NCBI RefSeq assembly: GCF_037975245.1
Contig: NC_092582.1
Location: 22,530,577 to 22,594,576, forward strand
Source: Apostichopus japonicus
Lineage: Eukaryota; Echinodermata; Holothuroidea; Aspidochirotida; Stichopodidae
Reading direction: 5' to 3'
Length of the DNA stretch: 64,000 nt
The position numbers and the translations under genes were made by a program. This document shows, piece after piece, positions 1 through 64,000 of the stretch. The stretch's first letter is position 1. The number at the start of each line of letters is the position of its first letter. The notes beneath the pieces were generated by a model. That model had not been told where the DNA came from, ran no database searches, and worked only from the letters and a program-made list of their open reading frames with translations.

Positions 1-46
1 AACTCCATTATCGTTCCTTTTGTCTTTAATTTTGTTGCTTTGGCAG

Positions 47-238
47 GTGTACAATCAAAGTTTCTTTGGACCAAACAGGGTCTGGTTTCTGATAGGTTGG
101 TATCCAGATAACTGGTACGCCGAAAAAGACGACAACATCGACTGTACGCCAGAGCAGCTTAAGGAAGCCTTGGAGGGCCACATAACTACGGAGGGGATGA
201 TGTTAAAGCCTGACGATTCACCATCAATATCAGGCATG
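47..238 (+). CDS. GABBR1: GABBR1 exon A: ligand-binding domain
   Basis: These 64 codons, starting VYNQSFFGPNRVWFLIGWY and ending SISGM, match the subunit 1 Venus-flytrap domain (family landmarks FLIGWY-DNW, EGHITTE-ML-P, SIS-M). The acceptor is tttggcag before 47 and the donor is gtaggt at 239, both phase 0. The internal Cys in the NIDCT context lines up with the vertebrate INCT Cys. Confidence 0.93.
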
Positions 239-1534
239 GTAGGTATAATAACGTTAGTTTCGATTAATCACATTCCAGAGAAAATGTTTTTTGAAATGCA
301 TAGTCTGCAATCAGGATATCACAATAAAGCATGAAAAGTTTGTAGCTGAGATATGTGAGCAAGAAATCCATCATTCTATCCGTTGTCTCAAAACAAATTC
401 AAGGCACTATATCAAAAAGGACAAGCTGCAGTAGCTGCAAAATCCCCTGCAGCAAGGCTGCAAAGTTTCTCAAACAGTAGAATGATCTCTGCAGACTGTC
501 AGAGCCTATTATTTAATAATTGCAGAGCACAGCATGGCTGCAGTTGTGCTGCAGCCCCCCATCCCCATCCCCCACCCCAGTATCGGACTTTTCAGACGAT
601 GCCTGACAAAGAACGGGCCGAACGGGTACGCAACAGCCTGATGCATTTACGTGCTATAGCCTGATATGTACATGTATCTCATAGTTACCGTAGCGATCAG
701 TTCTACACGAGAAACCCAAAGGCTGGTTCATACAGTAATGCACATTGAATTGTATCTTAATTTGAAGGTCAAAGCGATCTGTGTGTTCAACAATATATTT
801 TCAAGGAATACTTCCAAAAGAGTAATCAATGTTTAAGGCAAACGCTTCTCAGCCCTTACGTAAATTTCTGAGAATCGATTCGTGCTTTGGTGACTGAAAA
901 ATTTATGCCTCCGTGCGATCTTGGGGCCCGGATAATTCTACGGGGGGTAGTTTTCTTTTCCAAAACTGTGCTACATGATCTTTGTTTTATTCATGTAGAT
1001 GTTGTACTTGTAATGATTCCTTTGGGAATGAAATAGAGGAGACTCTCAAGATTTTCATCAAGGAAAAAGGGCCGTAAGAAGGTGGTAATTTCTTGGGAAT
1101 GATATTTTTAGATAACTATGTTTGCAGGTTCTGTAATACTCAAGTGATTCAGCTACAAGCAGCAAAAAAGAATAAAAAAAACACTGTCCAGTGACACTCT
1201 TTCCGTCACTACAGTTAAGTCATTCAAATGTGCGACCACAAATGTCATCTCAAAAAACAATATTTGAAAATGAGATCAAAATATATCTTTAGGGTTTGGT
1301 CAGGGCTAAAGGGTTTATCTAAGCTACAAGACTGCAATATCTTTGGTTATATTTTGAAGATCACCTGTTTTAAATTTGTAATATAAAGTTAGTTTCTGTG
1401 AACAGAAGAAACCAATATAGTACAATATCTGATCAGTTTGTTTCATAGAGATGGGAAGGTTTGTGAGAGAAGGCAGAAGAATGGTGGCTAGGTTTGGGAG
1501 GATAGGGTGACGCGAAATTTAAAGTTAACAGCAA

Positions 1535-1730
1535 ATCAATGCAAATAAAAAAAATCAAATAAAAAAATCAAATCAAATCAAAATCAAAAATAAAATCAAA
1601 TAAAAATCAAATCAAATAAAATCAAATAAAAAAAATCAAATAAAAAAAAATCAATGCAAATAACAGCAAATCAATGCAATGCAAATAAAAAATAAAATTG
1701 CAAATAAAAAAAAAAAATAAAAATTGTTAT
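1535..1730. repeat. A-rich (AAATC/AAAT)n low-complexity tract
   Basis: An irregular run of aaatcaaat and aaataaaa motifs about 190 bp long. Such runs often mark the decayed 3' tail of a non-LTR retrotransposon, but no LINE coding sequence adjoins it. Confidence 0.8.
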
Positions 1731-3739
1731 TTTCGTATCATTTCAGTCATAGTCCTGCATAACATAATTTATTTGTAGTAGTCAGGGATTTCTTCCTGAT
1801 CATTTGCAAATATAGTCAACCAGATCCAATAAGTATGTTGTTTCTTTGTCAGGGCTGTTAATATGCCCTTCTAACCTGACAAAATCATTTTCTTACTGTA
1901 ATGAGCAGAATTTGTATCGCAAGGTTGTTGACCTGCAGACGTAGATGCACTTTTTAACTTGTCGCTTGACTGCTATGAGTTTACCACCGGCTATAAAGTT
2001 ACGTAAATCACAGCCCATAAATTGCTTAAATACCATTCAAGTATTTCAATATTATGTTTCATGATTAGATTAGTTTAAGCGATTACATCTGCACTGCATG
2101 CTCGATCAACTCAAATCTATTTTAATAATGTAACTACAAAGATTATTGTAACCATTGCACACTATGTAATTGACCTACAGAAGGCAAGGCAAATTTCCAA
2201 GGACTTTTTTATTGTTGGATCTCGGACAGCCGGCTAGATTTTAGTCTTTACTAGTCCAAACAGCAAATTTTGGTTGTAAAAAAATGTAACAAGTAATGAA
2301 TAATACGTACCCTGTAGATTTGGTGAATATACAACAGGCTTTGAGGCAATGAAACAATCCCTTTTACTAAATTGGGATATTTATCAAAATGCAATCTGAA
2401 TTTGTTGTAGAAATGTAGTCGTAGATTTTGGTTGTCTCTGATGGCTGGACAACCATTAAAACTTTGCCGTGGTAGGCCTACGTAATGAGTAACATAGTTT
2501 GCTGGTAATCTTATTAGGTACTTGCTTACTCACGTTAACAAGACATTGGGACTATTCATCTACAGTAAGCCAGTTTGTTTCAGAATTTGATAAAATCAAT
2601 AACACCTTGTTTGAAGTTAAGACATCACGGACTGACACAGTACATCCCTTTCTAATAGAAGGCTTTGTAGTTTATACAGTAAAACATTGGGCTTGCTTCA
2701 AACAGTTTATGCTTACAATTAAGCCATTAAATAGATTAAAAGTTGATTTTGATCAGTCAGTTGTCACGATGTGCATTTAGAAATACTAAAAACGTGTGTA
2801 ATTATATACGAGCTATATGGTCGTATGTGTGATGTAAGCATCCCTACACATACTCAACATGTCTTTGTCGTGAACATGGTGCGATTTTGTCAGGAATATT
2901 TCTGAAGCAAAGTGTCACATTAAGAGGAATTGGAATGAATTAAGTGCTAGCTGTTAATGCAGTTTTCTGTTAACAGTTGCTAGGGCTTTCAGGAAGATGA
3001 AGTATCATAAAGAAAAATAGTTTGTTGAACTGAACCATTGCATGTACTTAATCGTAAGTAACTCCTAAATTTAGCACACTAAGACCGCGCGTATATGTAG
3101 ACATATTTTTTTATTATTCAATATATGGCAGGGAATTAACAGTTGTTTATCATCCGAGCAACATCAAAGCTTAACAAACGCCTGCATAGCCTGCTATCGA
3201 TTGACCTGTATAAAGCTGTCCAGTGTGGTGTCTAATTGAACCTGTGTCCAATAAAGCGGGAGAAAACAGGTCACGGAAAAATTGGCTGATTGCAATGGGA
3301 GTTAATTTTGAGTTTTGACCTCCAGGGAGAATCTGTTATTAACAGCTTTTTTTCCATTACGGACCCTATGAAATGGTAGATGCTGACAGAGTTCCCATGG
3401 ATTAAATTTAAAAAAAATCCTTTGGCCTTCTTCTCACAGGTAAAGGTTGTATATTGCATAAAAAAAGGTTCAGTGTCTCTTCGTGCGTAAAATTAAGCCA
3501 CGGTTATCGATATTGAAGTTAATACATTAGTATCTGCATGATAGTTAGGTCATGGTAACAAGGTGAAGGACAAGCTATTTTTGATTATTGCATTCATAAG
3601 TCTAAGCTAACCAAACTGTGGTATGTGGTAAACTAATGTAATTGTGTGTATAGACTAAATATACTCAACGTTGACACTGTGCTCCATCTTCTTAAGAATA
3701 GAATAGTATGCATAGTACACACACTTATACAGTATGGCT

Positions 3740-4135
3740 AACAATTACACAGTCCCCTATCTAAAGGCTAAGTCTTCACAACAGTGACAAAGTGTCCTAG
3801 CTTTTAGGGTGCTGATTGCTTTTGGTACACATTATTTTAGCTAACAGCACAGACCCTTTTGATGGGTAGGCTAAGTCTTCACAATAGTGACAAAGTATCC
3901 TAGCTTTTTAGGGTGCTGATTGCTTTTGGAACACATTATTTTAGCTAACTGCACAGACCCTTGTCACTGGAAGTGTAGGCTAAATCTTTACAACAGTGAC
4001 ACAGTGTCCTAGCTTTTTAGGGTGCTGATTGCTTTTGGAACACATTATTTTAGCTAACAGCACAGACCCTTTTAACTGGAATGTGTAGGCTAAATCTTTA
4101 CAACAGTGACACAGTGTCCTAGCTTCTCAGGTAGT
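3740..4135. repeat. Tandem repeat, units about 101-111 bp, 3 to 4 copies
   Basis: The motif gctaagtcttcacaacagtg and close variants start near 3768, 3869, 3978 and 4089. Each is followed by the shared block gtcctagcttttagggtgctg; the attattttagctaac block is also shared by the first three. Units differ by small indels. Confidence 0.88.
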
Positions 4136-4831
4136 TGTGTACTCCCTCCAGTCTTATTGATATTCTTAACCTGTGAACATTATACCTTGATAGATATCGA
4201 CATTATCCACAGATGGTAAAAAATTAAAAATGGTAGATTTTCTTCAATGCATCAGTCTTTGCCATTGTTGATCACCTGTCTGGCAAATTTTGAGATCTGT
4301 TTATTGATTTTCTTAATACACAGCATAAATAAATTGAAAACAAACGTGCAATAGGAAAGAAATGATTGAGTATAGAAGGGATTTGACCCAGGAATGACCA
4401 TTTCCCATTTTCTTCTTCTTCTTTTATTTTATTTATATTACAACGTACATATTCTTCTTTACATGTCAATTTGTGTTCATTGAACGATAAAACTGTTGTT
4501 ATACATGCCTGTACTGATTCACCTGAAGAAACCTAAATTATAAGTTTGGTGTAAATTATGGAATAACAAACAAAACATGGTTTTCCAAATGTTCAGTCCA
4601 AGATCCACTTTTACTCAAGCATGTCATACCAGATATAAGCTTCCCGCAATACAAAAAACATTACGAAATTCATCAAGACTACATAGGTGATACAAATTTG
4701 ACAGGACTAGTTCTGATATGCTAGTTTGTTTCACTGTGTTCCCTAAAACGGATTTCATTCAGTTCGTCTGTCATCAGTTGCAATTAACCGATTTTGCTTT
4801 CTCTCTCTCTATCTCTTTTTGGGGTCTGCAG

Positions 4832-4953
4832 ACATCCGATAAATTTGAGGAACGGATGGCGAAAATATTTGCCAATCCAGCGCAAACAACTGGCTATCCT
4901 GAGTCTCCATTGGCCTATGATGCTGTATGGGCTCTAGCCCTAGCCCTGAACAA
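4832..4953 (+). CDS. GABBR1: GABBR1 exon B: ligand-binding domain with GABA-contact Glu
   Basis: This exon encodes TSDKFEERMAKIFANP and then GYPESPLAYDAVWALALALN. The stretch E-(S/A)-PLAYDA-(I/V)-WALALALN is diagnostic of subunit 1, and its Glu corresponds to the vertebrate residue that contacts the GABA amino group. The acceptor is ggtctgcag after a pyrimidine tract. The donor gtaaga at 4954 splits an Asn codon (phase 2). Confidence 0.94.
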
Positions 4954-7900
4954 GTAAGATTTAATAAAAATGGTCTGAGCACTGCCCTCATTCTCTACGT
5001 TTTCCATTTAATGAAGTGTGGGCTCTCTGTGGTCACAACCATCGGACAGTAAAATTAGACTATTACTGTCCCAGGGCAGTGCACATTGCTTTGTATGAAC
5101 CAATTCAAACATGATTTATAAGTTGGGGCTATTAACTTTATTTTTCAAGACTTGTCTGTCATATTTGGTTGCCATGTTTTTATTGACTAAGGATGGCTGA
5201 CTTAAAAAGATATTTCATAATTTTATTCAAGGACACATTAAGGATTACTAGACAAATCTTTTGTGTTGCTATGGGGAAGTCTATTTAGTCGAGCATACCT
5301 GCTCTTCAGTATATTTCGACTTTGCACAAGATTGCAGGCTTATAAAATATGAATAACATGTCTGTACATGTGAGTCAACTTATAGTATACTTGATAGTAA
5401 AGTCAGCTTTCACTGTCTGTAGACATGCTGATAACCCATTGCTTTCTCATCAACTCTAGAAAACAGATCTTAATAAAGAACAAAGATTTTGCTTCATTAC
5501 ACCTGTTTGCATTGATATATTATCATTGTAAATGTAACTCTTGGTATTTATAAACACACAGACACACCCAGGTATGTTTTACCTGAATGTGTTTTACCTG
5601 AATGTGTTTTTTTCATTGTTTAAATCCACGTACACTACACCTTAACAATACCACTTTACAATACAATTCTTCTGAGGACATGTGTGATTCTTCTCAAGTA
5701 ACCTCTGAGGACTTGGAATTCCTTTGTTCATGTCCTCAGAATACAAAAAAAGTCCACATTTACACACACACAAAATTGCCCAAGCCTTCCACCTATCGAA
5801 TTGTGCTTCGAATTTGATGAGTTTAATTAGTGATCATGTTTCCAGGCAGTGTTGAGATAAACAAACAAACAAATAAACATAAATAACAAAGCATCATGGT
5901 ACTGTCATGCAGCCTGCATTTTAGCAGTGTACTCCACAAGATCTAGCATAGTGAACACTATACACCTGATAACTCATTTTTTATGCGATTGTGTTTGACC
6001 TAATAATCACCATATTCTTGTCTTTTATAGAATACCTAAAACAGCTCATTTCTACAACATCCAAAATATATCTGTATTATATATATATAGGTCATGAAAA
6101 GTCTCAATGTTAACTTTTGTTATACATTTTACATGAAAAACTGAACTGAGCTGATTTAAACTGTTAGCTGCAGTATTCATCTAATGAGGATGAATTTCTA
6201 TGTATACATGTTGATCACTGGATCGATGGATGTTATATTTCACTGAAATAAAAGACACAAACTGAAGTCAAAAAGATTAACACGATAGTAAAAACAGTAG
6301 GGTATCTTTTTCTTCCCTTCAGGCTCACTCATATCCCTATCCTTCACCTCCCCCCTCCCATCCCCACCCCCAAAAATGATCTAGCAACAAAAGAAGATGA
6401 CAAACAGAAGTGATTAAATGTTGTTGGTATATATCTGCCACAGAAGTGCAAGCTAAATAGTTCTCAATGATTTAGGGTGATATTTTGTAGTAGGGTGGAG
6501 GTGAAAAACAGGGCTATAAGATCCACCAACAGCTAGCTACATGAGCCTTAAGTGTTGCTATTGACTGAGTATACTATACATTCCTAAGTATGAATACAAA
6601 AAATTAAAAAGGGGGATAATATTTGTCTTTTCTGAGAAAAAATTATTATAGTATGCAAAACTGTACCAGATTAGATGTACAGAAATCTCAAGCACTAGAA
6701 GCTTGCAAGATTTTGCTAACTATCAGCAATCAAATTGTACATCGAATGGATAATCAACACTTCAATCTTTGATATTTATGTGTTAATTCACTGTTATCGC
6801 CAAATTTGCTAGTTTACATACATCTTTGTTCATATTAGCTACTCTCTTACGAAGGAAGTCGCTCTGCATTTTTGATATGGCCAATTTCTTTGTTTGATTT
6901 GATGCAATAGAAAGCACTATGTATTGTAACACATGGTAATATCATATATTCAAAACCCTACTTGTCAAGTTCACAGGATTTTGTGTTGATTCTCTGAAAA
7001 GCCTCACCCCAGGGTGGCTGGATTTACAGGTTATCTTGTTTCTCTGTGTGACAAAACATTTCGCAGGTGACCGCCAGTGACTCGGTCAAGTTTTCTGACA
7101 CTTAAATAATCTCCTAGGATAACTGACAGTGGGTAGGTTTACAAGGTATTTATACTCAGTTGCTAAGGAAGGGACTATTGCCTCAAGAAGGAGATTAATT
7201 GTACTTATCAGATAAAGCTAGGAGGTGATAGCTAATGTAATTCATCTGTTAGGATGTGTCCTTTCTAGGTAGCTTGAAGCTAAGATCATGATTCAGACAC
7301 AAAGCCCCTTCTCTCTATCTATAATAAAAAACCATGCATCGATTGGAGGAGCTGACAAATCTTTTTCAATTAAGGCTTTTCTTTGGTTAACTGTCACTGT
7401 TCAAGCAACGGACCATCCATGATTCAGAGAAACGTAAGGTCAAATCTTAGCTTGGTGCTGAAATAGAGAAATTTTGTAGATAGGATATGTATCTCAAGAG
7501 CAAAGCTTTTATGTGGTTGGTTTTATGTTAACAAACATGGATCTCTTGTTACATGTTGTCAGCATGCTTATCTTGAAGTGTAGGCTTTTACTAAGTGTAA
7601 CGTTCCATTCTTGAATAGAAAACTATGATTTATCATAAAAGCCTATCCTTGGAGTTTATAGCAATATGTCTGCTTATCATAAAATGAAGAAATATGGTTG
7701 ATTTAGTGGGAGTTATTAGTTTACATATCTTCTTCTTTTTATATTTTACAAGATGTGTTTAGTTATTGCTATATGGTGGTTAATAGTGCTCATTTTGTTA
7801 ATCATATTTAAATTGATTTATTTCTGTATGATGGCTTTCAAAGAAGATGAAGAGGACCACAGGTCTGACAAGAGGGGTAGGAGAGGTGGTGGCAGTGGGG

Positions 7901-9164
7901 TACAACAGTGCGGCCCTGAGAAAATAAGGGGGTATAGGGAATGGGGAAATATTGGATAAACAATTAATTGCCATTTACAAAATATGCCCTTAAGGAGACA
8001 TGAAAACTTCAAGAAGTGGCCTCTGGGTGGCATAATTGTCCCCAGGGGCACAACCAGGCTCTCAATGCCCCCGCATAGTTTGTTATTATCCTAAGGGAAT
8101 CCAAAGAGGTACAAGCAAGCACAATCAATTGTTAATATCTGACTCTGTCCTACTTCAACTGAAAGTAATAATACTAAAACCCATCGGTGCACAATATTTA
8201 GGTGTTGTTATATATATCACTAAGTTGTGCCAACGAGAAGAGAAGGCCAGAGTAGAAATTACAACTAAACATATTCTAAAAAATATAAACATAGGTTGGT
8301 TTATTAGGATATCAAGTTGAGTTTTCTATATGAAGTTTCATCCATATGTTTGTAGCTACAATGGTATATACTATTACAAATGAAGGGAAAAAATTTATTG
8401 AAATAGTACACCTTGTTTTTTTATCCATCATTGTAGGGCTCTATCAGTGGAAAGGAATTTCATGAAATTTAAAAGCAAAAACAAATTCACTGATGAATCA
8501 CACATGATTTACAAATTTTCATATCCTACTCAATGGTTGCTAAGGGGTCTTTTTTCACCGGATATTTGCATGGCATATTAATACTCATCGTGTAATGAGG
8601 TCAACAGCATTGTTCTTTATTACCGTATTGTCTTCAGTTAATTTCTTATATCCTTATACTTCCAGGCCTAGAATTTAATGAGTTTAGCCACTTGGTAAAA
8701 GGTACAAGTGCTTAAAAAATTTACTAGCTAAGTTAAAATTCCCATTGGCATTTTGCTGAATTACATTACACACATGAATTACATTACACACATGCTTGAT
8801 TATGCATGAAGAAGCCAAACAGAATTTGCTGATGATATACAGCAGCCTAATATAGGAATACAGGGCTGTTTTAGGCAGCCTACATATAGATCATGCCCAT
8901 TGTATAATTGACTGTTGTACCCAACATATACCATGTTTTATGTTCTACTGGGAGAAACATGCAAGTGTTGTTTCATTTTACTTGCAAACTGCAGAATCCA
9001 CTGTCATTATTTAGCCAGTAAATAGTCTGAATTTCGGGCCCCATTTCCACGATATTTTTACATGACACACAAGAAAATATCACACGTCTTTTTTGTGATG
9101 AGAAACCACTTGATCAGTTTCTCATTTTCACATTTTCTTCTCCTTTTTCTATCTCTTCCTGAAG
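4954..9164 (+). other. GABBR1 intron B/C
   Basis: An AT-rich intron. I see no exon, recognisable mobile element or long tandem repeat in it; there is only a short tandem repeat of attacattacacacatg near 8762. Confidence 0.75.
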
Positions 9165-9282
9165 TACTATGAACAATTTAGCTCCACGGAACCTCAGCTT
9201 AGAGGATTATAATTACAACAACCAAGAAATTGCTGACGATATTTACATGTCTCTCAACTCATCAAATTTTGAGGGTCTCTCA
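9165..9282 (+). CDS. GABBR1: GABBR1 exon C: end of ligand-binding domain
   Basis: The first base completes an Asn codon; the exon then reads TMNNLAPRNLSLEDYNYNNQ and ends NSSNFEGLS. LEDYNYNNQ and NSS-FEG match vertebrate subunit 1 (LEDFNYNNQ, NSSSFEG). The acceptor is cttcctgaag and the donor is gtaagt at 9283, phase 0. Confidence 0.92.
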
Positions 9283-10392
9283 GTAAGTGGAAAAGTTATT
9301 ATTATTATTGTTTTTCTTCCCGTCTGCTTTGGTATCCCATTAAGTTTTTGTAACTATATGCATACTCCTATGTTCATATTGTAAACTATGTTAGTTTCTT
9401 GTTGTCAAGGGTATGGATAGGATGGAAGCCTATCAGTATACTATACATTTAACTACTATGTACCAGCATGAAGAACTACTGTACAGCATTTCTTGTGTTA
9501 GTAAAACAGATTAAATTAAAAACTGTGGTTCCCACACGGTCTGGAAAAGTCAGGAAAAAGTATGGCAAAGGAAAAAACCCATTTTGTAGGTCATTTAAGT
9601 TTCAAATTTTGAAGCTTATAGTCTGGAAAAGGAAGAATCAGGGCAAATCCTTGTGTGAATTTACACTTTTTGTATGATTTAACTTAATACACAAGCAAGG
9701 GGTTTGAGAAAAGGGAGAAAAAAGTTAATAATATAAATCCAACTTTGGTGAAAAGAATTGGCTACATCATGTTATATTTGAGGTCCTTGTCTCTTTAAAT
9801 GTCCACCTCACCAACAATTAACAACATTAGCTACATCATTAGTATATGAAGGCATCATCGTAAACCATGCACACAGCTTGTTTGGAAGAAAGTCTGGGAT
9901 TTCATTTCCCTCAAAAGTGTGGGAACCATATGTGTTACACACAGAGCCTACATGTAGTTTAATATGTGTAAGCAGAGCTAACTCCCAACCAGGAACGTAG
10001 AAACTTAGAACTGGATTTGAACCATGGCTATACAGCAGACAGACTACATGGCCAGCCTAATGATGAGTTGATAAGCCTATACTCATGACTGCAGGAATTC
10101 TCCTAGCGCCCAATGCTGTAGGAACTGTGACATATGGCTTGTACTGTGATACCATTCAGAAGGTTTGATCAAGCACATAATTTATCTAATTCATAGGATA
10201 AATCTAAATGAATGCAAAACCTTTTGAACCCACACTGATCTCCATGGGGGCAACATACTGTATGTCACACACACCTGGCTTGGTGGGTGGGATTAGATAT
10301 ATGCTATACAGCAGATGCTATCCATAGTGTAACCATGCATTTTACAATCTTAACAAAAAATAAACTTGAAAATATCCTTTTTTCTTGTCTAG
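9283..10392 (+). other. GABBR1 intron C/D
   Basis: Nothing recognised apart from AT-rich intronic sequence. Confidence 0.7.
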
Positions 10393-10456
10393 GGCACTGT
10401 TGCATTTTCCAGCACTGGTGACAGATTGGCCTGGACACAAATTGAACAAATGAGAA
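10393..10456 (+). CDS. GABBR1: GABBR1 exon D: end of ligand-binding domain
   Basis: A 64-bp exon encoding GTVAFSSTGDRLAWTQIEQM, like vertebrate [20 protein letters not shown]. The acceptor is tcttgtctag and the donor is gtaagt at 10457, phase 1. Confidence 0.93.
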
Positions 10457-13400
10457 GTAAGTAAAATGTTTTACAAATGACAGCTAACTTTAGATTAGCT
10501 GATCCTACTGCTTTGTCCCTTGTCCCTGCGGAAACGGACACAACTCGGAATTTTGTTTATATCTCCCCCCCCCCTCCCCCACGCATCATCTTAGTGTACA
10601 GCAAACACTCCATCGAGTGGCACATTTTACTTGTTGGGGGGCTTGTTTTTCCATGCAATCAAATTTCTAGCCAAAATCAAAACTGACACTATTCTGTTTA
10701 TCATTTTTAATGCATCCAAAAATCGTATAGCTGGAAATGATTGGACAGATATTGTTCAGCTCAATCGAGTCATGATCATCTGGAAGGCTTAGCTACAAAT
10801 GGAAGTTGACAAGCCTCTGTCCTTGAAAGTTAATGATGTATCTGGTGAAATAAATTGCATCGGAGCTGTGAAAAAATTAAAACTATAATGAAAATATTCT
10901 CCGTGGTGAATAATTGGTTGGCAGAACCAAACAGTATGGCAACCCATGAAAAGGTTTTTTTTTTTCACATTCTTGTGAATCTTACCTGTGGAATGATACC
11001 GTGGTTAATCGGATGTCTGGTAAAAAATTTGGAGGACCATTTCAGATGGGAAAAATGTGGATTTCACCTACATGGAAACCCATCTTACATAAGCCAGCCA
11101 GGTTTTGAAGGAACAACCTCACATATGCTAGGTATATATGTGCTTCTAAATGCTACAGACTTTATCCACTAGCCTACCATAGCCCAAGCTGGATAACTTA
11201 CAGCTCTGTACCAATCTTCCATAGGAAAGACTAACAGAAAACTGTACTTTGGCTATGTCCACTGGTTCTCTCTTTATCCTCTGGCTAGCTGTATAGCTAT
11301 GGCTGTCGATCTCCCAGCTGTATAGTCATATACAAAAAATAGGCAGCCTAGCTTTCTATATTCTTTACACCTAGGCATCTGATGGTTCTGTACTGTTTTA
11401 AAGATACAGTAGATTTCAGACTGTTTGAAAGTGTGTCTTTTATTACCAAAGTTCATTTCACCTCATGCAAAATGTAAAAGTCGTTTACGCCACAGGTTTT
11501 TGATATAGCATTAGTCGAGATAGGCAGATAACTGCACCTAGGAGAGTTGATCGAGTACTTACGTGAATCATGACTAAAGTTATTACAGAGAACATGGATG
11601 GAGGGATGACAGCCTGCGTGGGATGTCTTTCATAAGCTATCAATGAAGAGTAGTTTCATGTGAGCCGTTAGTAATATCTAAAAGTGCACAAAGGAACTAA
11701 AAGGAAGGGAGATAGTGACACGGAAAAGTGGTTGCGGATAGAGAATATATGTGTATGGTAATTCTGTATCTTATTCACATGATATGACTAGGAACAGTAT
11801 ATAGCCCGTGCATGGGACATAAAATATCAAGTAGGGCGAATTAATGTCTACGTTGGTATGTGAGCTACATGTAGGCTACTGGCATAGGTCTTGAACCAGC
11901 TCACTTGAAATATTCAAAATTCAGATTTTAATCTCTCGTGTAAAATTTAGGAAAGCATTTAAGACGAGAAGTTAGAACAAAATTCACTTATAAGCTACGA
12001 TGTAACAAGGAGACAAATAAAAATTCAAAAGAAATTTGATAGTGACTGATGCCCAGAAATGTTTATGATATTCAACGATGGCTTTATAATTATGTATCAA
12101 AGATCCACTTCTGTGATGGCCTTGCATAATCCTATTGCTACAACTGCATGCTTAAATATATATTTGAAACCTTGACCTATGACCTCACCAAAAAGGTCAC
12201 ACATTTTTTTCATCTTTACAATGAAACCTTTAAGCTATAAAACAACAGCAGCACCATTCTGTCTGAGCCTGATAATTAACTTGAAAACTTTTAAGTTTTA
12301 ATTCTTATCAAACTTTTGTCAGAAAACAACATATTCCGACGCACTGCTTTGTAAAGAGATCTGAAACGTCAAACATTGTAAATCATTCGGGCAATTGCCT
12401 TACACCTCAGCACTTTTTGGTTCTGATGGGGTGTAATTATACAGGGTTTTTAGCTTGACCTCAACTACATGCACTACACATTTCAGGGCCTAACACAGAG
12501 AATTATAGCCTAAGTTCCACCAGTAAGATGTACCTAGACTACCGGCGAGGCAAGTTTAAATGGAATCTCCTGCCAGTGTTTTAAACCTGTATTTCATTTA
12601 CGTTAAATAGAATGTGGATTAAAGTTTACTATAGAAGTCACAGAAGTCAAACCCCAAGAGTTGATTCGATCTTTCTCAAGGACGAATGTGTTAATGAAGT
12701 CAACAAACGGAAAAACTCAATTACTGGCAAAGGTGAAAGCATCCAAACACACCTTTTTCATGACAAAATAGTCTTTCACCACTTTCTCTGTGGCTGTTGC
12801 GGTAAAAGTTTCCAAATTTAATCGCTGCATATATATGTACCGCTTTCTACCACTCCATTCAAATTTGCAAACAAACAGCTCGATCAGCAGCCTGACGTGA
12901 AATAAATTACATTTTCATTTTAATTTGCTCATAATTGGAATTCATACTCGTGTAGCCCGGAGGGTGTGCGTGGCATTTGGAAGAATTTGTCTTTCTCCGT
13001 CCTGTGTTTGCTGGATTCCAAACTATGGTTCTGGATGTAGGGTTTTGACTGTGCTTTCTGGTATCAATAAAAATTAGCACATTTTTTTCCCCCTTCATAT
13101 TAGTGAGATGAGATTGTTATTTTGAAGTTTTTGAAATTACCAGAGACATGTCTTCCAGCTTAACTATGAAAGTCTTAATTTTTTAGCCAGCTTAATATTG
13201 TCACTCTTGGAATATTAAAATGGAAATGATTTTTGTATTATTGTTTATCATCTGATATAGTGTTTTATTAGTAAAGGGACAATCAGCATTTCAGAACAGT
13301 TGTCATATTTTGCACAGGATTTTCAGTGTTGATTCCAGGACTGGGTTTGAATAGAAATACAGTATAACTGGTGTTACTGAATAGTAAAAGATAATAAGTA

Positions 13401-13899
13401 ATTATATTAGTGTAAAAATTAATTTAATACAGTGATATTAAATATATTAATATTAACAACGTGCAACAGATGCACAAAGCAGAAGATGAATTAAGAGGTG
13501 GATGAAGGCACAGAGCCTGAGAGAGATTGAATTAATAATTAAAGTGCATCATTGATATGAAAGCTATTAACTCCATAGTCTATAATTGCAAAGATTGGTT
13601 TTCATGTTAGAAAGTCGGTGGTGGGGTGGAGGGGTGGTAAAAAATGTGATTTCAGGAAATCTCAGTCAATGGAAATGTTTTTTAAAACAGTTTCCCATGT
13701 TTCGCTGATAATATTCATAAAATTTTATATTTTCTTAGTCTCTGTGAATGCCCAAAATGGACTTCTCACCTGTTCTGTGCACGTTTCACACCTACTTATT
13801 TCTTTAGTGAGCATTCTTTCGAGGGAGTTCGATCCAACATGTGCTTTTCCTAAAGACGTTTGATCGATGATTGTTGATATTTTATGACCTTTACCCCCA

Positions 13900-14150
13900 T
13901 AATTTGATTTAATTTGATTCAAATTTATTTCCTCAAATGTACATAAAGGCCTGGTACACAAAGTTACAATTACAAGATACATTTGATGAATACTAGAAAC
14001 AAAAGAAAGGTTGTTTATCAAGCTAATTGACCACAAGAACAACAAAATGCAAGGAGACAATAGAAATGTAAACAAAATTCACAGGAATATTGGAATTGAA
14101 AGGAATATATATAAACAAGATTAGATTCAAGAATATTTGCGGAGGCTCCT
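13900..14150 (-). mobile_element. Probable non-LTR retrotransposon 3' end
   Basis: Read on the minus strand, this ends with a phrase about cttt-gtgtaccaggcctttatg followed by gaggaaataaatttgaatca and an A-rich aaattaaatc tail. That layout is typical of CR1/L2-type LINE 3' ends. No intact reverse transcriptase is visible upstream of it, so this is a truncated remnant. Assignment is by general style only. Confidence 0.45.
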
Positions 14151-14817
14151 GAGAGTACTAGCTTGCTATTAAAGGAATACGATATGGGAGATTATGCCAC
14201 ATATAATAGCAATTGTTGTCCAGTAAAACAATTAATGTCAAAATTCTCGCCGTTGGTAAGGCCTGCATTTTGTACCGGGAGACTTCAGCACACGACAGTA
14301 CATGACTGATCACAACCCCACACAACTTGACTGTCATTACGGGCAAAATTGTGAAAATTAAGAATACTAATGATTGTGAATTTGCCTGTTTTAAGTCACA
14401 TATTAAGCTTCGATCAGTCTGGAAAACTGAACATGAAGTAGAATTATCCTGACTGACAGCCGTGCGGTGTGCAGGGCTTTGATCACCATGGAAACTGTAC
14501 AGTTTTAACCAATGATTTATGACGACCAATCACAGGGTTCATAAATTTCCATCTGACCTGAACAAGCTCCGTTCATTAACAGCAAACAGTCATTGTGTTC
14601 GCCGATCAGTCGGTCAGTATGCGGGGGTCAGTCTTAGGACTAATTAATCTTCACAATTAAAAATTTTCCACTCCATGACGGTTGATTCGTGTCGGAGTCA
14701 GTCGTACATTGTGGAACGTACTTTACTTTGCTAGCTAACCTGTCTATAGTGTTATTCGTTATTTACGAGAAAGTGGATCTTTGAAAAATATTTCCCGTTC
14801 TCAATTATAGATGAAAG

Positions 14818-15275
14818 TAGGGATGCACCGGATATCCGGTCCGGCCGGACTATCCGGCCGGATAGTGAGCAATTATCCGGTTCCGGTTCCGGCCGGATAT
14901 TTTTCAAAATCCGGCCGGATCTTCTTCAAAATCTGGCCGGATCTTTTTCAAAATCTGGCCTGAATTATTCCTTAAAAAGGTGTTGATATTAACTTAAATC
15001 AATGTAAACTATTTCCAAAAATTAATAAAAACATTCAAAGTAAGGAAAAATTAGGTTTAACGTGTTTAATTTAATTTTCTCAATGGTCTGGCGGTTTGCG
15101 TATACCTCACCTAAGATTTGCTCCTTGTTTCATACTTCTACTTCTTATTAATGATTTTCTTTTGTGAAATGAAAAAATCCGGTTCCGGCCGGATTTTATC
15201 CGGCCGGATTTCATGTACTATCCGGCAAAATCCGGTTCCGGCCGGATCCAAAAATTTGGATCCGGTGCATCCCTA
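14818..15275. mobile_element. hAT-type MITE, 458 bp, GGCCGG-rich
   Basis: The ends are perfect inverted repeats (TAGGGATGCACCGGAT at the left, ATCCGGTGCATCCCTA at the right). The element is flanked by a perfect 8-bp duplication, gatgaaag at 14810-14817 and 15276-15283. An 8-bp target duplication with TAGGG-type ends fits the hAT superfamily. The subterminal parts carry many copies of ccggccggat in both orientations, resembling transposase-binding arrays. No transposase ORF is present, so it is non-autonomous. Confidence 0.92.
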
Positions 15276-15351
15276 GATGAAAGGTCCTTACCGATGTGGT
15301 GTTCTTATATAATAAATATTGATTTTATTTAAAAACAATTGTCATTCCCAG

Positions 15352-15435
15352 ATGGCACCTATCACAAGATTGGTTATTACTCAGATGCTACTGACAACCT
15401 GACCATGGTGAACACAACAGAGGAAATATGGCCAA
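15352..15435 (+). CDS. GABBR1: GABBR1 exon E: linker region
   Basis: Completes an Asn codon, then reads GTYHKIGYYSDATDNLTMVN and ends EEIWP. KIGYY is the conserved last strand of the ligand-binding domain (vertebrate KKIGYYDSTKDDL). NLT is a potential N-glycosylation site. The acceptor is cattcccag and the donor is gtaaga at 15436, phase 1. Confidence 0.92.
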
Positions 15436-15586
15436 GTAAGACCTGATGACATCTTAAATGCAGACGTTTTTTTTGCTTTTCTTGTCATCATTTATGTGTT
15501 TTATCCTGGAACAAAAAAAAGATTCAATATTGAAACAAAAAGGAAATAAAGATTCAATCTCTGACCTTTCATACTGCCAATTCCAA

Positions 15587-15706
15587 TATGATTATTATGA
15601 TTATAACTATGATTATTACTATTACTATTATTGGGATTATTATTTATTATTTTTATTATTATTTTTATTATTTTTATTTTTTATTTTTATTATTATTTTA
15701 TTATAA
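15587..15706. repeat. (ATT/TTA)n simple-sequence tract
   Basis: A run of tattattattt-like trinucleotides that accounts for the Tyr/Phe/Ile-rich ORFs overlapping it. Confidence 0.9.
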
Positions 15707-15708
15707 TT

Positions 15709-16117
15709 GAAAGAGAATTAACAGGATTCTATATTGAACTATCACATCCCCCAATGCGTTGTGAGTACTTTGAGCAAATTTTGTTGACCTATCGGTGTGG
15801 GTATAAAGAAATGAACACTATAGGTCTCTGTGCACTATTTTTGTCGTTGTACTGTCTCATTACCCAGAAATCACCGTTCGCTCCAAGACTTCTCAAATCT
15901 CTTTTACAGAAATTTATTATATGTTAAAAGAGAATTAACAGGGTTCTGTATTGGATTCTCACATCGCCTCAATGCATTGTCAGTACTGCGAGCAAAGTTT
16001 GTCAACGTGGGTATAAACAAACGAACGCTATAGGGTCTCTGTGCACTATTTCTGTTGTCGTACCGCCTCATTACCCAGAAATCACTGTTCGCTCCGAGAC
16101 TTCTCAAATCTCCGCGC
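15709..16117. repeat. Direct duplication, offset about 215 bp
   Basis: The first copy starts at about 15711 with aagagaattaacagg and the second at about 15926. Both share the ggtctctgtgcactatt block and the tacccagaaatcac block followed by gttcgctcc-agacttctc. The copies have diverged by substitutions and small indels. Confidence 0.9.
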
Positions 16118-17491
16118 TTGATTCAGCAAAGCAATTCTTCCACCGTGATGGAAAAGTGCATCCAATTTGTCAAAGCAATGTTCCTTTCATGGCACATTGA
16201 TTATTTGTACTTTACACGAAATAGCTGGTGGAACGTAAACAAAATTTACACCCCCTTTCCATCTTTTCTTGTTCTTCAATATTCCATTTTTAGAATACCT
16301 CTGTTCTGATTTAGAACAACCTCTTACTGCTATAGCCAATATTGTGAGAACTACTATGAATTAATTTGACATCTAGAATTTGTGGGGGGGGGCGGGTGGG
16401 GGAAGGGGAATGCTTGGCATCGAAGCATGCATGTTCACTTTTGTGGAATCACTATCGATGGGTTATTTAACCCTTAATTTTTGCATGAACGAGGAATGGG
16501 GATATATCGAGGAAAATGATCTCTGGGGGTTACTGATGTGAGAAATTACTTTGTAAAATATGCAGGAATAAAAAAATGCAAAAAAAACCCGAAAACTAAA
16601 AATTTGTCAAACTGCACATTTGTGACCTCAGTTTAAAAGGTAAGCAATTAATTTGGAAGTTCAATATAAATTTTATTCTTTGTGAACAATAACAACTTAA
16701 ATTATTTCTTTGCCTTCGTCTAAACATTCTGCCAAGTTGCAGACATCTCACGGATGCTATATTTCGATTTAGTATCAATCATCCAAATAGATGCTATACT
16801 TTAGCACAACTGAACTCAGCGTGATCGGGAGTTACAAGAACTTCAACCATTAGTACAGCTATTAGAGGAACAATACCACTGGTTTCAGCTTGACTGGGCT
16901 CCACATAATAATAAATAATAATAATATGTTAATTCTATATTACTGGAAGTCAATGAATGAAGTGCGAGTGATCGGGCGACAAACGTTTTCTTGCGGATAG
17001 TCATTGGTTGATGTCATTCTATTTATAAAACCAACCCAGCCGTCTTCAGACCATTTTTGATGAGTTTTGAAATCTCTTCTGAGGATTTTAATGAAAAGTG
17101 AAAATCTGCATGACTGTCTAATTAAGCTGCATGTGTAAAAAAGAAGGTCTATATAAACCTAGGCTGTGTGATGTGGCTGCATGGTACATTAGGAATTAAC
17201 AGTATATACTGAAGACAAGTGTAATTAGAAGTGTTATTAACATGGCTCTGAAGTGTATCCTATCAGATCAAAGTGGGTGTTTTTTGCCAAGCACCACATT
17301 TACAAGCATTTCAAGAGAAAATCTAAGCATGAATCATTCACTTGAGACATGATTTTTCAAGTTATCCAAACTGCAATGAAGCAATGCTTTTTATAAAAAA
17401 TTATGAAAGCATGGGGCTAAATGTGCTATAACCATGGTAACACTTTACATTTTAACCAACTTTTTTAACTCTGATGATAATCTCTTTGCAG

Positions 17492-17639
17492 ATGGTATAC
17501 CAAAGGACGGTGTGGACGAGAGGATTGAGTGGAAGTACATTTCAAAGAGCTGGTATATCCCAGCATGCCTCTTGGCATCACTGACCATCATAGCTGCCAT
17601 CTGTTGTATCATATTTAACTTCCTTTATCAACACACCAG
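17492..17639 (+). CDS. GABBR1: GABBR1 exon F: linker and transmembrane helix 1
   Basis: Encodes GIPKDGVDERIEWKYISKSW and then the first membrane helix (from WYIPACLLASLTIIAAICC to about FNFLYQHT). The acceptor is tctctttgcag. The donor gtatgc at 17640 leaves a phase-2 split codon read as Ser. Confidence 0.93.
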
Positions 17640-17769
17640 GTATGCAACATTGTTATAAAACATTTAGATTCTTAGACAAGTGCCAAGCTCGTCCATGCGT
17701 GTGCATGTCGTAGGTTTTAAAAAGGTGTGTCTGTGCAGATACACATATCTTGGAACTGCCGATGGCTCC

Positions 17770-17952
17770 ACAAGCTTGTCCATGTGTGTCCATATCATGG
17801 GTCCGCAAGCACGTCCATGTGTGTGCATGTCATGGGTCCACAGGAACGTGTGTGCATGTCATGGGTCCGCAGGCACATGTGTGTGCATGTCATGGGTCCG
17901 CAAGCACGTCCATGTGAGTGCACATCATGGGTACGCCAGCACGTCCATGTTA
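17770..17952. repeat. Minisatellite, unit about 35 bp
   Basis: Copies of catgggtccgcaagcacgtc plus catgtgtgtg recur with small indels, about five units. All overlapping ORFs derive from this repeat. Confidence 0.88.
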
Positions 17953-17982
17953 AGTTGCTTGAAATATTTGTAAAGGATCGAG

Positions 17983-18084
17983 TTCTTTTCCCCGAGTGTT
18001 GTGAATGCGTGGAATGACTTGCCTCTGTCCTCTTTCAGAGTGTTATATTAATTAAGTGGCTTGAGGAATTTTTTAGATGGTTAA
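17983..18084 (+). pseudogene. LINE ORF2 C-terminal remnant 1
   Basis: The frame from 17983 reads FFSPSVVNAWNDLPLSSFRV, then meets stop codons. The pattern (R/P)-VVN-WN-LP is the familiar C-terminal tail of RTE/CR1/jockey-type reverse-transcriptase proteins. It is a dead fragment inside an intron. Confidence 0.7.
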
Positions 18085-18194
18085 TTTAAGAATTGCAGCA
18101 GGATTTTGATTTTTCTGTGTGTTTAGTGTTTCTTTCCTAGGGTCCTTGATGGGGCCTTAATTTTAGTCCCGCCCCGATCCTCTTCAATACATCT

Positions 18195-18482
18195 ATGTAT
18201 AAAATTCTCCTTATTGTTTATAAATCACTTAAAGGACATGGTCCAATGTATATTTCTGACTTATTACATATTTATGTCCCCTCTCGTAATCTAAGATCCA
18301 GCTCTCAATTTTTATTATCTGAAATTAAGTCCAAACATTCTTGGGGGGGGGGGGGTAGGTCATTTATTGTTTCTGCCCCTCGCTTATGGAACCAACTCCC
18401 CTTAAAAATCAGACAAGCATCTACTCTCTCTTACTTTAAGAAGAGCATCAAATCCCATTTAATGACAAAAGCTTTTATATAA
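18195..18482 (+). pseudogene. LINE ORF2 C-terminal remnant 2 (CR1/L2-like)
   Basis: The 95-residue frame contains YKILLIVYKSLKGHGPMYIS, then PSRNLRSSSQFLL, then SAPRLWNQLPLKIRQASTLS and FKKSIKSHL. These are the standard blocks after the reverse-transcriptase domain of CR1/L2-like LINEs (YK-L-GLAP-YL, RLRS, APRLWN-LP-IR-A-S---FK--LK-HL). A poly-G run at about 18342 inserts a Gly stretch. Only the C-terminus is present, as in 5'-truncated insertions. Confidence 0.85.
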
Positions 18483-18666
18483 TCTTGAACCATTAAGTTT
18501 TTCTTCTGTCATTGTTTTGTATTATTCTGTATTATTTGTATCATTTCTCATTGTCAATTGCGCCTTGAACATTCTTTGAGTGGTGTGTGCGCATTATAAG
18601 TCGTATTATTATGATTATTTATTATCTAAACATGTCATCTCAATTCTCTTCTGTTCTCAAATGCAG

Positions 18667-18799
18667 CTATATCAAATGCTCACAGTGTCACATCAACAGT
18701 ATCACAGCATTGGGGTGTGTCATCTCCTTAATGTGTGTTTTTCTTCTGGGTCTGGATGGCCAGTATGTCTCTAATACAGTCTTTCCTAAGACATGTCAT
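18667..18799 (+). CDS. GABBR1: GABBR1 exon G: transmembrane helix 2
   Basis: After the split Ser codon it reads YIKCSQCHINSITALGCVIS and continues through the second membrane helix to LGLDGQYVSNTVFPKTCH. Vertebrate landmarks YIQ-SQP-LN-LTA-GC, PLGLDG and the extracellular Cys of VCQ are matched. The acceptor is caaatgcag and the donor is gtgagt at 18800, phase 0. Confidence 0.93.
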
Positions 18800-19805
18800 G
18801 TGAGTGAAATCTTTTCTTTTCAGGGAAAAAATTGAGAATTTTCTGAGTTACATCTGAAGGCTATTTAAAACCGTTTTGTGAAACCTATTTGTTATTTTAT
18901 CATATTAGTTGTAATGCTTTCCACACACTTTTCTTCTTGTTGTGATTCAGTCTCTAAAATTCTGTACGGTTGTAGAGCTCACAGAAATAGGTTAGGATAC
19001 AAATATTCCGTCGTGGAATGGTCTAAACTGGTGGGCACGATAGTAATCTCGCCCACCACAATGAGATTTTGTACCCAATCCAGCACCCTCATCACTGTTA
19101 CTCGCACCGTGGCACAGAAAACATTGTTCCAGTATATTAAAGGTTTAGCAAGCTGCATCATTAGGGTTTTGAAAAACTTCATGTCCACCACAGAAAATGT
19201 TGACAGAGGGCAGTATGCTTGGATATGGGTCATAATTGTGTCCACCTGTGATAAACTTTCTGCAGGTTCAGTTTAGCTTCACGGGTATTGGAGTGCTGTC
19301 TATCAAATTTAACAACACTAGATGTAAACCACGACAGAGAAGTTATGATATTATTTAACCAACAACAGAAGCCATTTCATTTCACTCATCTAGCAGTGAC
19401 AAAAGACGCTTAGTCACTCTAATACCCAGCAGCCAAACCTGCAACACTTTGAGAGCCATAGTACTTCTGCCTCATCGGTTGGTCATACCTTTATAAAATC
19501 AAATTCAAGAGGGGAAAAAAATGCCTCAAGTAAACATGTGTGACCATGGAAGTACTACATCGGTTGCATTCGCAGTTCGCTTGAAGAATGTGTTGATATC
19601 TTTGCTAAGATATGCCATGCAGTTTTCACTTCAAATGTGAGAAATATAAGAAATACCACAGTGTATTATATCTACCTTTGGTTAGCATGCATATCTGTTT
19701 ATATCTTCTTCTTCTTCTTATAGTTTAAAAGAACGATTCAAGTTATATTTGCATTTCTCAGGAGATTGAGTTGTTTTACTTTTCTTGATTTATTTTATTC
19801 TGCAG
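18800..19805 (+). other. GABBR1 intron G/H
   Basis: Overlapping ORFs of 132 (+) and 88 (-) codons occur near 18.9-19.3 kb, but neither shows family motifs or usable splice structure. Nothing else was recognised. Confidence 0.7.
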
Positions 19806-19946
19806 GCTATCTCATGGCTGTTGAGCATCGGTTTTTCTCTTGGTTACGGGTCAATGTTTTCCAAGATTGTGATGATGCACTCCTTAGTTACGCAAGAGAA
19901 AACTGACGAGGACGGGAAGCGAAAAAGGAAAAAAGTCAGCATGCAG
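19806..19946 (+). CDS. GABBR1: GABBR1 exon H: transmembrane helix 3 and loop
   Basis: Encodes AISWLLSIGFSLGYGSMFSK and then a basic loop, DEDGKRKRKKVSMQ. The block LGFSLGYGSMF-K of class C GABA-B receptors is matched almost exactly. The acceptor is ttctgcag and the donor is gtgagg at 19947, phase 0. Confidence 0.95.
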
Positions 19947-20814
19947 GTGAGGCCCTATGATGACTCATGTCCCTGAGAAATCAAAAGAAAACACAGATTA
20001 ATAGTTGCCATGGTGATCATATGAATGTTAGTCATACGGGCATATTCCCGGATGATTTCATTATCAAAGACTCGTCACAATTTCAGAAGACTGCTGTGCG
20101 TTTTCTTGATTACCTTGATTTACTCAGTAAAATCAAACAACAGTCATTATTCATAACTGCAGTAGATCAAGCTGTGATGTGATCCCGGGGCTACCATACA
20201 TCGTGATTAATTGTGGTTAACCATCCCACTTTGGCTGGGAAATGATATTGCTTGGCCGCAAAACCATTGTTCCAGATTTCTAAAGGTCTTTGTGAAGTGC
20301 AAAAATATCACTGTCTTTTTATGATATGCAAACTAAAACTTTGACTTCAGAAGTGGGGGGTGGGGTGTTGGGGATGTAATTTGATATTTAATCATGTTTG
20401 ACTATAAACCATACTAAATTAACCACTCTTTTGCCTACAAAAATTTTCCATAAAATAAAAAAAAAATTGGGAAATTTTATGCTAAACTGAACTGATGTAT
20501 AAAGCTGTATTAAAATATGCCAACGTGAAAGCTCATTGTGTGAGTCTTTGAGAAAGAAAGACTCCATTCTGCATCTTTTGACATGAGTTTGTAGTCACTG
20601 ACCAATAAATCTTGATGATAATATATATTGATGATATATATTGATGATGATTGATGATGATATGATTGATGATATGATGATGATATGATTGATGATGACC
20701 ATTTATTGATGATGATATTGATGATATATATTGATATATAACAATAAATATTGATGATGTCCCTCATTGGGTTTTTATCAGTTTTAATTTCTCTCTCTCT
20801 CCATTCCACCAAAG
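19947..20814 (+). other. GABBR1 intron H/I
   Basis: Contains a TGATGA/TATA simple repeat, listed separately. No other feature was seen. Confidence 0.75.
20611..20759. repeat. (TGATGA/TATATTGA)n simple repeat
   Basis: An irregular run of ttgatgatgat and atatattgatgat motifs immediately upstream of exon I. Confidence 0.9.
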
Positions 20815-21007
20815 AATGTTAAGACCTGGAGGATGTACATCACTATTATAATTATTCTAGTCGTCAACTTGGTGTTGCAGTTAATCTGGCAGATCATGGC
20901 TCCCATGACCAGAAAGGTTGATACTTTCTTCAGCGTTACCGTAAAAGATGTCCGAATAATTCCTCAACTAGAACATTGCGAAGCTGATAATTTGGCAGTG
21001 TTCTTAG
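20815..21007 (+). CDS. GABBR1: GABBR1 exon I: transmembrane helix 4 and start of helix 5
   Basis: Encodes NVKTWRMYITIIIILVVNLV (helix 4), LIWQIMAPMTRKVDTF, and IIPQLEHCEADNLAVFLG. IWQI-DP and ILPQLEHC are strong subunit 1 landmarks; the Cys is the second extracellular-loop Cys expected to pair with that near helix 3. The acceptor is ccaccaaag and the donor is gtaaga at 21008, phase 1. Confidence 0.94.
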
Positions 21008-21960
21008 GTAAGAGTTTTGTTACCACAGCAACGGTCCTTGGTAACACTTGGTAACACTCCTCATAAGTTAACAGGCTATAATGTTTTATGAAATACTAAC
21101 CAATTCCAAGGTTTTTCATCTAAGGATATACAGAAAAAGGTTTTGTGGTAGGCATTGGAAGCAAACGCCTGTTGCGTTACTCCTAGTTTTCAGATACTAA
21201 ATGTGGGTGAACATATAATGTTCTCTGGGTCAAAAGGTAAACCGCTGGAATTTTTTAATTTTTGATTGCAAGATTAACAATTTATGTGCAGTAAACCAAA
21301 ACCTATCAATTTTGTTAAAAGAATCCCAAATTAAGGGGGGGGGGGGATAATCCTTTGTAGTATTTTTCTTAAGGTAGGATATTCCCATACATTTGTATGT
21401 AGAAGCGAGGATAATCCCTTAATCCTTAACTTAATATACTTCCAATGTAGATGTATCTAATAAGTCAAACTTGTTTACCCTTTTCTTGACAACTTTTGTC
21501 ACTACTTTTGTCCCATTTATATTCAGAGAATGGTTTCAAGTAAGGTAAACAAGTTTTGTAGGGATACTGCTGGTATTTTTGTTTGTTGAAATTATTATTA
21601 TTTTTTTTTTTTAAATTATTTTTTTGAAATTATTTTTGTTGAAATTAGATGTCAACCGTAACTGGTGATACATGGCATCAAGCAGGGTGGTCGGATGTGA
21701 AGGGTTAGTGAAAAAACATCTGGTTATGAATCTTTTGAAACCAAGGAGCCTTTCAAAAGCAGATAGATGCAATATATAAGAAATAGGTCAGTCAGCTGTA
21801 TGAATCCACAGTTTAGCTATTACATCAGGAATTTTGACTATAAACTGTATTAATAATTTGATAATCTTTTTTTTGATGATGATGATGATGATTTTTGTTA
21901 ATATTTTTGTAAATTGATTTTAACAGTCATGTTTTACCTTTTCTTTGATCTGCTTGATAG
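21008..21960 (+). other. GABBR1 intron I/J
   Basis: AT-rich, with a poly-G run near 21336 and a short gatgatgat run near 21875. No gene or element was recognised. Confidence 0.7.
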
Positions 21961-22088
21961 GTATTGCATATGGAGTGAACGGTCTGTTACTAATATTCGG
22001 TCTCTTTTTGGCATATGAGACAAGAAACATGTCCGTGCGAGAGTTAAATGACTCAAGACTGGTCGGCATGGCGATTTATAACGTGGCG
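21961..22088 (+). CDS. GABBR1: GABBR1 exon J: transmembrane helix 5 and start of helix 6
   Basis: Encodes [20 protein letters not shown] and [20 protein letters not shown], then VA. The blocks [25 protein letters not shown] are nearly invariant in GABA-B receptors. The acceptor is gcttgatag and the donor is gtaagg at 22089, phase 0. Confidence 0.95.
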
Positions 22089-24554
22089 GTAAGGAAACCC
22101 AGTTTCCCAGAGATTTCCTTAACAATTCTTTGAGTTATCATGTAAATGGCACCAGTACGAATTTGCATGTGAAAAGGTTGCTATGAGATTCTTAAAAGGA
22201 TGACGTTAGCCACGAAATTAATTTAATATGTTTTGTAGACAATTTTAAAACCATGCATTCAATCCAGGTTGTACTACTATACCACATACAAGTTTTGAGA
22301 GATGACCCTTTAATCATCCGAGGATCATCAATCAAAGTGGCTGGACCTCTTAGTCTAACACACATACCATGGAATCAGTTTCTCAAAAGTCTGAATGGCT
22401 ATCGAAACATTAATAGCACTCAAATTTTACTTTTGTTTTTGGACTATGACATATCAAAGCAAAATTCTGCCTATAGTCTGCCTTTAACCTCTCTCACTGT
22501 CGAATAACTGTCGAGCACAAGAAGTGTTTTTTAAGCTCTGTATTGCATTTCATTCCCATGCTGTCACCAGAAAGTAGGTTACTTTTTTTTTTTCAAAACA
22601 ATCATTAGCCTCAGGCCTACAACACTTTTAAGGTTAATGTACCTATGCTTTGGCCTGTGATTTGCAATAGGAATTTGAATCAGAAAAGAAATTAAAATGG
22701 TGAGGCTATTTGCACCTGTTTTAGGGGCAATTGGACATAGTTCATCTGGTTGCTATGGAACATCGCCCTAGTTAAGTGAGTGTACGTGGAGGGAAGTGAA
22801 GCAAGGTTGTAGTTAGCTTCGAAGAAGTTGTAAGCTGCTTGCTTCAACGTACTGTCCGATAGCTTGAAAGTGGTAACGATCATTGTAGTCGAGGCCAAAC
22901 ATAAGGCTTATATTTCTTGCATACATTTGGACAAACAGTTTGCATCTTTTGCTTATAAGTGCATTGCGATTGCGATGTAAAAAATTGCAAGCATGATCTA
23001 TTCCAAAGTTTGGCTTTGTGGATTACTCTTGAATGACATGAGAGAACAAAGCATATTTTCACACTCACAGGAAACATTATTTTTTACCTGGTTAGGTGTG
23101 ACGGCAAGGGAATGCTAATAGGTTTCTACTATGTATCTTGGAATTGATGAAAACAAGTAAGAAAAGAACGATTAAAAAAGCATGTTCCTTAGTCACATTT
23201 CCTTCCAAATTTATTTAGGTTGCTATGACAATGGTCTGTGCAAATCCCATGAAGTTTAACCTTTTCCATTTAGCAAAGAGGTGCATTTGTAAACATCCAC
23301 AGTTTAATATTAACAATGACAGCCCTGATTCTTGTATGCAAATAAGGATCAGCCAGTAACGTATTGTATAGAAATGACAAAGCTTTAGCCCGATGTTTGC
23401 TTTGAAAAGTAAACATACTTTCCCAGAATTTGACGTTACTCTTGTGACACTCATGCAAGAACAAATACCATTTGTCTTTTGTTCATGCATGTTTGACGGA
23501 AAACAAAGCCACACTTGAAATACTTCCAGCAGCTTCAATTCCTCTCAGAAATTAAATTGCATCACTACAGATGATGACGTTACAAAGTTGAAGAAAGAAA
23601 CAGAGCTTTGTTAGTTTGCACAGAAATTACCCGAATGAGGCCATAACTGTTATCTGATAATGTTGAGTTGATATGACCAGCACAATCTTGTCATAAATGT
23701 CAAATTAGAATTCTGCTGGGAATTTTTAGAGGCTCTCTGAAGAACAAGCTATGCCAATGAGGATCAAGAGGATTTAAAACCCCAACTGGTCTTTGTTTCA
23801 GTGTATGGTGGAGAGATTATTTGTTCGTAATATTAGACAATTTTGACCTATAATGTGAAAAGGAGAGTGCCTCCCAGAGATCTCGTCTTGTCCATTGATA
23901 GTTCAGCTTACGTAGGTGAATACAAACATTAAGCCACACTTGATGACAAGAATTATACGAGAAGGGGCATATTCTCCATTATTACAACTGATAGTGTGCT
24001 AATTGCATGTCCTTCTAACAATGCGTTATAATGCTTGGGAATTTTGTTCATCTTCCTAAGATGAAGCAGAACCTTACACTGTTTTACTGATGGTAGAAAT
24101 GGTAAAAGGTTACAACAACAAAAATCATGGGTATGCCATCGTTATCTCCTAAGAGGAATGGAATTGTGGGTAAAACTTATAGATAAGTCTGAAAGTGATC
24201 TTTTTAGTTCCTCCTGGCAATGAATTAAATTCGGATGATTTAAAAGTTCTCATAAACATATCTCAAGTATGTCTTCCTTGTGCAGTATGGAATATAACTT
24301 GTGATGGCATTTTATTGATGTATTATGAACAACAGTTTCGAAGGTATCAACAATAATTTGGCAAAAAGAATATTTCAATGAATTTTCAAGTCTAATACCC
24401 ACCACATCTCCCCTCCCCCCTTCTCCCCAACCATCAACATCTTCCAAAATGTGTTATATAAGTGTGCTTTGAAAAACTATATATTTAACTAAAAGACTAC
24501 AAATTTACATTTGTCAATGATTCTTCAGTTTATTTGTTTTTCATCTCTTTACAG
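22089..24554 (+). other. GABBR1 intron J/K
   Basis: No exon or repeat family recognised. The antisense ORFs near 22.7-23.5 kb have no recognisable motif. Confidence 0.7.
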
Positions 24555-24683
24555 GTGTTGGGTATTATAACAGCACCAGTCACCCTTATCATCAAGGACC
24601 AGGCAAATGCCGTCTTTGGCTTCTCGTCCTTGACAATCATTTTCTGCTCAGCGATAACTTTAGCTCTTATTTTCGTTCCAAAA
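24555..24683 (+). CDS. GABBR1: GABBR1 exon K: transmembrane helices 6 and 7
   Basis: Encodes VLGIITAPVTLIIKDQANAV and FGFSSLTIIFCSAITLALIF, then VPK. These match vertebrate CLITAPVTMIL--Q and [23 protein letters not shown]. The acceptor is ctctttacag and the donor is gtaagt at 24684, phase 0. Confidence 0.95.
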
Positions 24684-25701
24684 GTAAGTCGAACCTTTCA
24701 GAAACACAAACTTCCTAAAGCATCCCTTTTTTGGGGGAATTCTCATTACAGTAAGTGGTAAAGATTATTTGCGATCATGTGCTTAAAATTTAGGATATGA
24801 GTTATTTTTTACTCTTGGTGATTCATAGAGAAATATTAAAAAGATCAGGATAACATTAATTTTGATTTTAATTTTTAAGAATGTGATCACTGAAATTTAA
24901 AATCGCCTGCATCAAAGTAAAACAAATTGTATGCAAATTAGGACAGTTTAATCCATAGCTATTCCAAACCTAGTATTTATCGGTGATGATTATCAATATG
25001 CTCTTGTTATTATTATTCAACCAATTTCCGGGAATATTCGAGCAAATGTGTCTTGTCGTTTGTTTCATGTGTGAATTTGTGATGATGTTTTGGGTGGGGG
25101 GGGGCAGGACAAAATTATGCAACAAATTTTAATCGGAATGTTTTCATAAGTGAGCGAAATTCGATTGAGATGCTCAACCACTGTACCGTCAAAACATTTC
25201 CGTGGCAAATAACAAGAGAGTTCTACCCATGATGCCCGTGACAGTATTAGCTACAGGAATTAAATGTCACGTGAAATGACGATAACTTACGGTTGCAGGT
25301 TTCACATAATCGGCGAGAAATACAGCAGACTTAATGTAACTAACTTTCCTGGAGACGGACAGTTATACCTTCAGGACTCCGCTCATTAACCTATTGAAGC
25401 AGCGAATGTGAGAGTAAAAATGCCAATAATGATCGATTTTTTGGATGAAGCAAAATGTCAATCTCGGACAAAGAAAACATTGAACTGGATATTTATGCAA
25501 CTTGGAACATTCTCCCCCAGGCAATCTCTGCAAAACTGCTCACATTCAGTCAAATCTAGTCGGGCTATTTAGTGACAGTGGATATCTCTTTCAGGGCTTA
25601 TAAACTGGCAATCATCTTAATCCGAAAACAGAGGCAATGTTTTAGTTACACTTGATATCGTATGTCCCTTAATTTTTCTCTCTCGCTCTTCATGTTTGCA
25701 G
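24684..25701 (+). other. GABBR1 intron K/L
   Basis: Nothing supported beyond ordinary AT-rich intron and a G-run near 25096. Confidence 0.7.
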
Positions 25702-25839
25702 ATTTTAGAGATACAACAAAACCCCAGAGGCACGTATAACAAGAGCATTCGCGGGCAGACGACACCTAGCAGAGAAGATGAACAAAAGCATAGTAAACTA
25801 GCGGCAGAGAATGAAGAAATTAAGAAACAGTTAAAACAA
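25702..25839 (+). CDS. GABBR1: GABBR1 exon L: tail and first half of the coiled coil
   Basis: Encodes ILEIQQNPRGTYNKSIRGQT, TPSREDEQKH and then SKLAAENEEIKKQLKQ. The last part has the leucine-type heptads expected of the intracellular coiled coil that pairs with subunit 2 (vertebrate [20 protein letters not shown]). The acceptor is catgtttgcag and the donor is gtaggt at 25840, phase 0. Confidence 0.88.
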
Positions 25840-27359
25840 GTAGGTCTCCATGGCGATGTTTCACTTCTGTGTGAGACTAGTATTCCTTTTCCCTGAGTTT
25901 ACATAACAAATCACATCTTCTCGTTTGGTATAAATTTGATTTGCGTGGGACAGAAAAGGTTTCATTAAATGGTTAACTGAATTACAAAGGATGTGACGAT
26001 CCCATGTACTTTGAGTCTGTGTCTTGTATTCTTTCTTCTTCTCGGAGGGTATAGGTTGGTAGGGACTAAATATCTAAACGGAGGAAATAATTGCAATGCA
26101 GTGGACAACGGGACTTAAAAATCTATCTTAATAAGATTCGAACGGTATCCTGTTTCAGTGAATTATAATCTAATGCATTAAAGAGATGTGAATATAAACA
26201 AATTTACTCAGACATTAAGATACTGACAAAGCAAAACTAACTGCTCTTTCACTGAAAATAATCTGGGTCAACAAACAAGGTAGGGTATTTGTAGGGTATT
26301 TAAAGAGCCCAGCACTGCAGTGTGGTGATACCTGCATGTGTTACAACAAGGGTAATCAATAAATTAAATAATCAATTTGTGAATCAATAAATCAGCACTG
26401 GGTTTTTTTTCACAAACCACTGTAAAATTGGATTCTTTTGCCCACCTTTGGTCTGATAATTGGAAGACTAACATTTTTCCCCTTTCACTTTGTGCAATAG
26501 GCTTCGGACCCTTTGCTTTCTACATTTCCAAATTCATTGTAAAGTAACTTTCAGTAACATACCGGATGTAGGGAATAGAACTTTAGCAGGTCACGTGGTA
26601 TTCCACAGCAGACTATAGCCGATCTGTATCATGAATGAAGTTTATTGCTTAAAGGTTGACTTTTGTGCAGAACTGTAGTCTGATTTTGTTATAGTATACT
26701 AAAACAGCAAAACAAAGTATAGTACTGGTAATGTTAAGTACATCCCTTTTCCAAAACGACATTCTGAAATCGGTTAAAAAGAGCCGAGACTCATGCTTGC
26801 GTGAAAGATTTTAAAAGACGTTAGTAATTAAAGATAAATATTGTCCGTTGAGAAAGAAGTAATACTAGGCCTTTTCTCTTTTAAGAGAGAGAAATGTTTT
26901 CTACATTTATAGTCAACATAAGATAAACTTAAATCTAAATAGTTACAGTTGGTGTATACAAAACACCTCCGTTTAGAGACACCCAATCACAATAATATGA
27001 TAGATTACCGTGGACATTCCTCTATTTCTAAATATCTGACAAATGGCCATCAGTGTATGTATGTATGTATTTGAGATCCTCCTGCAAGCAGGAACTCGCG
27101 AAGAAGCCATCATTGGATTATCGAAGCGGCAAGCTTACCGAAGTCAGTCTCTTAGATTCATATTTAACGTCCATTATTATGAATTGTCAATTGTCAACGA
27201 CTCTGTAACTGGACGACATACATTAATCTTGGAGTGACTCGAACTGGGTACCTTATGATTGGAAGGCACCGGCGTTAACCACTGAGCTAATTCTTCTAAT
27301 GAACTACAAACTTTCCCCGTTTATTATGGTTATTTGAATTCTCTTTTTTTTCTCTTCAG
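25840..27359 (+). other. GABBR1 intron L/M
   Basis: Contains a minus-strand tRNA-derived SINE just before the last exon (listed separately). Otherwise plain. Confidence 0.8.
27055..27297 (-). mobile_element. tRNA-derived SINE (family S2), copy 1
   Basis: On the minus strand the head reads ttagctcagtggttaacgcc, an A-box-like tRNA segment. It is followed by cccagttcgagtcactcc (B-box-like), a body of about 150 bp, and a tail of ATACA-type repeats. The same head, body and tail recur in plus orientation at 47.43-47.67 kb, which shows a dispersed family. Confidence 0.85.
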
Positions 27360-27641
27360 AGGGAAGACAGAATACGTAACCTAACGGAGCTGATCGCAGA
27401 ACATTCAAAGTCACTTCCTAAACAGGCAAACAACTTTGTACAAGCCCAGCCATGCAAGGCGAGGACAAACTTAAATGGGCCATCTGTTAGGCTTGCGCCC
27501 CCTGCTATTTCAGTGACTGAGGATAGTGCATACGTTTCCATGGCAGCGCCGAGCACGGCACTAGTGCCGCAGCTCAAGTCTGTAAATATCACCAGAGCGA
27601 CCGGAATCTCGGAGGACGAGCTCTCCGAGACGTATATCTGA
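27360..27641 (+). CDS. GABBR1: GABBR1 exon M: end of coiled coil, tail and stop
   Basis: Encodes REDRIRNLTELIAEHSKSLP, which continues the coiled coil, then about 70 low-complexity tail residues ending ISEDELSETYI and TGA. The acceptor ttctcttcag follows a long pyrimidine tract, phase 0. There is no vertebrate-style RSRR retention motif after the coiled coil; the only R-x-R in the tail is the RIR inside the coiled coil. The C-terminal T-Y-I fits a class I PDZ ligand. A 180-codon antisense ORF across the exon is a shadow. Confidence 0.93.
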   Translation, partial: REDRIRNLTELIAEHSKSLPKQANNFVQAQPCKARTNLNGPSVRLAPPAISVTEDSAYVSMAAPSTALVPQLKSVNITRATGISEDELSETYI

Positions 27642-30600
27642 CGATTGCCTAATGGAGGATTCGATCGAAGTGATGAAGACCGAGGATAACGATTTTTGGC
27701 GAGTAGGTTGGAAAAAAAAGGAAAAAGAAAAACAACCTTACCAGATGCCAGACAAGTTGTGGAAGGCTCTGTACATCTTCTGGGAGAGTCTCGATTCTCG
27801 GGGAGATGGCTAACCAGGTAGCCTAACACACTTTGATGAAATTCTTTGGAAGAGTCCAAGACGACTGGACGGAGAGTGAACGGGAGTGTTGACAGCAACT
27901 GTATGTCAAGCTATTAGAGTAGTCAGCAGCTGCTGTAAGGCTTCCAGATGAAACAAATTTTTCTAAAGACACCTCTGGAATTGTAATTTTTATTCACAAA
28001 TGGTGGAAAAATGGTTTGGGATTTTCATGCAGTTGATGAAATAGAAGGATTATGTGAAAATGAAAAGAGGAAGTAGAAGCATATTTGTAAAGTAGAATTC
28101 CAAAATCAACTTTGAAATGATGCGAAAAAAACAAATTTTCATTTTTTTGGGGGGGGGGGGGGGAGGGGGAGCCAAAAGTATTAATTATATTCCTGTGATG
28201 TCAGTCATGTATGGTCAAGATGTACGAGCATTTACTATAGTATGCACCTCAAGCCTGACGATGGCTGCTACATGGGTTGTAGGTGTTCAGTGGGCCAGCA
28301 AAACAACAGCACAAAAATAGAACACAATTAGCAAACATGAAGCTCTCCTTTGATGCATTGTACATGTATCCAAACAATAATGACAAAAGAAAACAATATT
28401 GCTACACAGTACCTCTGTGTGTACACTATGTCCACTGTGTGTACACTAGTATGTCTACTGTGTGTACACTATGTCCACTGTGTGTTCACTATGTCCACTG
28501 TGTGTTCACTATGTTCACTGTGTGTACACTATGTCCACTGTGTGTCCACTGTGTGTACGCTATGTCCACTGTGTGTACGCTACGTCCACTGTGTGTACGC
28601 TATGTCCACATGGCCGGAGAGAGCGATGATCAATATCCCAGCATGCTTTGCTGCAAGTGAAATATCAAAAATTGGTTGAGGTTGTAAATGCCTCTAAATG
28701 AGAGATATTTTATGTTTTTTAATAGCTGGTAAATGGGTAAGTTTTGCATAACATATAATACTGTAGTTAGCAAGACATGAATAATTTGTTATAAATTAAG
28801 TTTTGGCGCTATATTTTGAAGAATTACCCCTGTCATAGGTGGGGAATGTTGTTAAGGTTGCTATCACATCTAAGACGTTTTTAAGATGTGTGAAACTCAG
28901 TGGAGTAAGATGAAACTCTTTTCGGTGTAAAGATATTATAATGGGCATTAGACGATAAAGGTGGCCATTTTGCACTTGATACCTCCATCATCTCCGGATC
29001 ACACGTAAATAATTTTAATCTAGGTCGTTAGCTCCAATCTTCCAACCATACCCACTTGTAAATGATCGAGACTGAATGATTTCGGCCGCTCTTTGTTGTC
29101 GATCGATCTAGCAAGGATAGAAGGGTAGAAACAATCTAAGAATCGAATGCAAATTGATGGCTGTCGTAGGTAAAAGTGCAAAAGTTAGAGGGCCTTTTAA
29201 TGCACGCTAGATATTCTTCAGAGACAGTCTTCCTCAGAAGAAGATCCTGCTAGGATTGAAAGCTTCAGGTCTGGCTAACTCTTATATATAAATCTGGCAA
29301 CCCCAGAACGTTATCACCATCCTAGCAACGTGTTAGATGCAACATCGAGAAACAGTCTCATTGGCCAAATTTATTCTCGATACGACGTTCACGATTTTCA
29401 GTAAGATTTTACTAGTGTTCTGTAATATTATGTGAGGATAATTATTTTCAAGGTTGATATCTTTCCCATTGCAGATTTTGGTTGCCCTAGTTAGCATGAT
29501 CATACAGCAGTTTTTATAAGTCTTCCGAATGCTTGGTTATATAGACATAAGCCGGTCTTTCCCAGTAGTAGTCTTGTGTCAAATCTGGTAAGATGTGTTA
29601 ACAGAAGGTGGTTATGATGTGATGTTCAAAGCTGCTGCATATTATTAAAACAACCAAGTTAATCAATAAATCAATCCAATATCATGTTTAGTTATTACAT
29701 AGTATACAACAGAGAGTAGCAAGTTAAACAAACTGTCAGTGACTGTGATCAATTATCAATAAACCAATCAATTTGACCCAATAAATTAATCGATCTATCC
29801 TATATCATGTTTAGGTAATAATATATTACATTAGACAGAGTCAAGTTAATGTAGGTTTTTTTATGTACAAATTTACAGTAAGGTTGCTCAATAATCTAGT
29901 GGCTACAAGAAAACTATCCTGATCTATCAATCAATCAAATCAATTAAAGCAAAATGTAAAGGGGCCTGAGGTCGAGAGTTGTTGATCAAGTTTGTTGACA
30001 TTTTGTGTCCAGTGACTTATCTTAGAAAGTTTGATTACCGGCTAAATTCGCAGGTCTAAACTACCTTCCACCTTTAAATTACGTTCCTATAGTTTCCAGT
30101 GAAATGCTGTTGCCAGAAATTGCTTTTACGATGCATCCAGCTGGGTAATTATGATAGTTATGAAACGACTAAAATTTATTCTGCGAGAAGCGAATACTTG
30201 ATAGCATTTCAAGGATATTTAAGAAATTCAAAATATAGTGGAGTGAGAAACAAATAGTGTCTTTTTGAGGGGTGCATAAGGGGTGCAAATACTCTAATAC
30301 ATAGTGAAATGCAGTGAACTGTTTAAAGTAAGACGTAACTGCTCCAAGCTCAGACAGGATTTAAGGAGGTGGGATATAAGATTTAGCAAGATGTGTTTAA
30401 AAGTTTGAACCAGGTCCCCTATTTCGGTTGATCTGTGCAATATCGTTAGGGTGGTGTCAATAGAAATGTAAATGTTTGCCTATAAATGGCCCAGTTTTTT
30501 ATTTTCCTTTTCCTAAAGAATTAACAGGGGCAAAGTCATTTTATGATATCATTGGGATTAATAAGTTGGTGATATTTAAAAGAAACATGTGCAATTTTTA

Positions 30601-31100
30601 TATTTATTGTTTTCTGGGATGTTTTTGGTGAAACCATTGTACAAAAAAAACAGAAAACCAAAAGAAAGAACAATGGGGATGATGGAGTAGATTTATAAAA
30701 CTTTGACCAATTTTTTCTTTGTTTCATATCTCATGTTTGTTTTATGAAATAAATTTTTGCAAACCAATCTTATTTCTTTGTATTGTTTTACAAGGATATA
30801 ACTATTTGTGAAATATATTATGAGATGGTATACGTTACAAATGTAAACAATAAAGATACCTCAATTTTGTGAAAGTATTACCTATGATGTTTTAGAGGGA
30901 GAGTGCAACAGGTGCGCAGATGGAACCACAAAAAAAAGAATCATATGTAATATTTTCCAGCTTTCTTATCACGAATCACTGTCGGTAAAGATTTTCATTA
31001 AAATTAATTTTGTACTTGGTATGTTAAAATGGGACAATGAACCCAACCGTTGTCGTTAAATTTATGTCATTGAAATGTATATGATTATCTGCTGCCTCAA
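27642..31100 (+). other. GABBR1 3' flank, possible long 3' UTR
   Basis: No second gene is visible. AATAAA hexamers at 30748-30753 and 30849-30854 could end a long 3' UTR, about 3.1 kb after the stop. A G-rich run at 28147-28170 and a minisatellite at 28.4-28.6 kb lie inside. I cannot place the true transcript end. Confidence 0.35.
28420..28612. repeat. Minisatellite, 20-bp unit
   Basis: About nine copies of ctatgtccactgtgtgtaca with single-base variants. The Cys/Val/His/Tyr-rich ORFs across it come from the repeat. Confidence 0.93.
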
Positions 31101-33050
31101 ACACAACAAGGACTGGGAAAATTTTAACAAGACTTGAATAAGGCTGGGAAGACTTTTACAAGACTGACAAGATTTGTAGAAGACTTGTTCAAGACTCAAA
31201 GGAATATTAAGAGACTGTGACGCCGTGTTCAAGAATTTTGCAACACTTAGAAGACTAATGTTAGACTAGCAAGTCTTGTACCATATTGGAAAGACTTTCA
31301 CAAGAATTGTAGAAGACTTGTACAAAACTCAAATGAACATTATGAGACCGTGAAGCCTTGTACAAGATTTTTGCAACACTTAGAAGACTCGTGTTAGACT
31401 AACAAATCTTGTACCATATTGGAAAGACTTTCACAAGACTGACAAGAATTGTAGAAGACTTGAACAAGACTCAGAGGAATATTATGAGACCGTGAAGCCT
31501 TGTTCAAGATTTTTGCAACACTTAGAAGACTCGTGTTAGACTAACAAGACTCGTACAACATTGGAAAGACTTTTACAAGACTGACAAGAATTGTAGAAGA
31601 CTTGTTCAAGACTCAAAGGAATATTATGAGACCGTGAAGCCTTGTACAAGATTTTTGGAAGACTTGTGTTAGACTTTAAAATCTTGTACAAGGTTTGGGG
31701 AGAATTTTACAAGACTGGCAAGAATTGTAGAAGACTTGTTCAAGACTCAAAGGAATATTATGAGACTGTTAAGCCTTGTACAAGATTTTTGCAACACTTA
31801 GAAGACTAATATTAGACTAACAAGTCTTGAACAAGACTGACAAGAATTGTAGAAGACTTGTTCAAGACTCAAAGGAATATTATGAGACTGTTAAGTCTTG
31901 TACAAGATTTTTGCAACACTTAGAACACTAATATTAGACTAACAAGTCTTGAACAAGACTGACAAGAATTGTAGAAGACTTGTTCAAGACTCAAAGGAAT
32001 ATTATGAGACTGTTAAGCCTTGTACAAGATTTTTGCAACACTTAGAAGACTAATATTAGACCAACAAGTCTTGAACAAGACTGACAAGAATTGTAGAAGA
32101 CTTGTTCAAGACTCAAAGGAATATTATGAGACTGTTAAGCCTTGTACAAGATTTTTGCAACACTTAGAAGACTCGTGTTAGACCAACAAGTCTTGTACAA
32201 CATTGGAAAGACTTTCACAAGACAAGAATTGTAGAAGACTTGTTCAAGACTCAAAGGAATATTATGAGACCGTGAAGCCTTGTACAAGATTTTTGGAAGA
32301 CTTGTGTTAGACTTTAAAATCTTGTACAAGGTTTGGGAAGAATTTTACAAGACTGACAAGAATTGTAGAAGACTTGTTCAAGACTCAAAGGAATATTAAG
32401 AGACTGTGAAGCCTTGTACAAGGCTGACAAGATTTTTGCAACACTTAGAAGACTTGTGGTAGACTAACAAGTCTTGTATAAGATTGGAAAGACTTTTACA
32501 AGACTGACAAGAATTGAAGAAGCCTTGTACAAGATTTTTGCAACACTTAGAAGACTTGTGTCAGACTAACATCACTTGTACAAGACTGGAAAGACTTTTA
32601 CAAGACTGACAAGAGTTGTAGAAGACTTGTTTAAGACTCAAAGGAATATTAAGAGACTGTGAAGCCTTGTACAAGGCTGACAAGATTTTTGCAACACTTA
32701 GAAGACTTGTGCCAGACTAACAAGACTTGTACAAGACTGACAATACTTGTAGAAGATTCTGACGAGTTTTTCAAGACTTTTAAAAGACTGGAAAGAATTT
32801 TACAAAAACTGACCAGACGTTAACAAGATTGGGAAGGCTTTGCAAGAATGACGAGAATTAAACAAGACTAGGAAATCTTGTATGTGACTGACAAGAGGTA
32901 TGCAACACTTAGAAGACTTGTGTCAGACTAAGAATACTTGTTCAAGGCTGGGAAGACTTGTAGAAGACTTGAAAGACATTTAAAAAGATTTACAATACTT
33001 ATAAAAGAATGGAAAGAATTGTAAAGAATGACCAGACTTGTACAAGACTG
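31100..33050. repeat. Complex minisatellite, about 122-bp higher-order unit
   Basis: Built from short words such as caagactgacaagaattgta, agaagacttgttcaagactc and caacacttagaagact. The block agaattgtagaagacttg recurs at 31721, 31843, 31965 and 32087, an exact 122-bp period in the centre. The flanks are more divergent and of variable length. Confidence 0.92.
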
Positions 33051-33650
33051 AGAACACTTGTTTAAGTCTGGGAATACTTGTGTAAGAGTGACAATACTTG
33101 TTTAAGTCTGGGAATAATTGTATAAGACTGACAATACTTCTGTAAGACTGGTAATACTTGTGTAAGACTGACAATACATGTGTAAGACTGGGAATACTTG
33201 TGTAAGACTGACAATACTTGTGTAAGACTGGGAATACTTGTGTAAGACTGACAATACTTGTGTAAGAATGACAATACTTGTGTATTAATGACAATACTTG
33301 TGTAAGAATGACAATACATGTGTAAGACTGGGAATACTTGTGTAAGAATGACAATACTTGTGTAAGACTGACAATACATGTGTAAGACTGGGAATACTTG
33401 TGTAAGAATGACAATACTTGTGTAAGACTGACAATACTTGTGTAAGACTGACAATACTTGTGTAAGAATGACAATACTTGTGTATTAATGACAATACTTG
33501 TGTAAGAATGACAATACATGTGTAAGACTGGGAATACTTGTGTAAGACTGACAATACTTGTGTAAGACTGACAAGAATTGTAAAAAACGGAAAAGAGTTA
33601 CCACAAAACTGGAAAGATTTATACAAGACTGGAAGGACTTGTGTAAGACT
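33050..33650. repeat. Minisatellite, 20-bp unit
   Basis: About 28 copies of tacttgtgtaagactgacaa with aat/ggg and att variants, continuous with the 122-bp array and made of the same words. Because 20 is not a multiple of three, all three minus-strand frames stay open and give spurious ORFs of 113-179 codons. Confidence 0.95.
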
Positions 33651-36599
33651 GATAGGTACAAGATCTAAAAAGACACACTCAGCTTGTCGTCATCAATTTT
33701 TAACAATCCTCCAATTCTGTTTCCTACTTAATTTGTTTCAATGTACGGTTTTACAGTTTATTTAACATGTACCTAACATCAGTGTTTAGCACTACCTGAT
33801 ATAGCCCATTGGGGGAGAGAGGGGGGGAGGGGCGAGAGGGGTTTATTACTATTTTATGTGCATTGGGTGGGGGTGGGGTAGAGGACTAACCAATCTGGTA
33901 AGGATCTATATCAGACAGTTAACTATATATTTGTTCGATTTATGTTGAATAGTCTCCATGAAGTGGTATATGCATAAAACAGTATTCATTTATCGATCTT
34001 TTTTATCCAATGTTGCATCACTAATGTAATCATGTGACAATATTTCCTCTCTTGTTTTATTTCTCTCTCTCTCTATTTTGGTGAAAATGATTACTTACTT
34101 AGAAATCTGTTTATTGTTTCCTTTACCAAACTCTTTACGTAGTTATTTATTTGGTGCCGTTCTTCCATTAATGATAATGTACAGACTTAGTGCAATGACA
34201 TGAAGGGGGGGGGGGGAAACATGTTTTTGATGAAGAAATTTTAAAAACTTGTGTCCGACTGCAACTTTTTGCCTTTTTCTTGACTTCTTATCTTCTTAGT
34301 TATTTAAGATACAGTGCCTTGGCATTGCTCATGATATGTGTATCAGCATCCATGATGATAGGGGTGTTATCGCTTTGTGGAAGCTTTGAGGGTCGGTCCA
34401 TAAATAGGCGACTTTAGGCCGGGTCAATCATAGATTTCCATAAAAGGAACTGATAAACTAGAACTGCAGGATAGTAGCAGGATTGTAGTGTGCGTGGAGT
34501 GCTTGCAGTATTAGGAACAACTTTTCTGTTGTTCATGTTGTTATTTTTTGGGGGTGGACAACACACCAGGGAGTATAGTCATGTAGGTACCTACAAAGTG
34601 AGGGCGCTTGCGAGCGCCGTGACAGGCTCAGAATAAGTTGGCTACGCAGCTAGCCTCTGAAACTGCAAATGTACAGAGACTATATGAAACTTGAAGTTTC
34701 AACTTCAAGTCATGTAGGTATCGATCACTTGGCCATTAATGCTAATATTGGAGCGCGCAGGCGCACTGCAATAATGAGGTAAAAGAAGTCGAAATTTACA
34801 AATATGTAGTCGAAAAAAAATTGAGACATAACATTGTTATATATCAAAGGGGGGAGGGGGATGATGTCGTTGAAAAGACGGACTAGAATTCCACCCCACA
34901 AGAGCTGTAGCTTGGCTAGGATATATAATTTACTTTGATATTAGTTTGGGTGAAGAAAGAGATGGGGGGGGGGGGGCTGGGGGAAAAACATGGTGTAGGA
35001 AAAGTTCACGTACAACCGAATTATCCCAATTCAGTTTAAGCCTAACGTATTGTCAACTTACTGAGCCGAAAAGTCGACCAGGAAAGAACCTGGGCACGAA
35101 AACCAAACGACTGATCCGCTCTCAACCCCAGTCCCCTTACATCGGGACTGTGACTGTGTGATCATCGTCAGGTGTGCATCACCATTCCCCTCGAAAGGGA
35201 ACAAATACTACACATGATCTTAGTCAAAAGGGTAAGTAAGAAATAAGAGGGTAATCCATGCAGTTGGATATCCAGCCTTCATGGATAATAGGTTTAAATT
35301 CCACAGCCATTCATGAACTCCACATTGAAGAAAACAGAATTTGTACTTAATGCAACCCTCACCCACACCTCCGCACTGGCGGTGTAGCAGTACAAACTGT
35401 CGCAAATATCTTATATTCAGTCAATACTGTCCTAGTCCCACTCGGACAGTTTATACTGTATTTACCAGTACGTTTGGTCTCCCTGGACCTATTGTACAAG
35501 GCCAGTTTGTACAGACTGTCTCCCCAGACAGTATATGCTATGGTTACACGAAGGGGGACATTATTTGACGGTCATATATTTTGTTGTAAATTGTGTCCCC
35601 CCTGAACACAATGTCCGCCGTAGCAGGTACGTTGTCACAGCTGATAGAACTTTTCCCCACCCCCTTGTAGGGTAGCCTACGGTAAGTAAATGTATAACAC
35701 GTATATTTGGAGTACAACCTAAACTTCTGGGCGAATTAGCAATTAACCCCTACCCCTGCAATACAAATAATCCCCCTCCCCAATATTAACCCCTCCCCAA
35801 TTAAAATTAGCCCCTTCCCCAAAATTTATGATTGTCACCATATATTCTTTAAAATTCATCACGTCCAACCCCCAAAATCTCCCCTCCCTTAAAGAAGAAA
35901 GGAATAGGATTCAAGATCAGGTGCTTAAAGTCGGGTGGTTGGAACTTTCAGTCGGGGGATTTTTATCTTTTTTCGGGTTTTTTTTTCGGTTTTCCAATTT
36001 TGGTTCGTTTCGTTCATTTCTGCCATTAAATTACAAGGATGTACATTTGTTAATACACAGTTATAGCAATGAGGCAGCGGGTCCAGAAGTAAGATAACTA
36101 CTTTAAACTTATAACTAAGGGAAATGTATATAAACATACGAGGCGGAAGGAAGAACGAAAGAAATAATAACTGAAAATGTGTATCAGAAAGGCAGTGTAG
36201 GCCGTATACGTAGATTGTAGGTGTGTGTTGGATACAAGCCAAGTGTGCGTCGTTAACGATTACGTCATAATCAGAGCACGTCAGCACAATATTGAATAAT
36301 TCACAGCCTGTAATTCTCAATTAAGTCTGCTTAAAATAGCGTTGATCTGCAAATAAGATACAGATAGTTGCTACACAAGAAACAAAACTCAATACTGGTT
36401 GATAACGTTTGTAAGATTATTATGGTTGATGTGTCATTAATCCTCTTAAAAAGTTTAGCAATTTGAGGTTGCTATCTTGGACAAAATTATATTAAATTCC
36501 GTTTTTTCTAATTATTATAAAACCATACGCTGACAAGATTGTCAAATTTGGATAAAATATTCAGTTCGCCAAATTTTAATTTTAGATGTCCGAGAACGT

Positions 36600-36600
<1 letters not shown>
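33651..36600. other. Gene-free intergenic stretch
   Basis: G/C homopolymer runs, a short U2-snRNA-like fragment (listed separately) and no exon that I can support. Confidence 0.65.
35199..35231 (-). ncRNA. U2 snRNA 5'-region-like fragment, probably a pseudogene
   Basis: On the minus strand, ccttttgactaagatcatgt followed by gtagtatttgttc resembles the conserved U2 segment (CCTTTTGGCTAAGATCAAGT, GTAGTATCTGTTC as I remember it) with about three mismatches. The branch-site recognition word gtgtagta is intact. The sequence upstream lacks the U2 cap-proximal start and the downstream part does not follow U2 stem II; no Sm site is obvious. Most likely a truncated retrocopy. Confidence 0.45.
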
Positions 36601-36601
<1 letters not shown>

Positions 36602-36646
<45 letters not shown>

Positions 36647-36890
36647 GAAATCGGAATGAATTGAAAATCAAGAACAGTGAAAAAACTTCCAGCCTCAACC
36701 GGGATTCGAACCCGGGCCTCCCGCTTTATATTCTGACAAGATAACCACTAGGCTATGGACGCTGATTGTGTGTCCAGAGGCTCGAAACCACTAAGGAAGG
36801 TCGTAATTCCACTGTAGGCGTTTGTCACCTGTGTCGAACAACACTAGTTCTGTTTTCGAGACATATAGTACGATAGAGAGATCATTATTA
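36602..36890 (-). mobile_element. tRNA-containing SINE (family S1), copy 1
   Basis: On the minus strand there is a leader of about 110 bp, then tagcctagtggttatc (A-box-like), ggcccgggttcgaatcccgg (B box), a short body with ttcactgttcttgatttt, and a (TA)n tail at 36602-36643. The leader matches the one at 58.8-58.95 kb, so it belongs to the element. Confidence 0.85.
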
Positions 36891-37099
36891 ATTTATTGAC
36901 AATTAGTTATTAACGCCATGATTCTCAACATTATATAGGTCAGCGTATTTCCATATTTCTACCGACGATGTTTGTTACATTCAATCTGTGTGTGTCATGT
37001 CTCTGTCCGTGTACCTAACATGTTTTTGCAATCAGCACGACGCCTACACAATAGGAAGAGGTTAACAGCTCTTTTACACTACACTTTCTATACCATTTT

Positions 37100-40000
37100 A
37101 ACGATGGCTCAATGGCTTGCAAAATGATCAAATTTGGACGAAAAATCACGGTTCTCCAATTTCATTTCAAGATTTGATATTCATATTAGATATGTTATTT
37201 TAATGAGTTGGGACCTATTTTAAAAGCTATTATTGTCTGATGTATAATCCAAAGGTCAACCTCCGTTCTCCGCATCTATTTGGGAAGATTCTAAAAAGTT
37301 GCTAATTTTGGTCGAAATTGATCAAAATGATAAGGCTATAGCCTTGCAAAATGATCAAATTTGGACGAAAAATCAAGGTTCTCCAATTTCAGTCTCGATG
37401 TTCATAATGGATAAATAGGGATCAGAAACACATTCCTCTCATCTTAAAAGTGATTTTCCAATCGATTTTTCGCCTTAATACAGATATATGAAATTATAAC
37501 ATCAAGATTTGATATTCATATTAGATATGTTATTTTAATGAGTTGGGACCTATTTTATAAGCAATTTATGTCTGATGTATAATCCAAAGGTCACCCTCCG
37601 TTCTCCGCATCTGTTTAGGAAGATTCTAAAAAGTCGCTAATTTTGGTCGAAATTGATCAAAATGATAAGGCTATAGCCTTGCAAAATGATCAAATTTGGA
37701 CGAAAAATCAAGGTTCTCCAATTTCAGTCTCGAGGTTCATAATGGATTAATAGGGATCAGAAACACATTCCTCTCATCTTAAAAGTGATTTTCCAATCGA
37801 TTTTTCGCCTCAATATAGATATATGAAATCATAACATCAAGATTTGATATTCATATTAGACAGTGGCGTCACCAGACTTTTCAGTCTTGGGGGTGGGGCA
37901 CATGGGGGGCACCAGCATTTGATGGGGGACACTTAGGTGGATACGGATCGCTGTCCTGGGTGAGGGGTCTAAGGGGAGGGGGTGTACTACTCCCCTTTGG
38001 AAAATTTTGGCATACGGAGGATGGGCTAGATGCAAAATGGTGCCACATTTGATGCTAAATTCGATCTGAAGATATCTCCGGAAATTGCAATATTTGAGGT
38101 AATGATTTTAACAACGGGCAGAATTTTGCAGAGGATATGAACCACATGCTGTCGATATTATGCCTAACCCTATCAATAGAACCTACATTTGTTGAATTAA
38201 TGTGTGCATGAACCCCGACTCCTTTCTTGTCCTTCTCGTTTTCTCCCATTATCTATTAAGATGTAACAGGTTCCAGCATCGTTGTTGGCTCCTATCAGGG
38301 ATCTCACCATGCAATCCAAAGTTGGATCACACATCGAGTATGGCTCAGTATGCAGGTGTGAATATTTGCCATTTGTTCCTATAAGCATCTGACCTCAAAT
38401 GACCTCTGCACCCCCTACACAACAGGGTTAATATATGAGTCCACAAATATAGGCAAGTATGGTGCCTGCGGACCCTCACATTCTCACATTTCGTCAGCTC
38501 CTAACATGTCAACCTCAGACCAAGGCAACATACTGCAGTACCCTCCCTTCTCACAGCAGGTCCAGATTTTCGGCATTTCACAGGCATCCAATTCACGAGA
38601 GGTAAAAGACACACACAGACAGCAGACAAGCACTCTCACCCATATGACAAATGCACACAAAGGCCCACACAAAGGCCCTCAAGGTTAGGGTTCAGAGCAA
38701 CGATATTACTCATCGGTCCAGAAAAAATAAAGCGCGTTCTTTCATATTCTGAGGTCAGAATCATGAGAAAGGTCCAGAAATAGTGTTCTCTGGCGAGTAG
38801 GGGTGGCCTACTTTTCAGGAATTTGATTGGACTGCACCTAGTGATTTTCTGAATAGTCGTCCTACTTCCTAGGAAATAAAAACACGGCTGCAGCACAGCC
38901 AGAACAGGGAAATTCATTGTTTTGAACGATGAGTCATGTAGCTCGCGAAGCGGACGTGTATAGCCGCTGGTATGGCGTGAGCACTGACACATTCAATGTA
39001 AATATCGACACCTGTTGTGATGGCGCGGGTTACGACTTCGATAGCCGACGGTCAAGGATAAACTTTTTCATATTTTCGCAGCTCATTTGAAGAAAATACG
39101 AATTACTGTGCTTCTTTGTCCTTATGAAAAACCAACTCATATGATGGGAGTTGAATATAACAAACTATATATATTTTTCTTACCAACCAAAATCTCAGAT
39201 GGGGGGCACTCGGTTTTCCAGGGGGGCACGTGCCCCCCCCTTCCCCCCCCCCCTTGGCGACGCCACTGATATTAGATATGTTATTTTAATGAGTTGGGAC
39301 CTATTTTAAAAGCTATTATTGTCTGATGTATAATCCAAAGGTCACCCTCCGTTCTCCGCATCTATTTGGGAAGATTCTAAAAAGTCGCTAATTTTGGTCG
39401 AAATTGATCAAAATGATAAGGCCTTGCAAAATGATCAAATTTGGACGAAAAATCAAGGTTCTCTAATTTCAGTCTCGATGTTCATAATGGATAAATAGGG
39501 ATCAGAAACACATTCCTCTCATCTTAAAAGTGATTTTCGAATCGATTTTTTGCCTCAATATAGATATATGAAATTATAACATCAAGATTTGATATTCATA
39601 TTAGATATGTTATTTTAATGAGTTGGGACCTATTTTAAAAGCTATTATTGTCTGATGTATAATCCAAAGGTCACCCTCCGTTTACAGCATTTATTTGGGA
39701 AGATTCTAAAAAGTCGCGAATTTTGGTCGAAATTGATCAAAATGATAAGGCTATAGCCTTGCAAAATGATCAAATTTGGACGAAAAATCAAGGTTCTCTA
39801 ATTTCAGTCTCGAGGTTCATAATGGATAAATAGGGATCAGAAACACATTCCTCTCATCTTAAAAGTGATTTTCGAATCGAATCTTGGCCTCAATATAGAT
39901 ATATGAAATTATAACATCAAGATTTGATATTCATATTAGATATGTTATTTTAATGAGTTGGGACCTATTTCAAAAGCTATTATTGTCTGATATATAATCC

Positions 40001-42587
40001 AAAGGTCACATCAAGGTCGATTTTTTGCCTCAATATAGATATATGAAATTATAACATCAAGATTTGATATTCATATTAGATATGTTATTTTAATGAGTTG
40101 GGACCTATTTTAAAAGCTATTATTGTCTGATATATAATCCAAAGGGCAACCTCCATTCTCCGCATCTGTTTGGGAAGATTCTAAAAAGTCGCTAATTTTG
40201 GTCGAAATTGATCAAAATGATATGGCTATAGCCTTGCAAAATGATCAAATTTGGACGAAAAAACAAGGTTCTCTAATTTCAGTCTCGATGTTCATAACGG
40301 ATGAATAGGGATCAGAAACACATTCCTCTCATCTTAAAACTGATTTTCCAATCGATTTTTTTGCCTCAATATAGATATATGAAATTATAACATCAAGATT
40401 TGATATTCATATTAGATATGTTATTTTAATGTGTTGGGACCTATTTTAAAAGCTATTATTGTCTGATGTATAATCCAAAGGTCACCCTCAGTTCTCCGCA
40501 TCTGTTTGGGAAGATTCTAAAAAGTCGTGAATTTTGTTCGAAATTGATGAAAATGATAAGGCTATAGCCTTGCAAAATGATCAAATTTGGACGAAAAATC
40601 AAGGTTCTCCAATTTCAGTCTCGAGGTTCATAACGGATGAATAGGGATCAGAAACACATTCCTCTCATCTTAAAAGTGATTTTCGAACCGAATCTTGGTT
40701 TTCATATAGATATATGAAATTATAACATCAAGACTTGATATTCATATTAGATATGTTATTTTAATGAGTTGGGACCTATTTTAAAAGCTATTATTGTCTG
40801 ATGTATAATCCAAAGGTCACCCTCCGTTCTCCGCATCTATTTGGGAAGATTCTAAAAAGTCGCGAATTTTGGTCGAAATTGATCAAAATGATAAGGCTAT
40901 AGCCTTGCAAAATGATCAAATTTGGACGAAAAAACAAGGTTCTCCAATTTCAGTCTCGAGGTTCATAATGGATGAATAGGGATCAGAAACACATTCCTCT
41001 CATCTTAAAAGTGATTTTCCAATCGATTTTTCGCCTTAATAAAGATATATGAAATTATAACATCAAGATTTGATATTCATATTAGATATGTTATTTTAAT
41101 GAGTTGGGACCTATTTTATAAGCTATTATTGTCTGATGTATAATCCAAAGGGCACCCACCGTTTACAGCATCTATTTGGGAAGATTCTAAAAAGTCGCGA
41201 ATTTTGGTCGAAATTGATCAAAATGATCAAATTTGGACGAAAAATCAAGGTTCTCCAATTTCAGTCTCGAGGTTCATAATGGATAAATAGGGATCAGAAA
41301 CACATTCCTCTCATCTTAAAAGTGATTTTCCAATCGATTTTTCGCCTGAATATAGATATATGAAATTATAACATCAAGATTTGATATTCATATTAGATAT
41401 GTTATTTTAATGAGTTGGGACCTATTTTAAAAGCTATTATTGTCTGATGTATAATCCAAAGGTCACCCTCCGTTCTCCGCATCTATTTGGGAAGATTCTA
41501 AAAAGTTGCTAATTTTGGTCGAAATTGATCAAAATGATAAGGTATAGCCTTGCAAAATGATCAAATTTGGACGAAAACGCAAGGTTCTCCAATTTCAGTC
41601 TCGATGTTCATAATGGATAAATAGGGATCAGAAACACATTCCTCTCATCTTTAAAGTGATTTTCGAATCGATTTTTCGCCTCAATATAGATATATGACAT
41701 TATAACATCAAGATTTGATATTCATATTAGATATGTTATTTTAATGAGTTGGGACCTATTTTATAAGCTATTATTGTCTGATGTATAATCCAAAGGGCAC
41801 CCTCCGTTCTCCGCATCTATTTGGGAAGATTCTAAAAAGTCGCGAATTTTGGTCGAAATTGATCAAAATGATAAGGCTATAGCGTTGCAAAATAATCAAA
41901 TTTGGACGAAAAAACAAGGTTCTCCAATTTCAGTCTTGATGTTCATAATGGATAAATAGGGATCAGAAACACATTCCTCTCATCTTAAAAGTGATTTTCG
42001 AACCGAATCTTGGTTTTCAATATAGATATATGAAATTATAACATCAAGATTTGATATTCATATTAGATATGTTATTTTAATGAGTTGGGACCTATTTTAA
42101 AAGCTATTATTGTCTGATATATAATCCAAAGGGCACCCTCCGTTTACAGCATCTATTTGGGAAGATTCTAAAAAGTCGCGAATTTTGGTCGAAATTGATC
42201 AAAATGATAAGGCTATAGTCTTGCAAAATGATCAAATTTGGACGAAAAATCAAGGTTCTCCAATTTCAGTCTCGATGTTCATAATGGATAAATAGTGATC
42301 GGAAACACATTCCTCTCATCTTAAAAGTGATTTTCGAACCGATTTTTTGCCTCAATATAGATATATGAAATTATAACATCAAGATTTGATATTCATATTA
42401 GATATGTTATTTTAATGAGTTGGGACCTATTTTAAAAGCTATTATTGTCTGATATATAATCCAAAGGGCACCCTCCGTTCTCCGCATCTATTTGGGAAGA
42501 TTCTAAAAAGTCGCTAATTTTGGTCGAAATTGATCAAAATGATAAGGCAAAATGATCAAATTTGGACGAAAAATCAAGGTTCTCCAA
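37100..42587. repeat. 335-bp satellite array, about 14 monomers
   Basis: The anchor gatttgatattcatattag (one substitution in the 40732 copy) starts at 37171, 37506, 37841, 39586, 39921, 40061, 40397, 40732, 41067, 41378, 41712, 42048 and 42383. Spacing is 334-336 bp except where deletions occur (311, and 140 between 39921 and 40061) or where the inserted element at 37861-39268 lies. Identity between monomers is high, indicating recent expansion or homogenisation. Each monomer carries a dyad centred on aaggctatagcctt. Confidence 0.96.
37861..39268. mobile_element. hAT-type non-autonomous element, 1408 bp, inserted in satellite
   Basis: The termini are CAGTGGCGTC at the left and GACGCCACTG at the right. 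A perfect 8-bp duplication, atattaga, flanks it at 37853-37860 and 39269-39276, and the single-copy site is visible in neighbouring monomers. The subterminal regions are rich in ggggggcac/gtgcccccc. No transposase-like ORF was recognised, so it is probably mobilised in trans. Confidence 0.93.
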
Positions 42588-44733
42588 CTTAAAAAGTCGG
42601 GAGTTTTCAAAATTTCACACTCACATTTATCTGATATTAGATGTGAAAGTTGGCAGAATAAATAAGCCAATATAAAAACAATAATATGACTCATGTAGCA
42701 TTTCACAAATTTTAATTGTATACATCACACTCAACTAGTGTTAAATTTAATCCCTTTAATTTAACAATTTGTTGTTTATCTACTGTATTGGCAGGTGACG
42801 TCACTACCTGGCCATGACGTCATCTGTTAATATTCAACGTGTAGTACCATCGTGTTATGTCGATAAAGCGAGCAACGATGTAATATTCATAAAGTGGTTT
42901 CAAGTTTCAACATCCTGTAGCAAGAAAACGCTTCCTAATTGAAACGAATCTAAGATAAGACGGGAATTGTTTGTTTAGTTGGTTCGTAGCATATATTCTT
43001 GAACAAGGAAATAAACAACAAGTGTATTTTTTAATTGATTAATATTTCATCTGCATCATCAAAACCGCCGGAGTTCGAGAGTGGGCGAAAGGAAGGCAAC
43101 GGAGGGACACGGCCGGGTTTCCTGATAAGCCTCTTCACTCCTCCCCCCACCCCCAGCCCCCCTCCCCCACCCCACCCAACACACAATTCCTCTTATACAT
43201 TACGTTGACCGGTGCAGAGGGTGAAGAAATAATACAATAGTAAATCAGTAAATTTTTGAATGTTTGAGAAACTAAGAAACATTTATTTCGTCGTTAATGC
43301 ATTAATGCATTAGTGTATGAAATATAAGTTAAAGAAAAAGAATGAACACATGTGCAGCTTAAATTGTAGATTGTTACAACTTTCCAAAAATGACCATTAC
43401 ACCCTCATAGAATATCAAGGTTTGTATTGTAATATAAATATATATATTAAAAAAGGGTATGTATGGAGCCTATGCATGATGGGCACACTACTGTCTTATG
43501 ATCACAATATGATATGTAATATGCAAATGATACAATATATGGGAAAACAGTATATAATAAACATATAAATGTATGAAAACAGAATGGCAAATATATGACT
43601 CTTTATATGCAAATTGCATAATTTTTACATAGCTTTATCTATAAAATATGTAGCATAATTTTTGTTTTAATGATACTAAATAAATATATAGCGTTATGAA
43701 AATGCTATGATAAACATGATTATAGTACATTATTAAAGGGTTTATGTAATAAAGTGTATTAATAAAGGGTAAACATATTATAGTATATTATTAAAGGGTA
43801 TACGTATTAAAGTGTAAATAGATACGATGTCATATATTCCCAAACGTTTTCCTTGGCGCACCTTATTTTTCTAAGACCTAACATCGCCCAATTGATTGCA
43901 CATTGACTGAAAGTTAGTGAATGACAGCACAGATGCAAATATTAAAGCTTGGGAAACAATCATGGCGTGACAGGGAGTAAGTTTAACTGTCAAATTCCAT
44001 CGAACATATTGGTTACGGAATGAAACAAATTTTTGGCCTCTAGCCGGCTCGCTGTCTAGCTCAAACGTAATTAAGTGAGCCATTGTTTAAGCTGGTCTCG
44101 CCAACTGAAATGACATTATTGACATTACGAGTGGCCGTAAAATACAGCAACTGAAAATGTAGACGCAGCATTTCTGAATAGCGTGAGTCACTGAGCGAAC
44201 TTCAAATCGGGGGGTAGCCTGTCCTAAAGCAGTTGTTTGTTTTCATAACCATCCGCTACCCCTCCCCCCCCCACACACATAAATATATAATTTAAAAAAA
44301 ATTAACTGATATGAATATCTCTTGCTAATAAGTTATGGTTAATTTTTAATTTTTTTTATAGAATACACTTGGCTTAAAATTTTACAAGGTGCTAAGGCTA
44401 TATGCGATATTGCACATTTGTCCTAAGAGTAAACTTAATTGACCAACTGATTTGCAGGTATAAATAATTTGCTCACTTGCTCACTCTTCTTTTTAAGCAC
44501 ACAGAGTTGAATAGATGAAAGACACGTCACCAACATACTTTTTTGTTTAGATTTTTCCCCCTTAGATCTCGCTTCTCTACAAGAATCCCCCCGACAAATT
44601 TAAATTAATTTAATTTAATTCAAATTTCAATTTCAAAAACATCAAAAATCATCAGGAAAACTCACCCACCCCCAAATAATATATAATAGTTAATATAAAT
44701 AAATAAGAAAATTAAAGAAAATAATAATATTTC
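42588..44733. other. Intergenic stretch, 3' flank of the minus-strand gene
   Basis: No exon was recognised. It may include the 3' UTR of the gene ending at 44734; an AATAAA on the minus strand near 43283 is a weak candidate end. Confidence 0.45.
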
Positions 44734-44931
44734 TTAACGACCGGTTTTGGTGTCGATAAGTCTCCCGATGAGCTCCAAGAGGTTTACCTTGGCTCTTTCA
44801 AGATAGTACTCAAACTCCTCAATAATGTACAGACATTGCATATACAAACACTCTCCGGCGCATATTTGATTGTTAACACTTCTGGCTATCCGAACAGAGT
44901 TTCCGGGTGAATTTCCGGCTGGATATCCTTT
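44734..44931 (-). CDS. Helical secreted protein exon 5: C-terminal helix D and stop
   Basis: 65 codons and TAA: KGYPAGNSPGNSVRIARSVN, NQICAGECLYMQCLYIIEEF, EYYLERAKVNLLELIGRL and IDTKTGR. Three Cys (178, 182, 187) cluster at the start of the last helix. The acceptor is tctctttcag. The aromatic-L-x-R-x3-N-L pattern resembles the receptor-contacting last helix of CNTF-type cytokines. Confidence 0.82.
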   Translation of the reverse strand, partial: KGYPAGNSPGNSVRIARSVNNQICAGECLYMQCLYIIEEFEYYLERAKVNLLELIGRLIDTKTGR

Positions 44932-45593
44932 CTGAAAGAGAATGATAGAATATTTAACTCAATAATCTATACCTAAATGTATATATATTCCCCTTTTTCT
45001 TAAGACATTAGTTACACCTTACGCATTGTTTTACTGTGTTCGAGTAAAACTCCCGTGTAATATTATCTGTTCACAATTATCGGGGTAGTATACATCCGCC
45101 TGAAAAGAATAGTCCTGTACATGAACTGGTAAAGTGACTTTAATTTTGCCAAATATTCGGTTACAATCACTCCTTTTGATGCTTGGATGTTGTAGAGGAT
45201 GAAACTACTAATGGGTCTAAAGATCTTAAGGATTGAAGGTTATTTAAAGCGTTTTATCAATTGCAGGGGTGAGAAACAGGCAGATTCCGCAACGAAGAAC
45301 TGGCAGATGGGTTTGGTAGTACCATATGCTAAATTTCTATCTCTTCTAACTCAGAAACTAAACGTCCATTGTCACCGTGGTAACATTTGAATGCGCTGAG
45401 ATAGCCTACACTCTATCAGCTATCATATGTTGGTGGGATAAGACATGCCTGGTTGAACACTTTTAGTATAGCGGCTTTGGAAAGTGACTTATTTAGTGTG
45501 TTAGTCAATGGAGCAGTTCAACAAGTGGAACGACACCGTTTCATGCCTCCATTGACTAGTAATATATGGTCATAAAGCAAAGAAATCCCTTAC
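44932..45593 (-). other. Intron 4 of the helical-protein gene
   Basis: No repeat family or alternative exon was recognised in it. Confidence 0.75.
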
Positions 45594-45791
45594 CTGAAGG
45601 ATAAGAAGCTCGAATCGGTCCAGAATTTCTCGAATCTCGAAATCTATAGTGGTCGCATTGTGATATAGACCAAAGCCTTCAGCGTCAGCCTCATCTAACA
45701 GTATCGCGCCTATTTCCAGGTAAGCATGGAGAAACGTTGTCAGAATATCCGAGTGTAGAAAATACAGCGATGTCAAATGGTTGTGAAGATC
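45594..45791 (-). CDS. Helical secreted protein exon 4: helices B and C
   Basis: 66 codons: DLHNHLTSLYFLHSDILTTF, LHAYLEIGAILLDEADAEGF, GLYHNATTIDFEIREILDRF and ELLILQ. The amphipathic pattern is strong, with a sequon at NAT. The acceptor is gatccttcag-like (ccttcag) and the donor is gtaagg, phase 0. Confidence 0.85.
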
Positions 45792-46409
45792 CTGAAGGAA
45801 TATGAAGGGAAATATTATTTGGGGAGCCAAACGAGCCAAAAACAAAAAAATATGCTTATTAAAGACGTTGAGGTATTTCATGATATACTTATACCACCCC
45901 CCCCCTTCACCTCCACCTCCATACAGAAGAAAGCAGTAGAACTTCCGAGTGACTCTCTCATCGGAGCCAGTAGGGGGTTGTAATTGGGAAATCGGTAAAA
46001 TAAGGCCCTCCCCTATGGCCCTCCCAAAATGAGCACAATTGTCCGAACACCTTCCAGCAAAGCATTTATCAACTTTCTATTTTCGGGTAGCGTCTGCCGC
46101 ACAGCTTAATAAAGGGGGAAGAGGAGGGGTGGGGAGGGGGAGAGAAGAGGTGTACACGGTGGTTCCAATGAACGTTAGTCCGACATTGGATTCGCTGGCC
46201 GTATGATGCAGCACCAGGGAGCATTGAAAAATTATCATAGTTGTACAGGTTTGTACGCAAGTTCGAATAGGGGAGGGGTGTTTGGTGGGGGTGGGGTGGG
46301 GTGGGTTGAGGTGAGGTGAGGTGAGGGAGGGGGTAACATTGTTTCATGCTCCTCTTCTCCCACTTCAAACATCTATGTATATTTCCCTTCTAACATTAAT
46401 GATACTTAC
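45792..46409 (-). other. Intron 3 of the helical-protein gene
   Basis: Contains a G/C-rich purine tract at about 46105-46150 and ggtgaggtga runs near 46315; nothing coding. Confidence 0.75.
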
Positions 46410-46523
46410 AGCAGAATTATCGTTGTACCAATCCAGTCGCGAGAGGTTCGTGGAGAGCATTTCCATTCCTTCGATAGTAATATTTGGACTGGTTCTGTCT
46501 TCGTTATTAAAGCGATGTTGTAT
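46410..46523 (-). CDS. Helical secreted protein exon 3
   Basis: A 114-bp, 38-codon exon encoding IQHRFNNEDRTSPNITIEGM and then EMLSTNLSRLDWYNDNSA. NIT and NLS are N-glycosylation sequons. The acceptor is ctgttttag and the donor is gtaagt, phase 0 at both ends. Confidence 0.82.
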
Positions 46524-46662
46524 CTAAAACAGAAAATACTCTTTATTATAAACGACTGAATTAGGGAGCTTAGGATACACTTTAAGATAATGTTTGTTCA
46601 TCTTCTTGCCGTGAAGAGAGGCTTTTTTTTTACTCCAGATTAAAGCAAAAGCAAACAATGAA

Positions 46663-46700
<38 letters not shown>

Positions 46701-46994
46701 TCCTAGAATATTGACAGTAAAATTTACATATTCTTCAAGAGTTTTGAGTTCCATTCTGAAGTGGGATACTCGATATATATATATATATATATATACATAC
46801 ATATATATATAAGTACATACCCCGACTTATTTAGGTAAGAACTGAACCTATATGTAATGAGCAGAAGCGAATGAAGGATTCTTTTAATCAGGAATTGGCG
46901 CTGGGCCGTTGAAGTCGACTCCTGTGTATGGGATTCATTTAAACAGTTTGTGAAAGTTTCGTGACTTATAAAATTAACCGTTTAACATACTCAC
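46524..46994 (-). other. Intron 2 of the helical-protein gene, with two (AT)n tracts
   Basis: (AT)n tracts lie at 46664-46692 and 46773-46810. The intervening 80 bp shows no other structure. Confidence 0.85.
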
Positions 46995-47116
46995 AAAATG
47001 AGATCTAAAGTCATCGTTGTATTCTTTCAGCGAGAGGATAAAACGCTTGGCGCTTTCTAGATGGTGCAACTCGTCACAGGTTACATATCCAACTGCCAAC
47101 ATGTACACCAAAACAA
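46995..47116 (-). CDS. Helical secreted protein exon 2: signal core and helix A
   Basis: Completes a Val codon, then encodes VLVYMLAVGYVTCDELHHLE and continues SAKRFILSLKEYNDDFRSHF. The hydrophobic run completes the signal peptide; cleavage after G19 or C23 is plausible. The acceptor is ctcttccatag and the donor is gtgagt, phase 0. Confidence 0.8.
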
Positions 47117-48203
47117 CTATGGAAGAGCATAAAACCATCAGTTAGACACATGAAGAATAAAAAAATATTCTGTTTTTCAATCAATGAATTATGAGATTAT
47201 TCAATTCATTCATTAATTATGGGATTAAAATCATATAGTATATAACAAAACTGTCTTGGATAAAAACAACAACAAAATATGTACCTTTCCTTCATTTTTT
47301 TTGTCATAAAGTTTAGTACCGTACCATAAAAGATACTACTTTTGTTGGCTGCAAAATTTTAAAACTTGATCTACATATTGCTTATAAACCAGTGCTTAAA
47401 CGCATATATTCTCATTAAAAATGCTCTATATAGGAGTGTTAGCTCAGTGTTTACGCCGGTGCCTTCCAATCATAGGGTCCCCAGTTCGAGTCACTCCAAG
47501 ATTAATGTATGTCGTCCAGTTACAGAGTTGTTGACAATTGACAATTCATAATCATGGACGTTAAATATGAACCTAAGAAACTGACTTCGGTCAGCTTGCG
47601 GCTTTGATAAGCCAATGAGGCTTCTTCGCGAGTTCCTGATTGCAGGGGGATCTAAATACAATACATACAAATATAACGTCAAGTTAAGCATGACACATGG
47701 CTTTAATGGTCTTCCGTACCTATATACACTGATTGACGGGTACGCTTCAAACCACCGCAAAACTAAACAAAGGGGAGAGTTCTTCAAACTATTTTGCGCT
47801 GCATGATACAGTTACATGTATACGCAATGCAGTAGAAGTTAGTCAACCACAAATCATAACACCTGAAGATTATGCGATATTTACTACAAATCAATAAGAC
47901 TGACATATCTGAAGGAGGCATACAATAATGTGCGCTATTAAAATGTATTTTCATTTTCATTCTTAGTAGGTACGATTGGACAAAGTAATGACACTAATGA
48001 TACATAGTTAAAGAGCTATAGAACAGCCTATCATATACAAAGTCTAGCCTATATACGGGCCTTCAAGTGCATACTGCAGTTAAGAATGCCTGACACAAGA
48101 TATACTTGACAACCACATGAAATTTGCGTCACTTGAAGTGAGGAGCACACGAACACACACACACAAAAGAGTAATAAAAATATAAAGGTATATATGTTCT
48201 TAC
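47117..48203 (-). other. Intron 1 of the helical-protein gene
   Basis: Hosts a plus-strand copy of SINE family S2, listed separately. Otherwise no coding signal. Confidence 0.8.
47432..47675 (+). mobile_element. tRNA-derived SINE (family S2), copy 2
   Basis: The head gtgttagctcagtgtttacg is A-box-like and ccagttcgagtcactcc is B-box-like. The shared body carries gacaattgacaattcataat, and the tail is acaatacatacaa. It is homologous over its whole length to the minus-strand copy at 27055-27297. Confidence 0.87.
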
Positions 48204-48231
48204 CAAGGTATCCACTGAAATTCTGTTCCAT
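48204..48231 (-). CDS. Helical secreted protein exon 1: start and n-region
   Basis: Encodes MEQNFSGYL plus one base. ATG at 48231-48229 is the first Met in this frame; the donor is gtaaga, phase 1. A very short first coding exon before a phase-1 intron is also the IL-6 arrangement. Confidence 0.72.
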
Positions 48232-48275
48232 CTTCAAGTTGTGATTATTTCGCCTGGCCGTGCACGATTGTTATA

Positions 48276-48282
48276 TTATATA
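48276..48282 (-). promoter_or_regulatory. Possible TATA box for the helical-protein gene
   Basis: TATATAA lies on the minus strand 45 bp before the ATG. If used, the 5' UTR would be only about 15-20 nt. The region is AT-rich, so chance is a serious alternative. Confidence 0.3.
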
Positions 48283-48669
48283 ATATGATACTTTATGGAA
48301 AGAGATGTTTTCGGTTTGATCTAGACTCGGCCACACACTGTGATATTTCAGAATAGACTTGGCTACAATTCGACTTTGCCTTTCCAGCTTCAACTTTGTT
48401 CTGCCCGACGGAGTCACAAAACGAGCTTTAAATACTGATTGAAAAATAGACAATATAGGTCGAGCATGATTGACAACTTTGAACATTTTCAAAACACAAC
48501 AACAGAGACATTTTACCTGGAAGCTAATAAATACAGACCTCAATTTTTTATGAAAATAGCGTCAGCAAGAACAAAGGGGATTTCCCTATACGTCTTACCT
48601 TTTGGTTGACAGGACATAACCGGAAATACTTCGTTGACGTCAGATTTGGTTCACACGGGTTTAATACTT

Positions 48670-48671
<2 letters not shown>

Positions 48672-48743
<72 letters not shown>
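48672..48743. repeat. (AT)n microsatellite
   Basis: A pure AT dinucleotide run of about 70 bp, upstream of the helical-protein gene. Confidence 0.97.
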
Positions 48744-48745
<2 letters not shown>

Positions 48746-51700
48746 CAAACTAAATTATGTAAGTGAGTTTTCAGGCAAGGCTAATGAATAAACAATCATT
48801 TTATGTTTTGATTGTATCGTTTTGTGTTTGGGTGTGGTTGGGGGGGGGGGCGGTGGGCTAGGCGTGGGGAGTTTTTCAGTCAGTTCACGTTTTTTTCAAC
48901 TTATTTTACATATTTTTAGAGTGGGGAAGGGGTATACGTATTAAGTATCACCGACACCCTGAGGAGGACAAAAAAGTGCAGAGAACATGATTAGAGAGAA
49001 AACACAGCGAGAAAAAAATAGAGGGACGGAAAACAGTGAAAGTAATCAAGTTTAAGAAGAAAGAAGACTGTATAACGAAAAAAAAGTAGAAAATATTAAA
49101 GCAAAACTAGAAAGAAGAAATAGAGAAGGAGAAGAAAGCAGAACTCATCTTTGTTGTTTCCAAACTGTCTAATGGGTTGAAATAATGAACAGACATCTCA
49201 TTTGTCACTATTCGTTCACCGGTTAAGGAGTAGGGGTGGGGTATTAATTGGGGGGGGGGAGAAGGTGGATGTTGGAAGGGGGGAGATCCCAAAATATAAT
49301 GCAATATTACGATGATGATAACTCCATTTTTGTTTGTCTTATATAATCACTGAGTTTAGCAGGCGTCCTTGACACACTCTCTCTTACTAACATATCCGGT
49401 ACACAACATTCCACAAATATCCATGTTTTTTTTTATTAATATTATACTACCCCGCCCTTCCTGCCCATCCATGCACACTATCCAACCAACCGAGTATCCG
49501 TCCGGTGTCATAAACGGGTGTGAGGTGCGCGGCCTTTTTTCTTTTCTTTTTGACAGAAATTACAATATCTCTTTCCCAGGACCTATACGTGTATTGGGAT
49601 AAGCCTGTCAACAATTTTAAGGTGACCTTTGAAGGTTTTATCAACCGACCAGGACAGGACAAGGTTCAATGGTACTTACAAGTTTCAAAGGTTTCGTTAG
49701 AAGTTTCAGTATTCATTGTATACATAAATAACGTTACGGTGTGGACTATATATAGCCTAAGCTATATCTAAATAGGTATCGCATGGTGAGGTGTAATAAA
49801 TAAATAAATATATAAATAAATAAATATAAAGCACTTCAGCAATTCTGGTCGCGTGATGACAACCAACATCATTAAAATTAAAGTATCAATATGAGGGTTT
49901 GGGGTGGGGTTGGGGGATTCCCACCCTTAATCTCTGTCCGTTAGTTTGGACAGTATCCGGTTGGTAAGTATAGTTTAATAGATTGAACTGTATTGTCGGA
50001 ATCAATCGCAACAGGTATAGTCCGCACATTAACTGGACTCCGGTGCTGGAGATCCGAGATCAGTGATGACACAATACCTATGCGAACTTCAGTCGTCATC
50101 AGGTTTTCTTTGCCCATGCGTTAGTTTCGTCGAGACCTGATTCGTGTAGGTCAATGCTCGCTGGACTTTCTGACTGCAAGCTCAAACCTTATTTTCGAGT
50201 TCAGAAATGCTAGATTAAACGTCCACTAGGCCTTCGAATGTTCGGTATGTTCGCTAACTAGGCGAGGATACAGTGACGTTTAATATGTAGTTCAATCGGA
50301 CCAATCAGCGTCCAGGACTATATGTATTCTCTGTTACGTCCGAAACAGGCGTGATTCGTGATTGACAGCTTCGTCACAAAAACTTGGAACCTCAATAATT
50401 TCCGACTAAGTATTTCCTTAGTCTGCTGAAGCACCTTCGGGTGGAAGCGTAATACGAGGTATATGTTATGTTATGTTGGTTGTGATAGTTTTAGTCATCA
50501 TTTCTTCGTTTATATTGCAGGCACATGCTAGGTAGAGTAGCCTACTATTGATACAATTGCACAATATAGCCTTTGGTTTACGTTAAAGGAGCAAACGCCG
50601 AACTGGCTTCTTCGTGACGGAAATAACTTCAAAAAGGTTGCAGTAACTAAGACCCCTCCATTGAATATGAACAACTAACTAACGTTGACCTGCACTACGC
50701 AATACAATGACAAATACAGTTGTGCTAGTTTCTACTGTCCCGTGGTAGAGGCGGGGAGGAGGGAGGGGCAGGCGGGTATATTGATTTGACTTAATAAAGA
50801 ACACATTTACAAATCACGTGCGACATGATAAAATACGACTTGTGATAGGGTTTACAAAATGTTTCTATCAACCCCCCCCCCCCTGCTATCTTATATTTGA
50901 GGATATGAATCGTGCACATGATGCGATACTGAATACCGACGGTTTACTTAAAATAAAGTATTGTTCTGATTTTAAGAAGCCTATTCATTGCGAAACCCAT
51001 TCTCCAACCCCCATCCGCCCTTTTTAATCGTAAAACGTAAAAAGCAACCACACGCATGAAACTGAAACGAAGACGCCTTTGTCGAGCAGTCTGTTAAGTG
51101 TTAGTGTCGTAACTTGACGATAAACAAACGGTGGCTAAAGCAAACAGCGACATGCTCCAGGGAAATACCCTGACGAGGTGCGCGTCACCAATGATGGTTT
51201 TAATATGCATACAGGGCGAAATGATTAAAAATCTTGGAAGTATTGGAATGTATTCACCCATGGGCGGCGATCATGGGGGGGGGGGGGGGCGGGGGACATG
51301 TCCCCCAATATTTTAGGTAGGGGATATAGTATATATTTGGTGGCATAGTTCTTTTGTGTGGCTATTTATAGAAAATAATACGTGATATAATTTATCCAAA
51401 TCATATTTGGCGGTGGCTAAAACTTCATCCAACACATGCTGCATGAGGTAAATGACTCTCCGTGGTCGTTTCTGTGACCTGTGACCGTATAGCATGTTGT
51501 CACTCATGATAATTATCATAATGTCTGTACATCTCTTGTGTATGAGTGTAAGTACGCACAATGATCCTCATCGATATGGGTTCACTGGGTTTCCATTTGG
51601 CCTGTTTCCTACAAGATTTCTAACCGCATGCGCACCCACACCCACCCACACGCACGCGCATACACACACTAAAGAGAATAGTTTTAGATGTAAGTGCAGC

Positions 51701-53080
51701 CCAAATATAATTATGTTGAAGATTGATCATTGGCGCCCTCCGATATTACAAACTGCGGGAATGTCAGTGGTGAAGAGGAAGTGTGTTTTTGGCGGGGAGG
51801 GGGATTTGTAGAAATGAGGTTATGCCCGTCTAAGGTTACCGTTGCGGTCCGAGAAGAAAGCAATTGTAGAAAAAGGGAAATTTCTCTGTTTGAAAACATC
51901 CGTTTCGCACAGGCAGTGGACAATGGATCTCGGTATCCTATGACGTTTAATATGGAAATATGCCGATTGTGGATTTGAAGCAGTCGAGAAAAGTTTCCCG
52001 GAAAGCAATCGTCAGAAACGGACTGTTTTGTCGTTGTTGGTATTATTAAACAAATGAAAATGGAATGTTAACAATGAATATCCTACGAGTATAGGTAGGC
52101 CTACGGTACTACTACATACAGTCGTGAATTGTGTGTTGACTTTTGCATGGATGAATGAGTTTGACGCATAATACAGTGACGTCATAATTTATATAACTTG
52201 AGCTTTGTGGTTCAAGTTCGATCCAACGTGAAATCATAAATGTACAAACGGTTACATTTTATGATGCAAAGTAGTTTACAGCCAGTGGGCTAGGATGCAC
52301 TGCTACAAAATGAGAATTAAGCTTACGGTACCTAATCTTGTTTTTATTCCCTTTGAAACAAGACATTATATTCCAACGCACCAGTACTAGAGGGGAGGTG
52401 GGTTGGGGTGGGGTGGGGAGAAGGGGTACGAACTGTTGCGTTGAATACATATAATAACTTGATAATAATGAACCCGACTGTTAACTTTGTTTTGGTACAA
52501 GCGCATTTCTCCAACTATTCACGACAATAATGACCAGACTATATGGGAGCTGCTACACTTATATAAACAAAAAACAAATTGTCAAAGTCCACCCCCCCCC
52601 CACTATCATCCAACCTCCCTCCCCCACCTGAGCAAAGGAATAGCGGATTTTGACTTACTGATCTTTGTTGAAATGGTTCACCGGTTTTACACACATTATA
52701 TAATGAGTTTTTGTCCATGGCTTAGGCAATAGGCACCTTTTCAAATACTGACTGATTCTACTACAACCAATCTGTGTAAATAATTGAACAATCGGAATCT
52801 ATTTAAAACAATATTCTTATACCCAAAAGTTTCTGTGTTTTGTGTTGGGTTGGTAAACCTTTCAAACAGTTTACAAAATGAATAAACTGTAAATCGTCAT
52901 GCGTCATCAAAATATTGAAAATGGGTGGGGGGGGGGGGGCTGAGGGAGCATGGACGAAGGAAAGGAGTTAGAATGTTGTATTGTATATGTTATAAATATA
53001 ATATATAGATTATAAACTAGTTTAATATTATTTTCAGCTTCTTTATAGGGGCGTGGCGGGGGTGGGGGGGGGGGGGGCGA
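48744..53080. other. Intergenic stretch with one weak exon candidate
   Basis: G and C homopolymers, short (TAAA)n near 49795, and a CpG-richer block at about 49950-50460 with a CCAAT word at 50299 (gaccaatcagcg). Apart from the candidate at 49580, no exon is supported. Confidence 0.55.
49580..49694 (+). CDS. Orphan exon candidate, unrecognised
   Basis: The frame after the acceptor tctctttcccag reads DLYVYWDKPVNNFKVTFEGF, then INRPGQDKVQWYLQVSK, and could stop at a weak donor, gtttcg. The composition looks protein-like, with alternating hydrophobics suggesting beta strands. Read from the upstream Met at 49520 it would even have a signal-like start (MRCAAFFLFFLTEITISLSQ). I do not recognise the family and see no partner exon nearby, so this may be chance. 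Confidence 0.25.
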
Positions 53081-53084
53081 CTTA

Positions 53085-54880
<1,796 letters not shown>

Positions 54881-54882
54881 CC

Positions 54883-55240
<358 letters not shown>

Positions 55241-55638
55241 TCTCCCCCCCCCCCCCCTCCCCTGTTACGTACCTTCCATGCACTTAAGTTTTCATTGATC
55301 AACAATTTCCGCGTGGCATCCCCAAATATTCCCACTGATAGCCTGTATAGTTTCTAAAGGGCCAAAAGTATTCTGATTTGTAAACCATCTGTTATATGCC
55401 CTGCCAGAAATTATACGATCATGTACTATTTAATCACAATACTAAACTCTCTGAACTTACCGTAATTTTCTGGACTTTTTTTTCGAGCTAAGACATTCCG
55501 TCGATGGGTGGGGGACTCACTCGTCGACTGGCAATTACACGCCTACCTCGTTATTCTCTGACAACTCATAGAAAAGGGGTGACTTGATGAAACCGCTGTT
55601 CATCCACGAATATCACAGGGACTATGATGCTTAGCAAT

Positions 55639-55728
55639 CGGGAGGTTCCGGGTTCGACACCCGGCCGGGTCATAGTAAGGTGGGTTTTTCATCCAAGAGC
55701 AATCTACGGTATCCCAATCTGAAATGAC
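55639..55728 (+). mobile_element. tRNA-like SINE fragment (family S3)
   Basis: The sequence gggaggttccgggttcgaca followed by cccggccgggtc has a B box (GGTTCGA), and a non-tRNA body gtaaggtgggtttttcatcc follows. No A box is visible, so the head is truncated. The body differs from S1 and S2. Confidence 0.5.
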
Positions 55729-56462
55729 TTTCTAAATTGAAAAGATTTCTTCATTCTACAAAAACAGAAAGAGAGGAGGATAAAAAAGGGACAGAGAAAG
55801 AAAGAAATACACGCACAGACATACACACACGCACAGACACGCACGCACGCACAAAACAAGAGACCAAACCAAGGAATAAAACAAGACTTTACGAATCGTT
55901 TTCGGATTTGTATATAAGGTCGTGTGTACGTATAATTTTGAAGATCACTGTGGTAAGATTTAATAATACGGTAAATGTTTCAATAGTTTTCGATCATATT
56001 AAAGCTCTTCGAAAACGTTTCCTCAAGAAATGAAGCTACGCATGGGGCATGTATATAACCCTTACAATAGCGTTTTGTACACTAAGCCTAACCAATGAAA
56101 AATTACCACTTTGGGGTTTCCCGAATGGGAAAACTATGGAGTCACTCTTACTGACCTTGCAAAGATTGTGAGGGGGACCGCGGATTGTAGAGTCGGCAAT
56201 TACTATTACGGTTAGATCGTCCAACACAGTAGCATACAGAAACCGTTGTACTCAAAGCCGAAGGCAAAGTGAATTAATCAGGTCACACATCCGGGGTCTA
56301 TGCATGCTATGTTCTGCAATACCGCCATCATTAACTTTCTTCAAACATTTCATACTGTATAGTTTTGATGTGTTTTTCTTAGCAAACAAGAATTAGTGTC
56401 CATGTTCTTCATCGTAAAAGAAATCACAGTAACTCATGCAGGGCGGGCTCGTTTCCTTATCG

Positions 56463-57250
56463 CCTATTGAGATGATATTTTGAATTGCCCTTTCAAATCA
56501 AAGTCACCCGTCTCTCTGCCCCTCAAAGTTGTGTAACCCTCCCCTCAACCCCCCCCCCCCCACACACACACAAACGACCACTCAATAAATATATGTAAGG
56601 ATAAAACGGCGGGGTAAAGCCTATTGAGATGATATTTTGAATTGCCCTTTCAAATCAGTCACCCGTCTCCCTGCCCCTCAGAGTTGTGTAACCCTCCCCT
56701 CAACCCCCCCCCCCCCACACACACACACACAAACGACCACTCAATCAACTACCACCGCCCTTGCTTTTGTAAATTTGAACATAGGTATGTAAAAAAGCAT
56801 GCATGAAGGTGATACGAACTTACATATATAGCTTATGACCCATGTACCCCGAACAACAAAATATTCGCCTGTGCTATATATAGGTGCAAAGAATCGACGA
56901 CTGCCAATGTCTACAGCACGTATCGATTCTCTGAAACTGAACAAACTCAAGAGCTATACAACATATGTTGACTTTGGCATCCAGCAACAATTCACCTTTC
57001 TACGAAGCTAAAAAAAACACCTTTTCAAACTTGCCCACATGAAGTTCACCCAAAAAAAAACAAAAAAAAAACAGGAAACTGGGGAACTATTCAGTTATAA
57101 ATCATCTGATGTTAGAGCGACTAAACTTTTTAAAGCATTTTTTTCGAGGTTCATTTTCCGAATTCTTGACCACTGTAATGTATTTGGACACAATTACCCC
57201 ACCCCCTCCCCACCCATAAATATATGTAAGGATAAAACGGCGGGGTAAAT
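56463..57250. repeat. 157-bp direct duplication plus third partial copy
   Basis: cctattgagatgatattttg begins at 56463 and 56620. Both units share cagtcacccgtct, a poly-C, (CA)n and acgaccactcaat. The unit end ataaatatatgtaaggataa aacggcggggtaaa occurs after the first unit and again at 57216-57249 next to another C-rich tract. Confidence 0.88.
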
Positions 57251-57352
57251 CCAACTTCCACTAACCAGAAAAGTACGACCCTTTAGACTAGTTCACCGTT
57301 TAATTGTGTTATTTTTAAATATTCGATACAAAATCGATCATTTCCGCCGCAT

Positions 57353-57975
57353 TAGGGATGCGCCGGATATCCGGTACGATTTTTGTAAAATGCAACAAAT
57401 CCAGTTTATAGTGGGACCATTTTCTGGTACAGCTCTGTTTTAGGACCAAAGACATTCCTTAACTTTTAACACTACTCCAGTACCTCCTTTCATGAGCCCC
57501 CCCCCCCTCCCCCTCTCAGTAGTCATTCATATTTTGTTGACTGCAAACAAAGGATTTAACAAGTGTGTTTATTAACGTTAAATCTGAATCAAATAATATA
57601 AAAGGTACCGTATTAAGGACAGTCTTCCTTTGGTTAAAGGTCTCCTTGTATATTCCAGCTGCATGGGCCTCATTGTACTTCCGGATAGATAAGCCGTCTG
57701 TCCTTTTCCAAATACATAAATCATAAACGATAACTTTTTATTTATGGAAGGTTTTTTTTCTTAACCACCTATATCGAGTGTAACTTAAGTCTTTTCATTA
57801 CATTTTGAGCATATTTTGACAAGTTGTGAAATAGTGTGATACTAAGTCTTTCTCCATTATCATTTATTATTGTGTTTTCTTGAAATGACTTCATTGTATC
57901 TCTTACAAAAAAAATCATCCAGTGTGGCCAGAATTCGAGTAAAGATCTGGCCAAATCTGCTTCCGACCGGATCGA
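57353..57975. mobile_element. Degenerate relative of the GGCCGG hAT MITE
   Basis: Begins tagggatgcgccggatatcc, differing by one base from the left terminus at 14818. A possible right end near 57947-57975 keeps only ctggcc and accggatc words. No terminal repeat or target duplication is visible at the right, so the far boundary is a guess. Confidence 0.45.
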
Positions 57976-58664
57976 AACATTTCAATCGCGTGCATTGTTG
58001 CCTCTTCCCTACTCCTCACCGCCGATCCCGACCCATACCCCCCACACACCCATACCCCCCCCCCACACCCATACCCCTCCCCCCACACCCATACCCCTCC
58101 CCACACGAAAGAACCTTCAGACTGTTTGAAAAAGACAGTAATAACAAATAATATAAATATAAATGAAAGCTATTTTTGAATATGACAATACATGAGTGGG
58201 TTGCCACTCCTTTTTTATTAGGACAATCGTTTGCAGTCCCATGACATACACACATAGATTGATCAGAACGTACCGTTCCCTTCCTCCATCATTGCTAATA
58301 TATAACGTACTATCACCAATGCCAAACAACTTTATAAACTTAATACTCAAATACTGATATGACTGTGAACCAATCTTCCTTCCCGTGCCTTTCTTTATAA
58401 GTAGATACTTATATATAGTTGTTATATAACCATATATTTTAGATAATTATATTCTCTACCCTTATTGCTGTTTTTTTTAATGCGAGCAGGCATTTTGTAC
58501 CTGAAAATGTCCCAACCCCCCCCTTTTTTCCCCCAATCCCCACAAACTTTTTGACTTATCTGTACGTGTTTTTTTGATGATGCGAGAAGGAATTTCACAT
58601 CGCCGAGCTGAAATCTTGACAACTCGGAATAACTTTAATTTGTATATTTATCAAACTCATAAGG

Positions 58665-58770
58665 CTGCATATAAAGCGGGAGGCCCGGGTTCGAATCCCG
58701 GTGGAGGATGGAATTTGTTTTCTTCACTGTGCTGGATTTTCATACTCACTACAAATCTTTGTCTTTCAAT
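58665..58770 (+). mobile_element. SINE S1 fragment (tRNA-like part and body)
   Basis: Starts ctgcatataaagcgggaggc, continues through cccgggttcgaatcccgg (B box) and the ttcactgtgctggattttca body. The leader and A box are missing at this copy. Confidence 0.8.
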
Positions 58771-58814
58771 ATCCAGCTTTAGGGTTCACAGATGGTTTCG
58801 AATTGGTTAAGAGT

Positions 58815-59071
58815 CATTATTGATCTCTAGAGTTTTAAGGCAAAATGTGTCACCAAAACAGAACTAGCATTGTTCGATACAGACGGCAGAAAGCCTACAG
58901 GAATGACGACCTTCCTTACTGGCTTCGAACCTCTGGAGATACAATCTGTCTCCACAGCCTAGTTGGTTAGGGTGTCCGCGTACAAAGCGGGAGGCCCGGG
59001 TTCGAATCCCGGTGGAGGGTGGAAATTTGTTCACTGTTCTGGATATCCAACTCATTGCCGTCTAAGTATAT

Positions 59072-59103
<32 letters not shown>
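58815..59103 (+). mobile_element. SINE S1, copy 2 with leader and AT tail
   Basis: The leader has cagaactagcattgttcgat and ggcttcgaacctctgg. It is followed by cagcctagttggttagggtg (A-box-like), ggcccgggttcgaatcccgg (B box), the ttcactgttctggat body and a (TA)n tail. It aligns through the leader with the minus-strand copy at 36.6-36.9 kb. Confidence 0.87.
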
Positions 59104-59105
<2 letters not shown>

Positions 59106-59467
59106 AGGGCGTAGAAACCGGGGGGCTGGGGGGGCGCCAGCCCCCCCAGTGAAAAATGTGGAGGGGCGGAAGTATCATTCCGCCCCCCGCTCCGCAAGTC
59201 AGAAAACCCCTTTTTCATTTCCAAATGAGAAAAAAAATCTCATTTGGAGCACCAAATTGCATCTAAGGCCAGGTGAAAATACAAAATTAAGTTTACAAAA
59301 TGGAGTGGGTGTTGAAGTGTGCTATATTGCACCAAATTGCATTTGAGGCCACCTGGAAATGCAAAAAATTCCAAAGGGGAGGGGGCACCCCCTCCCCTTA
59401 GACCCCTCCCCCAGGCCGGCCATCAGTCTTCAGCCCCCCCACTCAAAAGTACCTTCCTACGCCACTG
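59104..59467. mobile_element. Probable hAT-type MITE, 364 bp
   Basis: The left end CAAGGGCGTAG and the right end CTACGCCACTG are imperfect inverted repeats of the CAGTGGCGTAG type. Both ends abut (AT)n, so an 8-bp atatatat duplication is possible but cannot be proven. Internally caccaaattgcatctaaggc recurs, and GC-rich ggggcgcc/gccccccc patches lie near the ends. Confidence 0.7.
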
Positions 59468-59487
59468 ATATATATATATATATATAG

Positions 59488-59529
<42 letters not shown>

Positions 59530-62500
59530 TTTGAAATTCATATCAAACTATCAATACTCGTTAAATTCGAGTCTTAAGGAGACTCACTCCTCCACTCACT
59601 CGTGCAAAATACAAATTTGGATCCTTTATCAAAGATTGGGCAGTTTAACCCAGGCCAAGAATAAGGTCGCCTACAGAGCTCTGTACACCTCCAACAATGT
59701 AGTGTAAACACCTCTCATAATTAGAGCGACTCTTATATTACCGTACAAACAACGTACCAATGCATTAAATACCATTGGTAGTTTGTTTGTTTTTGTTTTT
59801 GTAAGACATAAAGGGTTGTTTGAACTGATCCAGGTCAGGTTCTTGCTACGTGATACCACGAAAGACCAAATGGATTATGGTCTTGCATCTACCAAGCTTT
59901 TAGGAGCCAATTTTGTCAATACTTTTTGGAAGTTTTGCAAACTCTTGAAGTGCATAGCTTTTGAAAACAAAGTACATTGGTCAAACTATTAAGTCTCATA
60001 GCTTGTTCCATGATTGTTGGGAATCGAAATAGCAAATTTCATTTTCACACAGAATAGTGAATACTATATCAGTAACCTGTGATGTGTTATATGCATGGAT
60101 CATTAAAACAGCTGCATTTTCGTTCACTTGGAATTGTTTGAGAAACTGTTTTAAGGGCTGTTATTTTAATACCGTATTATGGTATGATGGCGTATTTAAA
60201 CTGGAACAAACTTCATTAAGAATTTCATTCAGAATTTACGGGGGGGGGTCCTTCCTGAATCGTTGAACCCCCCTACCCCAACCAAACAAAACAATGACAA
60301 TTAAATGTGTCCGTCCGTCTGTGTGTCATCACAAGTTATTGCACAATGTTCTTTTCTCTAATTAATTGCAAAAATCCTTCCACAATTTCTTATCTCCGGC
60401 AAATGGAACAAGCTATACAGATGAAGAGTTTGACCAACGTGCTTAATTTTTACTCTCTGTATATATTTTATTATTTTGAGCCTCATATTTTTGTTACATG
60501 GCGGACCAAATTGCCCTTTTCAGACATCCCTTTTTTCTTTTACAAAGTCAACACTGATTTGATTGGTTACACTTTCCGATGAATGACCTTATTCAAACAC
60601 CATCAAATAACAAAAAAATAACAAAAAACATTCAACGTTTTAAAAAACAAACAAAAAACTTGCTGGTATATGAATGTCCTAAACTCTCATTCACAAATAA
60701 AGTTACCTCCTGAGTGTGTTGATGTACTGAATTCACAAAACTTGAACCAATCCTTTGAACATTCTGGGGGTACAGCGTCAGTGATATGGTGTAAACAGAG
60801 AATGTCAGACAAGATCCGTACCAACGCCAAATATTTCTCTTCGCGAGATATTTAAATGAAAAATTTAACGAATCGACACTATGAAAAACTTATCATATAG
60901 GGACTGAATGGTGAGTGGGGTGCAGCAATCTAGTGTTCTTCTTTGATCTCAAATATTCTACAAACTTGATACTTTTTCTGACCTCTTTCACTTCTCCGTC
61001 TTGATTAGAAATTTGATATCAGTGACATGCAAATACCACGAAAGGAGACAACACAAATAACCATTGTGTAAAGAGAGTCAGGTTTGCAGTGTCCAACAGA
61101 ATGTACCACTAAAACACTACACTGTACCCTAAAACAACTTGCCCTGGTGTGAACTTGAAGTCAAATTTCATGCAAGTACCATAAATGGAGTACCCATACA
61201 ATGTCAATTTTGTACTGACAAGTTGTAGAGTACCCCAGTACACTGTATACCACCAAAACACACTTCAACATGTGAATGTTAACCATGTCATAACTTTGTG
61301 TTACACTGAAGTCACTTCAACAGTGATGATTCACTTGTGAATTTTAACCATGTCATGATGACAAAGAAAACAATTGTTCCAAATCGCTGAGTTTTAACGT
61401 CTAACCTCTAGAGAGTTCATTGCCGTTCATTCGGTTCACTTTAAATAGATCGCTGGTATTCAAATTATTTTGTTTAGTGACCCTAATTTCCACCTTGCTC
61501 ATCTTGGAGACCTTCCAGTGGCCAATGTGGCCTGTAGGAGGGCTCTTCAGGGAGGCACTCCCCCTTTGAAAAATCTTTAATGGTGCCTAGGTAATAATTG
61601 CAGTTTTGAGAGTAATTATTTTTCAAGATTTTTGCAAATTTCTTTCCACAAATAGCACCAACTTCTTCTGATTGTTTTGGTGACCTTGCAAAATATTTTG
61701 CCGACCCTAAAGAGGGTGGTGACCCCCACTTTGACTACCAGGGGTTTTCGATGACTGTGTTCGCTGTCCTGACTCTCATAGCGCTCGACACATCCCTGTC
61801 CGTAACCGCTGGGAAAATGGATCAATGTCCAATTACGACAGATGAATAAACGAGACTATTAATCTCGTTATGCATGAGTCTTCAACTGCGTATTAACATC
61901 TGATCTCAACTCCACCTACCCACGGCACTTGGTAACTATGGGTTACTCTCTGTTGTCTTATATGGTTTGACTGTTACCTACGGACAATAGATCACTTTCG
62001 AACAGTATATATTTTGAATCAAATCGTTGCTACAGTTTTGCAATGTTCTCCAATAATGACATCACAACCACAATGTTAGTAGATAGCTTTACACATTATT
62101 TCAAAGTATGATGTCAAAACTCCAAACTTGTTTAAAGTTCCTAAATTTTGCTTCCCCCAACCCGGCCTCACTCCCCGCCCCCCCCCCACCCAACATACCC
62201 TGAAAATCAAATGAAAAGTTTTCTCTGTGAAAAAATGTCTAGGAATGAATCTTATCATTCATGAATCGCAGCCTCATTAAAGTTCATTTTGTGAACACAA
62301 TGAAAGGAGTGTGTCTTAGTTTGATGACCTGTAGTGCTTGATAGGTTTGGTCAATTTGTCTAGAAAACTCAAAAAGTTGCATTAAGGACATGTTAACACT
62401 ATTTTGTATGTAGTTATAGCGTACAGTGTTAGTAGTCTTGTTGAAGACCATATCATTCATGTGGTAGATGATATGCACTGTAACTGTCCGATACACACAC

Positions 62501-62996
62501 AAACCTCCTCTTGTGCTGTTTAAGATGTTGCATGCTGTAATAGTACCAAACACCAATACACTATAAAGCAAACACAATCATATTTGGCTGTTGTGTATTG
62601 TATGATATTAAGCACCGTCATTGCATATACCACAAAATGTCCCGTTGTGCTGTAATATTACCAAACCCAATCTCACTGCCCACCCATCCTTTACAAGCTT
62701 TTCTCAATTAATACTGATGAAATAAACTACCAGTTCCTTTCCACTTTTTTCTCTTCACATATTGTACTATCTAGTACCATTCCCCCCACCCCCATGGAGG
62801 GGTGGAGGTAGGCTCTTTATATTCCAACAGACGGTCGACGCCAGCCTCTAGCAGACATCCACCTCTCTACTCTCGAGTGGGATGCTGTCTGGTCATCGTA
62901 GTACGTTCCCTCCTCCAGGGGTAATAAAGTTCCTCATCGGTTGCACAAACGCCTGTTACCCTCGGCGGCCTGGCTTGGTATGATTTTGAGCAGCTT
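59468..62996. other. Intergenic stretch, possibly including the COP1 3' UTR
   Basis: (AT)n at 59468-59526. The remaining sequence is AT-rich with short ORFs that I cannot tie to a family. The part next to 62997 probably holds the COP1 3' UTR. Confidence 0.5.
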
Positions 62997-63059
62997 TTAG
63001 ACCAATTCCAACACTTTTATAGTACCCTGACTGTTGGCTGCAACCAGGACGTTGGAACC
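62997..63059 (-). CDS. COP1: COP1 last coding exon
   Basis: 63 bp encoding GSNVLVAANSQGTIKVLELV and TAA (62999-62997). The acceptor is ccttccattgcag. NSQGTIKVLELV is the invariant C-terminus of the family. Confidence 0.96.
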   Translation of the reverse strand, partial: GSNVLVAANSQGTIKVLELV

Positions 63060-63623
63060 CTGCAATGGAAGGAGTAGAGTAGAAACTGTCACCTCGTCGA
63101 ATTATTAGAGAAACGATGCGATCGATACACATGCGAGCCACAGTAGCAGAGCTACTAGAGGTTATCGTTTAACCGGTGAGTGTTTCCCTTTCCTTCGGCC
63201 TTTTCCTCTGATGCCTTTTTTCCCCTTCTTTTAATCTGAATCTTACTTATCCAGGCATCCTTCATCTCTTAGCATCAGTTTTATCCCTTTATTTGGCTCC
63301 TCAAGTTGGTCTTACCTCTTCCACTTGATTTCATCTCACATTTTTTTTCATCTTACCTCACCTTGCAGATAGCTCCAAACTTTCACCTGATTTGCCCACA
63401 CCCCCCCCTCCCACCCACCTTTTTTGCAATTTTTTACCCCATCTTTAAATCTGATCCCTTCTATTTATATCCAACCTCTTTAAATCTGACATCTTCCTTC
63501 TGTCAAGCCTTCTATTTCATCCCACTGCCCCTTTCCCCCCTTTCCCCTATCCCCCACCGCCCTATCACCCCACCCACCCCCTCCCCCGATCCATCCTATC
63601 ACTTCAACTTCTCCTTGTCTTAC
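63060..63623 (-). other. COP1 last intron
   Basis: Pyrimidine-rich on the plus strand with many ccccaccc runs; no coding signal. The Pro-rich 155-codon plus-strand ORF across it is a composition artefact. Confidence 0.85.
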
Positions 63624-63683
63624 CGTCCTCCAGGCTACCGCACTGACAAATTCATTCGCTTCCTCCTCTTTTTCATCTTTGTC
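63624..63683 (-). CDS. COP1: COP1 penultimate coding exon
   Basis: 60 bp encoding DKDEKEEEANEFVSAVAWRT, phase 0 at both ends. The acceptor is tttctcgtttcag and the donor is gtaaga. It is an acidic loop followed by the NEFVSAV-WR strand of the last WD40 blade. Confidence 0.95.
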
Positions 63684-64000
63684 CTGAAACGAGAAAGAAA
63701 CACAAAACAGATGACGGCCAGCTTGTACTTAATTAAGCATTCTCATCCTTACCCCTCATCCGTACCTCCCTAAAAATTCTCATGTCAACCCCACCCCAAC
63801 CCCCGCCCCCTCCCTTCAAAAATATCAATGGAGTTAAAGGCACCCTGTTAAAATAAAATCAGTAGTGGGTAACAAAGTTGTTTCTCAACACAGCAAAAAG
63901 AACAGAAATCTACCACACACCACAATCTATAGACCAGAAAAATGCCAGATCAGTGGAACGTGTTGCACGGCAAGATTCATTTCCGAGGATCAAGTTTGAT
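63684..64000 (-). other. COP1 intron, continuing past the right edge
   Basis: No further COP1 exon was found up to the window edge. Confidence 0.8.

Follow-up and report, generated by a model that had tools for sequence, protein, structure and literature searches.

Five coding exons on the minus strand of the 64-kb stretch of Apostichopus japonicus DNA analyzed here (hereafter the window) join in frame, from 48231 to 44734, into a product of 219 residues. This product starts with a signal-peptide-like segment and is predicted to form four long helices (A to D), while the introns that interrupt its gene have phases 1, 0, 0 and 0 at the ends of exons 1 to 4. In vertebrates, class I helical cytokines govern blood, immunity and growth, and such signalling proteins are scarcely known from other animals. 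A long-chain class I cytokine-like ligand is the reading of this protein that we consider likelier than any single rival, with about an even chance of being correct. The more specific proposition, in which an echinoderm gene for such a cytokine has kept an ancestral five-exon, 1-0-0-0 layout, falls somewhat short of even.

A preliminary description of this DNA had already proposed the five minus-strand exons and the 219-residue product, and both are borne out when the exons are joined from the window sequence: all four introns are bounded by GT..AG, the frame is kept throughout, and no exon contains a stop or a frameshift. An in-frame stop (48271-48273, minus strand) lies 14 codons before the ATG. 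The exons and the signals flanking them are collected in Table 1.

Table 1. Exons of the five-exon gene and candidate signals in its flanks
Feature	Position	Strand	Size (nt)	Content and remarks
TATATA, possible TATA box	48277..48282	-		46-51 nt ahead of the ATG; AT-rich DNA, weak
Exon 1 (coding)	48204..48231	-	28	Residues 1-9 and first base of codon 10; start of putative signal peptide; ends in phase 1; absent from public gene model
Exon 2	46995..47116	-	122	Remainder of putative signal peptide, predicted helix A; ends in phase 0; absent from public gene model
Exon 3	46410..46523	-	114	A-B region, sequons 64 and 76; ends in phase 0; in BSL78_08230 from Met70 on, with the junction to exon 4
Exon 4	45594..45791	-	198	Predicted helices B (87-120) and C (125-154), joined by a short turn; sequon 133; ends in phase 0; in BSL78_08230
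Exon 5	44734..44931	-	198 (with stop)	C-D loop, Cys 178/182/187, predicted helix D (179-217), stop; in BSL78_08230
Two overlapping AU-rich-element nonamers (TTATTTAWW)	44694..44706	-		28-40 nt past the stop; weak, picked post hoc, AT-rich DNA
ATTAAA, possible poly(A) signal	44614..44619	-		From sequence alone
Third AU-rich nonamer	44459-44467	-		From motif scan; weak

The protein had been called possibly undescribed. About two thirds (68%) of it is already present in databases as BSL78_08230, a hypothetical protein of A. japonicus (150 residues, function not given) that is identical to residues 70-219. This public model covers exon 3 from the internal Met70, exons 4 and 5, both their junctions and the stop, whereas it has no signal peptide or helix A and leaves out the first half of exon 3. 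It was the sole close database protein returned by our word-based protein searches, and no mention of it was found in the literature searched by name. The BSL78 tags presumably stem from the sea cucumber genome paper. Annotation of that genome drew on homology, ab initio and RNA-seq evidence, according to the excerpted text of PMC5638244.

The chance of encountering such an exon chain was estimated from the longest coding chain that can be built from splice sites at least as strong as the weakest one in the five-exon model, scored with approximate, rounded splice matrices. A chain of at least 657 nt was reached in one of 200 dinucleotide shuffles and in none of 77 overlapping controls cut from the window, the highest control value being 627 nt. 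This supports the presence of coding exons in the region. Since the longest chain of the real region is a different one (834 nt, six exons), the test does not single out the five-exon model, and the identity with BSL78_08230 gives better support for the gene. The competing six-exon chain also speaks for another explanation, namely that exons 1 and 2 are joined wrongly or the gene has decayed, and that exons 3 to 5 alone are expressed, as in BSL78_08230, yielding a non-secreted protein. Exons 1 and 2, with the putative signal peptide and helix A, are known from genomic sequence only; the public model begins at Met70 in exon 3, and the donor of exon 2 is the weakest one. However, exon 2 contributes, in the correct frame, both a hydrophobic signal segment and a stretch predicted with confidence to be helical, and the intactness of every exon argues against decay. 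We therefore regard mis-joining or decay as improbable.

Judged by the simple (-3,-1) rule, the hydrophobic N-terminus could be cleaved after residue 19 or 23. Together with the length of 219 residues, this agrees with the signal peptide and the small secreted protein proposed before. Four N-X-S/T sequons occur (residues 4, 64, 76 and 133); as the first falls inside the signal peptide, the three N-glycosylation sequons counted earlier remain. Cysteines are found at positions 23, 178, 182 and 187. Helices were predicted in two separate pieces, without alignments. When exon 2 is folded alone in a single-sequence model, residues 12-49 are helical with a mean pLDDT of 91.7. The single-sequence model of BSL78_08230, a fragment lacking helix A and the sole model with more than one helix, has a mean pLDDT of 64.4; in it, helices B, C and D measure 34, 30 and 39 residues, with a B-C turn of 4 residues and a C-D link of 24. 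The prediction further contains a low-confidence helix at 71-85, so the length of the A-B link and the start of B are uncertain. Of the four long amphipathic helices originally described, the helicity thus stands, as predicted in two pieces, but the amphipathicity is weak. The observed helical moments of segments A, B, C and D are reached by 673, 540, 2085 and 165 of 5000 shuffles, respectively, and those of shorter cores by 464, 378, 718 and 159, leaving only D nominally unusual at the level of a single test. Overall, the models and the N-terminus support the proposal that the protein is secreted and, by prediction, has four long helices.

The three phase 0 introns follow residue 50 (the end of exon 2, which carries helix A), residue 88 (at the start of B) and residue 154 (the last residue of C), and an additional phase 1 intron lies inside the signal peptide. 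Helix A, the A-B loop, helices B and C, and the C-D loop with D are thereby split off from one another, as in the class I layout outlined in the excerpt of PMC4905449. There, exon 1 of human IL-4 is given as encoding the signal and helix A, exon 2 the A-B loop, exon 3 helices B and C, and exon 4 the C-D loop and D; the introns of IL-4, IL-13 and their relatives are given as phase 0 (PMC4905449). By analogy with these passages, the predicted exon-to-helix order is that of human IL-4 with one further intron (phase 1) within the signal peptide, so that the exons number five, as stated for the prolactin gene (PMC12347873, in excerpt). The fold of BSL78_08230 was made without exon information. For two random cuts in this fragment, the probability of hitting both helix ends to within 2 residues is 0.0024 (0.0006 if both must be phase 0), and to within 5 residues it is 0.011 (0.0025). 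These values presume random intron placement and treat the predicted helix ends as exact, assumptions that favour the cytokine hypothesis. The phase series 1-0-0-0 by itself has a probability of about 0.03, calculated with assumed phase frequencies. It is also the series of the growth hormone, erythropoietin, G-CSF and IL-6 genes. The position of the introns relative to the helices is evidence for a class I cytokine beyond that offered in the preliminary description.

Five exons and four introns are likewise found in fish type I interferon genes, whose products are only weakly similar in sequence to their mammalian counterparts (PMC5127012, in excerpt), so that a class II helical cytokine of the interferon or IL-10 kind deserves consideration. 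Teleost type I interferon genes, however, are described in PMC4929537 as having four phase 0 introns, whereas the first intron here is phase 1. Because of this phase, and with B and C sharing one exon as in the class I cytokine IL-4 (PMC4905449, in excerpt), class II membership is disfavoured and appears very unlikely.

Searches for relatives returned little. The spliced protein had no Pfam family listed at a maximum E of 10, under filters that let little through above E 0.1; none was found for P0001 or the frame of exon 4 either. A PDB sequence search gave no relative, its one match (3bee_A, E 0.23) being rejected as chance. Three protein-database searches (163, 55 and 9 candidates, the last with residues 23-125 only) revealed no homologue beyond BSL78_08230; P0002, returned by the one with 55 candidates, is exon 4 read through into intron DNA. 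As the method requires shared 5-residue words, distant orthologues could be missed. Among viral contigs, 77 pattern matches included no relative. Within the window, tblastn found no convincing paralogue apart from the exons themselves: a candidate at 12071-12169 and 12223-12312 (E 0.24 together, 0.93 for the first part alone) has three in-frame stops in its second part and was dismissed as chance. Because the Pfam, PDB and protein searches gave no further relative, the protein is, judged by its sequence, not assignable to IL-6/CNTF or to any other named family. The IL-6/CNTF class proposed initially is therefore dropped: with the Pfam list empty under those filters, there is no sequence tie to IL-6, CNTF or LIF. 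Moreover, CNTF is made without a signal peptide and from fewer exons.

The lack of any cytokine family in the Pfam search counts in favour of a different secreted helical protein, for instance a coelomic-fluid, lipid-binding or gamete protein, that forms an up-down-up-down bundle and resembles cytokine genes in exon layout by coincidence. Helical bundles are common, and in structure comparison the partial BSL78_08230 model (without helix A, pLDDT 64.4) aligns with generic bundles, some of them described as antiparallel. Yet a simple up-down bundle needs neither the 24-residue C-D link nor a long A-B link, the latter being of uncertain length here, and the intron sites and phases fit the class I layout as excerpted from PMC4905449. 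Such a protein is a serious possibility, though one we consider clearly less than even.

Long-chain class I cytokines with five coding exons, such as prolactin (PMC12347873, in excerpt) as well as growth hormone, IL-6, IL-11, G-CSF and erythropoietin, share with the sea cucumber protein a length near 200 residues, four long helices (predicted here) and one exon each for A, the A-B region, B with C, and the C-D loop with D. As here, their signal peptide is split by the first intron, with phase 1 in the known genes. The sea cucumber protein, however, shows no detectable sequence similarity to them, has other cysteines and occurs in an invertebrate, and its fold and receptor are putative. The short-chain class I cytokines IL-4 and IL-13 display the same exon-to-helix order and phase 0 introns, but have four coding exons and, in salmonids, 142-153 residues (PMC4905449, in excerpt), compared to five exons, 219 residues and long predicted helices in the present gene. 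By description, two invertebrate systems are comparable. The Drosophila Unpaired proteins, which are ligands of Domeless, are secreted helical JAK-STAT ligands. The amphioxus GH-like molecule, a type I helical cytokine of 208 residues with low identity to its vertebrate relatives, is of similar size and likewise comes from an invertebrate deuterostome, but is backed by cDNA and receptor interaction data (PMC9010856, in excerpt).

If the protein is a class I cytokine-like ligand, helices A to D would pack up-up-down-down, and the secreted ligand would use the faces of its helices to bind class I cytokine receptor chains, two of which it would draw together. This receptor pairing would then start JAK-STAT signalling. 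The AU-rich 3' flank would be in keeping with a short-lived, inducible mRNA. AU-rich elements are usual in cytokine mRNAs. ATTTA motifs are also listed for salmonid IL-4/IL-13-type genes (PMC4905449, in excerpt). Nonamers number two in the 200 nt after the stop, three in 300 nt and three in 500 nt, counts reached by 20, 0 and 3 of 1000 local shuffles; this excess weighs little because the motif was chosen after inspection of the sequence. ATTTA pentamers are not in excess over the same distances (counts reached by 256, 74 and 226 of 1000 shuffles), and the nonamer count of the whole window is ordinary (17 against a shuffle mean of 12.8; 17 reached in 19 of 100 shuffles). No AATAAA occurs on the minus strand down to 43400; if the ATTAAA ends the message, just two nonamers fall inside it. 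About 2 kb past the 3' end of the gene lies a 335-bp tandem satellite (37167-42587), whose three blocks hold 2.1, 2.2 and 7.8 copies with 92-96% matches.

Among the matches listed in our search of literature outside preprints and most subscription papers, none described an echinoderm gene for a class I helical cytokine. According to PMC9010856, amphioxus has a type I helical cytokine along with several related genes that are divergent, and none was detected in acorn worms and sea squirts. For the purple sea urchin, a passage of Liongue et al. 2012 (PMC3296744) reports no apparent cytokine receptor signalling system, while a 2014 review, in looser wording, credits echinoderms with the use of cytokine-like molecules similar to interleukins, among others (PMC4172062, in excerpt). 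Confirmation of a class I cytokine in the sea cucumber would place a known kind of ligand in an unexpected phylum. The ligand side of the cytokine receptor-JAK-STAT system would then predate the split of echinoderms and chordates, and the origin of the ligand family in deuterostomes would move back before chordates. The receptor and a role in coelomocytes or regeneration would be directly testable in a farmed animal, and intron layout would be able to find such ligands where sequence searches fail.

Elsewhere in the window, an exon-like frame at 24489-24758 (+) has a weak match to 7tm_3, the class C GPCR transmembrane family (Pfam E 0.0076, under the curated cut-off), and a frame at 2-331 (+) resembles a GABA-B receptor ectodomain by eye, without a Pfam match; a neighbouring gene may thus encode a class C GPCR. 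Repetitive DNA includes dense, short, degenerate repeats at 31127-33652 around the near-palindrome ACAAGACTTGT, with nested periods of 11, 20, 40, 60, 122 and 142 bp among others, and a CTAT microsatellite of about 90 copies at 54882-55243. A frame at 18150-18479 (+) resembles the C-terminal end of a LINE reverse transcriptase by eye, again without a Pfam match. Finally, a lone tRNA-Cys-like match lies at 58948-59020 (+); its translated wording recurs in the frame at 58505-58807, which points to a tRNA-derived SINE instead of a tRNA gene.
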